Positions 1 to 64,000 of a stretch of 64,000 nucleotides of DNA are shown here, piece by piece (position 1 is the first letter of the stretch; each line of letters begins with the position of its first letter). The stretch is from Takashimella koratensis (Eukaryota > Basidiomycota > Tremellomycetes > Trichosporonales > Tetragoniomycetaceae). The notes beneath the pieces are model-generated. The model worked only from the letters and a program-made list of their open reading frames with translations. It searched no databases and had not been told where the DNA came from. The translations under genes were made by a program, and so were the position numbers. Location of the stretch: NCBI GenBank assembly GCA_003116875.1, contig BCKT01000006.1, positions 372,001 to 436,000 of the forward strand. Direction: 5' to 3'.

Positions 1-3000
1 AGCAGCACGGAACATACTACGGCGGTCGAGGGTTTATGCGTAACGGACCTCGTATGGGTCGACAAAATACCGCTCCTCTCCTCCCGTCCATCATCACCTC
101 GTCGTCCTCACCGTCCTTATGTGAACCCGACCGCCCGCTCTCCCCGCTCGCTCCTCCAATCAGGCCATCGACCACCGCTCCTGGCACAACAATCAGCCCA
201 ACAACACCGCGCGCCCCCCGCCTGCCGCTCCCTGGTCAACCGGTGCACTCGCGCTCCGACTCGGTATCCTCTCCTACCCAACCCCGCGTGACCATCTCCC
301 TCGACCCGACCGAAGCGCTACCTCCTCCATCCCCAGTCTCTCCAGTTCGCAGCCGGCCCAGCTCCGGGTCCATACCCAACTCCCCCGTGATCAGGGGCAG
401 GTTCGACAAGGCCAAGGACAGGACGTTGAGTGTCGACGGAGTTCCAGAAGGTATGGCGGTCAGGTCACATGCGGCATCGGCAAGGTCGGCGTCGGCGGAT
501 CGAGAACGGAGGCAAAGTCAGGTCTCGACGCATTCAAACTCGTCAAAGAAGCCCTCTCTCAAGGATTACATCCTTGGCGAGGAGCTGGGAAGGGGCAGCT
601 ACAGTACGGTAAGTGCGCGCTTTGACCTCAATATCTACTGTTTCTCCGACTGGTTCCCTGCGCTGACATCCTCTAGGTGGTACGCGCGACGCTCGCCCCG
701 ACGTCCAACATGTTCCCAACCAGCCCTAGTTCCACCGACCGGCATTACGCGATCAAGATCATGAATCAGGCGCATCTCGTGCAAGAGAAGAAGATCAAGT
801 ATGCGCATATTGAGCGCGACGCCCTTATTCGCCTTTCCCAACCACGTCAAGTCTCGCCGACATCCCGTACCCACCGCCGGGGGGTCTCGTCCTCTTCTTC
901 GGCGGGCTTAATAAATGCAGGTGTTGCGACGTCGAAACGCAAGTCGAACAACAGCGTCGGCTCGTCATCTGGGATCTCTGGGGCGCTGGTAGTCAAGCGG
1001 CGGGATAGCACGGGCACTTCGGGTGTAGGCAGCTCACCTACTCCGATTCCGGGGACAGGGAGGGAGCTGTTGAGCGTCGTCACTGCGCTGAGCGATAGCT
1101 CGTCCTCCGCCGGATCCAACATCATGACCCCACTCTCACCAGTCCTTGCCGCTGGTCGGAGGCCGTCCCGTAGCGCTGAGCCGCCTGAGCGTGTCGACGA
1201 GCGCGGCGAGCCCGACGACCCTCACGACCAGGGCGACCATAAGGAGATACTCACTCCTCCTCGAGTTATCTCGCGCCCCCCTTCCCCAGTGAAAGAAGAG
1301 CCCTCGACCCCGGAGTACAACGAGGCAAGCACGAGGCTACGAACTCGTTCTACACCCGGTGGCGATATCGACTCGTCGGTGCACCTCTCGCCTACCTCGG
1401 CGGTCTCCCAAGTTAATGTGCAGGCGTCGCCGATGGCGATTGAACGAGATAGGGAGAGGGAGAAGTCAAAGACACCAGGGAAGAGGAGGACATCGTTAGC
1501 TCCCTCTGAGAGGAGTGTCAAGTCTACTTCGACTTCCGGAATGGCAGGCGTCGGTCACCCAGGTATCATTCGCTTATACTGCACGTTTGCAGACAAGACC
1601 AGTGTCTGTGAGTCAAAGCGGGTTTCGCTGGTGTTTTTGATCAGAGTCTAATGCTTGTCATGACCAGTCTACGTGCTTGACCTTGCGAGCAATGGAGAAC
1701 TTGCATCGTTCATCCGCAAATATGGATCACTGGATACCAATTCGGCAAGGTACTATGCTGCCCAGATCGTGGACACTATCGAGTTTGTACACGAGCGTGA
1801 GATCATCCACCGTGATCTCAAGCCTGAAAAGTAAGTCAAGCCTCTTGCTTCTATCAAATCAGGACTTGACATAGTCCTACAATATCGGTTCAATGCTGAT
1901 GAGTGCTTCTGCAGTGTTCTGCTGGACGACGATATGAGGATCAAGTTGACTGATTTTGGGAGTGCCAAGATTTTGGGGAAAGAGAGCGAGCCGAGTGAGA
2001 CTTCCAAGCGATCGTTTGTCGGTTCGGCAGACTATGTCAGCCCTGAAGTGCTTCGAAGCGAGCCTGCGACCTTTGCGTGAGTTATCACAACAGGCATACT
2101 GTTTTCTCTCTATCGTCATCAACGTATTCAGAGTGTACAAGAGACTGACAAACGTCAGCGCGGACACCTGGGCACTCGGCGTCATCATCTACGACTTTAT
2201 CGCTGGGAAACCACCGTTCCGTTCTGCGACCGAGTACCTCACTTTCCAAAAAGTCCTACAACGTCAGCTCTCATTCCCGGATGGGTTTGACCCGGACGCT
2301 CGAGACCTGGTCGACCAGCTCCTGAACCTTGACCCAACTCAGCGCCCTAACCCTGCCGAAATCAAGAACCACCCTTTCTTCGCTTCGGTCGACTGGAACA
2401 CGCTTTGGTCCATCCCGGCGCCTCAAATTCATACGGGCTTGAGGCAGCCCGTGAAGACACTCGCGAATGTCGATCTGAACTCGGACGTCTGGGCGGTGTT
2501 TGATGACGAAGTGTCGGACGGTGGGTTCGAGTACGACGACGATGGTGAGGGCGATGGTGTTGGCGAGGGTGAAGGCGAGGAACACGGTGCGATGCCGAGG
2601 CACGGTGGAGTTCGGTCAGAGCAAGTCCGTGGGCGTCTCGATTCTCAAGGCCCACTGGAGACGCTTTCACCAGAGTCCAGCCAGTTGGGGCACCAACTCA
2701 CTTACGACCGACTACAAGCGAAGAACGCGATCGAGGCCGTCGACCATCCGGGCATCCACTTCCCTAGCCGACAAACGACACCGGGGTTCCATAGCTTGAC
2801 AGACAACGGCGACCTTCCTACCGACGCCTACCCGCAGTCCGAACTGGACCCTCCGCGTCGAGCGTGGCTGGACTCCCATCCCCAGCCGGGCGCTGGCACC
2901 CAGTCTCACGGCTACGGCGGAGGAGCGGGGGCAGGGTACGGATCTCAGCGCAAAGGCCGGGGTTTATCAAGCTCGTCAAGCTCCAGTGGGAGGCTCAGTG

Positions 3001-3562
3001 GGCTCCTCGAGTCGATGGGGATCAACCCCCCGTTCTCGAGTTCAGGAGGGGCAGGGTACAAGGGGTCCCCGAGTAGGAATAGCAGAGCGAGCGAGAGGAG
3101 TGATGAGAGGGAGAGGTACGAGAATACCGTTAGGGGGATACACAGTCGTGCGCAGACGCCAGAGGTTGTGGACAAGTGGTAAGTTAAGATTGACGGGCAT
3201 AGAGAAGTGGAACAAGAGGGGAAAGCCTGGAAGGGAAAGCCTGGAGCAAGAAGTTTAGGACAATGCTGATGTGTAAACTCTAGGTCCTCGGTGCTTCTCG
3301 GTAACGAACGTATCATCCTCTCCACGCCAATCTCCGTTCGACCGGCACCTACCGTCCCACTCCCATCTTTCCTGCTTCCCGCACCGAAACGTCGTCAACT
3401 CATCTTGACTGATTTCCCGCGTCTCATCGCTGTGAAAGACGATGCAGCGGGGGAGTCGACGTCACCTACGAGCTCTACGGCGACGGCGAGTGCGGGGTCA
3501 AGTCCAGCGTTGAGCACGAGTGTGGGCGGGAATATGAGCGGGAGTACCGGGTCAGTCGGGCA

Positions 3563-3595
<33 letters not shown>

Positions 3596-3962
3596 AGCGG
3601 GAGCGGGAGCGGGAAGCGGAGCTGGGTTGAAAGTCAAGATTGAGTGCGTGTTCCTTGTAAGGCCCTCGACAAGGGGCGGAGGCACGAGTCCCGCTGGGCA
3701 AGGAGAAGGAGGAGGTGGAGGGGGAGGAGGAGGAGGAGGAGTCAATTGTGTTCTCGATGTACAGGAGAAAGGGTCCAAAGCGTTCTCTGTCCAGACGGTG
3801 AGTTAACTTGAGTTCAGGTCCAAAAGGACTACTCTAAAAGCGGTGACAGGGAAACTGACGAACCCCATTTGACAGATCTCTCAAACACATATGTTCGTAA
3901 CGGATTCGAACGAGGTCAGGGATACTTGGGTCCAAGCACTACGTCGGATCGTCCCAACGTAA
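1..3962 (+). CDS. PDK1/Pkh-type Ser/Thr protein kinase with C-terminal PH domain, 5' partial
   Basis: Phosphoinositide-dependent kinase 1 family: phosphorylates the activation loop of AGC kinases at the membrane. Exons 1-608, 677-1607, 1668-1830, 1915-2076, 2159-3178, 3284-3797, 3876-3962 join in frame. The reading frame is open at base 1, so the start may lie upstream. Visible in order: Ser/Pro-rich N-terminus; glycine loop GRGSYSTV; YAIK lysine; HIERDAL helix C; HRDLKPEN; TDFGSAK; activation segment GSADYVSPEVL; ADTWALGVIIYDF; then a low-complexity stretch and a PH-type domain (WSSVLLGNERIILS through DTWVQALRRIV). About 240 residues of Ser-rich sequence interrupt the N-lobe between helix C and beta-4, far longer than usual. 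The PH domain is split by a Gly/Ser insertion. The PDK1 call rests on kinase plus C-terminal PH order and is strong; the exact orthologue name is not decided. Confidence 0.88.
3562..3740 (+). repeat. GGTTCT and GGA simple repeats inside the PH domain coding region
   Basis: Two low-complexity tracts lie in the last large exon of the kinase gene: GGTTCT repeats around 3562-3597 (Gly-Ser) followed by GGGAGC units (Gly-Ala), and a GGA-rich run around 3705-3740 (poly-Gly). They lengthen loops of the PH domain without breaking the frame. Confidence 0.8.
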
Positions 3963-4149
3963 CCTGGGAAGCAGGAGACTCGGATGAGAGGACCATGTAG
4001 CTATTTTCGGAAGCGAAAGGAGATCGAAGGCGGAGGAGAAGGAGAAGCAACAACGACAACGACAATGACAGTAACATACTGTCCTGTATACACAACTAGC
4101 ATTTCTGTTCATAAACTTTACAAACTGCAATTCACGATCCATCACTCTC

Positions 4150-4242
<93 letters not shown>

Positions 4243-5285
4243 ACCCCCCCCCCCCCCCCCCCCTCCCTTCCCTTTTCCCTCAGATACACACACACAACAC
4301 ATCCCTAGTCTCAATAAACACGTCTTGTAGGCTGTCATCCCTACTGTCCATTACCCATTTGTCCATTGTGTAAACTGTCCATTACCTCATTGCCCCATTG
4401 CCTCATTACCCACGTCACAGTCCAGAGTCACTCGTCGTTGTATACATGCATAAAAACGACTGGCTCTGTCCCGCCTCCAAACTCCAAACTCGAACCCGAC
4501 GCATACCTTTGGATAAGCCCAACAGGTCGACCTGAGTTCCGTACATCTGGATTGACCGCGAACTGCCAACTTTGAGCTCTGGAGACACCCTCATTTCATG
4601 TCTCAGTTCCACTACCAGTCTCTCAGCTATGAGACGAGGTTGACCAACGAGAATTGTCCTTTTTGCCCCGCAGCAGTGCAACAAGTGTGACGTGACAGGT
4701 GCAAGAAATGCGACCAGGTGGTGATTTCAATTCTTTGGCCTTCTTTGCATTCTGTAAATAGAAATGATTTGGACCCAGCTTAAGGCTTGGGTAATGGGAT
4801 TACAACGTAGATCCATAACAGGACTTGAGCGAGACACAAACAATGAGCGGTTGGTGAGGCGTGGTTAAGGAGGGAAGGAGACATGGTGCGACGGGCTAGG
4901 ACTTGATCTACGCTTTGGTTCGGGGCAATGTCTGAGTCTTGGGAATGCTCTCTGTCGTAAATGATCCACCGACATGCGACGTGACGAGAAGACGTTGATG
5001 GAGACCGTGCGAGAAGGGCGGGGAAGGGGAAGAGAATGGGAGAAAGGGGGAAAGTTGACGGGGCAATGCTAAGTGGGATCGAGAAAAGTGTTTATGTGGA
5101 GACGAAACGACGCAGAGACACAGACATGGCGAGTCACAACAGGGTTCAGAGGGCGATTACTGGCGAGGCGAGAACGAGGCGATAAGGAGACAAGGAACGG
5201 CGCTGACGGTGTCGATGTCGAGCGAGATGAGGGAGTCTCGGGACGAGCAAACAGCTGGGGGTAGTCGAGAGACTTTCAGGGTTAA
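3963..5285. other. Gene-free interval between convergent kinase and AN1 genes
   Basis: Holds the 3' untranslated ends of the two convergent genes. The only striking element is the poly-C tract (listed separately). Open frames here are short or created by the homopolymer, and I see no domain or RNA gene. Confidence 0.6.
4152..4263 (+). repeat. Poly-C homopolymer tract, about 112 nt
   Basis: A run of 91 C, one A at 4243, then 20 C, lying about 190 bp past the kinase stop codon. It is the longest homopolymer in the window. Such runs can form i-motif (C strand) or G-quadruplex (G strand) structures. They are also a common place for assembly or polymerase error, so the true length is uncertain. 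Confidence 0.95.
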
Positions 5286-5832
5286 TTAAGCCTGCGCAAT
5301 CTTGCTAGCGACAGTGCGCTCCCGCTCGAGTCGTTCCTTGTTCGCCTGGAACGCTGCGTCACGGCACGCTTGCATCCCGGTACTGCGAGGGTCAGCTATG
5401 TACAGAAGGGTTTGAGGCGGGGGGCATGAAGGGGATGCGTTGACCCGACCGAACATGCGCAGACCCGGACGGGATACGCAGTGATGTCGGGAGGTCAAGC
5501 AGGGAACGTGAGAGCACCAGGGGGAGGGGAGCAGGTGCACAGGGGCGCTCTCAAGATGGAACACAGACTCACCAGTTGTGCGCCTCGGGGGTCCGGTGCG
5601 TCCCGCAGAAGACTTTGGAGCAATGTGGGCAGTCTCCAGCGATTTTGAGCGCCGCCGACGGGCACTGCGTCGGGTTGGCCGTCATCGCTGGCTTCTCGGT
5701 AGGGGAAGAGGCATCGCTCGATGGGGCCGGCTGGGAAGGGGCGGACTCGGAGGATGGAGTGACGGGGATGTTGTAGATGACACGGTACTGGCAGCGCTTC
5801 TTGGCAGGCCTGCGGGCGGGCAAGGTCGACAT
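5286..5832 (-). CDS. AN1-type zinc-finger protein (Tmc1-like), 118 aa
   Basis: Exons 5832-5573 and 5382-5286; the intron has donor GTGAGT and acceptor GCAG. The spliced product carries one AN1 zinc finger: an early Cys pair region, then GDCPHCSKVFCGTHR and EAHNC followed by TGMQACRDAAF, which gives the C-x2-C, C-x2-H, H-x-C pattern of AN1 domains. The N-terminal cysteine (KKRCQY) is separated from the rest by a Ser/Pro-rich insertion. The C-terminus is a charged helix (NKERLERERTVASK). AN1 proteins of this small class are linked to stress and proteasome/ubiquitin function in yeast (Tmc1). Family assignment is good; function in this species is inferred. Confidence 0.82.
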
Positions 5833-7839
5833 GGCGACGGATGGGGTAGAGTGAGAGGGGTGCGGTGAGGTGGGAGTGGGAGTGGGAGGGAGGAGTGTGA
5901 TGAATTGGGGTCGAGAGGTTAGCCGGGTGCGATCGAATAGTGTGATGGGGGTGGTGGGGAGATAAGAAATGCTTGGTCAGCGTCTTGTATTTTATATCGT
6001 TAATGGACAAAGAGAGGACGACAAGGTGAGAGGCGAAGAGCGATGCGCGCACAAGGGAGATGAACGAGCGTGGGTTTGGGTGAGGATCGGTGGGAGAGCG
6101 CAAAGGCAGCCGTAGCACCGGAGAGCGCATACCGCTGGTCCTTGCTGAAACGGGGCTCAAACAACGGAAGGGGGGTAGGGGTTGAGGGTGGATGGGCAGG
6201 ATACGGCGCAGAGACCGATGCACTGCCCGGTGGCGAATGGTGGGCGCTTGGAGCGATGCAGGTGCGGCGAAAGGGGTGGGACGGAAGTGATGAGGAGAGG
6301 ATCGGGAGGGAGGAAGCATATGTGCGGAGACGGGGAGGAGAGGAGGTAGTGATGGGGTTGCCACACGGGAAGATGGGGGAAGGGGGAGTGATTCGATGCG
6401 GGACTTACATGGTGATGGGGTTGGCGGTGGTGGTGGGTGGGGGTGTGGTGGTGGTGTCGAGCGGTTGTCTATGATCTAGCGATCTAGTGAGAGGAAGAGA
6501 AAAGAGAAGGGAGAGTAGATGAACGATGCTGTTGTCGAAGGAGTAGAATAAGTTGTGTGGATGGGTGTGTGTGCGTGTGTGTGTGCGTGTGCGTGTAGAT
6601 AAGGGCAGAGTGGGGTGGACGGTTACGGCTACGGTGGCGCGGGTGGAGTAAGGGCGGTTGCTAGGGTGCTACAGTAGACTCTGGGTTCTGGGTGCAGGCT
6701 GGTCGTGTGCTTGCTCGATCGAGTCAAATCGCGCGGGCAAAGGGCGCGGGCGCGGGGCCGTAGACAGGTTTGAATTCGAATGTTCCGGCGAGTCCGGGTC
6801 TGGGTTGGGTCTGGGGTTGGGTCTGGGGTTGGGGTGAGATTGGGGGGGATGTGCTTCTGGGGTGCTTGCTTTGTGTGCTGCTGTGTGTTTGCTGTGTATC
6901 TCTGTCCTTGGATGTTCCGTAAGTGAATTGGTGAGACCGGATGGGTGACTGTGGGGAAGGGGGGCTAGGTGTTTATATACTGTTCCGTACGGCCGGTTGG
7001 GTGTTCGCTTACACACCACTGGTTTCGGGCGTCTTCTATCGACTATGCATGCATCAGGGGATTCCGCGGACAAGGGCAGGGGAACGGGGATGGACGCAGC
7101 GTAGGTGAAGGTGCAGACTAGACCCAGGAGACGTGGACGCAGGCCCCACTGCCCACTGCCCCTTCCCGCCCCACCGAGGCCCGACTGAATGAATGCTGAA
7201 TGGGTCTCCCTCTGTGTGTGTGTCTGTCTGTGTATGTGTGTGTGTGTGTTTACAACCAGCACACGCATCCGTCAGCGTCGACTCGGATCGACGGAAGTAA
7301 ATTCGTGCTTGATTGGGTGGCGAATCGACCCATCGGTTTCAAAGCGAGGCCTGCCAGGGTCCAGTCCCCTGGGTCCCAAAGGAAGGCGACGGAAAGGGGC
7401 CATGATCGGCCTTAGAGGCGGCTGTGTGCGATGATGTTACGTAATAATCCCAGGAAGGTCTAGAACCTCACATCAGATAGGAAGGCGTACGAACGACGGA
7501 GTGAGTGTGGCGATTGATATCGAACAAGATGCATTAGGACAAGCGCGACTAGCCGCGAGGGAGGAAACGAGAGGGAGGAGGAGGAGGAGGTGAGGCATGG
7601 ACATTGACATTGGGGAAATTGGCAAGAAGAATGACAAGGTCGAGGTCATGGAGGCAAGAGTGGATGGGACATGGACAGGCTCGAGTACAGGGTGATGGTA
7701 CAAGTTCGTATGGTACATGGATCTGGACGCGCATGTGTCCAACGTCTGCTTCTGCTTCCCTCGTATTGATCCTCTTCTGCAATTACTAGCTGATCTTCCC
7801 CAGGTACGCTTCTGCTTCGATTCACTATCCACACCTTAC
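5833..7839. other. Intergenic region with TG microsatellites and G-rich tract
   Basis: Two kilobases upstream of the AN1 gene and downstream of the Gln-rich gene. It contains TG-rich microsatellites (about 6561-6600 and 7214-7250), a GGGTTGGGTCTGGGGTTGGG-type G-rich tract near 6799-6835 and purine-rich sequence. Open frames are compositional and have no recognisable domain. I see no RNA gene. Confidence 0.5.
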
Positions 7840-10800
7840 CTACACACTGACTTTCTGCCTCTTCTTCTCCCTCCCTTTCTCAGTTCTCTCACCCTTCCCC
7901 TCCTCAACAACACTCGCCTTCCTCTCCTCGACGACACTCGCACTCACCCTCCTCTTCCCTTCCCCGACTCCACTTGCCACAACCACCCCTGCCTCTTCCT
8001 TGCCTGACATAGTGGCCAGGCTCGCCTCCCGCGTTCGTGTGATCCCTTCAATCAACACAGCCCACGAATCAGACTTGCGCCTGTCGATCGAATTGGCACG
8101 CGACCGGCCGCCTGTCGGGGTATCGGTCGGGGTCGTGATGGCTGTCGTAGGGGCCGTGGTGGAGGTCAAGCCGGGAGTCAGGGATGTGGAGGCCGCAGTC
8201 ATGGCAGCGGTAGTGCTGGTGGTTGTTTTCTTCACAGTGGTCGAGGCGTTGCTCTTGCGCTTCCCTTTGGCGATTGGAGTCGAAGCGGAGACTGTGGTAG
8301 TCTTGGAAGCGGCACCAACCTTGTCCACTGACTTGTCCACTGGCTTGTCCACTGACTTGTCCGCTGACTTGTCCGCTGACTTGTCCGCTGACTTGTCCGC
8401 TGACTTGTCCTTCACCTCATCCTTCGTGGCGGTCTCTTCGACATCCCTTCCGCCGTCGTTCGCCTCACCCATCTCAATGTCGATGGGCGAAGGTTCCCTC
8501 GTCGTTGGCGTCAACGAAGTCAACGTCGACTCTGGAGTCGGCGCATCTTCCGCACCAGCCTCATCCTTCGTGTCGACTCGGATCGGCGCGGATGGAGTCT
8601 TGGGTCGAGGAGACTTGGCCGTGGTTTTTGCTGGCTCGGTTGGATCCGGAAAGACCTTTGAGTCTGGTGCTGGTTTGTCATCCGCTGAAGAGCCATCGAC
8701 TCCCTCTTTCACCCCTCTGGTCTCTGTCTCCCTGATCTCAACCACCTTCCCCTCTTGCCTTGACCCGCCCATTCCATCCTCTTCCTTCTCGTCCTTCTCG
8801 TCCTTCTCGTCCTTCTCAGTCACAGTCTCCAACCTCCCCTGATTCCCATTCTTCTGCCCTTTTTCCTCAGCCTTCCCCCGCGGATCCGTCCCCTTGTCCA
8901 CTTTCGTGACCGTCACCATGGCTGTAGCCGTGTCCGTAGCCGTCGCTGACACGGTCGCGGCGAGGACTTCGTGTACGTCTGGAGAGGCAGAGAGGAGAGC
9001 CGTCATTCTCTCGACTGTGGATTTGACCTTTGACGCAGGGGACTGAACATCTCTTGAGGCTTGAACCAACGCTGAGGTCGTTTGGACAGCTTGAAGTTGA
9101 GTAACCTGCCCAGTCGGCTCTCGCAATATCCCGCTCGAGGTAGTAAGAATCACCGAATCATCAAGAGAGCGCTGAATCACCCCTCCCAACGCACCGACCT
9201 TGACCCCACTCCCCTGCGTCTTCGATCCCACACGCTGAGCACCTGCCTTGTTGCCCGCCAATTTACGGGGCTGTACCCGCCCAAACACGGGTGGAGGCGG
9301 AGCCGGGGCTTGAGGCGTGGTTCTCTTCTGTTTCGGCGAAGTCTCGACAGAGGACCAAGAGCGACGATGGGTGTGTGATTCAGCGGTTCCGGCTGGGTGT
9401 CCCGGTGCACTTTCACCTGAGCCGGTACTGGGCGTCACTCTCTGACCCGATCCCTGCACTTGTTGGACCTGCTGCACCTGCTGCTGCTGTGCTTGTGGTC
9501 CCTGTGTATGGGCCCCCGACATACCAAGCCCTCCATGTACACCCAGACCCACACCATACCCCTTCCCACTCTCACCGACTCCAACCACCGCTCTTCCAAA
9601 CCCTTTCATCTCCGCGTACACCCGGCTGAGCGTGAGCCATCCATGTGCTTTAGCAACGAGGACTCGGCAAGCGCGGAGCCACCATTCTTCGTCTGTCTTG
9701 GACCAGATCTCGGGACGGAGAGCGGCAGCGGCGGTTTGTTTGTGTTCAGCAGCGACCCCACGCCGGCCTGGTCGGCCAGTGACGTGGGTAGGTCTGCCCA
9801 TGGCCCCGACTGGACCGTACTGTCCACTCCCCACACCAACACCAACGCCACCGACTCCACCGGCAGATCCAGCGCCGAGACCTCCACTACAAGCAGCTTC
9901 GTGCCTGCCCTTCAGCTCATCCACCACGCGATCAAGGAGGAACTCGACAGCGCGGGCACGTGGACCCGCCCATGCGAGCGGGAGGTACNCCCCCGCCAAG
10001 AAAATGGCGCGGAGTATATGCGTATGAGTATGTGCGACGAGGATGAGAAGACGGGGGGCGAGGGATGTGATTGTTGTCGCTGCGTTGGCTTTGGCTTCTG
10101 TCTCTTCTTCCTCCTCCACCTCTCTCTGCCCGGGATACGAAGCCGTACCGTCGACACTGCCTGTGCCAGTCTTGAGCCGCTTCAAATCGGTGGTATCACC
10201 GACATGACCTTGATTCTGGAGGACGGCATGGTACGATCTCGGGGTTGCCGGGACACCTCGAAGGAGAACGAGGAGGACGTCGATCCAGAGTAGGACGTCT
10301 TCGTCCCATGGGTTCCCTTCATAATCTACCCACTTGAGCATGATCCCCGTCCCTCCCACCCCGGGCGTACCCGTGGGTGCGAGCGTGATGCGTGACGTCG
10401 GAGGGACGGGAGGGGTGAGGAGCACGAGCGAGAGGTCGGCCAGGAGCCGGACGGGAACGGTACGTGCTTCCGCGGAGAGAATGTGTTGAAGCGCCTGAGA
10501 AACGGAGGCGGGTTGGACAGAGGAGAGTGCGGCTTCGCGCTCCTATAACCACGCAGAGCAAGAAGAGTTGATCAAATCAGGGTAATGGTAGCGGTAGTCG
10601 AGGTGAGACAGGTTCATGATGGTGGGGAAATCAAACATTGACAAGGTGACAATTGTCAGCTCATTTCATCCCATTCTCGGTCAAAACCAAACTTACCGTC
10701 AACCTCCTTCTCAGCCTGGTCCGATCATCTTCCTCACTCTTCCTGATGGCTTCGTACCTTTTCTCCAAATGCTCTGCACCTCCTTCAGCCTGGCGTTTCA

Positions 10801-10933
10801 CCCCGCGCTTGCCATCTCCATCCCCGCTTGCCCCGTTTGTGCCATTTGCAACGGGGTTGTTCGAGATGGGAATGGACGAGATGGAATGGGCTCTGCCGTG
10901 AGAGAACGGCGGAGTCGTCAATGTGGGATTGAG

Positions 10934-10996
<63 letters not shown>

Positions 10997-13093
10997 TGGA
11001 CTTTGACCTGGACCGGGAACAGGCGCTCCAGCTCCGGCCATTCGAGGCGTCAAAGTCCCAATCGACAAAGTAGTGGCGGTATTTGTGGCAGTGGGGTAAC
11101 TCGCTGAAGCTGACTTGCGATGCCTCGTGAGCTGAGCAGCGAGTCGAGCCGCTTGCGCCGGGTCCCAAATGTACCCCTGTGGTACATTGAGCCCCATCCC
11201 ACCTTGGTTCCCCAGACTCCCATGTGGCAAGTTTGATACGTTGGGCAAGTTTGGCGCGTTGGGCGGGGTCGGAGGGGTAATGGATCCCATCACTTGGGAG
11301 TGGGGTGAGGGCGAGCCAAGGACCGAATTTGGTAAGGAAGTCGGTCGTCGTCGATTCATCGGCGGGGTCCCGGGCGGAGGTACAGCGCCGGGCCCGACGG
11401 ATCCCACAGACTGAGGTAGGATGGGCCCAGACCCGGGCCCGAGTGAGCCTGAGATACCAACGGACCCGGGGATGGGACAACCCAGACCGGCAGAGTTACC
11501 GGACCCAGAAGGCCCGCCAGGACGGGTCATGATGGACGGGAAGAAATGGCCCGGTTGGCCTGGGACGGAGATCCCAGGGAGACCAGGGAGTCGATGCGCA
11601 TGAGCCAAGATCGCTTGGGCCTGGACTTGAGCTTGAGCTTGCATCTGTGTCTGAGCCTGAACCTGAGCCTGAGCTTGAGCGTGGGCGTGCGCTTGCGCGT
11701 TTGCCTGGGCTTGAGCGTGAGCGACTTGGGCTTGAGCTTGGGCCTGCGCTTGGACAGCCTGGGTCTGGGCAGCGTAGAGCCGGTGTGCTTGGGCCTGGGC
11801 CTGAGCGTGTGCTTGGAGGTGGAGCTGAGCACGCGTCGGAGACGGGGGTGTCGCCTGTGCTTGAGGTTGACTCTCCTGTGCTTGACTCTGTGCTTGACTC
11901 TGTGCTTGTTGTGCGTGGGCGTGAGCTTGGGCCTGGGCTTGGGCTTGGATCTGAGCTTGAGCGTGGTTTAGCGACCTCGCGCGCGGGGATTGAGGCGGAG
12001 GGAAACTGTGAAACCGTTCTCTCCCGAATTGTGGCGATCCCGGCTGCTGCTGCTGTTGCTGCTGAGTCGGCGCAGAGACTTGCCCTTGGTATCCTGTCTG
12101 CGCCGTGCCCACTTGCCTGACCTCGAACGCCGCCTGTGCGCGTTCGACAGGCGTGAGCGACGCCGAGAGCGCTGAGGGAGCCGGGAGACTCGGGAGGTTC
12201 GGAGTTAGAGAGACAGTGACCGTCGTTGGTTTGGTGAGAGACGTAGGTGATCGAGGCGGATGAGTGGCGCGATGTGTCAGACGAGGTCGGGTAGGTGCGG
12301 GTGAGGAGGCTCCTGCATGCTGCGATTGGTGGGGCTGTGGCTGCTGTGGCTGCTGTGGCTGCTGTGGCGGTTGCAGGTGAGCTTGATGGTGAGCGTGGTC
12401 GCCTTGGTGGTGTGCGTGACAGTGGGCGTGGGGGTGAGCGTGCAGGTGCTGAAGCTGAGGCGGGTGTGCTGTCACCGCCGCGAGTGCCGAGCCATTGTGT
12501 GGAGGTGGAGTCGAAGTGGTCGCTCCAGGCCGGGGAGGGACAAGCCCCGGTATCGGTTGAAGCCGGGGCGTGTTCATCTTTGAGCTCGAATTGTACTCAG
12601 CAGCACCAAGATTCGCGTTGGGATTGGTGTATGACGGTCCCGAATGAGCATCTGCAGCTGACACCGAGTCGGTCGTCTGGTTCATCTGGTTCGACGGGTT
12701 CGACGGGGTTGGCTGGGCAGAAGGCAACGTGTGAAGCGGTGATACGACGCGAGAGGCGGGCGCGAACCCTGCCGACGGGATGAGAGCGGAGATGGTTCGT
12801 GGGTGCATCTGTCCTGGATCCGTAGGGTGTACGGCCGACTCGCCCATGTTGTCCTTGCCAACTTGGTCGGGGTTGGCGTTGGTACTTGGATCAGTCTCGA
12901 TCGAGTGCTGGGAGAGACGAGGCTGCGTAACGCGCTTCGTGTCTCCGTTGGTAGGGGTTGAGTCAGGGATGGTCGGTACGATCCGAGGCGAAGCTGGGTG
13001 AGGGCTGGGGGAAGGAAACATCCCAGCGGGAGAGGGACTGGTATCGAGTGGAGAGCTGCCAGGAAGGCGACGGGGGATCGTGGATGCTGACAT
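7840..13093 (-). CDS. Large Gln/Ala/His-rich protein with charged C-terminus, unknown function, about 1699 aa
   Basis: Two exons, 13093-10697 and 10542-7840, joined by a 154 bp intron in phase 0. The join fuses a predicted coiled coil cleanly ([24 protein letters not shown] to EREAALSSV). Order: Ser/Pro-rich N-terminus; long Q/A/H repeats ([11 protein letters not shown] style); a (GQ)n run; the coiled coil; a more globular stretch of about 100 residues (VKLL-like, [11 protein letters not shown]); another helical segment containing one unresolved base at 9989; then a K/E/T/S-rich tail with DKSADKS repeats and basic KR clusters near the end. I do not recognise the globular part. Gln-rich plus coiled-coil composition would fit a transcriptional co-regulator, but that is only a guess. 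It could also be two genes, though the splice join argues for one. Confidence 0.6.
8318..8412 (-). repeat. 12-bp tandem repeat coding DKSA/DKSV units
   Basis: About eight copies of a 12 bp unit (plus strand TTGTCCGCTGAC and near variants) in the C-terminal part of the Gln-rich gene. It encodes alternating DKSA, DKSV and DKPV tetrapeptides and keeps frame. Confidence 0.85.
10935..10994 (-). repeat. CCTTGA hexanucleotide repeat coding (Gly-Gln)n
   Basis: Ten perfect CCTTGA copies on the plus strand. On the coding strand they read GGTCAA, a Gly-Gln run. Copy-number change would alter length without frameshift. Confidence 0.92.
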
Positions 13094-14680
13094 TGTAGAA
13101 GAGGTAAAGAGCGTGGAGTTGAGTCCGACGCTAAGTGTTGAAGGTTGAGCGAGTGGGTGGGTTGAGTGAGGTGAGTGGGGTCCAGGAGGTGGAACAGTCG
13201 ATGAGGCAGATCAGTGGGCAGGTGGATTGATGCGATCAGTGGTTGGTAAGGTTGGTAAGGGAATTGAAAGAGTCGAGTATTGCGATTTGCAGGGTAAGAG
13301 GTGGACGAGGATTTCAGTTCACGCTCAGGCGCAGAGCAGAGCGTGATCGAGATTGTGTGCAGACTGGGATGAGGTAGGTGAGCAAGATGGGACCATGAGT
13401 CAACGATGAGCAGCAATGGGTTGAGTAACAGTATGGGTTTGGATCGACGCTGAGAAGGCGATGTGGTCGGGAGTCGATGGCGGGGATAGGCGGGCGAATG
13501 TCGAATCAGATCGAGAGGCGGAGAGGGATGAGACAGATTGCGACGGGATCGATCAAGTCGACAGGAGTGACACAGGCGGGAAATAGTAACTACGACGATG
13601 AGGTTGAAAAGACGGAGATGAAGAGTGGGTCGAGCAAATGAGTGGAATCGAGAGTCAGATAGCGCAGAGTTGGGTGTCGAGATACCGATGATGAGGTGGG
13701 TCGGGGAATGTGGGAACGGGCGAACGAAGAGCTCACGAGAGCGAGTGAGGAAGGGTGAGTGAGTGGGTGCGTGAGTGTGTCGGCGAGTGAGCTGGGGTTT
13801 GATATCGCCCAAGAGGAGGTGAGAGAGGCGCGGTCAGAAAACAAAGAGGTAGCTTGAGGATGGGGATAGAAAAAGAAAGAAAGAAAGAGGGAGAGGGAAA
13901 AAGAGAGGGGCTAGAGGTATACCTCCCAAGCGATGGCGAGCTGGCTTTTTCGTCACTCCTTTACACCCACCACCGCACCCTCTTTTCTTCTTCGCCTCGC
14001 CGTATTCAGACGGCGCGCGGACTGAGCTCGACTGGGTTGGGCGCGGGCCCGGGCGGGAGGGGCTGAGGTGGAGTCTGTTCGGTTCGCCTTCTACGAGTAC
14101 AGAGGAGGGTTCTGAGACGTGGGTATTTGGTCGTCTTTTCACCCAAGCTGCCGAGGCTCAATCGGGGCTGTATTTTTTGGCAGGATCTGGACTAGAGCTG
14201 GATCTGGACCTCTGGGGCTCTGGAGATTTGGTGGTTGGCCATTGCGCTTTCCCCGCGCAGCGTTGAACACTTGATCGGCGACTCACCGTACTCCGAATCA
14301 AGGGAACGATAGCGTATAGGTATGTGAACAAGTGAAAAGAAAAGGTAAAGTCGTTGGAGATGACCCAGAGTGGAAGAAAAGAGCGGGAGGGGTGGGTGGG
14401 GTTAAGGTGATCGAAACGCGTATCATCGGTTGGGAGGAGAGACGGACGATGATCGTCGGGCTCGGGGCTCGGCTTGGGGCGGGAGGAGGAAAGGAAGGGG
14501 AGATAGGAGGAAAGGAAGGGGAGATAGGAGGAAAGGAAGGGGAGATAGGAGGAAAGGAAGGGGAGATAGGAAGGGACCAAGGTAGGTGAGGCCTAGGGTG
14601 CGGTGAAGAGAGGAGAGCGAAGGGTGAGACGGCCAATGTAAGGAGGAGGTAAGGAATGGAGGTGCACAGTCGTAGAGCGC
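13094..14680. other. Upstream region of the Gln-rich gene
   Basis: Purine-rich plus strand (pyrimidine-rich in the direction of the Gln-rich gene), probably its promoter and leader. It includes a 21 bp tandem repeat at 14484-14567. Open frames on both strands are low-complexity S/P/L-rich or R/G/E-rich reads with no domain. Confidence 0.5.
14484..14567 (+). repeat. 21-bp tandem repeat, four copies
   Basis: Four head-to-tail copies of AGGAGGAAAGGAAGGGGAGAT, essentially identical. It is purine-only on one strand except for the terminal T. Confidence 0.9.
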
Positions 14681-14953
14681 TCACCAGGCGTTGACTGTGC
14701 CACGGCTCCGCCGGCTCCTCCAGGGGTCGAATGAACGGATCACCCGCCGCTGCTCCATTACTATCTCAACCTCCGACACATACTCAAACTCCCACACACC
14801 CCCTCTCTCCCCGTTCGTCCTTTCGAGTTCGACAACGATCGCACCTTTGATCTCGCCGCATGCGGTCCTTTGACCTCCTTTACGCTCGTCGAAACGGGGC
14901 CGCCGCAGAGACGGAGCCAAGAGGGGCCCGGTGTACCGGTCCACCGTCGCCAT
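14681..14953 (-). CDS. Possible short coding stretch or exon, unassigned (weak COA1-like resemblance)
   Basis: An uninterrupted minus-strand frame from an ATG at 14953 to TGA at 14681 (about 90 residues). It continues open upstream to about 15030, where a splice acceptor (GGCAG) is possible. The composition is protein-like rather than compositional: an IKGAIVVELERT segment, a VWEFEYVSEVEIV segment and a final RRVIRSFDPW. The pattern of a short GxIxGxIxV strand followed by WxFxxVxVE recalls the Coa1/Tim21-type mitochondrial fold, but I cannot show homology. The last codons could instead be a donor (CTG|GTGAGC) into another exon. The upstream start was not resolved. Treat as a candidate only. 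Confidence 0.3.
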   Translation of the reverse strand: MATVDRYTGPLLAPSLRRPRFDERKGGQRTACGEIKGAIVVELERTNGERGGVWEFEYVSEVEIVMEQRRVIRSFDPWRSRRSRGTVNAW

Positions 14954-15647
14954 CGCTACGGAGCTGCGCGAGGTGACGGTCACCAACGATGGACAAAGGT
15001 CGAGAAGTGCCCAGTGGTCAGGTGCAAGTGAGCTGCCTTCTTTGTCTCATAGAAAGGAAGGCGCAGGCGCAGGCCTTGAGGGGTGGAAGTCAAGTTTGCT
15101 GTTAGTGAAGGCAAGGTGCCAGCTCACATTAGCACGTCACTTGGTCAGAAGACAAAGCACGCCATAATAGCCAGACGATGCTGCCCAGATGCCTGCTCCT
15201 CTCGAATGAACCGCGAAGTCGCCCATCGCCATCACCCAGTGCGGTGCCGGACGCCCAGTACCCAGTCCAACCCACAGACGTGCTCAATCTGGTTCGTCCA
15301 TGCCTCGGCAAGACCTTACGAACTAGAAATGTACGCAGTCTAGAGAACTTTTGAGAAAAGATTCGAGTCGGTGCACAGATAGCTGGGGTGGGTTAAAGCT
15401 CTCTAGGATGAGTAGATTGCGCCAGCGTTTACGAGGGTATACAGAGGGCCGCGAGTTGGGGAGTTGAGGTAAGAGGAGAGCCGGAAGGGGAGAGCAGAAG
15501 GGGTGGGGAGTGGGAGGGAATGGGAAGGACAAGAAGAGGTAGGTGAGAAGAACGGAGGGACGGGGCCATGTCTTGTTCGGTTATGTCTTTTTGCATGTAG
15601 AGGAAACGAGGTAAGAGCGGGCGGAGCGGAGAGCGGCCGCGACGCGT
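14954..15647. other. Interval with unresolved minus-strand exon candidates
   Basis: Contains short minus-strand frames, including one beginning MAMGDFAVHSRGAG near 15230 and one reading LRLRLPFYETKK near 15060. They might be upstream exons of the candidate at 14681-14953, but no set of splice sites joined them all in frame. The rest is cofilin 3' flank. Confidence 0.35.
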
Positions 15648-16938
15648 TTATCGGCGGTTGGCCTTCTCGAGGACTAGCGGTGGTCAGTGCTGGCTTGAAG
15701 TACCGCCGGATGTAGGGAACAACTGGGACACTCAGGGGGAAGAGGAGAGACCATGTCGACCAAACTCACTAGCCTCCTTGGTGATCTCGGAAAAGTCGGT
15801 GGCCTGGATCTCGACGTGGATGCCGTCAAGTCGGCGACGGAGGGCGTCTTTGGACGAAGCGAAGATCATCTTGTTCTTGACGTTGGCGTCGTCGGGGGAC
15901 CTGTGACGAGTTAGCGGGAGAGGCTCCAGTGACGCTTGCCTAGTGTGACGATGCTACGTCTTGGTCTACTCCACTCCCATTCTCTCACACAGCATCGTGC
16001 GCAGCTGTCCCGCCCCGCACGATCCAGCCGACACACCCAGGCCACACAGCCTATAAACCCCCAACCCGTACGCAGTCGGGTTAGCACTCACCACATGACA
16101 AAGACGAGCTTGTTCCTGATCCCTTCACCGCCGGGAAGAGTGTACTCAAAGTCGTACACGGCCCATCGACACTCCTTCTCCGGGAGTTCAGCGATAAACG
16201 CGTCAAAGTCCTTGGTGTCTGAAGTCTTGAGAACGACGATAGAGCGCTTATCGTCAGAGAGACCGTAGACGACGTAGGAGAGCTTCTTGCCCGTCTTGAG
16301 CTCCTGGAACTTCTCGAGGCACTCGGGGGTCTGTGATGTGGAGTAGGGGGAAGGGCGGGGTGAGACGAGGTGGGGTGGGGTGGAGATGGATGGATGCAAG
16401 GTGTGAGGTGGAGTGGATGTAAGCGGATAGCGGTGCAGTGCGATGCGATGCGGTTGGGGCAAAGGTGACGTGAGGTTGAGGTTGAGCGACGAGGAGGGGA
16501 GTACGCGAGGTAGTGGAGGATGGTAGAAGCGAGAGTAGGGTGAGGAGTACGCGTGTGGAATTGTTGACCAGGATGGATCGCGATGGGTGCGATGTTGATG
16601 TTGACGTTGATTGTAATCGGTATGGTCATGAAAGCGTAGAGGCCATGGCAACGGAGGGATGGTCGGTGACGCGCGGGGTAGGGAGAGAGGTAAGAGGGAG
16701 TGTACTCGTCAGCAACGGCCTTGCCATCGGGGATGCACTTGGCCATGCATTTACACCAGCAGTCGCGATGTACGAGGACTAAGTGCGGATGGGATGAGGA
16801 GAGCAAGGGGGAACGACGACTCACAGGCTGGACACCGGACGACTGTGGGTGGGGTGAGCGGGCAAGGGGGGAGAACGAGGTCAGCTACGTCCTGATCTGG
16901 GTTTGAGGAGGGGCTGGACATGGATGGGGACGTACCAT
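15648..16938 (-). CDS. COF1: Cofilin / actin-depolymerising factor, 138 aa
   Basis: Severs and depolymerises actin filaments. Exons on the minus strand: 16938-16936 (ATG only), 16842-16825, 16330-16092, 15900-15770, 15673-15648. The product begins [23 protein letters not shown] and contains the ADF-H core: [65 protein letters not shown], and the end ITKEAILEKANRR. The length matches the family (about 140). The N-terminal serine after Met, a known regulatory phosphorylation site in cofilins, is present. Two oddities: the first coding exon holds only the start codon, and intron 2 is 494 bp, far longer than its neighbours. Identification is very secure; the second small exon is set by the conserved SSGV start. 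Confidence 0.95.
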
Positions 16939-17029
16939 GTTGGAGCTGAGATGGGGTTGGTGGATGGATGGATGGGTAGATGGGAGATGGGAGATGGAGA
17001 TAGATACGTAGATAGAGATACCTATGATA

Positions 17030-17135
17030 CCATGCACACACACACACACACACGCGAGACCCGGGCCTACGCCCCGCAACCAGCCGCCGTACCAGCCAAG
17101 GCACGCAGTGTGTGTGTGTGTGTGTGTGTGTCTCC
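17030..17135. repeat. CA and TG microsatellites upstream of cofilin
   Basis: A CA run at about 17036-17054 and a TG run at about 17108-17132 flank a short unique stretch between the alpha-actinin 3' end and the cofilin start. Confidence 0.85.
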
Positions 17136-17505
17136 AACAGCCACGGCGTCACCGCCTGCATCCACCCCGGAGTCATCTCCCCAGCCCAGATGTGGCACTT
17201 TTCCCTGTCCCCAGCGACCACCACGGTACATCACCATACACCCCCCCCCCTTACTGTCCCCCAGCCATGCATGCATGCGTACATCAGACACAACCACAGC
17301 CTGTACAAGACAACCTCGAGCCTGGTGCCCCCTCTCCCACACCGAGAGGGGATGGATTACAGAATGAGCGTGAAAGCGTAATGAATGCCATGAAGAGAGC
17401 GTGAAGAGACAATGAATCGAGGGAAACTGGGCGGAGAAGGATACAAAATGAAGCGAGTGCGAGTCTCATGAATCATCGCTTGAACAACATGGGACAAACC
17501 CTGGG

Positions 17506-20500
17506 TTATCCGCGACTCGCGAAGCACTCTTCCAAGTACGCATGGACTGTACACTGTCAGCCGAGCCCACTTCAAACCACATTGGCAACCCTTATCCACG
17601 GGTCCACGCTATCTCCGCGCCGTGCCGCGGACCCGATCCGGGCCCGTCTCCCTTCGCTCGATTCAACTCACAGTCATATCCGCCCTCCGACGCCGGCATC
17701 GACCCAACCAAGAACCTGATCGTCTCAGCGGGCAAGTTGGCCTGCCTCAAGTCCAGCTCAGTCACGAAGGGCTGCAAGTCGTACGATAACAAGCATCGAT
17801 TGTCAGCGCACGTCCCTCTATCACCTCTAGCTTTGTTTTGAAACATCCACTTCTCTTGAGATGTGACATATTGACTACTCACTTTGTCGCTCGCGAGACC
17901 ACGGAACGCCTCACGCAGCTGCTCAGCCGAAGACGAGTCGTCCTTTGTGATCTCGACCTGCCGCTTGTCAGCTCTTTTATCCGCTCACACATGCTTTGCC
18001 CCCCAGACATTCCCAACAATCACTCACTAAGAGCGCAAGCCACGCCTCGTATGTCAACGCGCCGTACTTGGCCTCAAGCTGGACGTAAATCGCCTCAAGC
18101 TCTTCGTCCTGGGCATCCGTAAGGATTAGAGGTATCAGCGCCTCCCTTATCGTGATCATCGCTGTTCGCTGGGGGAAGCGGGCAAGGACTCACCGCATAG
18201 ACGATACCCAAACTTGCCAATGCCGAATGCAGTTCGTACACGGTAAGAATCTACCCCACACAATCCACAGTCAGCCATCACGCACAACCAGCTATACGAC
18301 GCCACTCGAGCACCTCGCGGTCCCGAACTACTCACGTTGGCACCTTCTTTATCAAAATGTTTAAACGTCGCTTCAAACTCTTCCAACTTGGCGGGAGTGA
18401 TATTCGTATGCGTCGCAGAGACCATCTAATTTCGCCCACCCATCAGCGTCTTGTCCTCTCTCGTTTTCTCCTTTCCTATCTGCTCGCCTCGCCCAGCTTT
18501 ATGCGACATCGACCTGTTCGAATAGACTTACCTGATTATCCACAAACGCAATCTTCTTCCTCAACCCCGCTTCGGCCAACTCGAGCTCCCAACTGAGATC
18601 ATCGTACGTGAGCACCGTGTAGTCGTTCTCCTCGACCTTGGCCTCGAGGCAGCTCTGGTTGATCTGCGCGATATCTCGTTGTAGCTCGCCATGAAGGGCG
18701 GGGATCTCGTCTGCGAAGCGGAGCAAGAGGGATTTTTGGTCCTAAGCTGTGTCAGCAAGGGCCCTAACCGTACTAAATGCTGTCCATGATGTAGATTGCA
18801 CATTACGTACCTGGAGTGGACCGCTGAGTGCGCCAATCGCCTGCTCAATCCTCTGAATCTTGACGATAAACGCTTCTGCACGAGTCGCAAACTCCTTCCT
18901 GAGCGCTTCCTTGATCCTACCCTCTCGTCAGTTTCAAACGAACCTTTCATTAGCCCTCTCTTTCCGACTCACTCTCTGATCCCCGCATTGATCGCGCGAC
19001 TCCTCTTCACTTCCGCGCCCAAGAACGCGTTCCATTCCCTCTCGAGGTCTTCCAGCCCCAACCCTCTCTGCGGCTCCCACGGCCGGAGCGCATACGTCCT
19101 CAACTTCGTTTGGACGTTACTGTAGAGTGCAGCGAGTTCTTGCCTCTCTTTAACCCACGCGCGCTTGTCTGTCTTCTTGTGGGTCGAGAAGTCGCTCAAG
19201 TGCCCGATCGCATCAGGGTAGGTCGTAGGTGGGATCGCAGCGGACCAGGAGGACTGAATAGAGGATAGAGATTGGAGGAGGAGAGACATTCGTCGTTCAA
19301 AGTCGTTTCGAGATGACCAGATGCTTTGCATCACTTCCGCAAACTTTTCCACTCGACGGGCGCCCGTCTCTTGTTTGTCTGCAAGTATTCGTCAGTTTCA
19401 ATCCGAGCATACGGGACTACGGAACATACCTTCAGAGGAGAACTTGTGGAAGAACTCGGCGACATAGGTCATGACAGACCGCTCGTCGGGCACTTCTACG
19501 TCACACAGATCGGACACCTCCAACAACCGCTAATAGACGCTCGTATCAGCTGAGTTCCTATCCCGCAGGTAAATGATCCACGCTAGCTCACCGGAATGCC
19601 CAGCGACTCCTCTGCAACCTTGAACGCGAGCGCCATGTTCCCCCTCCGGTCCGTCTTGTCGAGACTATCATAATCGAGCAACTCGGGGCGGTGTCGATGT
19701 ATCAGCGCGCAGCTGAAAGTGTCAGCTGCTGTACTTGAAGTATCTCAATATAGCAGCAAGGAGCACTCACAAGGCAAGACCATCTGCCCAGCTCTGTTTG
19801 AAATTCTGAACTCGCACTTCGGCATACGGCGCCGTCTTGCGTTGACACCACATCAACAGGCCGTCTTTCGCGGATAAGCCCTCCTCTCTGTCACGAAACA
19901 TTAGCGATTGAACAATGCGTCTGCAGTCTGGACCAGACGAGGATTGGACTCCTTACGTGATACCAGCAATGGTGAAGCGCAGAATGATCGTCCAGATCTG
20001 GTCAGGTGTTAGCTTGACGTTCTACAAGACATAAAAGCTGCTCACCATGCCAAGGATGAGTTTGAGGTTACCATCAACGATATCCTCGGGCCCTGAAGTT
20101 GTGTCAACAGCCCCTTCTTTATCTCAAACAACCAATATCCATTGTATGTTGCCTCAACTCACCGATATTGGTCAGTTTAACCCCTCTATCCCGAACAAAC
20201 TGCAACGCTTTGGCCGCGTTCTAAGAACCGTCAACACCGCCCTCTTTCCACTCTACACCAACCACTTCCTCCCCTTCACAGCCATGGATTCAAACTCACC
20301 TCTGCTTTCTGGACTCGCATCGTCGGTTTACGGTTGTACCTCCCCAAACTAGTTTCCGACATGATTTCCTACCCATCCCGTCACACTCATCAGCTCCAAA
20401 TCTTCCTTGATCACGTCGCCGCAGCCTGGCTTCGGCTCGCATGTGAAAGCTTACCAGCAGCTACAGGTCGTCAGTGTAAACTCAATATGCAGACGAAGAG

Positions 20501-21068
20501 AGTAGAAGTTACTAGACTTGCCTGGATGAGTTTGACGCCATCTGAAAAGTCTTTAGCGAGGGAAGTCATCGTCTCGAGTCCTTTGCTCTCGAGTTTGGTG
20601 TTAAGCCTGTACAAAGAGTGATGGGTGAGCCAAGTACTACTTCTTATACCTGGGTAAGCTCAATATCCTTGTCTAGCAGACGTACCATTTACAAAATGTG
20701 CTGTGCTGTGTCAGCTACCGAATCCTTCTCCTTGTCTGATCTCCTTGACCAATCTCCACTCCTCCTCCACCCTCCTCTGATCCTACTACCCACCCTCCCA
20801 CCGGAATTCTCCCCTCCTTACCCTTCTCCTCTACACCAATGCTCCTCTACCCCAAGCCTACTCACCGACTCTGTATCTCTGCCCACTCATTCTCCGACCC
20901 CAACGCAGGCGAAGTGACTCCGGGACTCATCGGCACCGACCCGACCCCTCCACCTACCCCTCCCATTCCAGGACTTCCAAACCCGGCGATCCCTCCAAGA
21001 GACTTGTTGCGCCCGTGCGTCGGGGTAGGCGGGAGAGGACCCTGTGATCTGCTCCGCTCGAGCATCAT
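17506..21068 (-). CDS. Alpha-actinin, 675 aa, 20 exons
   Basis: Actin-filament crosslinker of the contractile ring. Exons (minus, 5' to 3'): 21068-20866, 20700-20686, 20606-20522, 20460-20455, 20368-20300, 20220-20163, 20092-20046, 19997-19957, 19887-19771, 19712-19592, 19529-19430, 19378-18973, 18916-18811, 18741-18532, 18425-18336, 18250-18194, 18108-18028, 17957-17883, 17771-17672, 17546-17506; every junction keeps frame. After a Gly/Pro-rich N-terminus come two calponin-homology domains ([35 protein letters not shown]; then [39 protein letters not shown]), a spectrin-like coiled region (about residues 310-530) and an EF-hand region. Two exons are only 15 and 6 nt, and the intron before the 6 nt exon uses a GC donor. 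The first EF loop (DKEGANILTVYE) lacks several Ca2+ ligands. Short head-to-tail length is typical of fungal alpha-actinin. Confidence 0.93.
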
Positions 21069-21361
21069 CGTGACCGCTGGTGTGGATGTAGAGTGGGAGT
21101 GGAGAGTGAGGAGTATGGATTTGAGAAGTGAGGAGGATAAACAACAGCGGCGGGAATGACACACACACAGACACACACAAACGCCTCCATTTCTGAAACG
21201 ACCAAAAACGCGCGCAGCCAGGGAAAGTGTCACGTGACCCCACCTCTTTGCACTTGAGGTTCACGTGGTAGATAACCTTTGCTTTCCGATGAAGATTTGT
21301 GATTTTGTGAATTCTTAACATTGTCTCTCCATACACCTCGTCACGGGCGACACCAAGCACC
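21069..21361. promoter_or_regulatory. Shared promoter region of alpha-actinin and MRD1
   Basis: 293 bp between two divergent start codons. It contains a CA-rich run near 21160-21180 and a CACGTG-related CACGTGA motif near 21231. Assignment as a bidirectional promoter follows from the gene order only. Confidence 0.5.
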
Positions 21362-24262
21362 ATGTAAGCTCCCCTCTCCCCCTTTCCCTCTCTCTCCACC
21401 CCTCTCCATCAGCCTAAAGCTCTTCATTGACACTCCCAGGTCTCGACTTATCTTCCTCAACCTGCCCCCTTCCCTCACCCCGGACTCATTCCGATCCACA
21501 CTCACTTCCCCACCCACCCTCGCCGGTGCTCAAGTCACAGATACCCGGCTCGTCCCAAAACGGCGGTTCGCGTTTGTCGGGTATGCAGAGGAAGGAGATG
21601 CGAAAAAAGTCAAGGATTGGTTTGATGGGAGTTTTGCGTTTGGAGGTGGGAAAGTAAAGGTTGATTTTGTAAGGGATGAGGTGAGTCGCGCGAGCACATA
21701 CGAGCGTCTGGGCCAAGGAGCGAAGGAGTCGCAGAAGGAAGTGAGATAGGACGAAGAGAGCAGGTGTGCAAGGTAGTTGAGGTAGAGATAACTGATCCCG
21801 ATCTAGCCACTCGCTCCTAATCCGAAACGAACCAAGACCGAACCCGCGCCTAGACCCACATCAAGCGACGACGCCTCACCCACCGCTGGTCCGTCTAACC
21901 CCTCCAAATCGTCCAAGCAGCTGCAAGAGTTTATGGACGTGATGAAGGGTGTGGACCCGAGTGCGCCAGTGACGGAGGCAGAGGCGCTTGTACCTGGCGA
22001 TAAAGGGTGGGTTGCGGAGGGCGCCAAGGGGGCCAAGGGGAAGGGCAAGGTGGAGAAGAAGGTGGAGAAGAAGGTGGACATGGAGGAGGACGAGGGAGAG
22101 GAGGAGGCGGGTGAGGAAGACGATGATGCGGCTTGGTTGAAACGGAGACAAGCGGCTCTCGAAGGTGACGAGGCACAGCCCGTCGAGGACAAGGTAGGTC
22201 GACGTCCCTCTCAACTCTTCAACCGATCCTTGATGTTTTACTAATTCTTTCTGCTCCAGGTTGACCTCGAGGAACAGCTGATCCTCTCCACTGGCCGCCT
22301 CTTTGTTCGCAACCTCGCATTCGTCACGACCTCTTCCTCCCTTTCCACCCTTTTCTCCCGTTTCGGCGTGGTAGAAGATATCCACCTTCCTGTCTCTTCA
22401 ACCACCGGAGAACCCCTCGGCACGGCGTTCGTCCTCTTCCGTGACCCGGTTGCTGCTGCGTCTGCGTGGCGTGCGCTGGATAAGACCACGTTCCAGGGGA
22501 GATTACTGCATGTGTTGCCTGGTCGAGCAAGGCCTGGGAGCGAGAAGAAAGTGGAAGGTGTAGTCGATGGCAAAGTGTTGGGCAAGGCCGTAGAGGGCAA
22601 AGGGGAGGTGAAGGGGAAAGTGGAGGAGAGAAGGAAAGCGGAGAGCGCAAAGGGGGTTAATTGGGCGTCAATGTATATGAACGTGAGTGGGATAATGAAG
22701 AACAGGCAAGATGAGATGAGGAGAGGAGAGGGAGTTGAAGAGAGATATGCACGAGAGGAGGAGTTGATTGCGTCGCCTGTGAAAAGACAAGACGTGATGC
22801 TGACTTAGACCCTACCTAGTCCGACGCAGTCGCGGCCTCTGTCGCCTCTCGCATGGGCATCGCCAAATCCGAGTTGCTCGCGAACGACGACACCACCTCC
22901 AACCCGGCCGTCAAGCTCGCGTTGGCCGAGACCCACGTAATCGCCGAGACGAAAACCTACTTTGCCAGTCAAGGTATTGTCCTTGACTCTCTTGCCCCTC
23001 GCGTTCCTCGTTCACCAACAACCATCCTCGTGAAGAACATTCCGTTCGGGACTACCGCGCGCGATTTGGAAGATATGTTCTCCCCACATGGAGAGATGAA
23101 GCGGTGTCTCCTTCCGCCCTCGGGGACGCTTGGGGTCGTGGAGTTTGCGAACCCCATGGACGCGGGGAGAGCGTTCAAAGCTCTCGCGTATAGGAGGGTA
23201 GGAAGTGCGGTGTTGTATCTTGAGAAAGGACCAGTGGGGATGTTCAAGGATCCAGAGGTGGTGGATACCCCCAAGGCCAACGAAGCAAGGGACAAGCTCA
23301 AGTTGGTGGAATACGTCGCGAACGCAGCTGCTACCGCGACCCCTTCCACGACTGACCCTGCTGGGTCGGGATCTGGGACTGGGGCCCGTTCTGCCCCAGA
23401 CGAGGGGGACGAAGCAGGTTCTACCCTCTTCCTCAAGAACCTTTCTTTCTCCACAACTTCAGATCGTCTCGCTTCTTTGCTTTCTTCGCTTCCGGGCTAC
23501 TCGTTCTCCCGTATCCAGACAAAACCGGACCCGAAACGACCCGAGGCGAGGCTATCTATGGGATACGGGTTCGTCGGGTTCCGAACGAGGGAAGAGGCAG
23601 GGAAGGCGCTCAAGGGTTTGCAAGGGTTCGAAGTGGATGGGAAACAGTTGGACGTCAGGTTTGCGCAAAGAGGACAGGAGGATGGGGAGAAGAATGGGAG
23701 ACAAGGAGCAACACAGGCTGAGGAAGGGATGAAGGGGAAGACAAAGAGTACAAAGGTCTTGGTGAAGAATTTACCATTCGAAGCGACCAAGAAGGACGTG
23801 AAAGAGTTGTTCAGGTATGTTCATCCGGGCACTATGTCTTTCTCTCTCTTCTCTCCACCTCGGTATCTTACTCGCCACTGCATACCTCATTGGGAGACTA
23901 GACTGACAACTTTTTCCTTTTCCCTACTCTGGATCACTAACAGCGCGTATGGTACTCTCCGATCCGTCCGCGTCCCTCGCAAAGCCACGTTATCCACAAC
24001 TGGCGCTCAATCTACGCGCGGTTTCGCTTTCTTGGAATTCACAACGCACGCCGAAGCCGAGCGAGCTATGGAGGCGCTCGAGCATACCCATTTGTTGGGT
24101 AGGCATTTGGTTATGGAGTGGGCGAGGGAAGGTGAGGGGGTGGATGTGGATAAGTTGAGAGAAAAGGTTAAGAGGGATACGAAGGGATCAGGGGAAGGTG
24201 GAGGGAGGAAGAGGAAAGCGGAGATTCTGGCAGCGGGAGATGAGTTGGATGTGGATGAGTAG
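21362..24262 (+). CDS. MRD1: Multiple-RRM RNA-binding protein, Mrd1/RBM19 orthologue, 788 aa
   Basis: Pre-rRNA processing factor that organises 18S maturation in the nucleolus. Exons 21362-21363, 21440-21680, 21807-22193, 22260-22682, 22820-23814, 23944-24262. Five RRMs are visible: RRM1 at the extreme N-terminus (SRLIFLNLPPSLTPDSF; RRFAFVGYA), RRM2 about 221-300 (GRLFVRNLAF; GTAFVLF), RRM3 about 420-490 (TTILVKNIPFGTT), RRM4 about 545-630 (STLFLKNLSF; GYGFVGF) and RRM5 about 665-750 (TKVLVKNLPFEAT; RGFAFLEF). A Lys/Glu-rich linker follows RRM1. The MSR-start directly followed by RRM1 and the five-RRM order match Mrd1. The start codon itself is split: AT in the first exon and G after a 76 bp intron. 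This is the only model that yields the family's N-terminus. The C-terminus ends in a basic KRKAE stretch. Confidence 0.9.
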
Positions 24263-24576
24263 GCATCATATGAGAGAGTCGAATGAGGGTTGAGCAAAGG
24301 AAAGGGTAAGACAAGTGGGTTTAGACTGAGAGTTTGAGATCATGTTGTTTGCATATTATAGGGATATTGAATGAGATATGTTCTTAACTTGAGTTGATAA
24401 AGGGCTATCTTGAAGGTAAACAGAGTCCAGCGAACTGTTAATGAAGGATTGAAAACTGATGCTGATGATACTACTGATTCGAATTATACGATACAGTTCA
24501 AGTGAGGTTGAGATTGGAGAAAAAGTTGATTTACGCGGAAAGTAGTGGTGAGACTGATTTCACTCTGTCGTGGTCG
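24263..24576. other. Short AT-richer interval between convergent genes
   Basis: Contains the 3' ends of MRD1 and the small minus-strand gene. It is noticeably AT-richer than its surroundings. No open frame of interest. Confidence 0.6.
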
Positions 24577-25307
24577 CTACAACTTGCCCGCATCAGACTT
24601 TCCAGTGTTCAAAGGCGCTTCGTCGCCCTTCTTCCCCTGTTTGCCGTGTTTCGAGTACTCGTCGGACGCAGGAGACTTGGAAAAGTCTTTCCCAGTCTGA
24701 AGAGGGTCAGTCGTGGTCCAAATCCGCCCATACACAAGGAAAGACCGATGAGGAGAGGATGGGGAGGTGGAAAGATGGGAGAACGATAGAACAAATAAGA
24801 AACCAAAAGATTTACCTCTTGTTCAACCCCCTTGGCGCTGCTCTTGGGATCGGGGTTCTTGTCAAACGCCGAATCGGTATGCGCGACATCATCAGTCTAG
24901 CGACAAGTCAGCATTGATCCAACCTCTCGCTGAAACATATCCAACGACGTGCTCGTCGCTCCACGATCGATGACTTGAACTTGACTCACCCCTGCGCCTG
25001 TGGACCCGGCTTCATCCGAATACAATTCCTTCTTCCCCTTATCCGACGCATACCCCCTTCGTCCACCCATCTCGTAACCCGATACATCCCCGACTCCAAC
25101 ACCGTAGCCGCTGTAACTTGATTTGATCGACATTGCGGAGATGGTGCGTGATGTTGCGCGAGGACGAGAGGGGCCGGCAAATGCCGCAGTAGAGGCGGAG
25201 GAGGTACCGGATGAGAGAGTGGAGAGTTCCATGGCTGCTGGGCCGGTAGGTGGGGGGACGAGGGGAGTCCGGAGGAGGAAGAGGAGCGTGCGTTTGGCAG
25301 AGAACAT
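24577..25307 (-). CDS. Small conserved-looking protein, probably mitochondrial, 172 aa
   Basis: Exons 25307-24990, 24896-24816, 24696-24577, all in phase 0. The N-terminus (MFSAKRTLLFLLRTPL) is basic, hydrophobic and lacks acidic residues, as expected of a mitochondrial presequence. The middle is Ser/Gly/Tyr-rich (SYSGYGVGVGD). The C-terminal 65 residues are hydrophilic with the motifs DDVAHTDSAFDKNPDP and PASDEYSKHGKQGKKG. I do not recognise the family; the C-terminal part looks conserved because it is spread over three clean exons. No membrane segment after the leader. Function unknown. Confidence 0.68.
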
Positions 25308-25959
25308 GGTTGCTAGGTGGAAGAGGTGTATGGGTGGGTGGGTGGTGATGGGGTGAGGGGAGTAGGTGGTAAGTGAAGTGGGTGGTGGGATGGACGATGT
25401 GGATGAGGGATCGGGTAGGGTGGGGCCAGTTGTTGGTTATATATGCGTGTCTCAGCCTGAATCCAAGCTAGCCAGCGTCCACCTAGTCCTGACGTCCACG
25501 GCCGATCTATGCACCCCCACGCCCTCTTCTCGGCGATTCCGTGCTCCCGCCGCCTCTTCCTGCCCTATCCTATCCTATCCTATCCTGCTTGTCCCACATT
25601 TTTCTTCTCGTCAGCAAGCGACATGCCATCTTACGTCCACGGCACCCGCCGGTCGGAGCGGACGTCGATGCCCATCCGCCCATCTACCCATGAGGTCAAT
25701 ATGACGTCGTCCCCACGTGGCGTGGATCTAGCCTTGGCAAGAGGAGCTAAGAAAGTGGTCAGTCACGTGAGAATGCATAGCCGGGGACGGGGATGAATTG
25801 GTTCCGCTGATGATGTGGCAGGACTGGCACACACCACCTACTCCCTTGTCGGACGCGTCCGGTGTGGTCCTCACTCTTTCTCACTGACACTGACCACGAG
25901 CTACGACCTATACCTCACACCGATACACCTTGAACGACTTAGACAACGCTCATACAACC
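25308..25959. promoter_or_regulatory. Divergent intergenic region between the small mitochondrial-type gene and KE4
   Basis: 652 bp between two divergent start codons, so it should carry both promoters. It includes a TATCC pentamer repeat near 25567-25583 (CCTATCCTATCCTATCC). No further signals are recognised. Confidence 0.5.
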
Positions 25960-27857
25960 ATGCAATCGAGGTCGAAACGGATATCTCGCGCTTTCATCGG
26001 TCTCGCCGTCGTTGCGGCGGTCGTCATGACCCTCGTCGAGGCAAAGGACAAGGTGAGCTTTCCTTCCTGGGCCTCGATCAAACCAAACCCAACAGCAAAC
26101 TAGAGTAGATTCTCGACTTCGAGACAAATTCGACTAGTCTGCTCGTATCCCATCAAGTCTACCTTGTAAGATGTGTCGCTGACTTGAGCAGCAGATCCAC
26201 CTCAAAGTCCCGACGTTTGAGAAGGAGCTGCATGGGCATGACGAGCATGGGAAACTCATGCGTCAGGTGTTTGCTACCCTGTTCCCTTTCAAGAGTCCAG
26301 CATGGAACTCGAGTGCGTATTGAGTCTGGCCTGGTTGTCGTGCTTGGGATGAGAGAGCAGGAAGTTGAGAGTCGACAGTGGTTTGAGATGTTGGTGCTGA
26401 CACGATTGCAGTCTTGGCGACTTTCTATATCTCCTCGTAAGTGCAGCCTCAAGCCCAACCACCCAGGCGTTTCTTTCTTCTTGAACTCTCAGCGTTACTC
26501 TCCCGCTCTCTGGGCCACGCTGACATTCCCCAGCGTTCCCAACTTTATCCTCCTCGCCGTCCCTGCGACCCTCGAGCCCAGCTCCCTCAACACCATGATC
26601 GCATTCGCGACCGGTGGTCTCCTAGGCGACGTCTTTCTCCACCTCGTCCCGCACGCTTTCTTCGGTGAGGGCGAGGAGAAGGGTCGGGCCTTTGTCGTTG
26701 AGGAGAGGCGGAACATTGTGATCGGGTAAGTAGGGGATACCGCTGCTTAAGATGCGAAGATGAACTCATTGCTGATTCGTCTGGACACCTTATTGTTACA
26801 TCGCAGCGGGTCAATCTTTGTCGGATTTGCTGCTTTCTTCGTCCTGGACAAAACGATGCGTGTCCTCAGTGCTTCTGCTGACGGAGAATCTCACGGTCAC
26901 TCTCATTCCCACTCTCATTCCCACTCTCACTCCCACTCTCACTCCCACGGTGCTTCCCAATCATCCGGCAAGTCCTCGGCCCTCGACGCTCCCGGGGAGC
27001 TGAAACAGCGCAAATCCCCTTCCGACGTAACCACGACCCCCGCCTCCGCGCCCTCGGAATCCACAACCAGCTCAGCAGCGGTTAACCCGTCTCTCAAGCT
27101 GTCTGCGTATCTCAACTTGTTTGGGGATTTCACGCACAATATCACCGATGGGCTGGCGATGGCTGCAAGCTTTTATTCCAGTCCGGCTTTGGGTGCGGTC
27201 ACGACGATCGCGACGTTCTGTCATGAGATCCCACACGAGGTGAGGTCTGGCCCTTGCCCCCTTTTGCTGTCATTACCTCCCACCTGGGTCCCGGTTTGAC
27301 GAGAATCGAGGCTAACGAGCTATTGTTTCCAGATTGCCGACTACTCCATCCTCATCAAATCCGGGTTTACAAAGTATCAAGCAATGGGCTCGCAGTTCTT
27401 CACTGCTGTTGGGGCGTTTGTGGGCACGTTCCTCGGGATTTGGATCGCAGAGAGCACGGGCGGTGTTGAGAGGACGATTCTGAATGAGGGCGAGGGGTTG
27501 TTTGGGACGAGCGTTAGTGGTGGGGATCTGATTATTCCCATGACTGCCGGAGGTGAGTTTTATGTGCTGCGTGGGACCTGTGTTGTGCATGGCATAGTCC
27601 ATGGGCTATGGCTGCAGTGTCAAGGTGACAGAACACGAGCTGACCATGCGCCAGGGTTCCTGTACATTGCAAGCGTGAGCGTGATCCCGGAGTTGTTGGC
27701 GGAATCGCGTAGCGCCAAGCAAGCGTTGAAAGAGTACGCTGCGATGGCCTTTGGCGTCTTCTGTATGGTGAGTAAAGATTCGCGTAGGATTGAAAAGGGT
27801 TGAAGACTAGTCTGCTAACATGCATTTGATCAGGCTGTCATTGCGTGGAACGAGTAG
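25960..27857 (+). CDS. ZIP family zinc transporter, KE4/SLC39A7 type (Yke4-like), 406 aa
   Basis: Moves zinc across the ER/secretory membrane. Exons 25960-26052, 26192-26312, 26412-26436, 26534-26725, 26807-27239, 27333-27552, 27655-27767, 27834-27857. The second exon start could shift by 3 nt because of a repeated CAG at the acceptor. Features in order: signal-anchor-like N-terminus ([19 protein letters not shown]); [10 protein letters not shown] segments with [20 protein letters not shown]; a long His-Ser loop (HSHSHS, about 10 pairs) between TM3 and TM4; [13 protein letters not shown]; then CHEIPHE, the LIV-1 subfamily HExPHE signature; final TMs. Length and motif order match KE4. The variable loop is the only unusual part. 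Confidence 0.92.
26893..26950 (+). repeat. CACTCN hexamer repeat coding (His-Ser)n loop
   Basis: Repeated CACTCC/CACTCT units encode about ten His-Ser pairs in the cytosolic zinc-binding loop of the KE4 transporter. Confidence 0.9.
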
Positions 27858-28545
27858 GAAGAAGAATTGTCGTGGAAGAAGTAGACCCTGTGCAGATCGA
27901 GATACAGTAGCTATCTATGCATGCATGGCCATCCTTAAGCGAATGCGATGCACAGCAGGGTGACGATTGCCTCGTGCACAGACAGATCCGAAGCACAAGC
28001 AAAGCAGACTTCCCGGCGGACGTTATTTTGGGGCAAGATGAGCCTGGAGTTGAGGAACCAGGGCGGGAGAGCTAGAGGGCGAGAAAGCCAAGGGGCGAAG
28101 GAGAGAGCGAGGGGCCTCGGGGGATGGGGCAAAACAGGAAATGGGACGGAGAAAATGCTCGCACCGTCGAAGGGAAGCGATGACGCAGTGTGGGCAGTAA
28201 TTAGCGCCACTGTAGCAACTAGGTCTATCTCTTTCACTCGATACACATACACATACACACACACAAACTCATCGTAACCATCCATATCCATCGTCCCCAA
28301 GGACAACCAACCACCCCAGCTCGCCATTCCCGTTTCACTCGACCTCACCCTTGACGGCCCTTGCCATTTCCGTTGACCCTTTGCCGTTGCCATCTCCGGT
28401 TTTTTTATTTTCATTTAATTCATCTCCCAATCTCCCAATCTCTCATCTCTCATTTTCATCTCTCCCTCGACCAAATTTCATCCCTTGACGACCTACCTAC
28501 CTGTTCCTCACGCTTGACTCTACATCTACTTCTATCACAGCAATC
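27858..28545. other. Intergenic region, 3' flank of KE4 and promoter of the CBM48 gene
   Basis: 688 bp between two plus-strand genes. The half nearest the CBM48 gene is pyrimidine-rich, with an ACACAT repeat near 28240-28266. This is common in strong basidiomycete promoters and leaders. No gene seen. Confidence 0.5.
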
Positions 28546-30952
28546 ATGAGCGACAAGCACTCTGCTATTTTCACCTGGGGCGCAGGTCCCGAGACCGTGA
28601 GTGATCCTCGCGTGCTCGCTCCCCTTCGCTTTATCCCTCTTGTCGTCGTCGCCTTCACCTCCAAACCTTGCTGATTCACAACCTCAACTCCATCTCGCAT
28701 CCACACTTGCCGTCTCCCAACTTACATCCACCTCACCCCTCTCCCTCTACCTGTCCCTACTCACCTTCTCGAACGCCCTCCCCACCCACACAGGTCTTCA
28801 TCGCGGGCAACTTCAACAACTGGTCCGACTCGGCCAACCCGCTCAAGAAGAAAGACGACGGCAGCTTCTACGCTGAGATCCCGCTGCCGTGGGGTGAGAA
28901 GCAGGCGTTCAAGTACGTCGTCGATGGGGACTGGAAAGTCCGCGAGGACGAGGCCAAAGAGTGGGGTGAGTACAAGTGATGCGCTGGGCTTGGGGAAAGG
29001 GTTTTGCTAGGTCGTAGGGCTGAGGTGTACAAGAGTCGCTGCTAATTGTTCATTTTGACTTTGCCTTTACTCGACACTAGATGCCGCCGGTAACATGAAC
29101 AACGTGAGTAGCTTGGTCTTCAACCAGCTGCAAGCACCTTTAGCTGATCTTACCTTTACCTTTCACCTCCTCCACCAGATCTACACCGCCCCTCCCGCTC
29201 CTCTTGCCAGCGACGCCGAGGTCCCATCGACCGCTACCGCTGTCCCTCCTTCCACCGCTCCCGATGTCGCTCCCTCCTCGTCCACCTCCAAGACCGAGCC
29301 CTCTACACTCATCGCCTCGTCGGCTCCTACCCTCGGCGGCGTCGCGGCCGTTCACCCGGCAGCCGCTTCCGCCAACGGAGACGACAAGACCCAGCCCGAG
29401 GTCCTCGAGAAGGTCGCGGCCAACGCAAATGTCGGCGAGGCCCCGGCAGCGGGTGAGGAGGAGAAGGGGATCTATGAGAAGGCTGCGGAGATCGGGGGTG
29501 TCGCCCTCGCATCGCTGGGCGCCGTCGTGGGTACCGCGGCGGTCGCGGTGGAGAAGGCGACGGGTGTCGACCTCACCCACGCTGCTCCGGTAAGTGGTTT
29601 GGCTAGGGGTGGGGCGAGCAGAGATGGGGAGGGGATCTGGCAGGCGAGCAGAGATGAGGTGGATAGATTCGTGGGGAGAGGGGGGCACAGACGCCATGAA
29701 GGACGAGGCGAAGAAGTAACGAGCTGACCTCGCAGATCTCCGTTGCCGACGCCAAGGCGCAGGGCATCGATGTCGACGGCTTGAAAAAGGTCGACGGCGA
29801 GACTGACGCTGTCTCCCCTGTCGGCACGCAGGCACCAACTGCCGGTGTCGCCTCGCTCGACGAGAAGCTCAAGGACCTCAAGGTTGATACTGCCGGCCAG
29901 GCGGCTGTTCCCCTCCCCAATGGCGAGGCTCCAAAGAGTGAGTACAACCTTGCAGTTGGATTGTCACACGTCTGTGCTGTCCCTCTCCGGCAGAAGTTCC
30001 CACCCGTTATCTCTCTATCTCTCCGCTGTCCCTGTAGCCGACTCACGCTGACACGCGCAGCCGTCGTCGCACCCGTCGACCCCGTCGTCCTCGACAAGAA
30101 AGAGAAAGATGAGCCTGTTCCTGACATCCCGGCGCAGGACGACCGGACAAACCACCAGACCATCCCTGCCACAATCATCACGCCCCTCTCTGCTCGTGAC
30201 CCTGCCAAGGACCGATCTATCAACGCTGCTACCGACTCAGACACTGTTGCGCCTGTCGTTGGTGCTGACCCGAGCGCACACGACGCGATCGCCGCCAAGG
30301 TCGAGCAGGAGGAGAAGCCGACACCTGCTGCTCCTATCACACCCGCGCCCGCCGCTGCGCCCGCTGTCGTCGCTACCCCTACTCCTGCGGCTCCCGCGCC
30401 TGTTGCCGCAGACACCGCCGTCCCCATCGCCGTGGAGGACGCTGCGACTCCCGAAGGAGCCGCGCACGTCGTTGCTGCGCAGACCAAGGAANCCCCCCTC
30501 CCTGCTCAGCCGCCAGCCACACCTGCCAAGGACGCAGTCACCCCCGCCGCCCCCGCAGCCGCGACCCCAGGGAGCGTGGCCTCCACCCCAGCCTCGACAC
30601 CGGCCAAGACCGCGGCCGCCTCGGGTCACTCGCGAGATGCGACGGGAAGCTCGGCCGACGTCAAGAAGCGCAGGTCCGGGTTCTTCGGCAAGGTGAGTAA
30701 ATTGTTCAAATGTGGTATGAAAGGGAACAGAGGATAGTTGGGAGAGTGGGGAAAGTAGAGAAAGGACGAATGGAGTCGTCTGTCTACGTCGAGCTAGGTG
30801 CGAGTGGGGACTGGCTAGCAATAGTCAGAGACTGGATTGTTTCGGACCATGTTTCATCGTCTTTCGTTCCCTCCTGATCCGAAGTCCTGGAACAATAAAC
30901 TGACCAATGTGTCCAGATCAAGAACGCCTTCAGCCCTGCCAAGGAGAAGTAA
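28546..30952 (+). CDS. CBM48 (glycogen-binding-like) protein of the Crp1/Mdg1 type, 508 aa
   Basis: Exons 28546-28596, 28794-28965, 29081-29103, 29179-29589, 29736-29937, 30061-30692, 30917-30952. The first about 85 residues form an AMPK-beta-like carbohydrate-binding module: FTWGAGPETVFIAGNFNNWSD, PLKKKDDGSFYAEIPLPWGEKQAFKYVVDGDW, then DEAKEWDAAGNMNN. The rest is Ala/Pro/Thr-rich and disordered, with one hydrophobic patch (GVALASLGAVVGTAAVAVE), and ends in a basic tail (GFFGKIKNAFSPAKEK). This is the organisation of yeast Crp1 (cruciform-DNA recognising) and Mdg1. Binding of glycogen is not established for those. One unresolved base (30482) lies next to a C run in the disordered part. Family call is good; molecular role uncertain. 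Confidence 0.82.
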
Positions 30953-31732
30953 ATCGGGTCGTCGCAAATCTCGGCAATGCGGTTACAGCGGTATCTCTAG
31001 GAAACTCGTCGTTTAAGTGGTTTATATCCGCCATCTCGATTTCTCGATTTCCTCGCCTCTTTTCCTCTTTCTCAACCACATTCCGCGATACCTTCTTGAA
31101 GGTCTCCGCCCTGGGCTTTCTCTTCTTCGGCCCCCCAGCCCCTTTGAATTTCTTTGGCCTACTCACTCTCTACCCGTCTCGATCTAATAACTTGTCTCTC
31201 GGTCTCTGGTCTCGATTAAGTTCTTTCCTCCGTCTCTCTCTCTCCCTCCCTCACTTTCTCAGTTTGAAAGAACCGATTCGTAATAAATCTATTCTCGTCC
31301 GATCCTACACCTAGCCCTTCCCATATCTCTTTACCTCCCAACTTTCCTATCTCCACCTATTCTATTCTCTTCCCGCCCCAAGTCGTCCTCAACGGGCGAC
31401 AATAGAGTCCTACCTCTAACCCTTCCCCCAACCCTTCTCGTCTCGCTTTGAAGAAGAATGGCAGTTGTGAAGTGAGGTAGGCGTTTGACGTTGAGGGAGA
31501 GTAAGGATGAAGAGCTGGGAAAGGAAGATGGAAATAGACTGGAAAGGAAAATGGAAATGCGAGTCAAGTGGGCTTTGATGTGATTGATGCATCAGATGCA
31601 ATTCAAATATCTCGTATCCATCGACTACGGACACCTTCAAGTCTACATGAAACTCTTTGCCTTCACTCAACCCCTTCCGTACGCCTGCCGTACACTGTGC
31701 TTTGCTCAACCATGCCCTTCTTGCTCGGGGCA
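30953..31732. other. Interval between convergent CBM48 and MED19 genes
   Basis: Pyrimidine-rich 3' flanks with no recognisable coding signal. Short frames on the minus strand near 31416-31733 are S/F/L-rich reads of the pyrimidine-rich strand. Confidence 0.5.
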
Positions 31733-33854
31733 CTAACTATCCCCCGTCCGACTTCGGGCGCCTTTGAACATTGCTTTAACGCCAACGTCTCCGGGGCTCG
31801 CTGACCTGCTTCCCCCTTTTGGTCTCTTGGCGACATTCAACAACCCTGATCCTCCTGGCCCTTCACTCCATCCCCCGCCTCCTACACCTCCGCCACCACC
31901 TGCTCCACTACCCTCCAACGGTCGTTTCGTCGGTGTCGCCACTGAACCGCTCCCGTCTCCCGCTCTAGCAAACGGGAACCTAGGCATCGGTGTTGGTGTA
32001 TTCGGTGCTCTCCCACTTCCTCCTGCACCTGCATTTCCACCTCCGCTTCCGGGAGTCGCGACGTACGGTCTCGCACTAGGCGGTGCGGTCGCTCTAGAAA
32101 ACACATGTTTCCCACCACCTCCTCCACCTCCGGGAGCCGTATTCGGTGCCGACGGGCGCCGGAAAGTCCCAGGGTGAGCCGCGGGGGTAGATGTGGTATT
32201 GGGGAAAGACGGGTTGGAACCGCCAGCAGGCGCTGAGCCCGGTGCGTTGAGACGAGCGGAGAGGTGAGAGGGTGGTGCGATGGATGGGCCAGGAGTGGAA
32301 GGGAGCGGTTCGGGGGCGATAGATTGGGAAAGACGGAGTTGTTTGCGGCGCTGTAGAGGGAAGAAAGGGAGGACGGGGAGGGAGAGGGGGATGGGTCAGT
32401 TAATGAAGTGTGAGGAAATGGAGAGGGGGAAATGGAGGGTGGTAGGTCAAGAGAGAAGAGTAAGAGTAGGAATTGAGGAAAGAGCAGGTGATAATTGTCA
32501 CTTACGTTTCGTTTCTCCTCAGCTTCGCGGACGCCCAGTTTCTCCCCACCAGCGTACTTTATCTCGTCAGCGATGGTTTTACCATTCCCTCATCCCCACC
32601 CGCCCTCAAGGAAAGAAGGGGTAAAGCTTGCCAAGCCAAGGTTTGGGAGGTGAAAGGTCGTCACGAATCTGATTCATCGAGTCCAGAGTTCCACTCACAC
32701 CCTCAACTTTCATCCCTTGTTCGAGCCGCGCGACACTCAGTTGGTCTGCGAGCATCGGCTCGATCGGACCTGTCCATGTTGATGGAGGAGGAGCGGTCGG
32801 CGGGTGTCGAAGATCTGGGATGAGAGAGAGGAGAGAGAGGTCGGGCTTGTTACCGGCCGGCACGGGGTCTGCGCGGAGCCCAAGGTGAACGGGACACAGC
32901 GCGGTACGTAGAGTGGGGGATCGGTGTGCAGCGAGAAAGATCAGACCGATACGAGAAGGGAGCGGGAGCCAATGGAGTCGGGCGAGGGGGAGCAGGTCGA
33001 GAAGGGGAAAGCAGAGTCAGCCTGGTTGCGCATGTTTCGAGCCAAGGCAGGAAAACAAGTAGATCTCTCCTAGTATCCAGTAGTGTCGACAAGGCTCAAC
33101 CTTGGATCACAGAACAGAACCTACCGATACAATCTTCTAGCAGGCCGATATAACCTTTACTCAACCCCTGTTTCCGCTTGACGTCCTTTCGTCCTTTCTT
33201 CTTCCCCCCTGTCCCCGCCCCTGCCCCCGCTGCTCCTGATACACCCCCCGCGCCATTCGGTATCCCATTTACTCCTCCGCCGTCCCCCGGTCCACCGCTA
33301 CCGCCACCACCACCGCCTTCCTCGTCGTCCGAGTCGGGGACGGGCTCAAAGTACGGTCGAACAAAGGTGTTAAATAGCCCGTCGAGATGGAGGAGGGAGA
33401 TTAGGTCGTGTGAAGGGTGCAAGTGTTTGGGCGTCGCGACTGTTGGTGATCCGTCGAGAGATGGTGAGAGATGGCGAGAGATGGTGAGAGATAGAAAGAA
33501 CAGGGGTGCAGTATGGTAGCGGCGATAGAGATGAGGTTGAGAATGAAGATAGGTCAAATGGTATGGAAGAACCCAAAATCAGTCACTTGTTTATCCTCGA
33601 TTCCAAGTCGATAAAGAGACAGGACAATCGTCCGAGCCAGAACCCAACTCACCGTCCCACTCTGGCAAGATCAATCTTGTCTTCTGCACTGCCATAGACG
33701 ATGACGAACCCATCACCACATCCCCATCTGATCCATCGGCCCCATTTGCCCTGTCTACCCCGGGTAGACCTTTCATTCCGTCCCTTTCAATGTCCAAAGG
33801 TCGGACAACTCCAGCTGCCGCGGAACTGCTCTCTCCGTTCTTTTCAATGTCCAT
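31733..33854 (-). CDS. MED19: Mediator complex subunit 19 (Rox3 type), 451 aa
   Basis: Head-module Mediator subunit for RNA polymerase II transcription. Exons (minus): 33854-33653, 33439-33125, 32868-32699, 32556-32506, 32350-31733. The conserved core reads LHPSHDLISLLHLDGLFNTFVRPY, then after an acidic/Gly-rich insertion KRKQGLSKGYIGLLEDCIG, DPVPAGNKPDLSLLSLI, and an RRKQLRL stretch. This follows the Rox3/MED19 order (D-L-x-x-L-x-L-L-x-x-x-Y/F-x-x-x-V-R-P, then G-Y-x-x-x-x-E-D). The C-terminal 200 residues are Pro/Gly/Ser-rich and basic. Introns 2 and 3 are long (256 and 142 bp); the acceptor of the fourth exon was chosen for distance from a CTGAC branch site and could differ slightly. Identification rests on the core motif. 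Confidence 0.75.
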
Positions 33855-34421
33855 GTCGTGGTACGAGAGAAAGTCCTTGCGTCTAAGGAGAGGATGGCAC
33901 GATCTTCGCTAGTCGACCGCGAGGATAGGCGAGCCTTGGCTGTGGATGCAACAAGGAACCAGAGTATGGCTATCGGTAGAGTAGAGAATAGAGGAAGGAA
34001 AGTGAAAGTGAAATTGCCCGGTCCAGTCTTGATCAATCCGGATCACCCATGTGGCACCTATCACCCTGTCAAGTGGTACACAGCACTTGAAAACCGCCTG
34101 CATGGACAGGATGCTATAGTTGGTGTTTGTACGGGCTTACACCTTTGCCTAGACGATGCTCGTGTATGTAGAGTAAAGAAACGAGAAGGATGCAGAGACT
34201 GGAGAATGAAACGAACCTAGAGGCGCGCGTGTATCAAACACCTCGACCTCGGTATGAGTCATGATGGATTATATCGTACTCGTTGATCTGAAACGGTTGT
34301 CCTGCTTCGAGGGTGGGAGCTCACGAATAAGCCTTGAACAGGCTGTAGAGCTATCAGCTCGCCAGACGGTTTCACCCCAATCTAATCCATCATAGCTCAC
34401 CTTGCAGACTCATTCAAATCT
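33855..34421. other. Interval between MED19 start and peptide-precursor 3' end
   Basis: 567 bp. It should hold the MED19 promoter and the 3' end of the upstream peptide-precursor gene on the same strand. No coding signal recognised. Confidence 0.5.
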
Positions 34422-37400
34422 TCATGTTCTGTCGTCTACACACCCGTCGTTCCGCCAGGGTCAGTAGAGCTCAAAGCGTCTATCAATCGACCTTGGTGTG
34501 ACTCACCTTCCACAAAGGACTCTGTCATACCCTGCGATGTCGGTTCGGGATCCGCCTCGGCCTCACGCTTGAGCCCTACACACCCAGCTGCTACCATCAT
34601 GAGCACTGCCGCCTGGCCTCATTTTCAGAGTGAACTCACCGCAATCGCTCCTTTGGTCGACCTCGACCTCAGTCACGCGTTTCCACGCAAATGCAGGACC
34701 TGGACATTTGAGACAAGTCCTGTGTAATTGACTCAAAGGTACTTACGCGCGCTGCCGAATCCGAAACCCGTGGTCTTGAGGTTGGCCATCGCTTCGGCCT
34801 CGGCCTCAGCCTCGCGCCTCCAAGGTGCAGCCTGGTCTGAAGATGTGAGAACCTGTACCATGACTATCCTTCACTCGCACATACTGTTCATAATGCCGAA
34901 GTGATTGGTCTTCATGTTGGGTCCAGGCTCAGCATCTCGTTTGTTCCATCCTGCTTATAAGTTGTCGGCCATCAGTATTGACCGGGGCCAGAACCGCTGA
35001 AAACCCACCATTTATATCGGGGGTCGAGTTTCGCTTGGCAACGAGGTCCTCTGTCATGTCAAATTCCGAGATCAAGATATCTCAGCAGGCGCCCATCCTG
35101 TTGCATTTTTTTTCGCTCGGCTTACCGGCATCACGTTTCGCCCACTCTGATCAAGAGTTAGCTAGCGACTGGTAGGAAAGGCTTGTAGCTCTGCATCGCT
35201 CACCAGTGCTGTCTGGTGTCGAGTTCCTCTTGACCATGGCCTCGGCTGTTATGACGCCCGGAGGTCAAGGTGAGGCATCAGTCTCCTTCGGTTGAGTCTG
35301 CCAATGTCTGCTTACGGTGGCCAATGGGAGGGTTGTCATTGCCGGCGAAAGCTGGGTCACGCTTCGCGATGGCGTCCGCTGTTTAGGGTGATGAATGAGA
35401 AAGGTCGCTGATCAGCCTTTGGGCATGGGCGCTGACGCAGGGTCCCGTGTTGACGTACGGTGGCCAATAGGAGGATTGTCGATACCAGCAAATGCTGGGT
35501 CCCGCTTCGCGATTGCGTCCGCTACAGGAAATAAATCAGCCAAAGCCGACATTCAGGATGAGTTGGCGCCACTTACAATGCTTGATAGGGGGATCGTCAA
35601 TCCCGGCAAACGCGGGTTCACGCTTGGCAATGGCATCCGCTGGATGTGTTGATGAGTGTTGCCATTCGCTGGTCAGCTTTTGGCACGGACTCGGATGAGC
35701 GGAGTGCTTGGTCTACTTACGGTGGCCAATGGGGGGATTGTCGATACTCGCGAACGCTGGGTCGCGTTTGGCGATGGCATCGGCTAAGGTTCAGGACGTC
35801 AATCGATGCTAACACTCAGAGAAACTTTGCCACCCACAGTGCTTGATGGGAGGATCATCAATTTCAACTCCGGCGAAGGCGGGTTCACGTTTCACGATAG
35901 CTGAGTGGGCTGTGAGACAGTCACTCCCGCTTTCATCAGGCTCACACTTACGACGCTTGATTGGCGGATTGTCGACCGGCGAGCGTTTGACAGCTGCAAC
36001 AAGTTAATCGGTCAGCCACAAAGCACATGTCACTTCTTCCCAGGATGTCTCACGAGGCGTAATGGGAGGGTTCTTAGGCCGACCAACGAGCCTACCGCGC
36101 TTCGCAACAGCGTCCGAACCTTGAACATTTAACGCAGGACGTTCATGCTGTACTTACCAATCTTAATAGGCGGGTTGTCAATGTGCGTGCGTTCGTCAAC
36201 TTCGGCAGCTTGACACATTTAGCTGACTTGTTCAGACTTTCTCCGACTTGAGTTCAAACTCACGAGTAATGTACGGAGGGTGCATGGGGGGAGCGACAAG
36301 AGTGTTGCGCTTCGCTATGGCGTCGGTGTCTTTAAGTCAGTCTCTGGAGTCAGCAAAGGACTTACGAGGCTCAATCGGAGGGGTCTTCGGGCGGCCAACG
36401 AGTGTATTGCGCTTGGCAATAGCGTCGGTTTCTGCGAGTTAATCACCAGAACGGAGTTGTAACTCACGAGGCTCGATGGGAGGATTGTGAGGTCGAGCCA
36501 CAAGTGTGTTGCGTTTCGCAATGGCGTCCGTTGCTTTGGGTTAACTTTGGTATTGGGGTCACGACTCACGAGGCTTGATTGGAGGGGTGTGAGGACGAGC
36601 GACGAGGGTGTTTCGCTTCGCGATGGCATCCGTTTCTTTAGTAAGCCCAACAATCGCTTATTCACTCACGAGGCTCGATGGGAGGGTCATGGGGACGAGC
36701 AAACAACCGCCCACGCTTTTCGATGGCGTCCGCTGACTGGGGTCAGCATCATGCTGGCGAATTGCAGATTACCACTCGACCTACCGTCGGCGTATTCGAT
36801 CATGGTTGCGGGCGATCGTTTGGCGACAGAATCCGCTGTTTATACTCAGCCCAGCACCTTGGCGTTTTAGAGTGTGGGTGGACTCACGCTTGGCTTTCGC
36901 GTACTCGACCATGCTAGCAGGTGAGCGCTTGGCGACGGCATCTGCTGTTCATTGTCAGTATGATGTCGCTTCGTATATAGCGCAGATCAACTTACATTCT
37001 AAGTCTGAGAAGATAGGCATAGCAGCGGGATCATCCTCGGGCGCCGCCAAGTCAGGCTCGGCAGCACGTCCGATGGGCTTGATACAGGAGCGAATACCAG
37101 GTCCCCTGAAGATATCCGTTTTGGCTAATAGCTGTCAGCTAGGTAGCTTGTAATGCTCAGAGTACTGCCACTTACGGTCGCACGGGTCAGGCGGCGTGTC
37201 GACGGTGATGAAAGGCGAACGCCTGTGACCGACGACTAGGTCACGGCGGTACGAGTCAGCTAGTGCAGTACGAAGTGTTTGTGATAGCTTGAGACCGAGT
37301 CTTACTTTCACCATCTGGCTGGTTGATAGCCTCAGGAGCGACCAGGTCCGGCTCAGCAGCACGACCCACGGCCTTGATACAGGAGCGGATACCGGGTCCC

Positions 37401-38509
37401 CTACAAATATCGGTCTCGGCTGTCGGCTCTCAGCGGGGAAATTATGACGTCTCAGACTGCTGCGACTTACGGTCGCATGGGTCGGGGGGCGTGGCGACGG
37501 CGATGGCAGGTGAACGTTTGTTTCCAGCGATGAGGTGGATGGCTGCACGGCGGATCAGTGAGGCTACTCATTGCTAGAGATATCCACATACATTTGCTCT
37601 CGATAACAGCTTCGGGGGCGACCATGTCTGGATTGGGTGTGGCCTCACGCTCGATGAGCGAGTCTTCGATAGCAGGGGCGGCCGAGCGCTTCCGAAACCC
37701 TTTCGGGCCTAGGGAAGCAAGATGATAACCAGACCGATCAGCACTGCAACTCACAGGGATGCCAATGAAGAGCCTATCAACTCACAGCCGAGGCACCCAA
37801 TGTCCTCGATGGGCTGATGGTCGATGGCAACGGCAGGCGAGCGCTTGAAGACGCCGTCTTTTGAGTCGAGATTTCCCGCATTGACATTCATCAGACATCT
37901 TTGGTAGAGACAACGTGATCGTAATGCTTCTACTCACGGTCGAAATTCAGGATGTCGGGGGTAGGCGAGTCGGGCTCAGGCGCGGCATCGACAAACGGGT
38001 CATTGGTGGCAACGACGGGTGAGCGTTTGAACCTCCAACCGCCGGCTGTGAAGAGATTCGAAGCGCATGGCAGTCAGCAACTAACATCTATGGCGAGAAC
38101 CATTGAAGAGGTGACGTATACTCACGACCCAGGGGTTGCCTGCCTGGGTTGGGTTCGGCGTCACGTTCGACGAGCTGGTCGTCCACCGCACGCGCAATCG
38201 CGTCGACGTCTGATTGGAAGGCAAATCAGAGTTTGATTAGCTAAAGCCAGCAGAACATTGGTGGCGAATGATTCAACTTACGCGGTCCAGCGATCGCCTC
38301 GGGAGTGGGCATGTCAGGCTCGGGCACCGCGTTGCGCTCGACAAGTTGAGAGCCTGGTGCTAGTGTCAGAAAAGAAGGAATTGGTTAAGAGACCGGTGGC
38401 GAATGTGTGCGAGGCTATGCGGAGGGTTGTGTCACTTACCCAGGTCACGGATAGGCGCCGCCAGGGCGACAGACGACGCGAACGCCGCCAAGAGAAGGAA
38501 AGGTTTCAT
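34422..38509 (-). CDS. Secreted Kex2-type repeat peptide precursor, about 33 exons, about 742 aa
   Basis: Starts with a signal peptide (MKPFLLLAAFASSVALAAP). The rest is a chain of short units, most containing Lys-Arg or Arg-Arg, the Kex2 protease site. All 32 introns I placed fall in phase 1, so every internal exon is a multiple of three and nearly every one carries a single unit. Unit families along the protein: WRFKRSPVVA and FKRSPAVA; two copies of a two-exon module (KRSPAIAVATPPDPCD + FRGPGIRSCIK-type); VAKRSPA.M; AIAKRNTLVARPHTPPI (four copies, 36263-36636); AIAKRDPAFAGIDNPPIGH (four copies, 35318-35783); NSTPD..W.KR; and finally FGIMNNQAAPWRR and GFGFGSARPAFAWKR. The stop is reached after GAC AGA ACA. 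No enzyme domain. Fits fungal KEP (Kex2-processed repeat) proteins such as repellents, mating-factor-like or RiPP precursors. Individual exon ends are manual calls. Confidence 0.8.
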
Positions 38510-41500
38510 GGTTGCTCAACGCGACCACGAGAGCGTGAAGGTGTTGAAAAGTGCAGTGTAAGTGAGTGAAGGCGATGATCGAGAGAGACAGAGAGGAGGT
38601 GAAGAGGAGGTAGTGAAAGAGAAGGGTGAGTATAGAAGGAAGAGTGAGTTGACGTTATGACTGAACGAGGCGGTGTGCGCGGTGAGCTGAGAGTGAGCAA
38701 CGGCGAGGGCGCCTTGACGGCGAGCCAGATCTGTTACTCTCTCTATCCATTTCCATTCCTCGTCTTTCCTTTCCTTTCCCCTACCCTTGCCCGTCTCCCA
38801 GCCCTTCGTTCACCTTCCATCCCCACTCTATCCCTCTCCTTCTCGCTTGCCGGCCCAACATTTCATTCCCCGGTCGAATGGTGGGCGGAGCACGGTCGTC
38901 TCATCCCGCCCGCTCTCCGAATTGCCCAAAACGCAGATCAGCATCAACTCCAGATCGAGGATCGAGTCGAGGCCTGTCTATTTCGGGCACGGTTTGATGG
39001 CGAGGTGGAGGCTGAAGGAGGGGGACAGGTGGACAGAGAGTGGGAAGAGGAGAAGGAGGAGAGGAAGAAGATGCAGGGGCGAGGAGAGGAAGAGACGAAG
39101 GTGGAAACGGGGGTCGTCAGCTGTCCATCCCAGCATGCCTTTGAGTGTCCTCGGCGTCGTCCTCGTCCTCATCCTCTTTAGAGATCAAGACACACAAGAG
39201 AGCAACGACTTGGGACTATCGGAGTTTCGAGTTTGAAGGTGAACCGCCACTTCCCGATGCCAAGAAACAACAGGAATCGGTGACCACGCGAGAACAAGGA
39301 CGATCAATACTAGCTCGCTCAGATTCGAGGTCAGAAAACACTTTAGCTTGTTAGCAGTAAGTATGGATCACCTGTCCCGCTCGTCGTCAAGGAACGTGCT
39401 AGACCAGGGACAGTCGAGAGTGAGGCCAAAGGACGTTATCGCCAGTCAAAGGATGAGTTGTGTTTCCGTTCCTATCAATCAATCATGGTCCGACCGAGTG
39501 CCTTTAAGGGATGGGGATGGGTTTTGATTGACTGCATGCACCCATCCTTTGAGTGTGGAGCGGGAACGGGTCAGTGCGGGATGACACTGCTGCTGCGTGA
39601 CTCGACGAGGCCTCCTTTGAAGAAAGGGTTGTATCGATGTGTATCGGGTTTGCGTGTGTGCGTTGCGTATGCAGAGGACAAGCTGTGTGCCCCGGTCCAA
39701 CTACCCCACAGGTGGCCCACCTCCACTCCGACGAGCACGGTCCAGCTTGCCCAATGAGTGAGTGTTCAACTGTCAACCCGTTGGACAAGTTGTTGCCTAA
39801 ATCGCCCCAGTCGATCTTAGCGTGCATTAAGCGAGCCGTCATGCAACCAGTTACTCCAACAAGCGATGACAACCGAGGCATGACTCATCGGAGGACGGGT
39901 TCCCCAACCCAACCTGCTCGTTATGTCTCTAGGTTCAGGCACAACCGCCACCTGAGCGAGTGAAAAGCTTGATTCAGGAAGCGAACAACGACGGCCAAGC
40001 CAAGCCAAGTGGGTGTCGAGAGTTGTGTCTGCAGAGCCGATGCCGCTACCTGGGAGCTTCCCTGTTAGATCTAGGCTGACGACAAGCCAGATCGCAAATT
40101 CGTGTCAATGGACGCGATCGCGCCTCTCAACGTTCTGCCATCTTGCTCCGTTGCCGTCTTGGCGGTGGCGTAGGCGCCTGGGGGGGTTTCTTTTTCTCTT
40201 TGCCGCGTCTTCTTCGCGCTGACCGTAACCACCATCCTTATGTAAAGAGAAGCCTCGGAAGACCGTGCGCAGCGCGTGGACGGTCGTGCTTTTGTTCGAT
40301 AACCCCCCAGGGTCCTGTTGACGTGGCAGGAGATGGCGCGGTGGTGGGGTATTACCGGGCCACAGGGATCAAAAAACCAATCACGAGAAAACCCAGCACA
40401 AAACTGCACGAGACGAAATTTGAGCGAGGCAGAAAGAGAGAGGACGGAGGCAACCGAACAGGTCATTGCTACCCTAGGGGCTGACAGCGAATCGTGGCTT
40501 CCCTGCAATAGTGTCTTCTGAAGATCACAAAGTATCCAGTTGTTCGGGTCGAGATCCTGCAAGATGATTCAAGAGACCGCTCGTGGCCATGCCGTTGACC
40601 TGTCGGACGAGACAAATGGCCAGCAGCCGAACACATACCGTCGATCGAGAAAGATCAGCCAGGTTGAGGGCGGTAAAGTTTGGCTGTACGTCGCCTTTAC
40701 CAGCCTTCTCACGAAATGTCTCGTCTGCCAGACGTGCAGCCGCGAACCCGCAGAGGAGAGACAATGGGTGTGCAGCGCAGGAGAGGAGGGTGAGAGGAAC
40801 GGACCGAGGAACAATGGACGAGCAAGTAATAAAATATGCAGCGAATGTCTTGCTGCGAGTGTCTCTGTTCTCACGCTCCAGCCCGCGGGGGAAGGAGCAG
40901 GAGAGGGAGGGCAAGGTCGGGCACGAGGGGAGAGGAATTTGATGTTTTTCATTTTCTTTTCATTCTTTTCGTTTCCTGGGCGTTTCTGGACAAGCAAACC
41001 CTGAGGTCGGAAGCTGAAAGAACAAGACGAGAGCACTGGAGGGGAGCCTGTAGCCAGATCGCGCCTCGAGCTTGCGAGCCTCTTCACTCTGGTTGCCGGT
41101 GCCGCAGCAGCAGCACAGAGGATCGGGTTTCGTCGTCTCGTCTCATCCTCGGCTCGGTCCCTGGCTTGCCCTTACCCATCCCTCGTCCCACTCACCCCTC
41201 CCAACCTACGCACAAAGGTCGGCTTTGCCCCGCTCTGCGTGCGTCCCAGAACCCCATCTCATCCCATCCCACCCCACCAGGCAAGGGAACAGGAGCAGAG
41301 ACCCAAGTCCAGACAGCAGCGAGACAAGACAATTCCGAGTGTCGAGCGAGACAAGGCAAGTTTTTTCCTCTCTCCGGAGCAAACAACGACGACGATATCA
41401 ACAACTGCCCTCCTCTGCGACTGTTTATCTTCTCCTCGTCTCTCTTCCCATCGTTGTTGTCACCGTTGTCGTTGTCGTTGTCGTCGTCGTCGTTGTCGCG

Positions 41501-42856
41501 TGTTCGCTCCATCGGTCATCGCGCCCTTATCAAGTAGTCGTCGCCAGTGAGTCGTCTCCCCTAATTGGATTCTTGCTCGATACAGTCCGCGGTCCGACGT
41601 GAATAGCAGTTGGGCAGGAGGAGAGAGGGGAGCGGGCACGAGAGTCAACCTTATTTCCCACACCTCTGGCACCCCTTCTTAATCAATTCTGCGTTTCCAT
41701 ATTGCTGGGCCCGTCTTGTTCTCGTCTTACCCACTTAACTCCAACCCCATTCATCGTCCCTCTCCCACGCATTCCCGACCAGAGTTTCGTCTCGGTGTCG
41801 TGACCCAAGTCGTGAACGGAACTGATCTCAGTCTTGCTCCCACTCTCTCTTCATCCGACCGACCCCAGACACCCACCCGATACCATTCACTCGTTTCATC
41901 GTCCACATCAAGACTTGTCCTTTAGCCTTGTTCTAGCTCGCTTCACTCATCAGCGTCTCTCTGTTCGTGAACCGACCCAGAAACCAGCCAAGCGACCCAA
42001 CGCGCCAAAAACAACTAGACTCGTTTCTTTAACTGACCGAGATCGACAATCACGCTGCTAGCGACTGGGACCTGTGGACCCGTGCATCATTAACGTGATC
42101 CTCCCTCGTCTCGTCTTGCACGCACCTTCTCGTGTCTGATCAGCAACATACAGCTTGTCTGTCTGTCGCCTTGATCGTCTCCCGCTGCGTGGTCTCGTCA
42201 CGCCCCTCTCGTCTCAAAGCGACCACCGCTCCCACGCACTGGGCACGCCCCTTCACTCCCCTTCAGCCCCTTGCTGCCCCTGCCCCCTGCCTTTGCTTAC
42301 ATTTCTACCGACATCATCATCATCACTTTCGCATCCAATTTTATCCCGCTTCCCCGTATTTTCACCCGCCGCCCTCCTTGTTCTCCTCGACCCAATCTCC
42401 TTGTCTTCCCACTCTCCCTAACCCTTCATCCACTCTCAAAGACTATCCATCTGTTCTCGCGTCTGCCATCTTCGGATACCGCGCAGACTAGAGACCACTT
42501 CCGACCCCGTCATCGCTACTCTTGGTTCACGGATTCTCTTTCAACCCGCGCCATCATCGGGCCAGGCGAGTAGGGAGCATCCACTCGACCCCTTCCACCT
42601 CACATTCACGCGCCCAATAACTCGTGAGTTTCCTTCTTCCTATCTCTGCATCCATCGGATACGACAGCACGCGTAGACCTAGCATGCCAACGGGGATGCT
42701 TTCCACGCTCCCCTCATTCCGCAACGCAAACTTTCATTGCATCATCGTTCCCGACTCCACCCCTTTTCACTCCAACCGGCTACTATGTCTTACCATTGGA
42801 CCCATGGAACAGAAAAACTGATAACGTGTCTATTCTCAGCATTCCCAACTGCCATC
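38510..42856. promoter_or_regulatory. Long divergent intergenic region between peptide precursor and OPT transporter
   Basis: 4.3 kb between two divergent start codons, the longest gene-free stretch here. The last 1.7 kb before the OPT gene is strongly pyrimidine-rich, with GTTGTC/GTCGTC repeats near 41452-41497, as in long fungal leaders. A probable leader intron lies at 42624-42839 (donor GTGAGT, acceptor TCTCAG), ending 17 bp before the OPT ATG. Open frames between 38657 and 41100 show no domain, conserved composition or coherent splicing, and I do not call them. Confidence 0.5.
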
Positions 42857-45800
42857 ATGTCCAACCCGGCTGCGCAGGACCCCCGGCCTACCGGCACTTC
42901 CTCTTCCCTCCCTAACCCTGCCGACCCAAACCCAATCTCCCGCCCATCCACTGGCAAACGCCCCCGTACCGCAGCCCGTCGTGTCCGCACCGCTCGCCCC
43001 GATACATCTGTCTCCGCCATCGGTCCCCTTCCCGAGCAAGAGTTCTTCCCCGAGGGAGAGGACGAGGACTATGATGAGGAGTACCTCGAGGATGAGGAGG
43101 AAGAGGAGGGAGAGGATGTCTTTGCGTTCCACCGACCCCAGACTGCCGCGGTGCCCGGCCAGGCTTTCTCGTCAGCCGACGAGCAGTCGGCACCCCCTAC
43201 TGGGATCATGCCCACGACCGCTGGCACCATGATGACCGATATGTCTCGCCAGACTGGCGGTACATTCGGCGGCCACATTGATGTCCCCACGTCCGCACCA
43301 ATGCAGCACAACCCGTCCCCAATCGGTGCCATCGATGTCGGTGGCCATCCACCGGACCGCGAGTTCGACATTAAGAATCCACCTCCCTTCAGTGGTCGCC
43401 AGAACCTGAACAACTCCTCGTTCGCATTCTCGATGCCGCACAATCGCTCTTATGACTCGCAAGCGGCCGCAAGCCGGGCTGGTCAGACCAACACTGGCCA
43501 GTCTCTTGTCAGTCGTGCGAGGCGCATGATGGGTACGGGAATGACTTCGTCTCGCATGTCTTACGACTCAAGCCGCGACTCGACGCACCCGGCAGAAGAC
43601 CAATCATCTTACGGCGAGGGCTCCAACGGCCGACCGTCGGCGCGTCGGATGAAGTCTTCGGCGCCATTAATCGAAGACAGCGAGATTGGGTCCAAGTCGT
43701 CAAACCGTGGGCAATCGCGTCACAGTTACGGCTTGACCGAGTTGACCGGAGAGATCACTGTTCCCGACGGTCGAACCACGTACGGCGACGGCCTCGGCGG
43801 GGTCGTCAAAGAGGGAGCGAGCGAGGAAGGTAGTATGGGTGCCATCGATGTCGACCTCTTGGAGGAAGACAGCCCTTACGAGGAAGTTCGCGCCTCCGTG
43901 TCTAACATTGATGACCCGGAGATGCCTGGTACGTTTACGTCTTTACGACATGCATTGGTGAGACGAAGCTGAAACGTTGACTTGCAGCTCTTACACTTCG
44001 AGCTTGGGGGCTGGGAATGTTCCTTGCTATCGTCATCTGCGCGGCAAACACCTTCTTCAACTTCCGTAACCCGGCTCCTGCTATTCCGGTGTTATTTGTT
44101 CAGTATGTGCCCATGTCATGACTCTCCCAAATCCACGCTGATCAACCTTCTAGAGTTGCTGCCTACCCCCTGGGCAAGTTCGTCGCTTGGGCCTTGCCCA
44201 TCCGATCTTTCACAGTTCCCCGGTGGCTGGGCGGCTTTACATTTAGCCTTAACCCGTGCCCTTTCAACATCAAAGAGCACACGATTATCGTCATGATGGC
44301 CAACATTTCTATCGCTGCCCCATATGCTCTTTACACTATCACCGCCAGCAACAAATTTTACGAACGTCCTCTCGGCTCAGGATTCAACATTCTGTTCATC
44401 CTTGCCACGCAGCTTACGGGTATGTCCATGGCTGGTATGGTGCGACGTCTCGTTGTTTGGCCCGCTTCGATGCTCTGGCCTGGCGTTCTCGTCGTCACTA
44501 CCAACTTGAACACGCTACACGCCGAGCCTGATTCGGGCTCTGGCGGTATATCGCGTCTCAGGTTTTTCATGTACGCCATGTGCGCGGCGTTTGGCTGGTA
44601 CTTCATTCCTGGTAGGTGTGCTCAAATACAATCTTTTGCTTTGATACTGACAGCCGATTTGTAGGTTTCCTGTTCACCGCACTTTCTTACTTCTCTTGGG
44701 TTTGTTGGATTGCCCCCAACAATCCAGTCGTCAACCAACTGTTCGGCGTCTCGACTGGTCTCGGGATGGGACTCTTTTCCTTCGACTGGTCGCAAATCTC
44801 TTGGATCGGGTCTCCCCTCACTACTCCCTGGTGGGCCGAGGTCAACGTGGGCATCGGGTTCTTGCTGTTCTACTGGATTATCGTTCCCATCCTTTACTAC
44901 ACCAACGTAAGTAATGTGCTCACAGTTCTCTGATTAGGCGTTGATGTTGGCTTTCAGGTATGGTGGCTCGCCTACTTGCCCATGTCCGCTGCTCAAATTG
45001 CGGACCGCTTCCAAGACACCTACGAAGTCTCGTACATCCTCACTCCGGACTTCGAACTCAACAAGACCGCCTACGCTTTGTATTCGCCAGTCTATCTTAC
45101 GGCGACGTTCGCCATGACGTACATGCTCGGGTTTGCGTTGATCACGACGCTGCTTGTCCATACCGCCCTCTACCATGGCCCTCGGATCTACAAGGCTGTT
45201 CTTCGCATGAAGACGGAGAAGGACGACATCCACATGAAGTTGATGAGGCAGTACCCCGAAGTGCCGGACTGGTGAGTCAAACCAACGCCGAGCTTGCCTA
45301 ATCTAACCAATCTTCAGGTGGTACCTTATTACGTTGGTCCTCTGCTTAGTCTTTGGCATTCTGTCCATCGAGATCTTCCACACCGGTCTTCCTGTATGGG
45401 GCTACTTGGTAGCGACCTTGATTGCGGGTGTATACATCGTTCCTTCGGCGTTCATCTATGCTTTGACTGCTATCCAACCGAACATCAACATCCTCAGTGA
45501 ACTCATCCCTGGTTACATCTTTGCGGGCAAGCCTATCGCTGGCATGGTGAGTGTGTCCTGCAGTGTCCAGGTTTGAAATATTAACGATGCTATAGGTCTT
45601 CAAGTCTTTTACTGTGCAAAGCTTGACCGAAGCGATGAGCTTCTCTTCCGCCATGAAGCTGGGCCACTACATGAAAATTCCGCCTCGCTCCATGTACTTT
45701 GCTCAGTTCTCAGCCTGCTTCGTCGCATGCTTCGTTCAGTTTGGGGTATCCAAATGGATGTTCGACTCGATCCCCGACTTGTGCTCGAGTCACCAGAAAA

Positions 45801-46535
45801 ACCTCCTCACTTGCTCCAACGCTCAGACATTCTTCACGGCCTCTGTTGTCTGGTGAGTTCGCGCGCGAAAGGGGTGAAGGTGGAAAGCTGACGCTCTTAC
45901 AGGGGTTTGGTTGGACCAGATCGTATTTTCGGAACCGGTGGATTGTACCACCCAATCTTGTGGATGTTCCTCGCTGGCGCGCTCGCCCCTATCCCCTTCT
46001 GGCTCTACTGCCGCCGATACCCCAAGTCGTTCTTGCGCAACTTCAACCTCCCCGTCGTCTTGAGCGGTCCGCTTTCCATCCCTCCGGCCACAGGTTACAA
46101 CTATGCCAGCTGGCTGCTTGTCGGTTTTGTCTTCCAATACTGGATCAGGCGTCGGGCTTTCGCCTGGTGGTCTAAGGTAAGCAGCATCTCTGTCTCACTC
46201 ACATGACGCGAAGCTGATGAATTGCTCCAGTACAACTATGTGCTCAGCGCCGCTCTCGATGTGGGAACCATTGCGTCAGCCATTTTCATCTTCCTTGTCC
46301 TTGGCCTTCCCCAAGTTTCCCTCAACTGGTGGGGTAACACGGTCATGGAGAACAGTAAGTTCATCTTATATCAATTCTAGATCTCACGGCTGACCGAGGA
46401 AGCTTTGGACTGGAACGGTATTCCTTATTATATCGCTGGGGAGACTGGCTTTGGTCCATCTACTTGTAAGCCGTCCTCATAGATTCAGTCGGCCGACTCG
46501 AGTTAGGCTAACCCGTGTTTGCAGGGAAGGTTTGA
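42857..46535 (+). CDS. OPT family oligopeptide transporter, 1052 aa
   Basis: Proton-coupled importer of small peptides at the plasma membrane. Exons 42857-43928, 43988-44102, 44154-44611, 44665-44906, 44958-45271, 45318-45546, 45596-45852, 45903-46176, 46231-46354, 46403-46465, 46525-46535. About 357 residues of hydrophilic N-terminus, with an acidic block (EGEDEDYDEEYLEDEEEEEGED), precede the membrane part. The transporter core shows FNFRNPAPAIPVLF, NPCPFNIKEHTIIVMMANIS, QLTGMSMAGMVRR, FSWVCWIAPNNPVVNQLFG, FDWSQISWIGSPLTTPWW, LIPGYIFAGKPIAGMVFKSF, KLGHYMKIPPRSMYFAQ, and an end GPSTWKV typical of the family. NPG and KIPPR motifs of OPTs are recognisable in form (NPCPF, KIPPR). Neighbours on both sides encode secreted peptide precursors. 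The exact peptide substrate cannot be read from sequence. Confidence 0.93.
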
Positions 46536-48765
46536 GAGCGGGGTGCGCAGTGGCATCAGCGTTCTTATTTTGGAAATGATTCCGGTCATCGATGGTGTTT
46601 AGACTTTGAAAACAATTATCATTTCGATTGATCGAGTCGAGTTACAATATTATTTTTTACTTACTGGGTACTCGTCATTGTGTCTTTGGTGATGCAACCG
46701 TGTCTGCCGTCTCCGTGACCCAAACAAACCCGCCGAACCCCCGCCGCTGATATATTTGGCGCACGCTAGTGTCAGATCGCAGTTGTAGGTGCCTATTCAG
46801 AGGTACCGGTGAACACACGAACGTGGCAACAGTGAAACCTCCGTTCCTGATTCGATGAAGTGTCGTCGTATGCTCCATTGTGACATACTGTAACAAAAGA
46901 AACCCCCCCCTCCCCCCCACGTGCAGCCGGCTGAGTACACAGCAACTTCCGCATGCAGTGCACCGCAACTCGCAGTCTGGGTACGGAAGTGGCGGCGCTT
47001 TATTGCCTGACTGGACGACGGCCTAGGTACGGCGCGGTTCGGCACAACGACAGCTACATATGCCTGCTGCCACTGAGTGTCCTGTGAGGCGTTCTGGGAA
47101 CAGGGCGCACGCCGACTGCCGTCTTGATCCATGATCCCGGCTCTTGGTAACAGCAAGGTATCCTCATCGGGACGATCCCCACAGGATCGACCTGCCGTAA
47201 ATTTCCCTCGGTGTCACTGTGCAGTGGTGCGGGGACACGCTGACGGACGCCAGGATGTGAGGGATGGCTGTCGCACAGGCGCACCGGTGTGTCGCTTGTG
47301 AAGGAAGGAAGAGGTGACGAGTGAAGGAGAGGGAACACGCCACCGATCCTTTTGCTTGTCATGATGTGCACAACCCGCCAAGCCTAGACGGTACAGAGGG
47401 TCACAACCTGAACGGACTTTTTTTACCAGAGCCTGTATGCTGGGTCCCGATTGCCAATACCCTGCAGCTCCCTTGCGTCTTCGCAAAAATGCAGGGTGTG
47501 CCCCCGGGCCTGGCTGAGGCTTGGGAGGCAGTGGTGCTCGCTCTTTGCCTCCCCAGGCACGTTAATACAGGACCTGGCTTTTCGTCTCTGTCAGACGCCA
47601 GGCACCTAGAGCCCCGCGGTGGCCGTGGCAGAGGGGGGTTGCTGTAATAGATTTGCCACTTCGCTGCTTTGGGTAGGCCTGTGCTCCAGACTAACCCGTG
47701 GGATTTTGGGTTTCGATCCATGGTGACATAGCCAAGTCCAATGCAAAGCTTGCAAGCTGACACGTTTCGTTCTTTTTCTCTCATCTCAGGTCTAATCCAC
47801 GGATTTGAAGAGATTGCAGAGCATGAATCGGGTTGGTGCTGTTTACAACGTTTGCCTTTGCATTGGTGGTGCATGCGTCAAGAACAAGAACAAGGTCAAA
47901 TTGAAGGGGGCCAAGGGGGCCACTCAGGATTTGAATTCAATTGTTTCGGACCTATGGTGCTAGTTCAGCAAGAGTTTCCTTTTAGGGTAGTTATGCGCCT
48001 TGTGGCTTGAGAGGGGGAAAATGGGACGCAAGGGAAGCCCGGACGACCGCCAAGGGAAAATGGGACTGGGTGGAGTAGACGTCGGCTCTCAGGCGCCAGA
48101 GCAGAAGTCTGGATCTCGACCACCGGACTCCCTTGTGCGTTTCATTGGTATCCTGACCGGCAGTACCCGCGTCTGCCCTCTCCTCTTTCGCCTTGGCCAC
48201 AAACTCCCGATCACCTGCCAGCCTTTGATGCCGTATGCTGGTGACTCCACTCGGCGCTCGCAGCGTGTGCTTACCTCCCTTGGCGGTCCTCCCATGTTTT
48301 GCCGTACCGCCGTCAGCCCACGGGTTGCGTCTCCCCCTTCCCCCACCCGTTGACGCCCCCCCTTTGCGTGAAGTCTCCACCCATCAACACCTGTGCCCCT
48401 GGTGGACCATACTGTCATAACAACAAGGCACGGGCGCAGTGTGCGGGGGCGTTCTCGCTGTTGCCTCATCGCTGTCCCGAGTGGTCAAACACAATCCCAC
48501 CCCGTCTCCCCCCACCGCTCTCCCCGGCTGCCCTTGACCCTTTTCGGCCTCGACCTGTCACTCTTGAAAATCGTTGTCAACGATCCCACCTAGCGTCTAT
48601 TAAACTACTCGGCACCTTTTCTCTTTCCCCCTCTCTTTCCCCATAATCCTCAGGTCTGTTAGTGTCTTAGTCCAGTACTAGAGGCTTCATCGACCCGTAA
48701 TCACATCACTCGACTTCACAGTCATCTATACTCTTGTCGACCGACTTCTCAGTCCATCAGCGATC
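46536..48765. other. Intergenic region upstream of the second peptide precursor
   Basis: 2.2 kb between two plus-strand genes. It should include the promoter of the precursor at 48766; the 200 bp before its ATG are pyrimidine-rich. I found no tRNA-like, transposon or coding signal. Frames here are short and lack domains. Confidence 0.45.
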
Positions 48766-49467
48766 ATGAAGTTCTTCGCCATCGCCGTCGCCGCGGCCGT
48801 CGCCTCGTCGACTGTTCTCGCCGCCCCCGTCGCCGCCCCTGAGCCCGTCCCCACTGTCGCCCCCGACTGCTTCGGCTTCGGTTGCGGTCAGGGCGCTCCC
48901 CCATGGAAGCGCGAGGCTGCCCCCGCCCCTGAGCCTACCGTCAAGGCCGACAGCTTCGGCTTCGGCAGTGGTCAGCCCGCCCCTGCCTGGAAGCGTGAGC
49001 CCGAGGCAGAGCCTACCGTCGAGGCCGACGGCTTCGGTTTCGGCAGCGGCCAGCCCGCCGACCCATGGAAGCGCGAGGCCGCCCCCGCCCCCGTGCCCAC
49101 CGTCCAGGCCGACAGCTTTGGCTTCGGCAGCGGACAGCCCGCTCCCGCCTGGAAGCGCGAGCCTGAGGCTGAGCCCACTGTCCAGGCCGACAGCTTTGGT
49201 TTCGGCAGCGGNCAGCCCGCCCCCGCNTGGAAGCGCGAGCCCGAGGCTGAGCCCACTGTCAAGGCCGACAGCTTCGGTTTCGGCAGCGGNCANCCCGCCC
49301 CCGCCTGGAAGCGCGAGCCCGAGGCTGAGCCCACTGTCAAGGCCGACAGCTTCGGTTTCGGCAGCGGCCANCCCGCTCCCGCCTGGAAGCGCGAGCCCGA
49401 GGCTGAGCCCACTGTCAAGGCCGACAGCTTTGGCTTCGGCAGCGGCCAGCCTGCCCCCGCTTGGTAG
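48766..49467 (+). CDS. Secreted multi-copy Trp-ended peptide precursor with Lys-Arg sites, 233 aa
   Basis: Single-exon gene. A signal peptide (MKFFAIAVAAAVASSTVLAAP) is followed by eight tandem units. Each unit is a spacer rich in Glu-Ala, Ala-Pro and Glu-Pro dipeptides ending TVKA, TVQA or TVEA, then a core of the form DSFGFGSGQPAPAW, then KR. The first core is the variant DCFGFGCGQGAPPW; the third is DGFGFGSGQPADPW; the last core ends at Trp followed directly by the stop codon, so no KR is needed. KR fits Kex2 cleavage, and X-Ala/X-Pro spacers fit a Ste13-type dipeptidyl aminopeptidase, as in yeast alpha-factor maturation. Five unresolved bases (49212, 49227, 49290, 49293, 49371) lie in copies five to seven. 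No other domain. Related to the C-terminal units of the precursor at 34422-38509. Confidence 0.9.
   Translation: MKFFAIAVAAAVASSTVLAAPVAAPEPVPTVAPDCFGFGCGQGAPPWKREAAPAPEPTVKADSFGFGSGQPAPAWKREPEAEPTVEADGFGFGSGQPADPWKREAAPAPVPTVQADSFGFGSGQPAPAWKREPEAEPTVQADSFGFGSXQPAPXWKREPEAEPTVKADSFGFGSXXPAPAWKREPEAEPTVKADSFGFGSGXPAPAWKREPEAEPTVKADSFGFGSGQPAPAW
48865..49467 (+). repeat. Tandem 72-78 bp coding repeat, eight copies
   Basis: Eight head-to-tail copies encoding spacer + core + KR. Copies four to eight are nearly identical at the DNA level, and copies five to seven contain unresolved bases. Confidence 0.9.
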
Positions 49468-50567
49468 ATTTTAACGGTTTGAGGCTCGAGCGCGTCACTT
49501 GTGAGTACATTCTTTCTCTCGACATCGAATTGTTTCTGACTTCTCCAGAGATTGTCACGACCACTCTAGAATCGAATTCTCCCGTCCCATCCCATCTCCC
49601 CCCTCTATCTCAGCCTCTGCCACCCTAATTAGGTTCTCTTGTGCGAGCATAAAGTCTCGTACACTTCACTTTGCATTATCGTTTACGTCTTCTCCTTCGT
49701 AGCCTTACGTCTTTTCGAACACTCCCACGCCGTTCCCCACCTCTCTCTTGTTTTCCTTTTCGCTCCAGTCTGTTTCTCGTATGGAACTTTGGATGGGTCA
49801 AATCAATATATCGCTTTGCTTCTTGATCGACCCCGTTATGCAACTTGATTCTAACATGCAAATGGAATGTCGATACCGAAACCTTGGGACAAACGGGACG
49901 GCACGGACACGGATCATCGTGCCAGGCAGATCCTTCCCACCCAACCTGCGCATCCCTTCGGTTGGACGGAAACTCGGGTTGGACGGATGGGACGCGCGGG
50001 TTCATGTTCCTGTGGCGAAAGCGTTCCAGATCCTCGCCGCTCCCCCCCAACCCCCCAACCCTGTTCACTCCTCACGGCATGGGAAAGAGACAGAGGTATT
50101 CCGGATCTCCCGATCTCATCGGGTCATACAACGTACGAATGCCGTCCATCGAGGAGGTGACGCCCCCATCCTTTGCGCCCGCCCTGGCGGAGCACTCCCT
50201 CCATCCTTTCCGTCCATTACGGTCATCAATTACAGTTTCTGCATTCCTCGATGTACGGTATGCGCCCCAGGGCAGCAAAAACAAGCAGATGGTACGGGCC
50301 GTTCATTATGCACTGTATCAGGCAGGTGGGTGCGTCTACAAGGGAAAGATGGGTGGAGACAAAGCGGTACTATGGGAAACTAGGATCGACTGCGTGTTGT
50401 TTACGTCTCTATTGTCCGTTCGACGGCATGTTACAGCCCCCCACCCGTTCGCCAGCCGAGCTATGCCTTCGCGTTCCTGGCTGACGCGGGGCGTCAAGGG
50501 GTAATGGGATATGTAAAGGACGGACCCCCTCTTGGCCGTCCTTGGCAATGTAAGGTATTATACGTGT
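49468..50567. other. Interval between convergent peptide precursor and transcription factor
   Basis: Holds 3' flanks. An intron-like pair (GTGAGTAC near 49500 and CTGACTTCTCCAG near 49540-49551) suggests a 3' UTR intron of the precursor mRNA. The open frames at 49748-50504 lack any domain and are not called. Confidence 0.45.
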
Positions 50568-53500
50568 CTATGGCCCTAGGTCACCACCACCACCGCCGGT
50601 CCCGGCAACCCCTGTCGCGGCACCACCCGCCCCGGTGCCACCACCACCACCACCACCACCACTTGCGTTGTTCAACAGCGCAGCGGTCTGTTGCCAGTCC
50701 CCCAAAAAATCAAACGCGTCACCCATGTCGTAAGGCCAGTCGGCGAAGAGGTCGGTCGGCAGAGTGAATTGCGTCGCGTCGAGCGCAGGGTCAATGACGA
50801 GGTCCCCATTAAACCCGTTGACACCCGAGATTGAGGCTTGGGCTTGGGCTTGGGCGCAGGCTTGGGTGGTGTCTGCGCCTGAAAACCCATTGAATAGGAG
50901 ACCATCGTCCACGACCCCTGATGTTGTAACAGGGGTAACCGCGTTCAATGCAGTCCCACTCAGTGGATGGATGGGATTGTTGTCGTCGTCGTGACCGTCG
51001 TCGCCTCGTCTCGGGTCCAGCGGGTTCTGTTCCCGCCAAGGTCCCAGTTCCCAGTCACCTGGGATCGGAGGATTAAGGTTTGGGCCGGGATTGGCAGCGC
51101 CCACAATACGACTACCCAAAGTGGCGGTCTCGACCCCTCGCCCGTTTCGGCCCTGATTGGCGTTAAATGGGATCGACATCAAAGAGGAAGTTTGCACGTT
51201 TCCACTCCTGTGGTTGTCGTCTGGATCTGTCGTTAACGTCAAGGTCCCAGGCCCTGGGCGTTGGGCGTTGGCAGTGGCTGAACCTTTTTCGCCCTCGTTG
51301 GTAGGCACCATGTCGCCCGGAGTAGTGGGTGTAATGTTGCCCAAACCACCCGATCCAGTTGCCGACGGTCCGGTACGCTGTACCTGTTTACGCTGTGGCT
51401 GTTGCGGTTGGCGACGGTTACCGCCGGCTTTGGACCGTGGCTCTTTTGTTCCAGCCTCACCGGCGGTTGAATTAGGCGCAGAATTGGACGGTGATCGGGT
51501 CGAGGTCGTCCCAGCGGTGGGCGCAGCGAGGGTCCCAGTTTGATGAGGTGGGGTCGGGGTCTGAGCCGTCCAGGCAGCCGCTGGGAGTGAGTGATGGAAG
51601 ACTTGGGCGTAGCGAGAGCGTTCCATCGCGGCGGTCGTCATGTATTGATCGATACGAGAGACGTGTGCGCGAAGTCGGTCGGCAATGCCTGGCATGTACG
51701 ACATGGCTGACTCGAGTGTCGACAACAGGTCCGCCATAGCGAGGAGGACGTTGCGTACTTGCAAGTAGGACCATTGTGACAGAGGGGATTGGATGACACC
51801 GCCTAGCAGGTGGCCGACGCCAGCGAGGTGATGCAGCTGAGAGTGGAGCGCGAGTGTCAGCCTGGTCCAGGTGGTAGTGAGGAAAGAGAGGTACGTACCA
51901 TCGGCGAGCTGCTAGCATGGAAATAAGCCGTGGGCACCGTAGCCAATGCATCGAGTAACTCTCCCGCGATCGCGCATCGCTTCTCGACACTTGGGTCCTC
52001 TTCCAATCCCGTCAACACCATCTTCAACGTCTGAATCGTGATTATAATATTTGCGGCTAGCACGCGATAGTCAGCGCCCATTTTCTCACCAACTAAGTGC
52101 TAATTTCCAACTTTTACTCACCTTGGAAGCCATAGCGATCGTCCCTCAACCTCCCCGTCATCGCCTGCGCACCCTTAAACTCCCTCGGCAACCCGTCGTA
52201 CAGGTTGGTGATGACTTTCAGAATCTCCGATACCGATGGTCCGGCAGGCGCAGCGAATAACGTCGTTACTGGCGCCGACCTGTCCTCGTCTCCGTACGTC
52301 CGGCGAGCTCGTAGTTGGTCCAGCGCATGTTCAAGAATACGGTACATGTCGGTCGCAAAGTTCCACCCGCGCAACCATGAGACTCGGGACGATGGCGCCG
52401 AGGTGGAGGCTGGCGAGGTGCCTGGGGAGACGATGCCGTGTTCAGTGATCTCATCGTCGTCGAGAACTTCAGCCGGGTAGAGGACGGTACTTTGAGCCTC
52501 TCGATGTCGCACAATCCCGCCAAATGTGGTCGCGATGTAAACGTCGACGCAGTACCCCGCCCAGAACTGGTCATCGTCAGCGTCGAGTCCCTCACGAGAG
52601 AGCGGCACTCTGCTATCTGACTCACCAATCGTCTCCGCTCCTGAATATCTGGCTCCTTCAAGTCCATTGGCCATCTACTTTCGTTGTGGAACCCGTCGTT
52701 GGCGCACATCGTGATGTAGTCTCCTACGTGGGTCTGCACATCCACGATCCGACCATACTGGATACTCGACATTGCCAGTGTCACTTTGGCGCGTTTGTAC
52801 CCAAAGTCAGTCGCCGTCGAGAGGTCTGACGGAATCGCAGCCTTCGCTGCTGCGTGGAACACCTCGGACGGGGGGATAATCGACGAAACGTGTGGGGATA
52901 TTGGCGAGTCGGGACGAGCCGCACCGTCACGTAGACGAGCTGCAGCAATCGCACACACCGCCATGACGCCAGCAAAGAACGGTCGGTCAGTCTCGTAACG
53001 CCGATTACGGATATCACGGATGAACGTTGGCCAGTGGTAGTAAGGACATCTGCCACGGTGTCAGTGATGCCTCTCACACCCGGCCCGGAAAAAGAACAAT
53101 TGGAGACGAGGACAATGAAATTAGAGCTCACATTGGGTAGACGATCCGGTGATAGGCGTCGACAAGCTCGTCTATGGCCTCTGTCGGGGCAACCTCTTCA
53201 TATTCCCACTTGTCGTCGGGTACCGCGTGCACTGCGCTGCCGTTGCTCTCAGACGCGACCATGTGCATCCCCCGTCCGCTCGACGACCGCGGCATAGGCT
53301 ATAGGGCGGCAAGTTAGCATTTGATTAGACTATTGGTGGATAACGCGGCTATGCAGCGGTTATGCAGGAGCTAGAAAGAACGAGTAGCTCACGCCGCGAC
53401 GCTTAGCAGGTCTGTCATAAGTGCAGTCCAAGTTGTACTGAGCACACGGCTCGCACACGCCTGGCGTCGAGCTGGCGGAACACTGCGGAGAGTTAGGGAG

Positions 53501-53768
53501 GCAGGCCCTTTGATAGCTAGAATCAACATCCAACACTCACTTTTATACCGCCGCGGTGACACCTGTCACACGCACGCTGTAGGTAGTGAGCAGAGCGCGT
53601 CAGCATGATCAGTCCGCAGTGGCAATAACGTCGCTATGAGAGAAGCGACGCGGGTAGGGTGTTGGTGCGCAAACATCAATGTCTCGAGCTGTAGCTCACC
53701 GTGACGCGCTTGCGCTTTGTCGAGCCCGGCGAGTCTTTCCGATCTTGAGCAGGGAAAGCGCCTGACAT
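50568..53768 (-). CDS. Zn2Cys6 fungal transcription factor, 885 aa
   Basis: Exons (minus): 53768-53700, 53576-53541, 53482-53393, 53298-53132, 53049-52626, 52566-52122, 52056-51899, 51836-50568. A binuclear zinc cluster lies at about residues 26-53 with the spacing C-x2-C-x6-C-x8-C-x2-C-x6-C (CDRCHRGGIKC, VCEPCAQYNLDC), flanked by basic stretches (KRKRVT, KRRG) for DNA contact. The cluster is spread over three small exons. Residues about 100-420 are helical and match the fungal-specific middle homology region in style (YHRIVYPICPYYHWPTFI, FFAGVMAVCAIAAARLRD, FWAGYCVDVYIATTFGGI). The C-terminus is Q/G/N-rich with acidic patches (DLFADWPYDMGDAFDFLG), plausibly an activation domain. It lies next to the Trp-peptide precursor and divergent from the enoyl-CoA hydratase gene; either could be a target. 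No specific regulator name is assigned. Confidence 0.9.
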
Positions 53769-54134
53769 GGGGGGCTGGGTGCTGGTCTTGCGCCAGCTGA
53801 AGTTGAGGTGTGATGATTATAGGACGCGAGGTGAGCGATGGAGTGGTGGGTGTTGTATCTTGACCGGGTGGGGTGGACCGAGTCAACGATTGTGGTAGAA
53901 TTTTAATGCGTAGCTTGCGGCCCACGCCGGTATATGCCGATTCAAAGGCACTAAGCTAGGCATTAGGATCTGATTACAACTGCCTCCGAAGCTCATTACA
54001 AACCCATTCCGATGTGTAATCACGCTGGCTTCCGGTTGTGTCGGTTAAGACTGGCGCCTAAAAGATTAAGACCCCTCGCACTCATTCTTCGGCTGAATCT
54101 CTTATTCTCTCCTTTCCTCCACCTCTCCCACACC
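53769..54134. promoter_or_regulatory. Shared promoter region of the Zn2Cys6 factor and the enoyl-CoA hydratase gene
   Basis: 366 bp between divergent start codons. No specific element recognised, apart from moderate AT enrichment at 53935-54005. Confidence 0.5.
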
Positions 54135-55285
54135 ATGTCGCAGCCTCTCGTAACGCTGTCCAGACCATCTCCGACCGTTTGGCTCCTCACATTATGCTCA
54201 CCACCGGACAACCGCCTCACACCCGCTCTCCTTGGTGAGCTCGCGGAGCAGCTCGATGTCGTCGAGGCCGAATGGCGCACCAATGGAGGAGGGGACATGG
54301 TAGCGCAGAAGAAAGGAAAGGCCAAAGGGAATGGAGCAGGAGCGGTCGTGGTCACCAGTGGGATGGGAAAGTTTTTCAGTAATGGACTGGATTATGAAAA
54401 GGCTATGAAGATTGACAAGTTCTTTGAACGTGAGTGAGGGTTAGGTGAGGCTGGGTTAGGTTGAGAGACGTTGTGTGAGGAAGGGGATGGTACAGCTGGC
54501 CTAGGCGCGATGGGAGAAGGGGGGAGCTGAGAAAGGGCGGCTATGGAAGCAAGCGGTGTAGAGGCTATAGGCTGACAAACCAACTACAGGCGTCTTCGAC
54601 CCCGTCATGTACCGCCTCCTCACTTTCCCACTGGTTACGATTTCCGCGATCAACGGGCACGGTAGGTCGTTGATCTGCGGGTGTTGTTGCTTCGTAACTG
54701 ACGCCTCCTTTCAGCATTTGCTGGGGGTATGGTCCTCGCCATGTGTTGTGACTTCCGACTGATCACATCTGGCAAGGGTTTGATGTGCATGAATGAGGTG
54801 AGTCCATCACACCTCTCTAACTAGTACTGCCTACCATATGGCATCGACCATCAACTAAACCTGGGTTAGTTGACATTCGGGTCCCCATTACCCAACTCGT
54901 TCTCGGCGTTCCTGAGCCTGCGCATTCCCGACCCGCAACGACTCCGCGACACCCTTCTTGCCAAGCGGTGGACGCAGGCGGAACTTCTCTCGGTGGGGCT
55001 GGTTGATGAGATCGTGCAGGACGGCGGGAAAGCAGAGGAGCTCGTTCGTCGCGCTGTGGAGGTGGGAGAGAAAGAAGGTGCTAAGGCTGCGCCTGGGAGT
55101 TGGGGGTCGATCAAGGTGAGTGAGATTGGCATGAGAGCTGAGAGTGAGCTGACGCATGGTGTGCACAGGACGGACTGTCCCATGCCGTACTCGACGCGTC
55201 GAAATCGGAGCGGTCGGTGATGTTCCCGCCTCAGGAGGCCGCCGTATTCTGGAAACGGGTCGGCAAAGACAAGGCCAAGCTATAG
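54135..55285 (+). CDS. Peroxisomal enoyl-CoA hydratase/isomerase family protein, 270 aa
   Basis: Crotonase-fold enzyme of fatty-acid beta-oxidation, probably a delta3-delta2-enoyl-CoA isomerase. Exons 54135-54429, 54590-54661, 54715-54797, 54870-55115, 55169-55285. Visible: PPDNRLTPALLGEL, the CoA-binding/oxyanion strand VVVTSGMGKFFSNGLDYEKA, then ISAINGHAFAGGMVLAMCCDFRLI, the family's oxyanion-hole segment, and NELTFGSPLPNSFSAFL. The last three residues are AKL, a peroxisomal PTS1 signal. In isomerases a Glu sits where NELTFG lies, consistent with the isomerase subclass, but hydratase activity cannot be excluded. Length is normal for ECI. Confidence 0.87.
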
Positions 55286-55536
55286 GGCTGTCGCGTCAGC
55301 TCATGGTCCTGGCCATAAGCGCCCAGCTGCCGAGGTCTACTCGACGCGCTTAATTCCCTCGACTTGCTCGAGCTCCTTGTATCATTCTCATCGACACAAA
55401 CCGACCTCAACATCGAAACCGGCCAAAAAGGGAACCCTGGATTGCATAGTTTCTTCACGACTGTACTGTGTATTCTACCCATCTCCAGCCTTCAGGCTTC
55501 TGTTGTCTAACCTACGAGCGCAATGTAGGACACGAG

Positions 55537-56411
55537 TTAAAGACCGAGGTAGTACGAGCGCTGGGTCAGGGCCCAGGTGAGACCGGACGCTGGGACAGGG
55601 TTTCAGTGGTTTTTCTGTGTGGTAGCCACATAGTAACTTACAGCCGATGAGGAGAGGACCAATGCTCGCGCGGTTGACCTTGACGGAGCCGAAGATGAGC
55701 CACTCGGAGACGAAGTGGGCTGTGCCGACAGCAAACGCAAAAGTCGCGAGGTCGTACGCGCTGAACACGGGAAAAGAGGGCCGTCGGCGAATGAGTGAGA
55801 AGAGAAGGAACGAAGATTAGCACAGGCAAGATGATGGGTCCTGGCGCGATGGTTGAAATAGGGGAGATGGATGAATGGGAGAGAAAAGACTTACACGGGG
55901 TTGGTGATGTTGTACGCCGCGAGGAGACGGATACCAGCGGACATCATGGTGTACGCGGCGAACAAGCGGCCACCGAGGGGTGTGACTGATCGTCAAGGTC
56001 AAGGTATCATCAGCATTGACCTCTGATTCCCCATGCTGCCTGCCTTTCGCCCATTGTCCCATCGTGCCCTGTTTTTATTTGGGCGTTTTCCCGTGCGAAA
56101 CTGTAACTGCAGACGACTAGAGACCATCTCAAGCTGGCTAATATCACTCACGCTCATCTGCATGTCCGGCATAGACTTCTTTGCTCTGCTCGACGGTGAC
56201 GTAGTTCTGAACGACGTTGTAAAGGCTCGCACCGGCCGTGATGAGGAGCCAGTAAGGGAGGACGCCGCCAGTCGCGGGGATCGTGGGGAGGTCTGCGCAA
56301 AGGAGCGAAGGATGATCAGCACTGTCGATTCCGGCGCATGCTTCCTGCTTTAGGATGGAGAAGAGAGACGAGAAGAGGACGGAGAACAGGGTAAGACGTA
56401 CAGGCTTGCAT
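55537..56411 (-). CDS. ERG28: Ergosterol biosynthesis scaffold protein Erg28, 137 aa
   Basis: ER membrane protein that tethers the C-4 demethylation complex (Erg25-26-27) in sterol synthesis. Exons (minus): 56411-56402, 56292-56152, 55985-55895, 55760-55642, 55589-55537. The protein has four hydrophobic segments: GGVLPYWLLITAGASLYN, RLFAAYTMMSAGIRLLAAY, LATFAFAVGTAHFVSEWLIFG and the C-terminal GLTWALTQRSYYLGL. The motifs GRLFAxYTxxSAxIR, AYDLATFAFAVGTAHFVSEWLIF and SIGPLLI are those of the Erg28 family. The first coding exon has only ten bases. Length agrees with the family (about 140). Confidence 0.9.
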
Positions 56412-56696
56412 GGTAGTTGAGAGATGAGGTGAAAGAGAAAAGTTCAAGCTGGGTTTGTGCGTCGTGTAGACAGTCGTGCCATGTGGGAGAGTTGGCTGTC
56501 GACCTCCACCGGTGGGACCCTGAAGAGGAAGACTGAAGGCGACGACTGACGATTCGCAATCACCTCACCGATATTCACGGCTATCTCATATCTCCCTTGT
56601 CCATCGCACTCCATCTCTCTCCATCTCATCTTTCGTAACCCGACCCCATCCCCTCTGTCTCAACTACCACCCACCGCACCCACTTCGTCATCCACC

Positions 56697-58115
56697 ATGT
56701 CGACCGCTTCTCCGCCTGTGGCTCCCATGGCCCCCGTATCGCGCGGTAACCGACCCTCTGTCGTGGGTCCTGACGCACCAGAGACCCCGTACCCTCTTCA
56801 ACTGCATGGAGTGGTCACGCGAGGGTTTGGAAGAGGAGCAAGGTTTCTCGGTATCCCAACTGGTGAGCTACTCTGCCGGTAGGCAGTGTCAAAGAAGAGT
56901 TTGGACTGGGACTGTCTTCGTGCTCTTTGCAACACAATCTCGACTCGATTTCCACTCCTTGATAGATCGTATCAATCAATCAACCAAGCAACCCTCTCTG
57001 GCTCCTCGTACCTCCCATTCACTCACTCGCATCTCCCCCTCCAATGTCCAAGCTAACATTTATTCCTTGTAGCCAACCTGCCCGACTCCTCCCTGGGTCC
57101 ATTGAACGACCTCGGTCTTACTGGGATCTACTACGGTTTCGCCCGTGTTCACCCATCCACTTCCACTCCCTTACCAACTGCCGCTCCTACTCCCTCGGCA
57201 TCAACGACCCACCTCCCTCTCTCCTCCGTCACTTCCTCCTCCACTCATCTCACTCCCCACGCCCCGGCCTCTGCTCATCCTTCAGTCCCCAAATCCGTCC
57301 TCCTCGACCCACTCACAGCAGCATCCATCGCCGCTCTTCCGGGCCACACCGCGCCGTACCCGCCCGACTCCAGGCCGATCGAGGACGACCAGGCCCAGCC
57401 AGGAGAGGTCGTGCAGGTCGCCAAAGGGAAGAGATTGAGTGAGGAAGACGGAAAGGTTTGGCCAATGGTCATGAGCGTGGGATGGAATCCGTATTTCAAG
57501 AATGAGAAGATCACTGCGGTGAGTGGATGATCAGAGCTCGGTTTCGGAGTGGGAAGAGATAGGGAGAGTGGGATAAGAACGGGTGTGGAGGGCCGAGGTA
57601 GTATGAAGGATGGGAAGAGATGTGAGAGGGAGAGATGCAGAGAAGGCGGTCAGACTCGGTCAGATCGATCGCGTGGTGTCGTGGAATCACCTCTGCAACC
57701 ATCATCAAATGCTGACTACCTTCTAGGAAGTCCACATCATCCACCCCTTCTCACACGACTTTTACGGGCACGACCTCTCCGTCTTGGTTCTTGGTTATAT
57801 CCGTCCCGAGCTCGACTACATCTCCAAGGGTGAGTTCAAGTCTCTACTTCTACCCGCCTATCTCTCTTCGTCCTTATCTCCGCGATACTCGCGCTCCGCT
57901 CCATCGCGCTCCATCGTGCCGCTTTGGTTCCTCGCAACAGAGATGACCGACCGTCCACTTTATCGTCCTTCAAACGGCAAGGGACCATGCTGATCACGTT
58001 TTCTCGTGCAGAGGCGCTTATCGAGGATATCCAGACCGACGTCAAAGTCGCACTCACCAGTCTCGCCCGGCCTGCTTATGCCGGCTACGCGACTGATCCG
58101 TTCCTCACTTCCTAG
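56697..58115 (+). CDS. FMN1: Riboflavin kinase, 272 aa
   Basis: Phosphorylates riboflavin to FMN. Exons 56697-56862, 57073-57518, 57727-57829, 58012-58115. Core motifs: LHGVVTRGFGRGARFLGIPTANLP (nucleotide-binding GRGxxxLGxPTAN), GIYYGFARV, WPMVMSVGWNPYFKNEK, EVHIIHPFSHDFYGHDLSVLVLGYIRPELDY, and the closing EALIEDIQTDVKVA helix. The typical eukaryotic enzyme continues from GIYYG directly into the second strand. Here about 100 residues of Pro/Ser/Thr/Ala-rich sequence are inserted, which explains the longer protein. The start is divergent from ERG28, with 285 bp between start codons. Confidence 0.93.
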
Positions 58116-58566
58116 ACTTGACTTGGGATCAGGAACAGAACAGAGTGTGTGCGAACAAAGTTGGTGAATACGGACGTTAGTATGGTCTGTGGTACCCGGG
58201 GGCAAGGGCGAAGGCGGGGGAGCAAGGGTGGCCAGGATCTCGTCAAGTGTGCATCTGCGCAAGTTGATTGTCGTCCAGGTGACATGCCTCTCGTTAGTCT
58301 GTAGAAGGAGGAGCAGCAGAAGGGGAACAGGAGCCAGCGCCCATCTGTACCCCAGGTGACAGATGCATAGATTACTGTATACAATGGAAACATGCGCGCG
58401 CTACACTAGCGGCGGGAGCTTTTCAGCAGTATGAGCAAAGTACAAAGTACAACATGAACTGAAGCAGATAAAAAGCACAGGAGAATACCCAGATGTAGTT
58501 TTGTGAAAGGGCCTTTGTCGAGATCGAGGCAAGTCGTTGTTTAGGTCCCGATGTTGTGGATCGCGT
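58116..58566. other. Interval between convergent riboflavin kinase and TFIIB-like genes
   Basis: 451 bp of 3' flank. Nothing further recognised. Confidence 0.55.
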
Positions 58567-61500
58567 TCACCCTCGAGTGGCGGACTCGCCGGTGGACTTG
58601 GGTAGGCCTTTACCTCGTCCACCGCCTCTACTGCCTCGACCTCCGCCTCTACCCTTGCCTTTCGCACCGGCTCGTCCCTTGACCTTGGACAATATCCTCT
58701 TCCCTCCTCTCTCACCGTGACTGCCACTCTCCTCACTCCTCTCATCCCCATCCCCGTCCTCATCCCCATCCCCGTCCCCGTTCCCACCTCCAAACCCGAC
58801 CAAATCCGCAGTCACCGACCAAAGGGACTGAGCGAGGGCGTCCCGCATATCTTCCTGTTCCTCATCACTATCCTCTCCTCCTCCTTGATCCTCATCATCC
58901 GAACCCGAGTTGTCCACTTCCAAGAGTCGCTTCAAGACGTCGTCATTCACCCTCGACCTACTCTCAAACCTGATTCCACTCCTTCCTCCCTCATCTTCAT
59001 CCTCATCATCGTCCCCTTCCGCATTCTCTTCCGCATTCTCTTCCTCATCCCCATCCTCTTCCTCATGATCCCTATGCCCACCCTCACTCCAACTCCTACC
59101 TTTCCCTTTCCCCTTTCCCTTGCCCTTCTTTGTCTTCTTCCACTTCCGACTCAAACTCGCGTGCCCTTTCCTACTCTCTAGGACCGTTCGATCAAACTCC
59201 CAAACCCCTGAATCCAAATACATCTTCTCCCTCGCATTCGCTTGATCTTCCGTCGCGATCATCTCCTCCAAACTCTCGGATCCGTATTTGAACAAGAAAG
59301 AGAGCTCTTTCTCGAGTTGAACGGAATCGATCGATTCGCCTTCGGCCGCGAAAGTGAATCCTTCTTCGTCCTCGTCCTCGTCCCCAACAACTCCATGGTC
59401 AAAAGTGATATGAGCGCCGGAGTAGTCGATAGAGGAAGAGACAACGAGGAGCGAATGGTCCAGCTTCACGTGGAGGTCAACGACTGAATGAATAATATGA
59501 TGTGGCGGAAGTTCGTGTGGTTTAAGGCCCGCACGGAACAGGGCTTCGATAGGGGACCATTCTGGATGGGATTGGATATACCCTCCCAAATCCGTCTTCC
59601 TCGGATTCACTCCACCCTCTACACCTATCCTCATCAAGTACTCTTTATCCACCACCTGGGGTATCTTCCCACTTTTCTTCGCTGCCTCAATCCACTCCTC
59701 CATCTCCTTCTCGACGTACTCGGGAGCCCGGCGACCACCGCTTCTCTCGTAGACCGCCCGGTAACGCAGGTACTGTTCTCGTTCACGAAGGAGGAGCCCG
59801 ATATGGTACTCTGTTGATTGCGGGTAGAGGTCCAGCCCCGCAGCTTGGGGAGAGTCGGTCAAAGCGCGTAAAGAAGGGGTTACGGAGGCTTTGCGGCTGG
59901 TCCTGTCGGCAGCGGAGGAAGGTGTAGGAGATGGACGAGTGGAACTGCCGGCCCCCGACGGAGTCGCAGGTCGCGAAGGTACGGCGAAAGTTGGTTTGAC
60001 GGAATTTAGACGCGGCGGTTGAGTATCAGATACGGACGCCGTGGAGACCTCCGAGTCTGAAGCAGCTGTGGATCGAGTCGAATCCCGCCGGGCTCGCTTC
60101 GGCAGCCGATCAGGTATCCTAGCTTTGCGCTCAGACTCCCGGATCTCGGTGTAGGCTGCATGGGCGCGTTTCAGAACGAGGCTGGATCGTGGCGAACCGT
60201 CTAGCGTCGGCCGTTGATTACCTGCTGCCGCACGCATCGCTTCAAACCTCGCAGATACAGGGATCGTAGGCACCGTCGCGGGTGTCGGGGCCGTCTCGAC
60301 GGTGAAACCATTGGGACCGATACTAAACCCAAAGGCTGCAGGAGGCTTGGTCACTCCGAAGAGACCTAAGCCAGGTGAAGTTGGCGCGAGGTCACGACGA
60401 GACGAAGTGGGTTCGGGAAGTCCGTTGTCGTCGCTGTCGACGTCGATGTCTTCATCGGAAGAATTTTCGCTCATCGTTGCTAGCATGTCTTCGATCGTAG
60501 GCGATAGTCGGCCCTCCGGCTCATTCGAGGGGTCGGCAGCAGTGTGCGGGAATCCTTGGGGTCCGATCTCAGGCCGAGCTGGAGCTGATTTGCGAGCGAG
60601 ATGGGAAGCAGTTGATGGCCGCGGCGGGTTGGCCGTGAGTTGGCGAGACAGAGAAAGGTTGATTGCTGTGGTAAGTCCCGAGCGCTTAGCTTCTTTCGCC
60701 GACAGACTGCGCTCAATGGCAGGGTCCGACGACGATCGACTTTGCAAAGGGAGCGACGAAGCGCGGTCTGTCTGGGCCAAGTCGAGATCGAGGTTCTGGA
60801 ACTGTGTCGTCGGTGCGTTACTCGCCGACAGCTCGCTCGAAGTGCGCACGAGGAGTGAACGCCCCTCGGGTCCTATTGAGTCAGTCCGAGGGGAGGAGAT
60901 TGACGATGCGGGCTGCGACGAGGTGGTGGGGGTCACGGGTCGAGAATCGTTTTGCTCCGATCGGTAAGTAACAGGCTCAGGCGCAGCTTGCGATTCCACC
61001 ACTTGGACGATCGGTATCCGATACGGATTCTTCTTCTTCAAGATCCCCGTCCGACTCGGCCTTCCTGTTGCCTCCGCGTACGCCTGAGCAAATTTCTTCG
61101 CTGCCATTGTAAACTCCTCGTCGATCGGCATCGCCGCGGTCCGTGTCGATACCCTGGCACGCATGACGTCCTCCCATCGTTTGCCGATAACCTGGGCGGA
61201 TGCGGCGGACATGATGGATTCAGGTAGAGCGCGGCGTTTGTCGGATCCGTAGTTGATCAAACCGTCGCCCATGATCCCTCTCTTTGGTTTGGGGAGGACA
61301 GGGGTAGGGATGCCGGCGTCCGGGAAGGATGTCGACCAGCAGACCAAAAGGTCACGGAGCTCGTTACGGCGTTCGTTGGACGCAGTGTATGTGCTACCGA
61401 AAGGAGCGAGGAACTCGGTTTCCAGTTGATTGATATTTGGCATGGGTTTACCGGTCAAACCCTGGATGGTGTGGACGAACAACGCGCAGCCGGTGCCAGG

Positions 61501-62605
61501 CGCACTTCGATCTCCCCAGAGGCAGACAGTTTGTTGAGCGCGGTAGAGGTTGTATGCGTCGTCCAGCACCTCGTCCCACTTAACCGAGGCAAGGTAATCC
61601 CACGTCTCGCTGTCAAGGACAAAGTCGTCGAGAGTGAGGTCTGGGTCGGTGATCGACTTGCCGGCTTTTCGGGCGCTGGACTTGAGCTGTGTGTTTTGGA
61701 GATGGGAAAGCCGGTACCGCCAGTCCATCTTGAGCAGTCGCTGTGTACGCGTCGATATGACGAGGACATGGGTGAGGATAGATTCCCGTGGTGGGATGCT
61801 GGCGTTGAGCAATACACAGAAACGCCTGTGCAACAAGGACAATGTCGACGCGTGTTCTATATACGCGATGTGATCGCGATCAAGCTTGTTCGCAGTGCCC
61901 TGTAGAGTGTCAGTAATGTCTACTTAAGATGGATGATTGTGCAGAAGAACTTGATACACTTACAAAGATCTGGGCGATGGTGGGCGCGGCGATAGAGCCG
62001 TCACCTCGAGGCACACCCGTCATGACTGGTAGTCTAGGTTTGACATGATCCATGAGCCCATCGAGCAAAGCGACATTGGCCTCCATTATCGCAAAGCGAA
62101 TAGCGATGGCGACCTTGATAGCTAGCTTGGATCCTTCGGACAAGGGGGCGTTGCGGAACTGGTTGATCTCTTGCTCTCGACCACGGATTCGCTCGTACCA
62201 TACTTTAGCGCCTAGCTTGAAGTGTTCGCATGGATGCTCGACGATTCGGGATTCTGGATGGATAAGGAAGGCATCAAAGAGTTGATTTACCATTTCCTGA
62301 AAAGATCGTCAGCGAAGTCATAACGATGTATTGCGATGAGAGAGACGACAGGGGATGGCAAAACTCACATCATGTTTCCTGCCCTTGTACTCGCGCAGAT
62401 ATTGGTAAGTGGTCAACCCAGCATGATCCTCATCCATCAACGCTCCATGCGATTCCGAGACGTTGAAGGTATTACGAGCCGCGGTGTGGTGTTCGTCAAT
62501 CGCACCGCAGACGGGACATGTCATATGATATTCGGGACTGAGGAAGAGTTCGTGAGAGGCACCCGTCCCGTCCAAGCAGGGCCGGCACACAGGCCGGAAC
62601 TCCAT
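58567..62605 (-). CDS. Large protein with N-terminal zinc-ribbon-like Cys pairs and TFIIB/cyclin-like segments, about 1300 aa
   Basis: Exons (minus): 62605-62369, 62296-61964, 61899-58567, all phase 0. An acceptor-like CCCCGCAG sits 6 bp upstream of the ATG, so an upstream exon or leader intron is possible. Visible: VCRPC, then 19 residues, then CPVCGAIDE, a zinc-ribbon spacing; a helical region (about 80-200); a second helical block with APGTGCALFVHTIQGLTGKPMP and NERRNELRDLLVCW, which resembles the second cyclin fold of TFIIB-type factors. The middle is Ser/Pro-rich and disordered. A conserved-looking helical block (YHIGLLLREREQYLRYRAVYER) follows. The tail is very acidic and Lys/Gly/Arg-rich (GKGRGGGRGSRGGG). 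I infer a TFIIB-related architecture but could not match it to Brf1, Rrn7 or TFIIB; chromatin or nucleolar function would also fit. Confidence 0.5.
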
Positions 62606-63223
62606 GCTGCGCTGCGGGGTGAGTAAGGGAAAGGCGGGATAGCGGAAGAGGGTTGGGGTATGAGCAGAGGAGAGGGATGGGAGGGAATGGGGGAGAGGGA
62701 CACGGGACAAGGGGGAAGGTGGGGCGAGTTGCAGGTGATACTAACTGAGGGTGCCGGTGCGAGCTTGTAGGCTCGCGGAGGAGGGAGGAGAGATAGCGAC
62801 CAAGGTGGATGAGGAGATGGAAAGGTGGTCAGCAAAGAGGCAAGGTTGAGAAGAGAAGCAAAGGTCAACATGGACAGGTCTCCCACGATGGTCGAGCTCA
62901 GGGCGGACACAGGGATTTGCCACCCAAGGGACGCATGGTTGGGGAAGACTCGAAACTATCGGCGATAAGAGACAGGGCTGTTTAAATCCGACACTGCCCA
63001 GGCTGCACCCAATCAGCGTCCGATTTGCTTCCGCGAGTGTTCTTTTGCCACACTCGCCTGGCTGCTGCCCGCTGGCTGGGGTGGTGACCATTGTCACCCT
63101 GGCTGACTTGTGGTTAACCCTTTGCTCTCTCTACCTGGCCTCGCTCATTCCATTTGCATTTGTGATTTTTTTCTACGTTCTCTTCTACTTCTCACCCATC
63201 TCCCACCTCATCACACATTCAAA
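62606..63223. promoter_or_regulatory. Divergent promoter region of the TFIIB-like gene and eS19
   Basis: 618 bp between divergent starts. Pyrimidine-rich just before the ribosomal gene (63160-63215), as is usual for ribosomal protein promoters and leaders. Confidence 0.5.
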
Positions 63224-64000
63224 ATGCCCGGTGTTCGCGACATCAGGTGAGTCGAGTCATCAACCGCGCGCGGATACGACAGGGAGCAGGGGGATAGCAA
63301 GAGAGATGGGTTTATGGGGCGTGCTGCATTGGGTTGGACGAGTCAAGTTGCAAGTCGCAAGTTGGAAGGAGAAAGGTGGACGGTGGTGATGGGTTTAGAC
63401 CAAAAGGAAGGAGGGAACTTGGAGTCCATGGGCAACGGAGCAATTTCGACATTTGCAGCGCGGCGAGGAGGATGGTGTGAGAGGTGTAGAGCTTGGGAAC
63501 GAGGTGTGGGAGGTTGCATCATGACGGGTGTTCCACATGGCATCGTGTCAAGATTATCAAGTGCGGGCGCTGACAATGTCCCTCTTTCTTTCAACTCTCT
63601 ATCTTCTCTTCGTCACCGCGCGTACCGTCCAACCTTGCTCTCGCTCGTTCTCTATCGTTCCGCGTACTTCTCTCCCTTCGAACATTCAATCCCATATCAC
63701 CACCTACCCCAACCACAGCGCCGAGGAGTTCATCAAAGCCTACTCTTCCCACCTCAAGCGGTCGGGTAAGCTCGAGATCCCCACCTGGGTCGACATTGTC
63801 AAGACTGGTCCCCAGAAGGAGCTCGCCCCTTATGACCCGGACTGGTTCTACGTGAGGGCCGGTGAGTACAAAGTTTTTCTCCATTGCATCATTTCTCCTT
63901 GCCCAAAACTTGTGCTAATGCCTTGGTTAGCCGCCATCGCCCGCCACATCTACCTCCGCAAGCACGTCGGTGTCGGTGCGCTCGCCAAGCTGCACGGTAG
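63224..64000 (+). CDS. RPS19: Small-subunit ribosomal protein eS19, 3' partial
   Basis: Component of the 40S head. Exons 63224-63246, 63719-63861, 63931 to the window end. The first intron is 472 bp, common in ribosomal genes. The product reads [78 protein letters not shown]. This is the eS19 core, including the W-Y-x-R-A-A-x-x-R-x-x-Y motif. Start from the conserved MPGV N-terminus. Confidence 0.95.

What the first reader, a model, noticed from the sequence alone, without database searches (positions are those of the whole stretch)
34422..53768. Candidate peptide-signalling locus: two secreted precursors, an OPT importer and a Zn2Cys6 factor
The precursor genes at 34422-38509 and 48766-49467 flank an OPT oligopeptide transporter, with a Zn2Cys6 regulator next to the second precursor. 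In Cryptococcus the secreted peptide Qsp1 (NFGAPGGAYPW) is imported by Opt1 and acts inside the cell. The Trp-ended cores here (SFGFGSGQPAPAW) share FG near the start, Gly/Pro in the middle and a final Trp. The gene order therefore suggests secretion, processing and re-import of a multi-copy Qsp1-like peptide. Linkage alone does not prove function.
Basis: inference. Interest (0 to 1): 0.92.

Follow-up and report, generated by a model that had tools for sequence, protein, structure and literature searches.

The report
Secreted peptide genes flank Opt1 orthologue
In a fungal relative of Cryptococcus, two related genes for small secreted tryptophan-ended peptides sit on either side of the gene whose Cryptococcus counterpart imports a quorum-sensing peptide, hinting that such fungi may send peptide messages and read them by taking them up.

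Summary
The four genes are real. Precursor A (48766-49467 +) has eight Trp-ended cores between Lys-Arg sites; X-Ala/X-Pro leaders (STE13 type) predict 18-residue peptides. Precursor B (38509 to about 34400, -) has about 33 exons under purifying selection; its end encodes two Trp-ended cores, one clearly related to A's. A genome search with B matched only B and A. The OPT (42857-46535 +) is the orthologue of Cryptococcus neoformans Opt1, the Qsp1 importer. Published text gives QSP1 (CNAG_03012) and OPT1 (CNAG_03013) a common intergenic region, so a peptide gene beside Opt1 recurs. A published STE13-type repeat protein of Trichosporon oleaginosus has the same plan and a core closer to A's main one. 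Best reading: a Kex2/STE13-matured peptide signal read through Opt1, about 0.42. Main rival: an alpha-pheromone-like ligand with another receptor.

The parts
48766..49467 (+). Precursor A: Kex2-type repeat protein, 233 aa, 8 Trp-ended cores; predicted mature 18-mers such as TVKADSFGFGSGQPAPAW; first copy TVAPDCFGFGCGQGAPPW has two Cys
   Evidence: copies pS 0.36, pN 0.09
34401..38509 (-). Precursor B: Kex2-type repeat protein of about 33 exons (25 KR and 3 RR in the model); 3' end uncertain
   Evidence: model, in which 32 of 32 introns up to exon 33 are phase 1 (28 of 33 in the cruder model); purifying selection on repeats; dibasic count
34640..34950 (-). B exons 29-31: cores NMKTNHFGIMNNQAAPW/RR and NLKTTGFGFGSARPAFAW/KR after X-Ala/X-Pro leaders; the latter is clearly related to A
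42857..46535 (+). OPT oligopeptide transporter, orthologue of C. neoformans Opt1 (CNAG_03013), 11 exons, long acidic N-terminal region
50568..53768 (-). Zn2Cys6 transcription factor with Fungal_trans domain; its link to the peptide genes is position only

Best explanation
A and B are secreted pre-pro-proteins. In the Golgi Kex2 cuts after Lys-Arg, a Kex1-type carboxypeptidase takes the basic residues off and leaves Trp at the end, and a STE13-type dipeptidyl aminopeptidase removes X-Ala/X-Pro pairs, giving 17-18-residue peptides (signals are in the sequence; cutting is inferred). The peptides act as a density or self signal. They, or a shorter product trimmed outside, are taken back by the neighbouring Opt1 orthologue and act inside the cell, as Qsp1 does in Cryptococcus (inferred from orthology and neighbourhood). 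A is the dedicated multi-copy source; B would release the same kind of peptide from its end plus a varied set of others. The Zn2Cys6 factor may be a local regulator (speculative).
For: All 8 A copies give an 18-mer after STE13-type trimming (the first with an assumed signal cleavage); 24 of 100,000 joint shuffles of the four distinct leaders keep the register. B's two Trp-ended units follow the same rule, 17 and 18 residues. Searching the genome with B gave 22 matches: 18 in B, 4 in A, 0 elsewhere, best A match E 5e-6; only best candidates are scored. Opt1 orthology. QSP1 beside OPT1. A random point has a chance of about 5e-4 of lying within 4.4 kb of this OPT. One locus each with a Kex2-type P-domain and a DPPIV_N domain was found; Kex1 was not searched. 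Purifying selection on both precursors. No STE2 match (no positive control).
Against: The quoted core is not detectably related to Qsp1. 18 residues exceeds Qsp1's 11; substrates of about 4-8 residues are what I recall for other OPTs. Relatives of this OPT at 50-55% identity occur in many Basidiomycota among the 120 listed of 2,008 hits, so it may be a general nutrient transporter. No excess of shared promoter words. Two searches of a 5.8-billion-protein set found no relative of A at E up to 10, so synteny in relatives is untested. QSP1's side of OPT1 is unclear: gene numbers and positions suggest 3', an inversion at about 210 kb said to affect both genes suggests 5'. The locus was chosen because of this layout.
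Confidence: 0.42

Rival explanations
1. The peptides are alpha-pheromone-like ligands seen by a surface receptor (an orphan GPCR); the OPT next door is coincidental or nutritional.
For: The precursor plan is that of ascomycete alpha-pheromones. Published close kind: a Trichosporon oleaginosus repeat protein giving QSWGGCGGRGTPCW with STE13 signatures, same 14-residue frame as DSFGFGSGQPAPAW (S, G, G, P, W shared; 15 of 5,000 shuffles reach the score, 61 of 5,000 with Trp kept). Le Marquer et al. speculate on cognate GPCRs.
Against: No STE2 match (no positive control); the STE3-type loci found are of the class that sees lipid-modified pheromones (recalled). Does not explain the Opt1 neighbourhood shared with QSP1. 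B's exon 30 core is no closer to the T. oleaginosus peptide than shuffles are (880 of 5,000).
Confidence: 0.27
2. The OPT clears or recycles the secreted peptides (signal removal or nitrogen salvage) rather than delivering a message.
For: OPT proteins are peptide importers; linkage would follow equally.
Against: In the orthologous Cryptococcus case import is needed for the effect (Introduction, passages).
Confidence: 0.12
3. The peptides act on other organisms or on surfaces: antimicrobial, effector, or Rep1-like hyphal surface peptides; linkage to OPT is accidental.
For: Functions of KEPs are largely unknown; knock-outs of kep genes in Coprinopsis gave no detectable phenotype and the authors suggest biotic interactions (abstract and introduction). 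B would release a varied set.
Against: Rep1 lacks the STE13 signature (section 15); the A cores are short, Gly/Pro-rich and uniform.
Confidence: 0.13
4. A and B are precursors of cyclic RiPPs (dikaritin type).
For: Same repeat plan with Kex2 sites. Of 76 proteins like the putative basidiomycete pheromones, 17 had a DUF3328 gene nearby (passages).
Against: No UstYa match in the genome (no positive control); the cores of A and the two Trp-ended cores of B contain no Tyr.
Confidence: 0.03

Closest known systems
Qsp1/Opt1 quorum-sensing system of Cryptococcus neoformans (CNAG_03012/CNAG_03013)
   Same: Opt1 orthologue; secreted-peptide gene beside it; peptide ends in Trp with FG near its start
   Different: Qsp1 is 11 residues and is released by Pqp1; here repeats with Kex2 and STE13 signals, predicted 17-18-mers, two precursors; main core not above shuffles
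STE13-type Kex2-processed repeat protein of Trichosporon (Cutaneotrichosporon) oleaginosus, Le Marquer et al. 2019
   Same: Same precursor plan, same 14-residue frame ending in Trp; probably the same order of fungi
   Different: The published core has two Cys, here only the first copy of A has; its genomic neighbourhood and full sequence were not seen
Ascomycete alpha-type mating pheromone precursors
   Same: Kex2 sites, STE13 dipeptides, several copies
   Different: Basidiomycete with no STE2 match; STE3-type matches lie on other contigs, C2 and C15
Rep1 repellent precursor of Ustilago maydis
   Same: Kex2 repeats, as in B
   Different: No STE13 signature in Rep1

Membership tests
Kex2-processed repeat proteins (KEPs) | N-terminal signal peptide | tested here: inconclusive
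   Hydrophobic N-termini seen by eye in A and B; no predictor run
Kex2-processed repeat proteins (KEPs) | Repeated cores between KR/RR sites | tested here: met
   A: 8 cores; B: 25 KR, 3 RR
STE13-type (alpha-pheromone-like) KEPs | X-Ala/X-Pro dipeptides in register after the Kex2 site | tested here: met
   7 of 7 leaders after a KR in A, and the first with an assumed signal cleavage; the three C-terminal units of B that were tried
Ascomycete alpha-pheromone system | STE2 receptor | tested here: inconclusive
   No match, no positive control
Qsp1/Opt1 system | Opt1 orthologue | tested here: met
Qsp1/Opt1 system | Peptide gene beside OPT1 | tested here: met
   A 2,233 bp and B 4,348 bp from OPT; of 10 ORFs tried from the gaps and near A, none reached a Pfam cut-off; Cryptococcus neighbourhood
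Qsp1/Opt1 system | Peptide homologous to Qsp1 | tested here: inconclusive
   Main core not above shuffles; two of the other three cores weakly; QSP1 precursor sequence not available
Qsp1/Opt1 system | Release by Pqp1 outside the cell | not tested
   No Pqp1 search was made
Qsp1/Opt1 system | Import and action inside the cell | not testable with these tools
   Needs experiment
Dikaritin RiPPs | UstYa-family oxidase | tested here: inconclusive
   No match, no positive control

The most novel reading that the evidence does not exclude
The Opt1-linked peptide genes of Tremellomycetes are one old signalling family: Qsp1 and the puzzling alpha-pheromone-like repeat proteins of basidiomycetes would be relatives, and the missing receptor of those peptides would be no GPCR but the Opt1 importer.
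Probability: 0.25. Interest if true: 0.87.

Novelty: new variant of a known kind. Interest (0 to 1): 0.66.

Why it matters
Basidiomycetes encode alpha-pheromone-like precursors whose function is an open question and whose receptors are only guessed at. Two such genes beside the Opt1 orthologue, as QSP1 is beside OPT1 in Cryptococcus, give a concrete candidate for reception and suggest that signalling by peptide import may be wider than one pathogen.

Tried and rejected
Likeness of the main core to Qsp1 as evidence: rejected. Shared promoter words as evidence for co-regulation: none above background; B-A 12, OPT-A 10, OPT-B 20, TF-A 11, TF-B 20, TF-OPT 10, against a mean of 11.9 and a 95th percentile of 22. 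Protein-set search for relatives of A: none at E up to 10, twice (8,000 candidates scored,274); low-complexity words limit this search, so it says little. RiPP reading: no UstYa match. Further genes in the gaps: of 10 ORFs tried, 9 had no Pfam match at E 0.01 and 1 a match below its cut-off. Literature: the original Qsp1 papers (Homer 2016, Tian 2018) are not held. Searches returned no paper; the listings of 50, 64 and 75 showed no title on such a locus in Trichosporonales; the library is limited.

Full report
WHERE IT IS. The window lies in a 25.1-Mb, 24-contig genome (contig C6, 372001-436000). The nearest OPT in the protein set is from Cryptotrichosporon argae (69% over residues 358-1051), then Kwoniella species (62-65%), C. 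neoformans (62%), Cutaneotrichosporon and Vanrija (61%). Cryptotrichosporon is in Trichosporonales, Tremellomycetes.

PRECURSOR A. The ORF at 48766-49467 encodes 233 residues. Cutting at KR gives eight units. In 7 of 7 units after a KR the leader before TV is of even length and made only of X-Ala or X-Pro pairs, and 18 residues ending in Trp remain; the first unit fits too if the signal peptide ends at residue 19, which I assumed. The four distinct leaders keep this register together in 24 of 100,000 shuffles; the copies are related, so this is a guide and not a probability. The copies differ more at silent positions (pS 0.36, pN 0.09; copies 2-8 0.34 and 0.05). The first copy has two Cys in place of Ser. 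Five bases in A are N, so the array may not be fully resolved.

PRECURSOR B. On the minus strand a splice model from the ATG at 38509 gives about 33 exons plus two doubtful ones. No phase was imposed, yet 32 of 32 introns up to exon 33 are phase 1, so exons can be duplicated in frame. The exon repeats are constrained: exons 22-25 pS 0.79, pN 0.07; exons 14-16 pS 0.72, pN 0.07. The 3' end stays uncertain.

A AND B ARE RELATED. B exons 30-31 encode EAEAEAEAMA-NLKTTGFGFGSARPAFAW-KR and exons 29-30 DAEPGP-NMKTNHFGIMNNQAAPW-RR. GFGFGSARPAFAWKR shares 11 of 15 residues with A's SFGFGSGQPAPAWKR; 0 of 200,000 core shuffles and 0 of 5,000 whole-B shuffles reach its score of 61, while the best place outside A in the unspliced six-frame window scores 40. 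A whole-genome search with B returned 22 matches: 18 in B, 4 in A (E 5e-6 to 1e-4), 0 elsewhere; only the best candidates are scored, so absence elsewhere is provisional. The A matches span B's EA-rich leaders too, hence the separate core test. The genome search with A itself found A alone at E up to 0.001, so the kinship shows only from B's side.

THE OPT IS OPT1. The gene has 11 exons (scripts had misplaced its end). A C. neoformans protein, P0006, has P358, M484 and W932, the residues named for CNAG_03013/OPT1 in PMC8092252 (passages); of 13 offsets tried only zero fits all three. P0006 matches the window gene with 951 summed bits, the C17 OPT region with 166, and the C11 OPT region not at E 1e-3. 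OPT-family matches in the genome fall in three loci (12 exon matches).

NEIGHBOURHOOD. QSP1/CQS1 is CNAG_03012 (passages in PMC8561399 and PMC6687208; [quoted passage not shown] So a secreted-peptide gene adjoins OPT1 in Cryptococcus, as on both sides here (2,233 and 4,348 bp). If the placement holds this spans two orders (that Cryptococcus is in Tremellales is recalled). QSP1's side is unclear: CNAG_02858 at 594,765 and OPT1 codons rising from 211,137 to 213,165 on chromosome 3 suggest 3'; PMC3618354 (passage) reports an inversion of the first ~210 kb affecting both genes, which suggests 5'. The chance of a random point lying so near this OPT is about 5e-4, but the locus was picked because of this layout.

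QSP1 LIKENESS. Number of 5,000 shuffles of Qsp1 that reach the real score (in brackets: with Trp kept last): main A core 722 (2,246), first A copy 43 (217), B exon 30 core 264 (1,298), B exon 29 core 39 (194). For the T. oleaginosus core of PMC6339444 (passages and section 15), same order: 15 (61), 33 (130), 880 (2,038), 44 (102). So the main A core is closer to the T. oleaginosus peptide, the B exon 30 core to Qsp1, and the other two are about equal; none of this proves homology.

PROCESSING AND RECEPTORS. Matches found in the genome: one P_proprotein (Kex2-type) locus and one DPPIV_N locus, STE3-type matches at apparently three genes (8 exon matches), no STE2 and no UstYa match (both without positive control). 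Kex1 and Pqp1 were not searched.

LITERATURE SEEN. PMC7537855: passages and Introduction. PMC9769878: abstract and introduction. PMC7329392: passages; it reports on average 1.00 KEP per Tremellomycetes strain and one KEP type shared by Yarrowia and Cutaneotrichosporon. PMC6571750, PMC5959062, PMC9296135, PMC10312749, PMC6730849: passages. Homer 2016 and Tian 2018 were not held. OPT substrate sizes and the ligand class of STE3 are recalled.

VERDICT. Shown: the four genes, the kinship of A and B, the Kex2/STE13 signals, the Opt1 orthology, the recurring neighbourhood. Inferred: secretion, trimming, import, signalling. The import reading is the single most likely one, but less than even.

Noticed in passing
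window 4152-4267: A run of about 116 C (96% matches); may be an assembly or sequencing artefact.
   Followed up: no
window 14484-14571: Perfect 21-bp tandem repeat, 4.2 copies, purine-rich.
   Followed up: no
window 26109-27800: ZIP zinc transporter gene in pieces on +; RRM protein at 22820-24259 and a protein-kinase piece at 1950-3179.
   Followed up: no
L019-L023 (G000 C15:465003-469309): Apparently two STE3-type receptor genes within about 4 kb, besides one on C2; not checked for a mating-type locus.
   Followed up: no
window 34950-34640 (-): In both Trp-ended cores of B an intron splits the codon five residues before the Trp (model), while A has no intron in its coding sequence; one may derive from the other by intron loss or exon shuffling (speculation).
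   Followed up: partly
window 49212, 49227, 49290, 49293, 49371: Five of the window's seven N bases lie inside the A array, a possible sign of unresolved repeat copies.
   Followed up: partly
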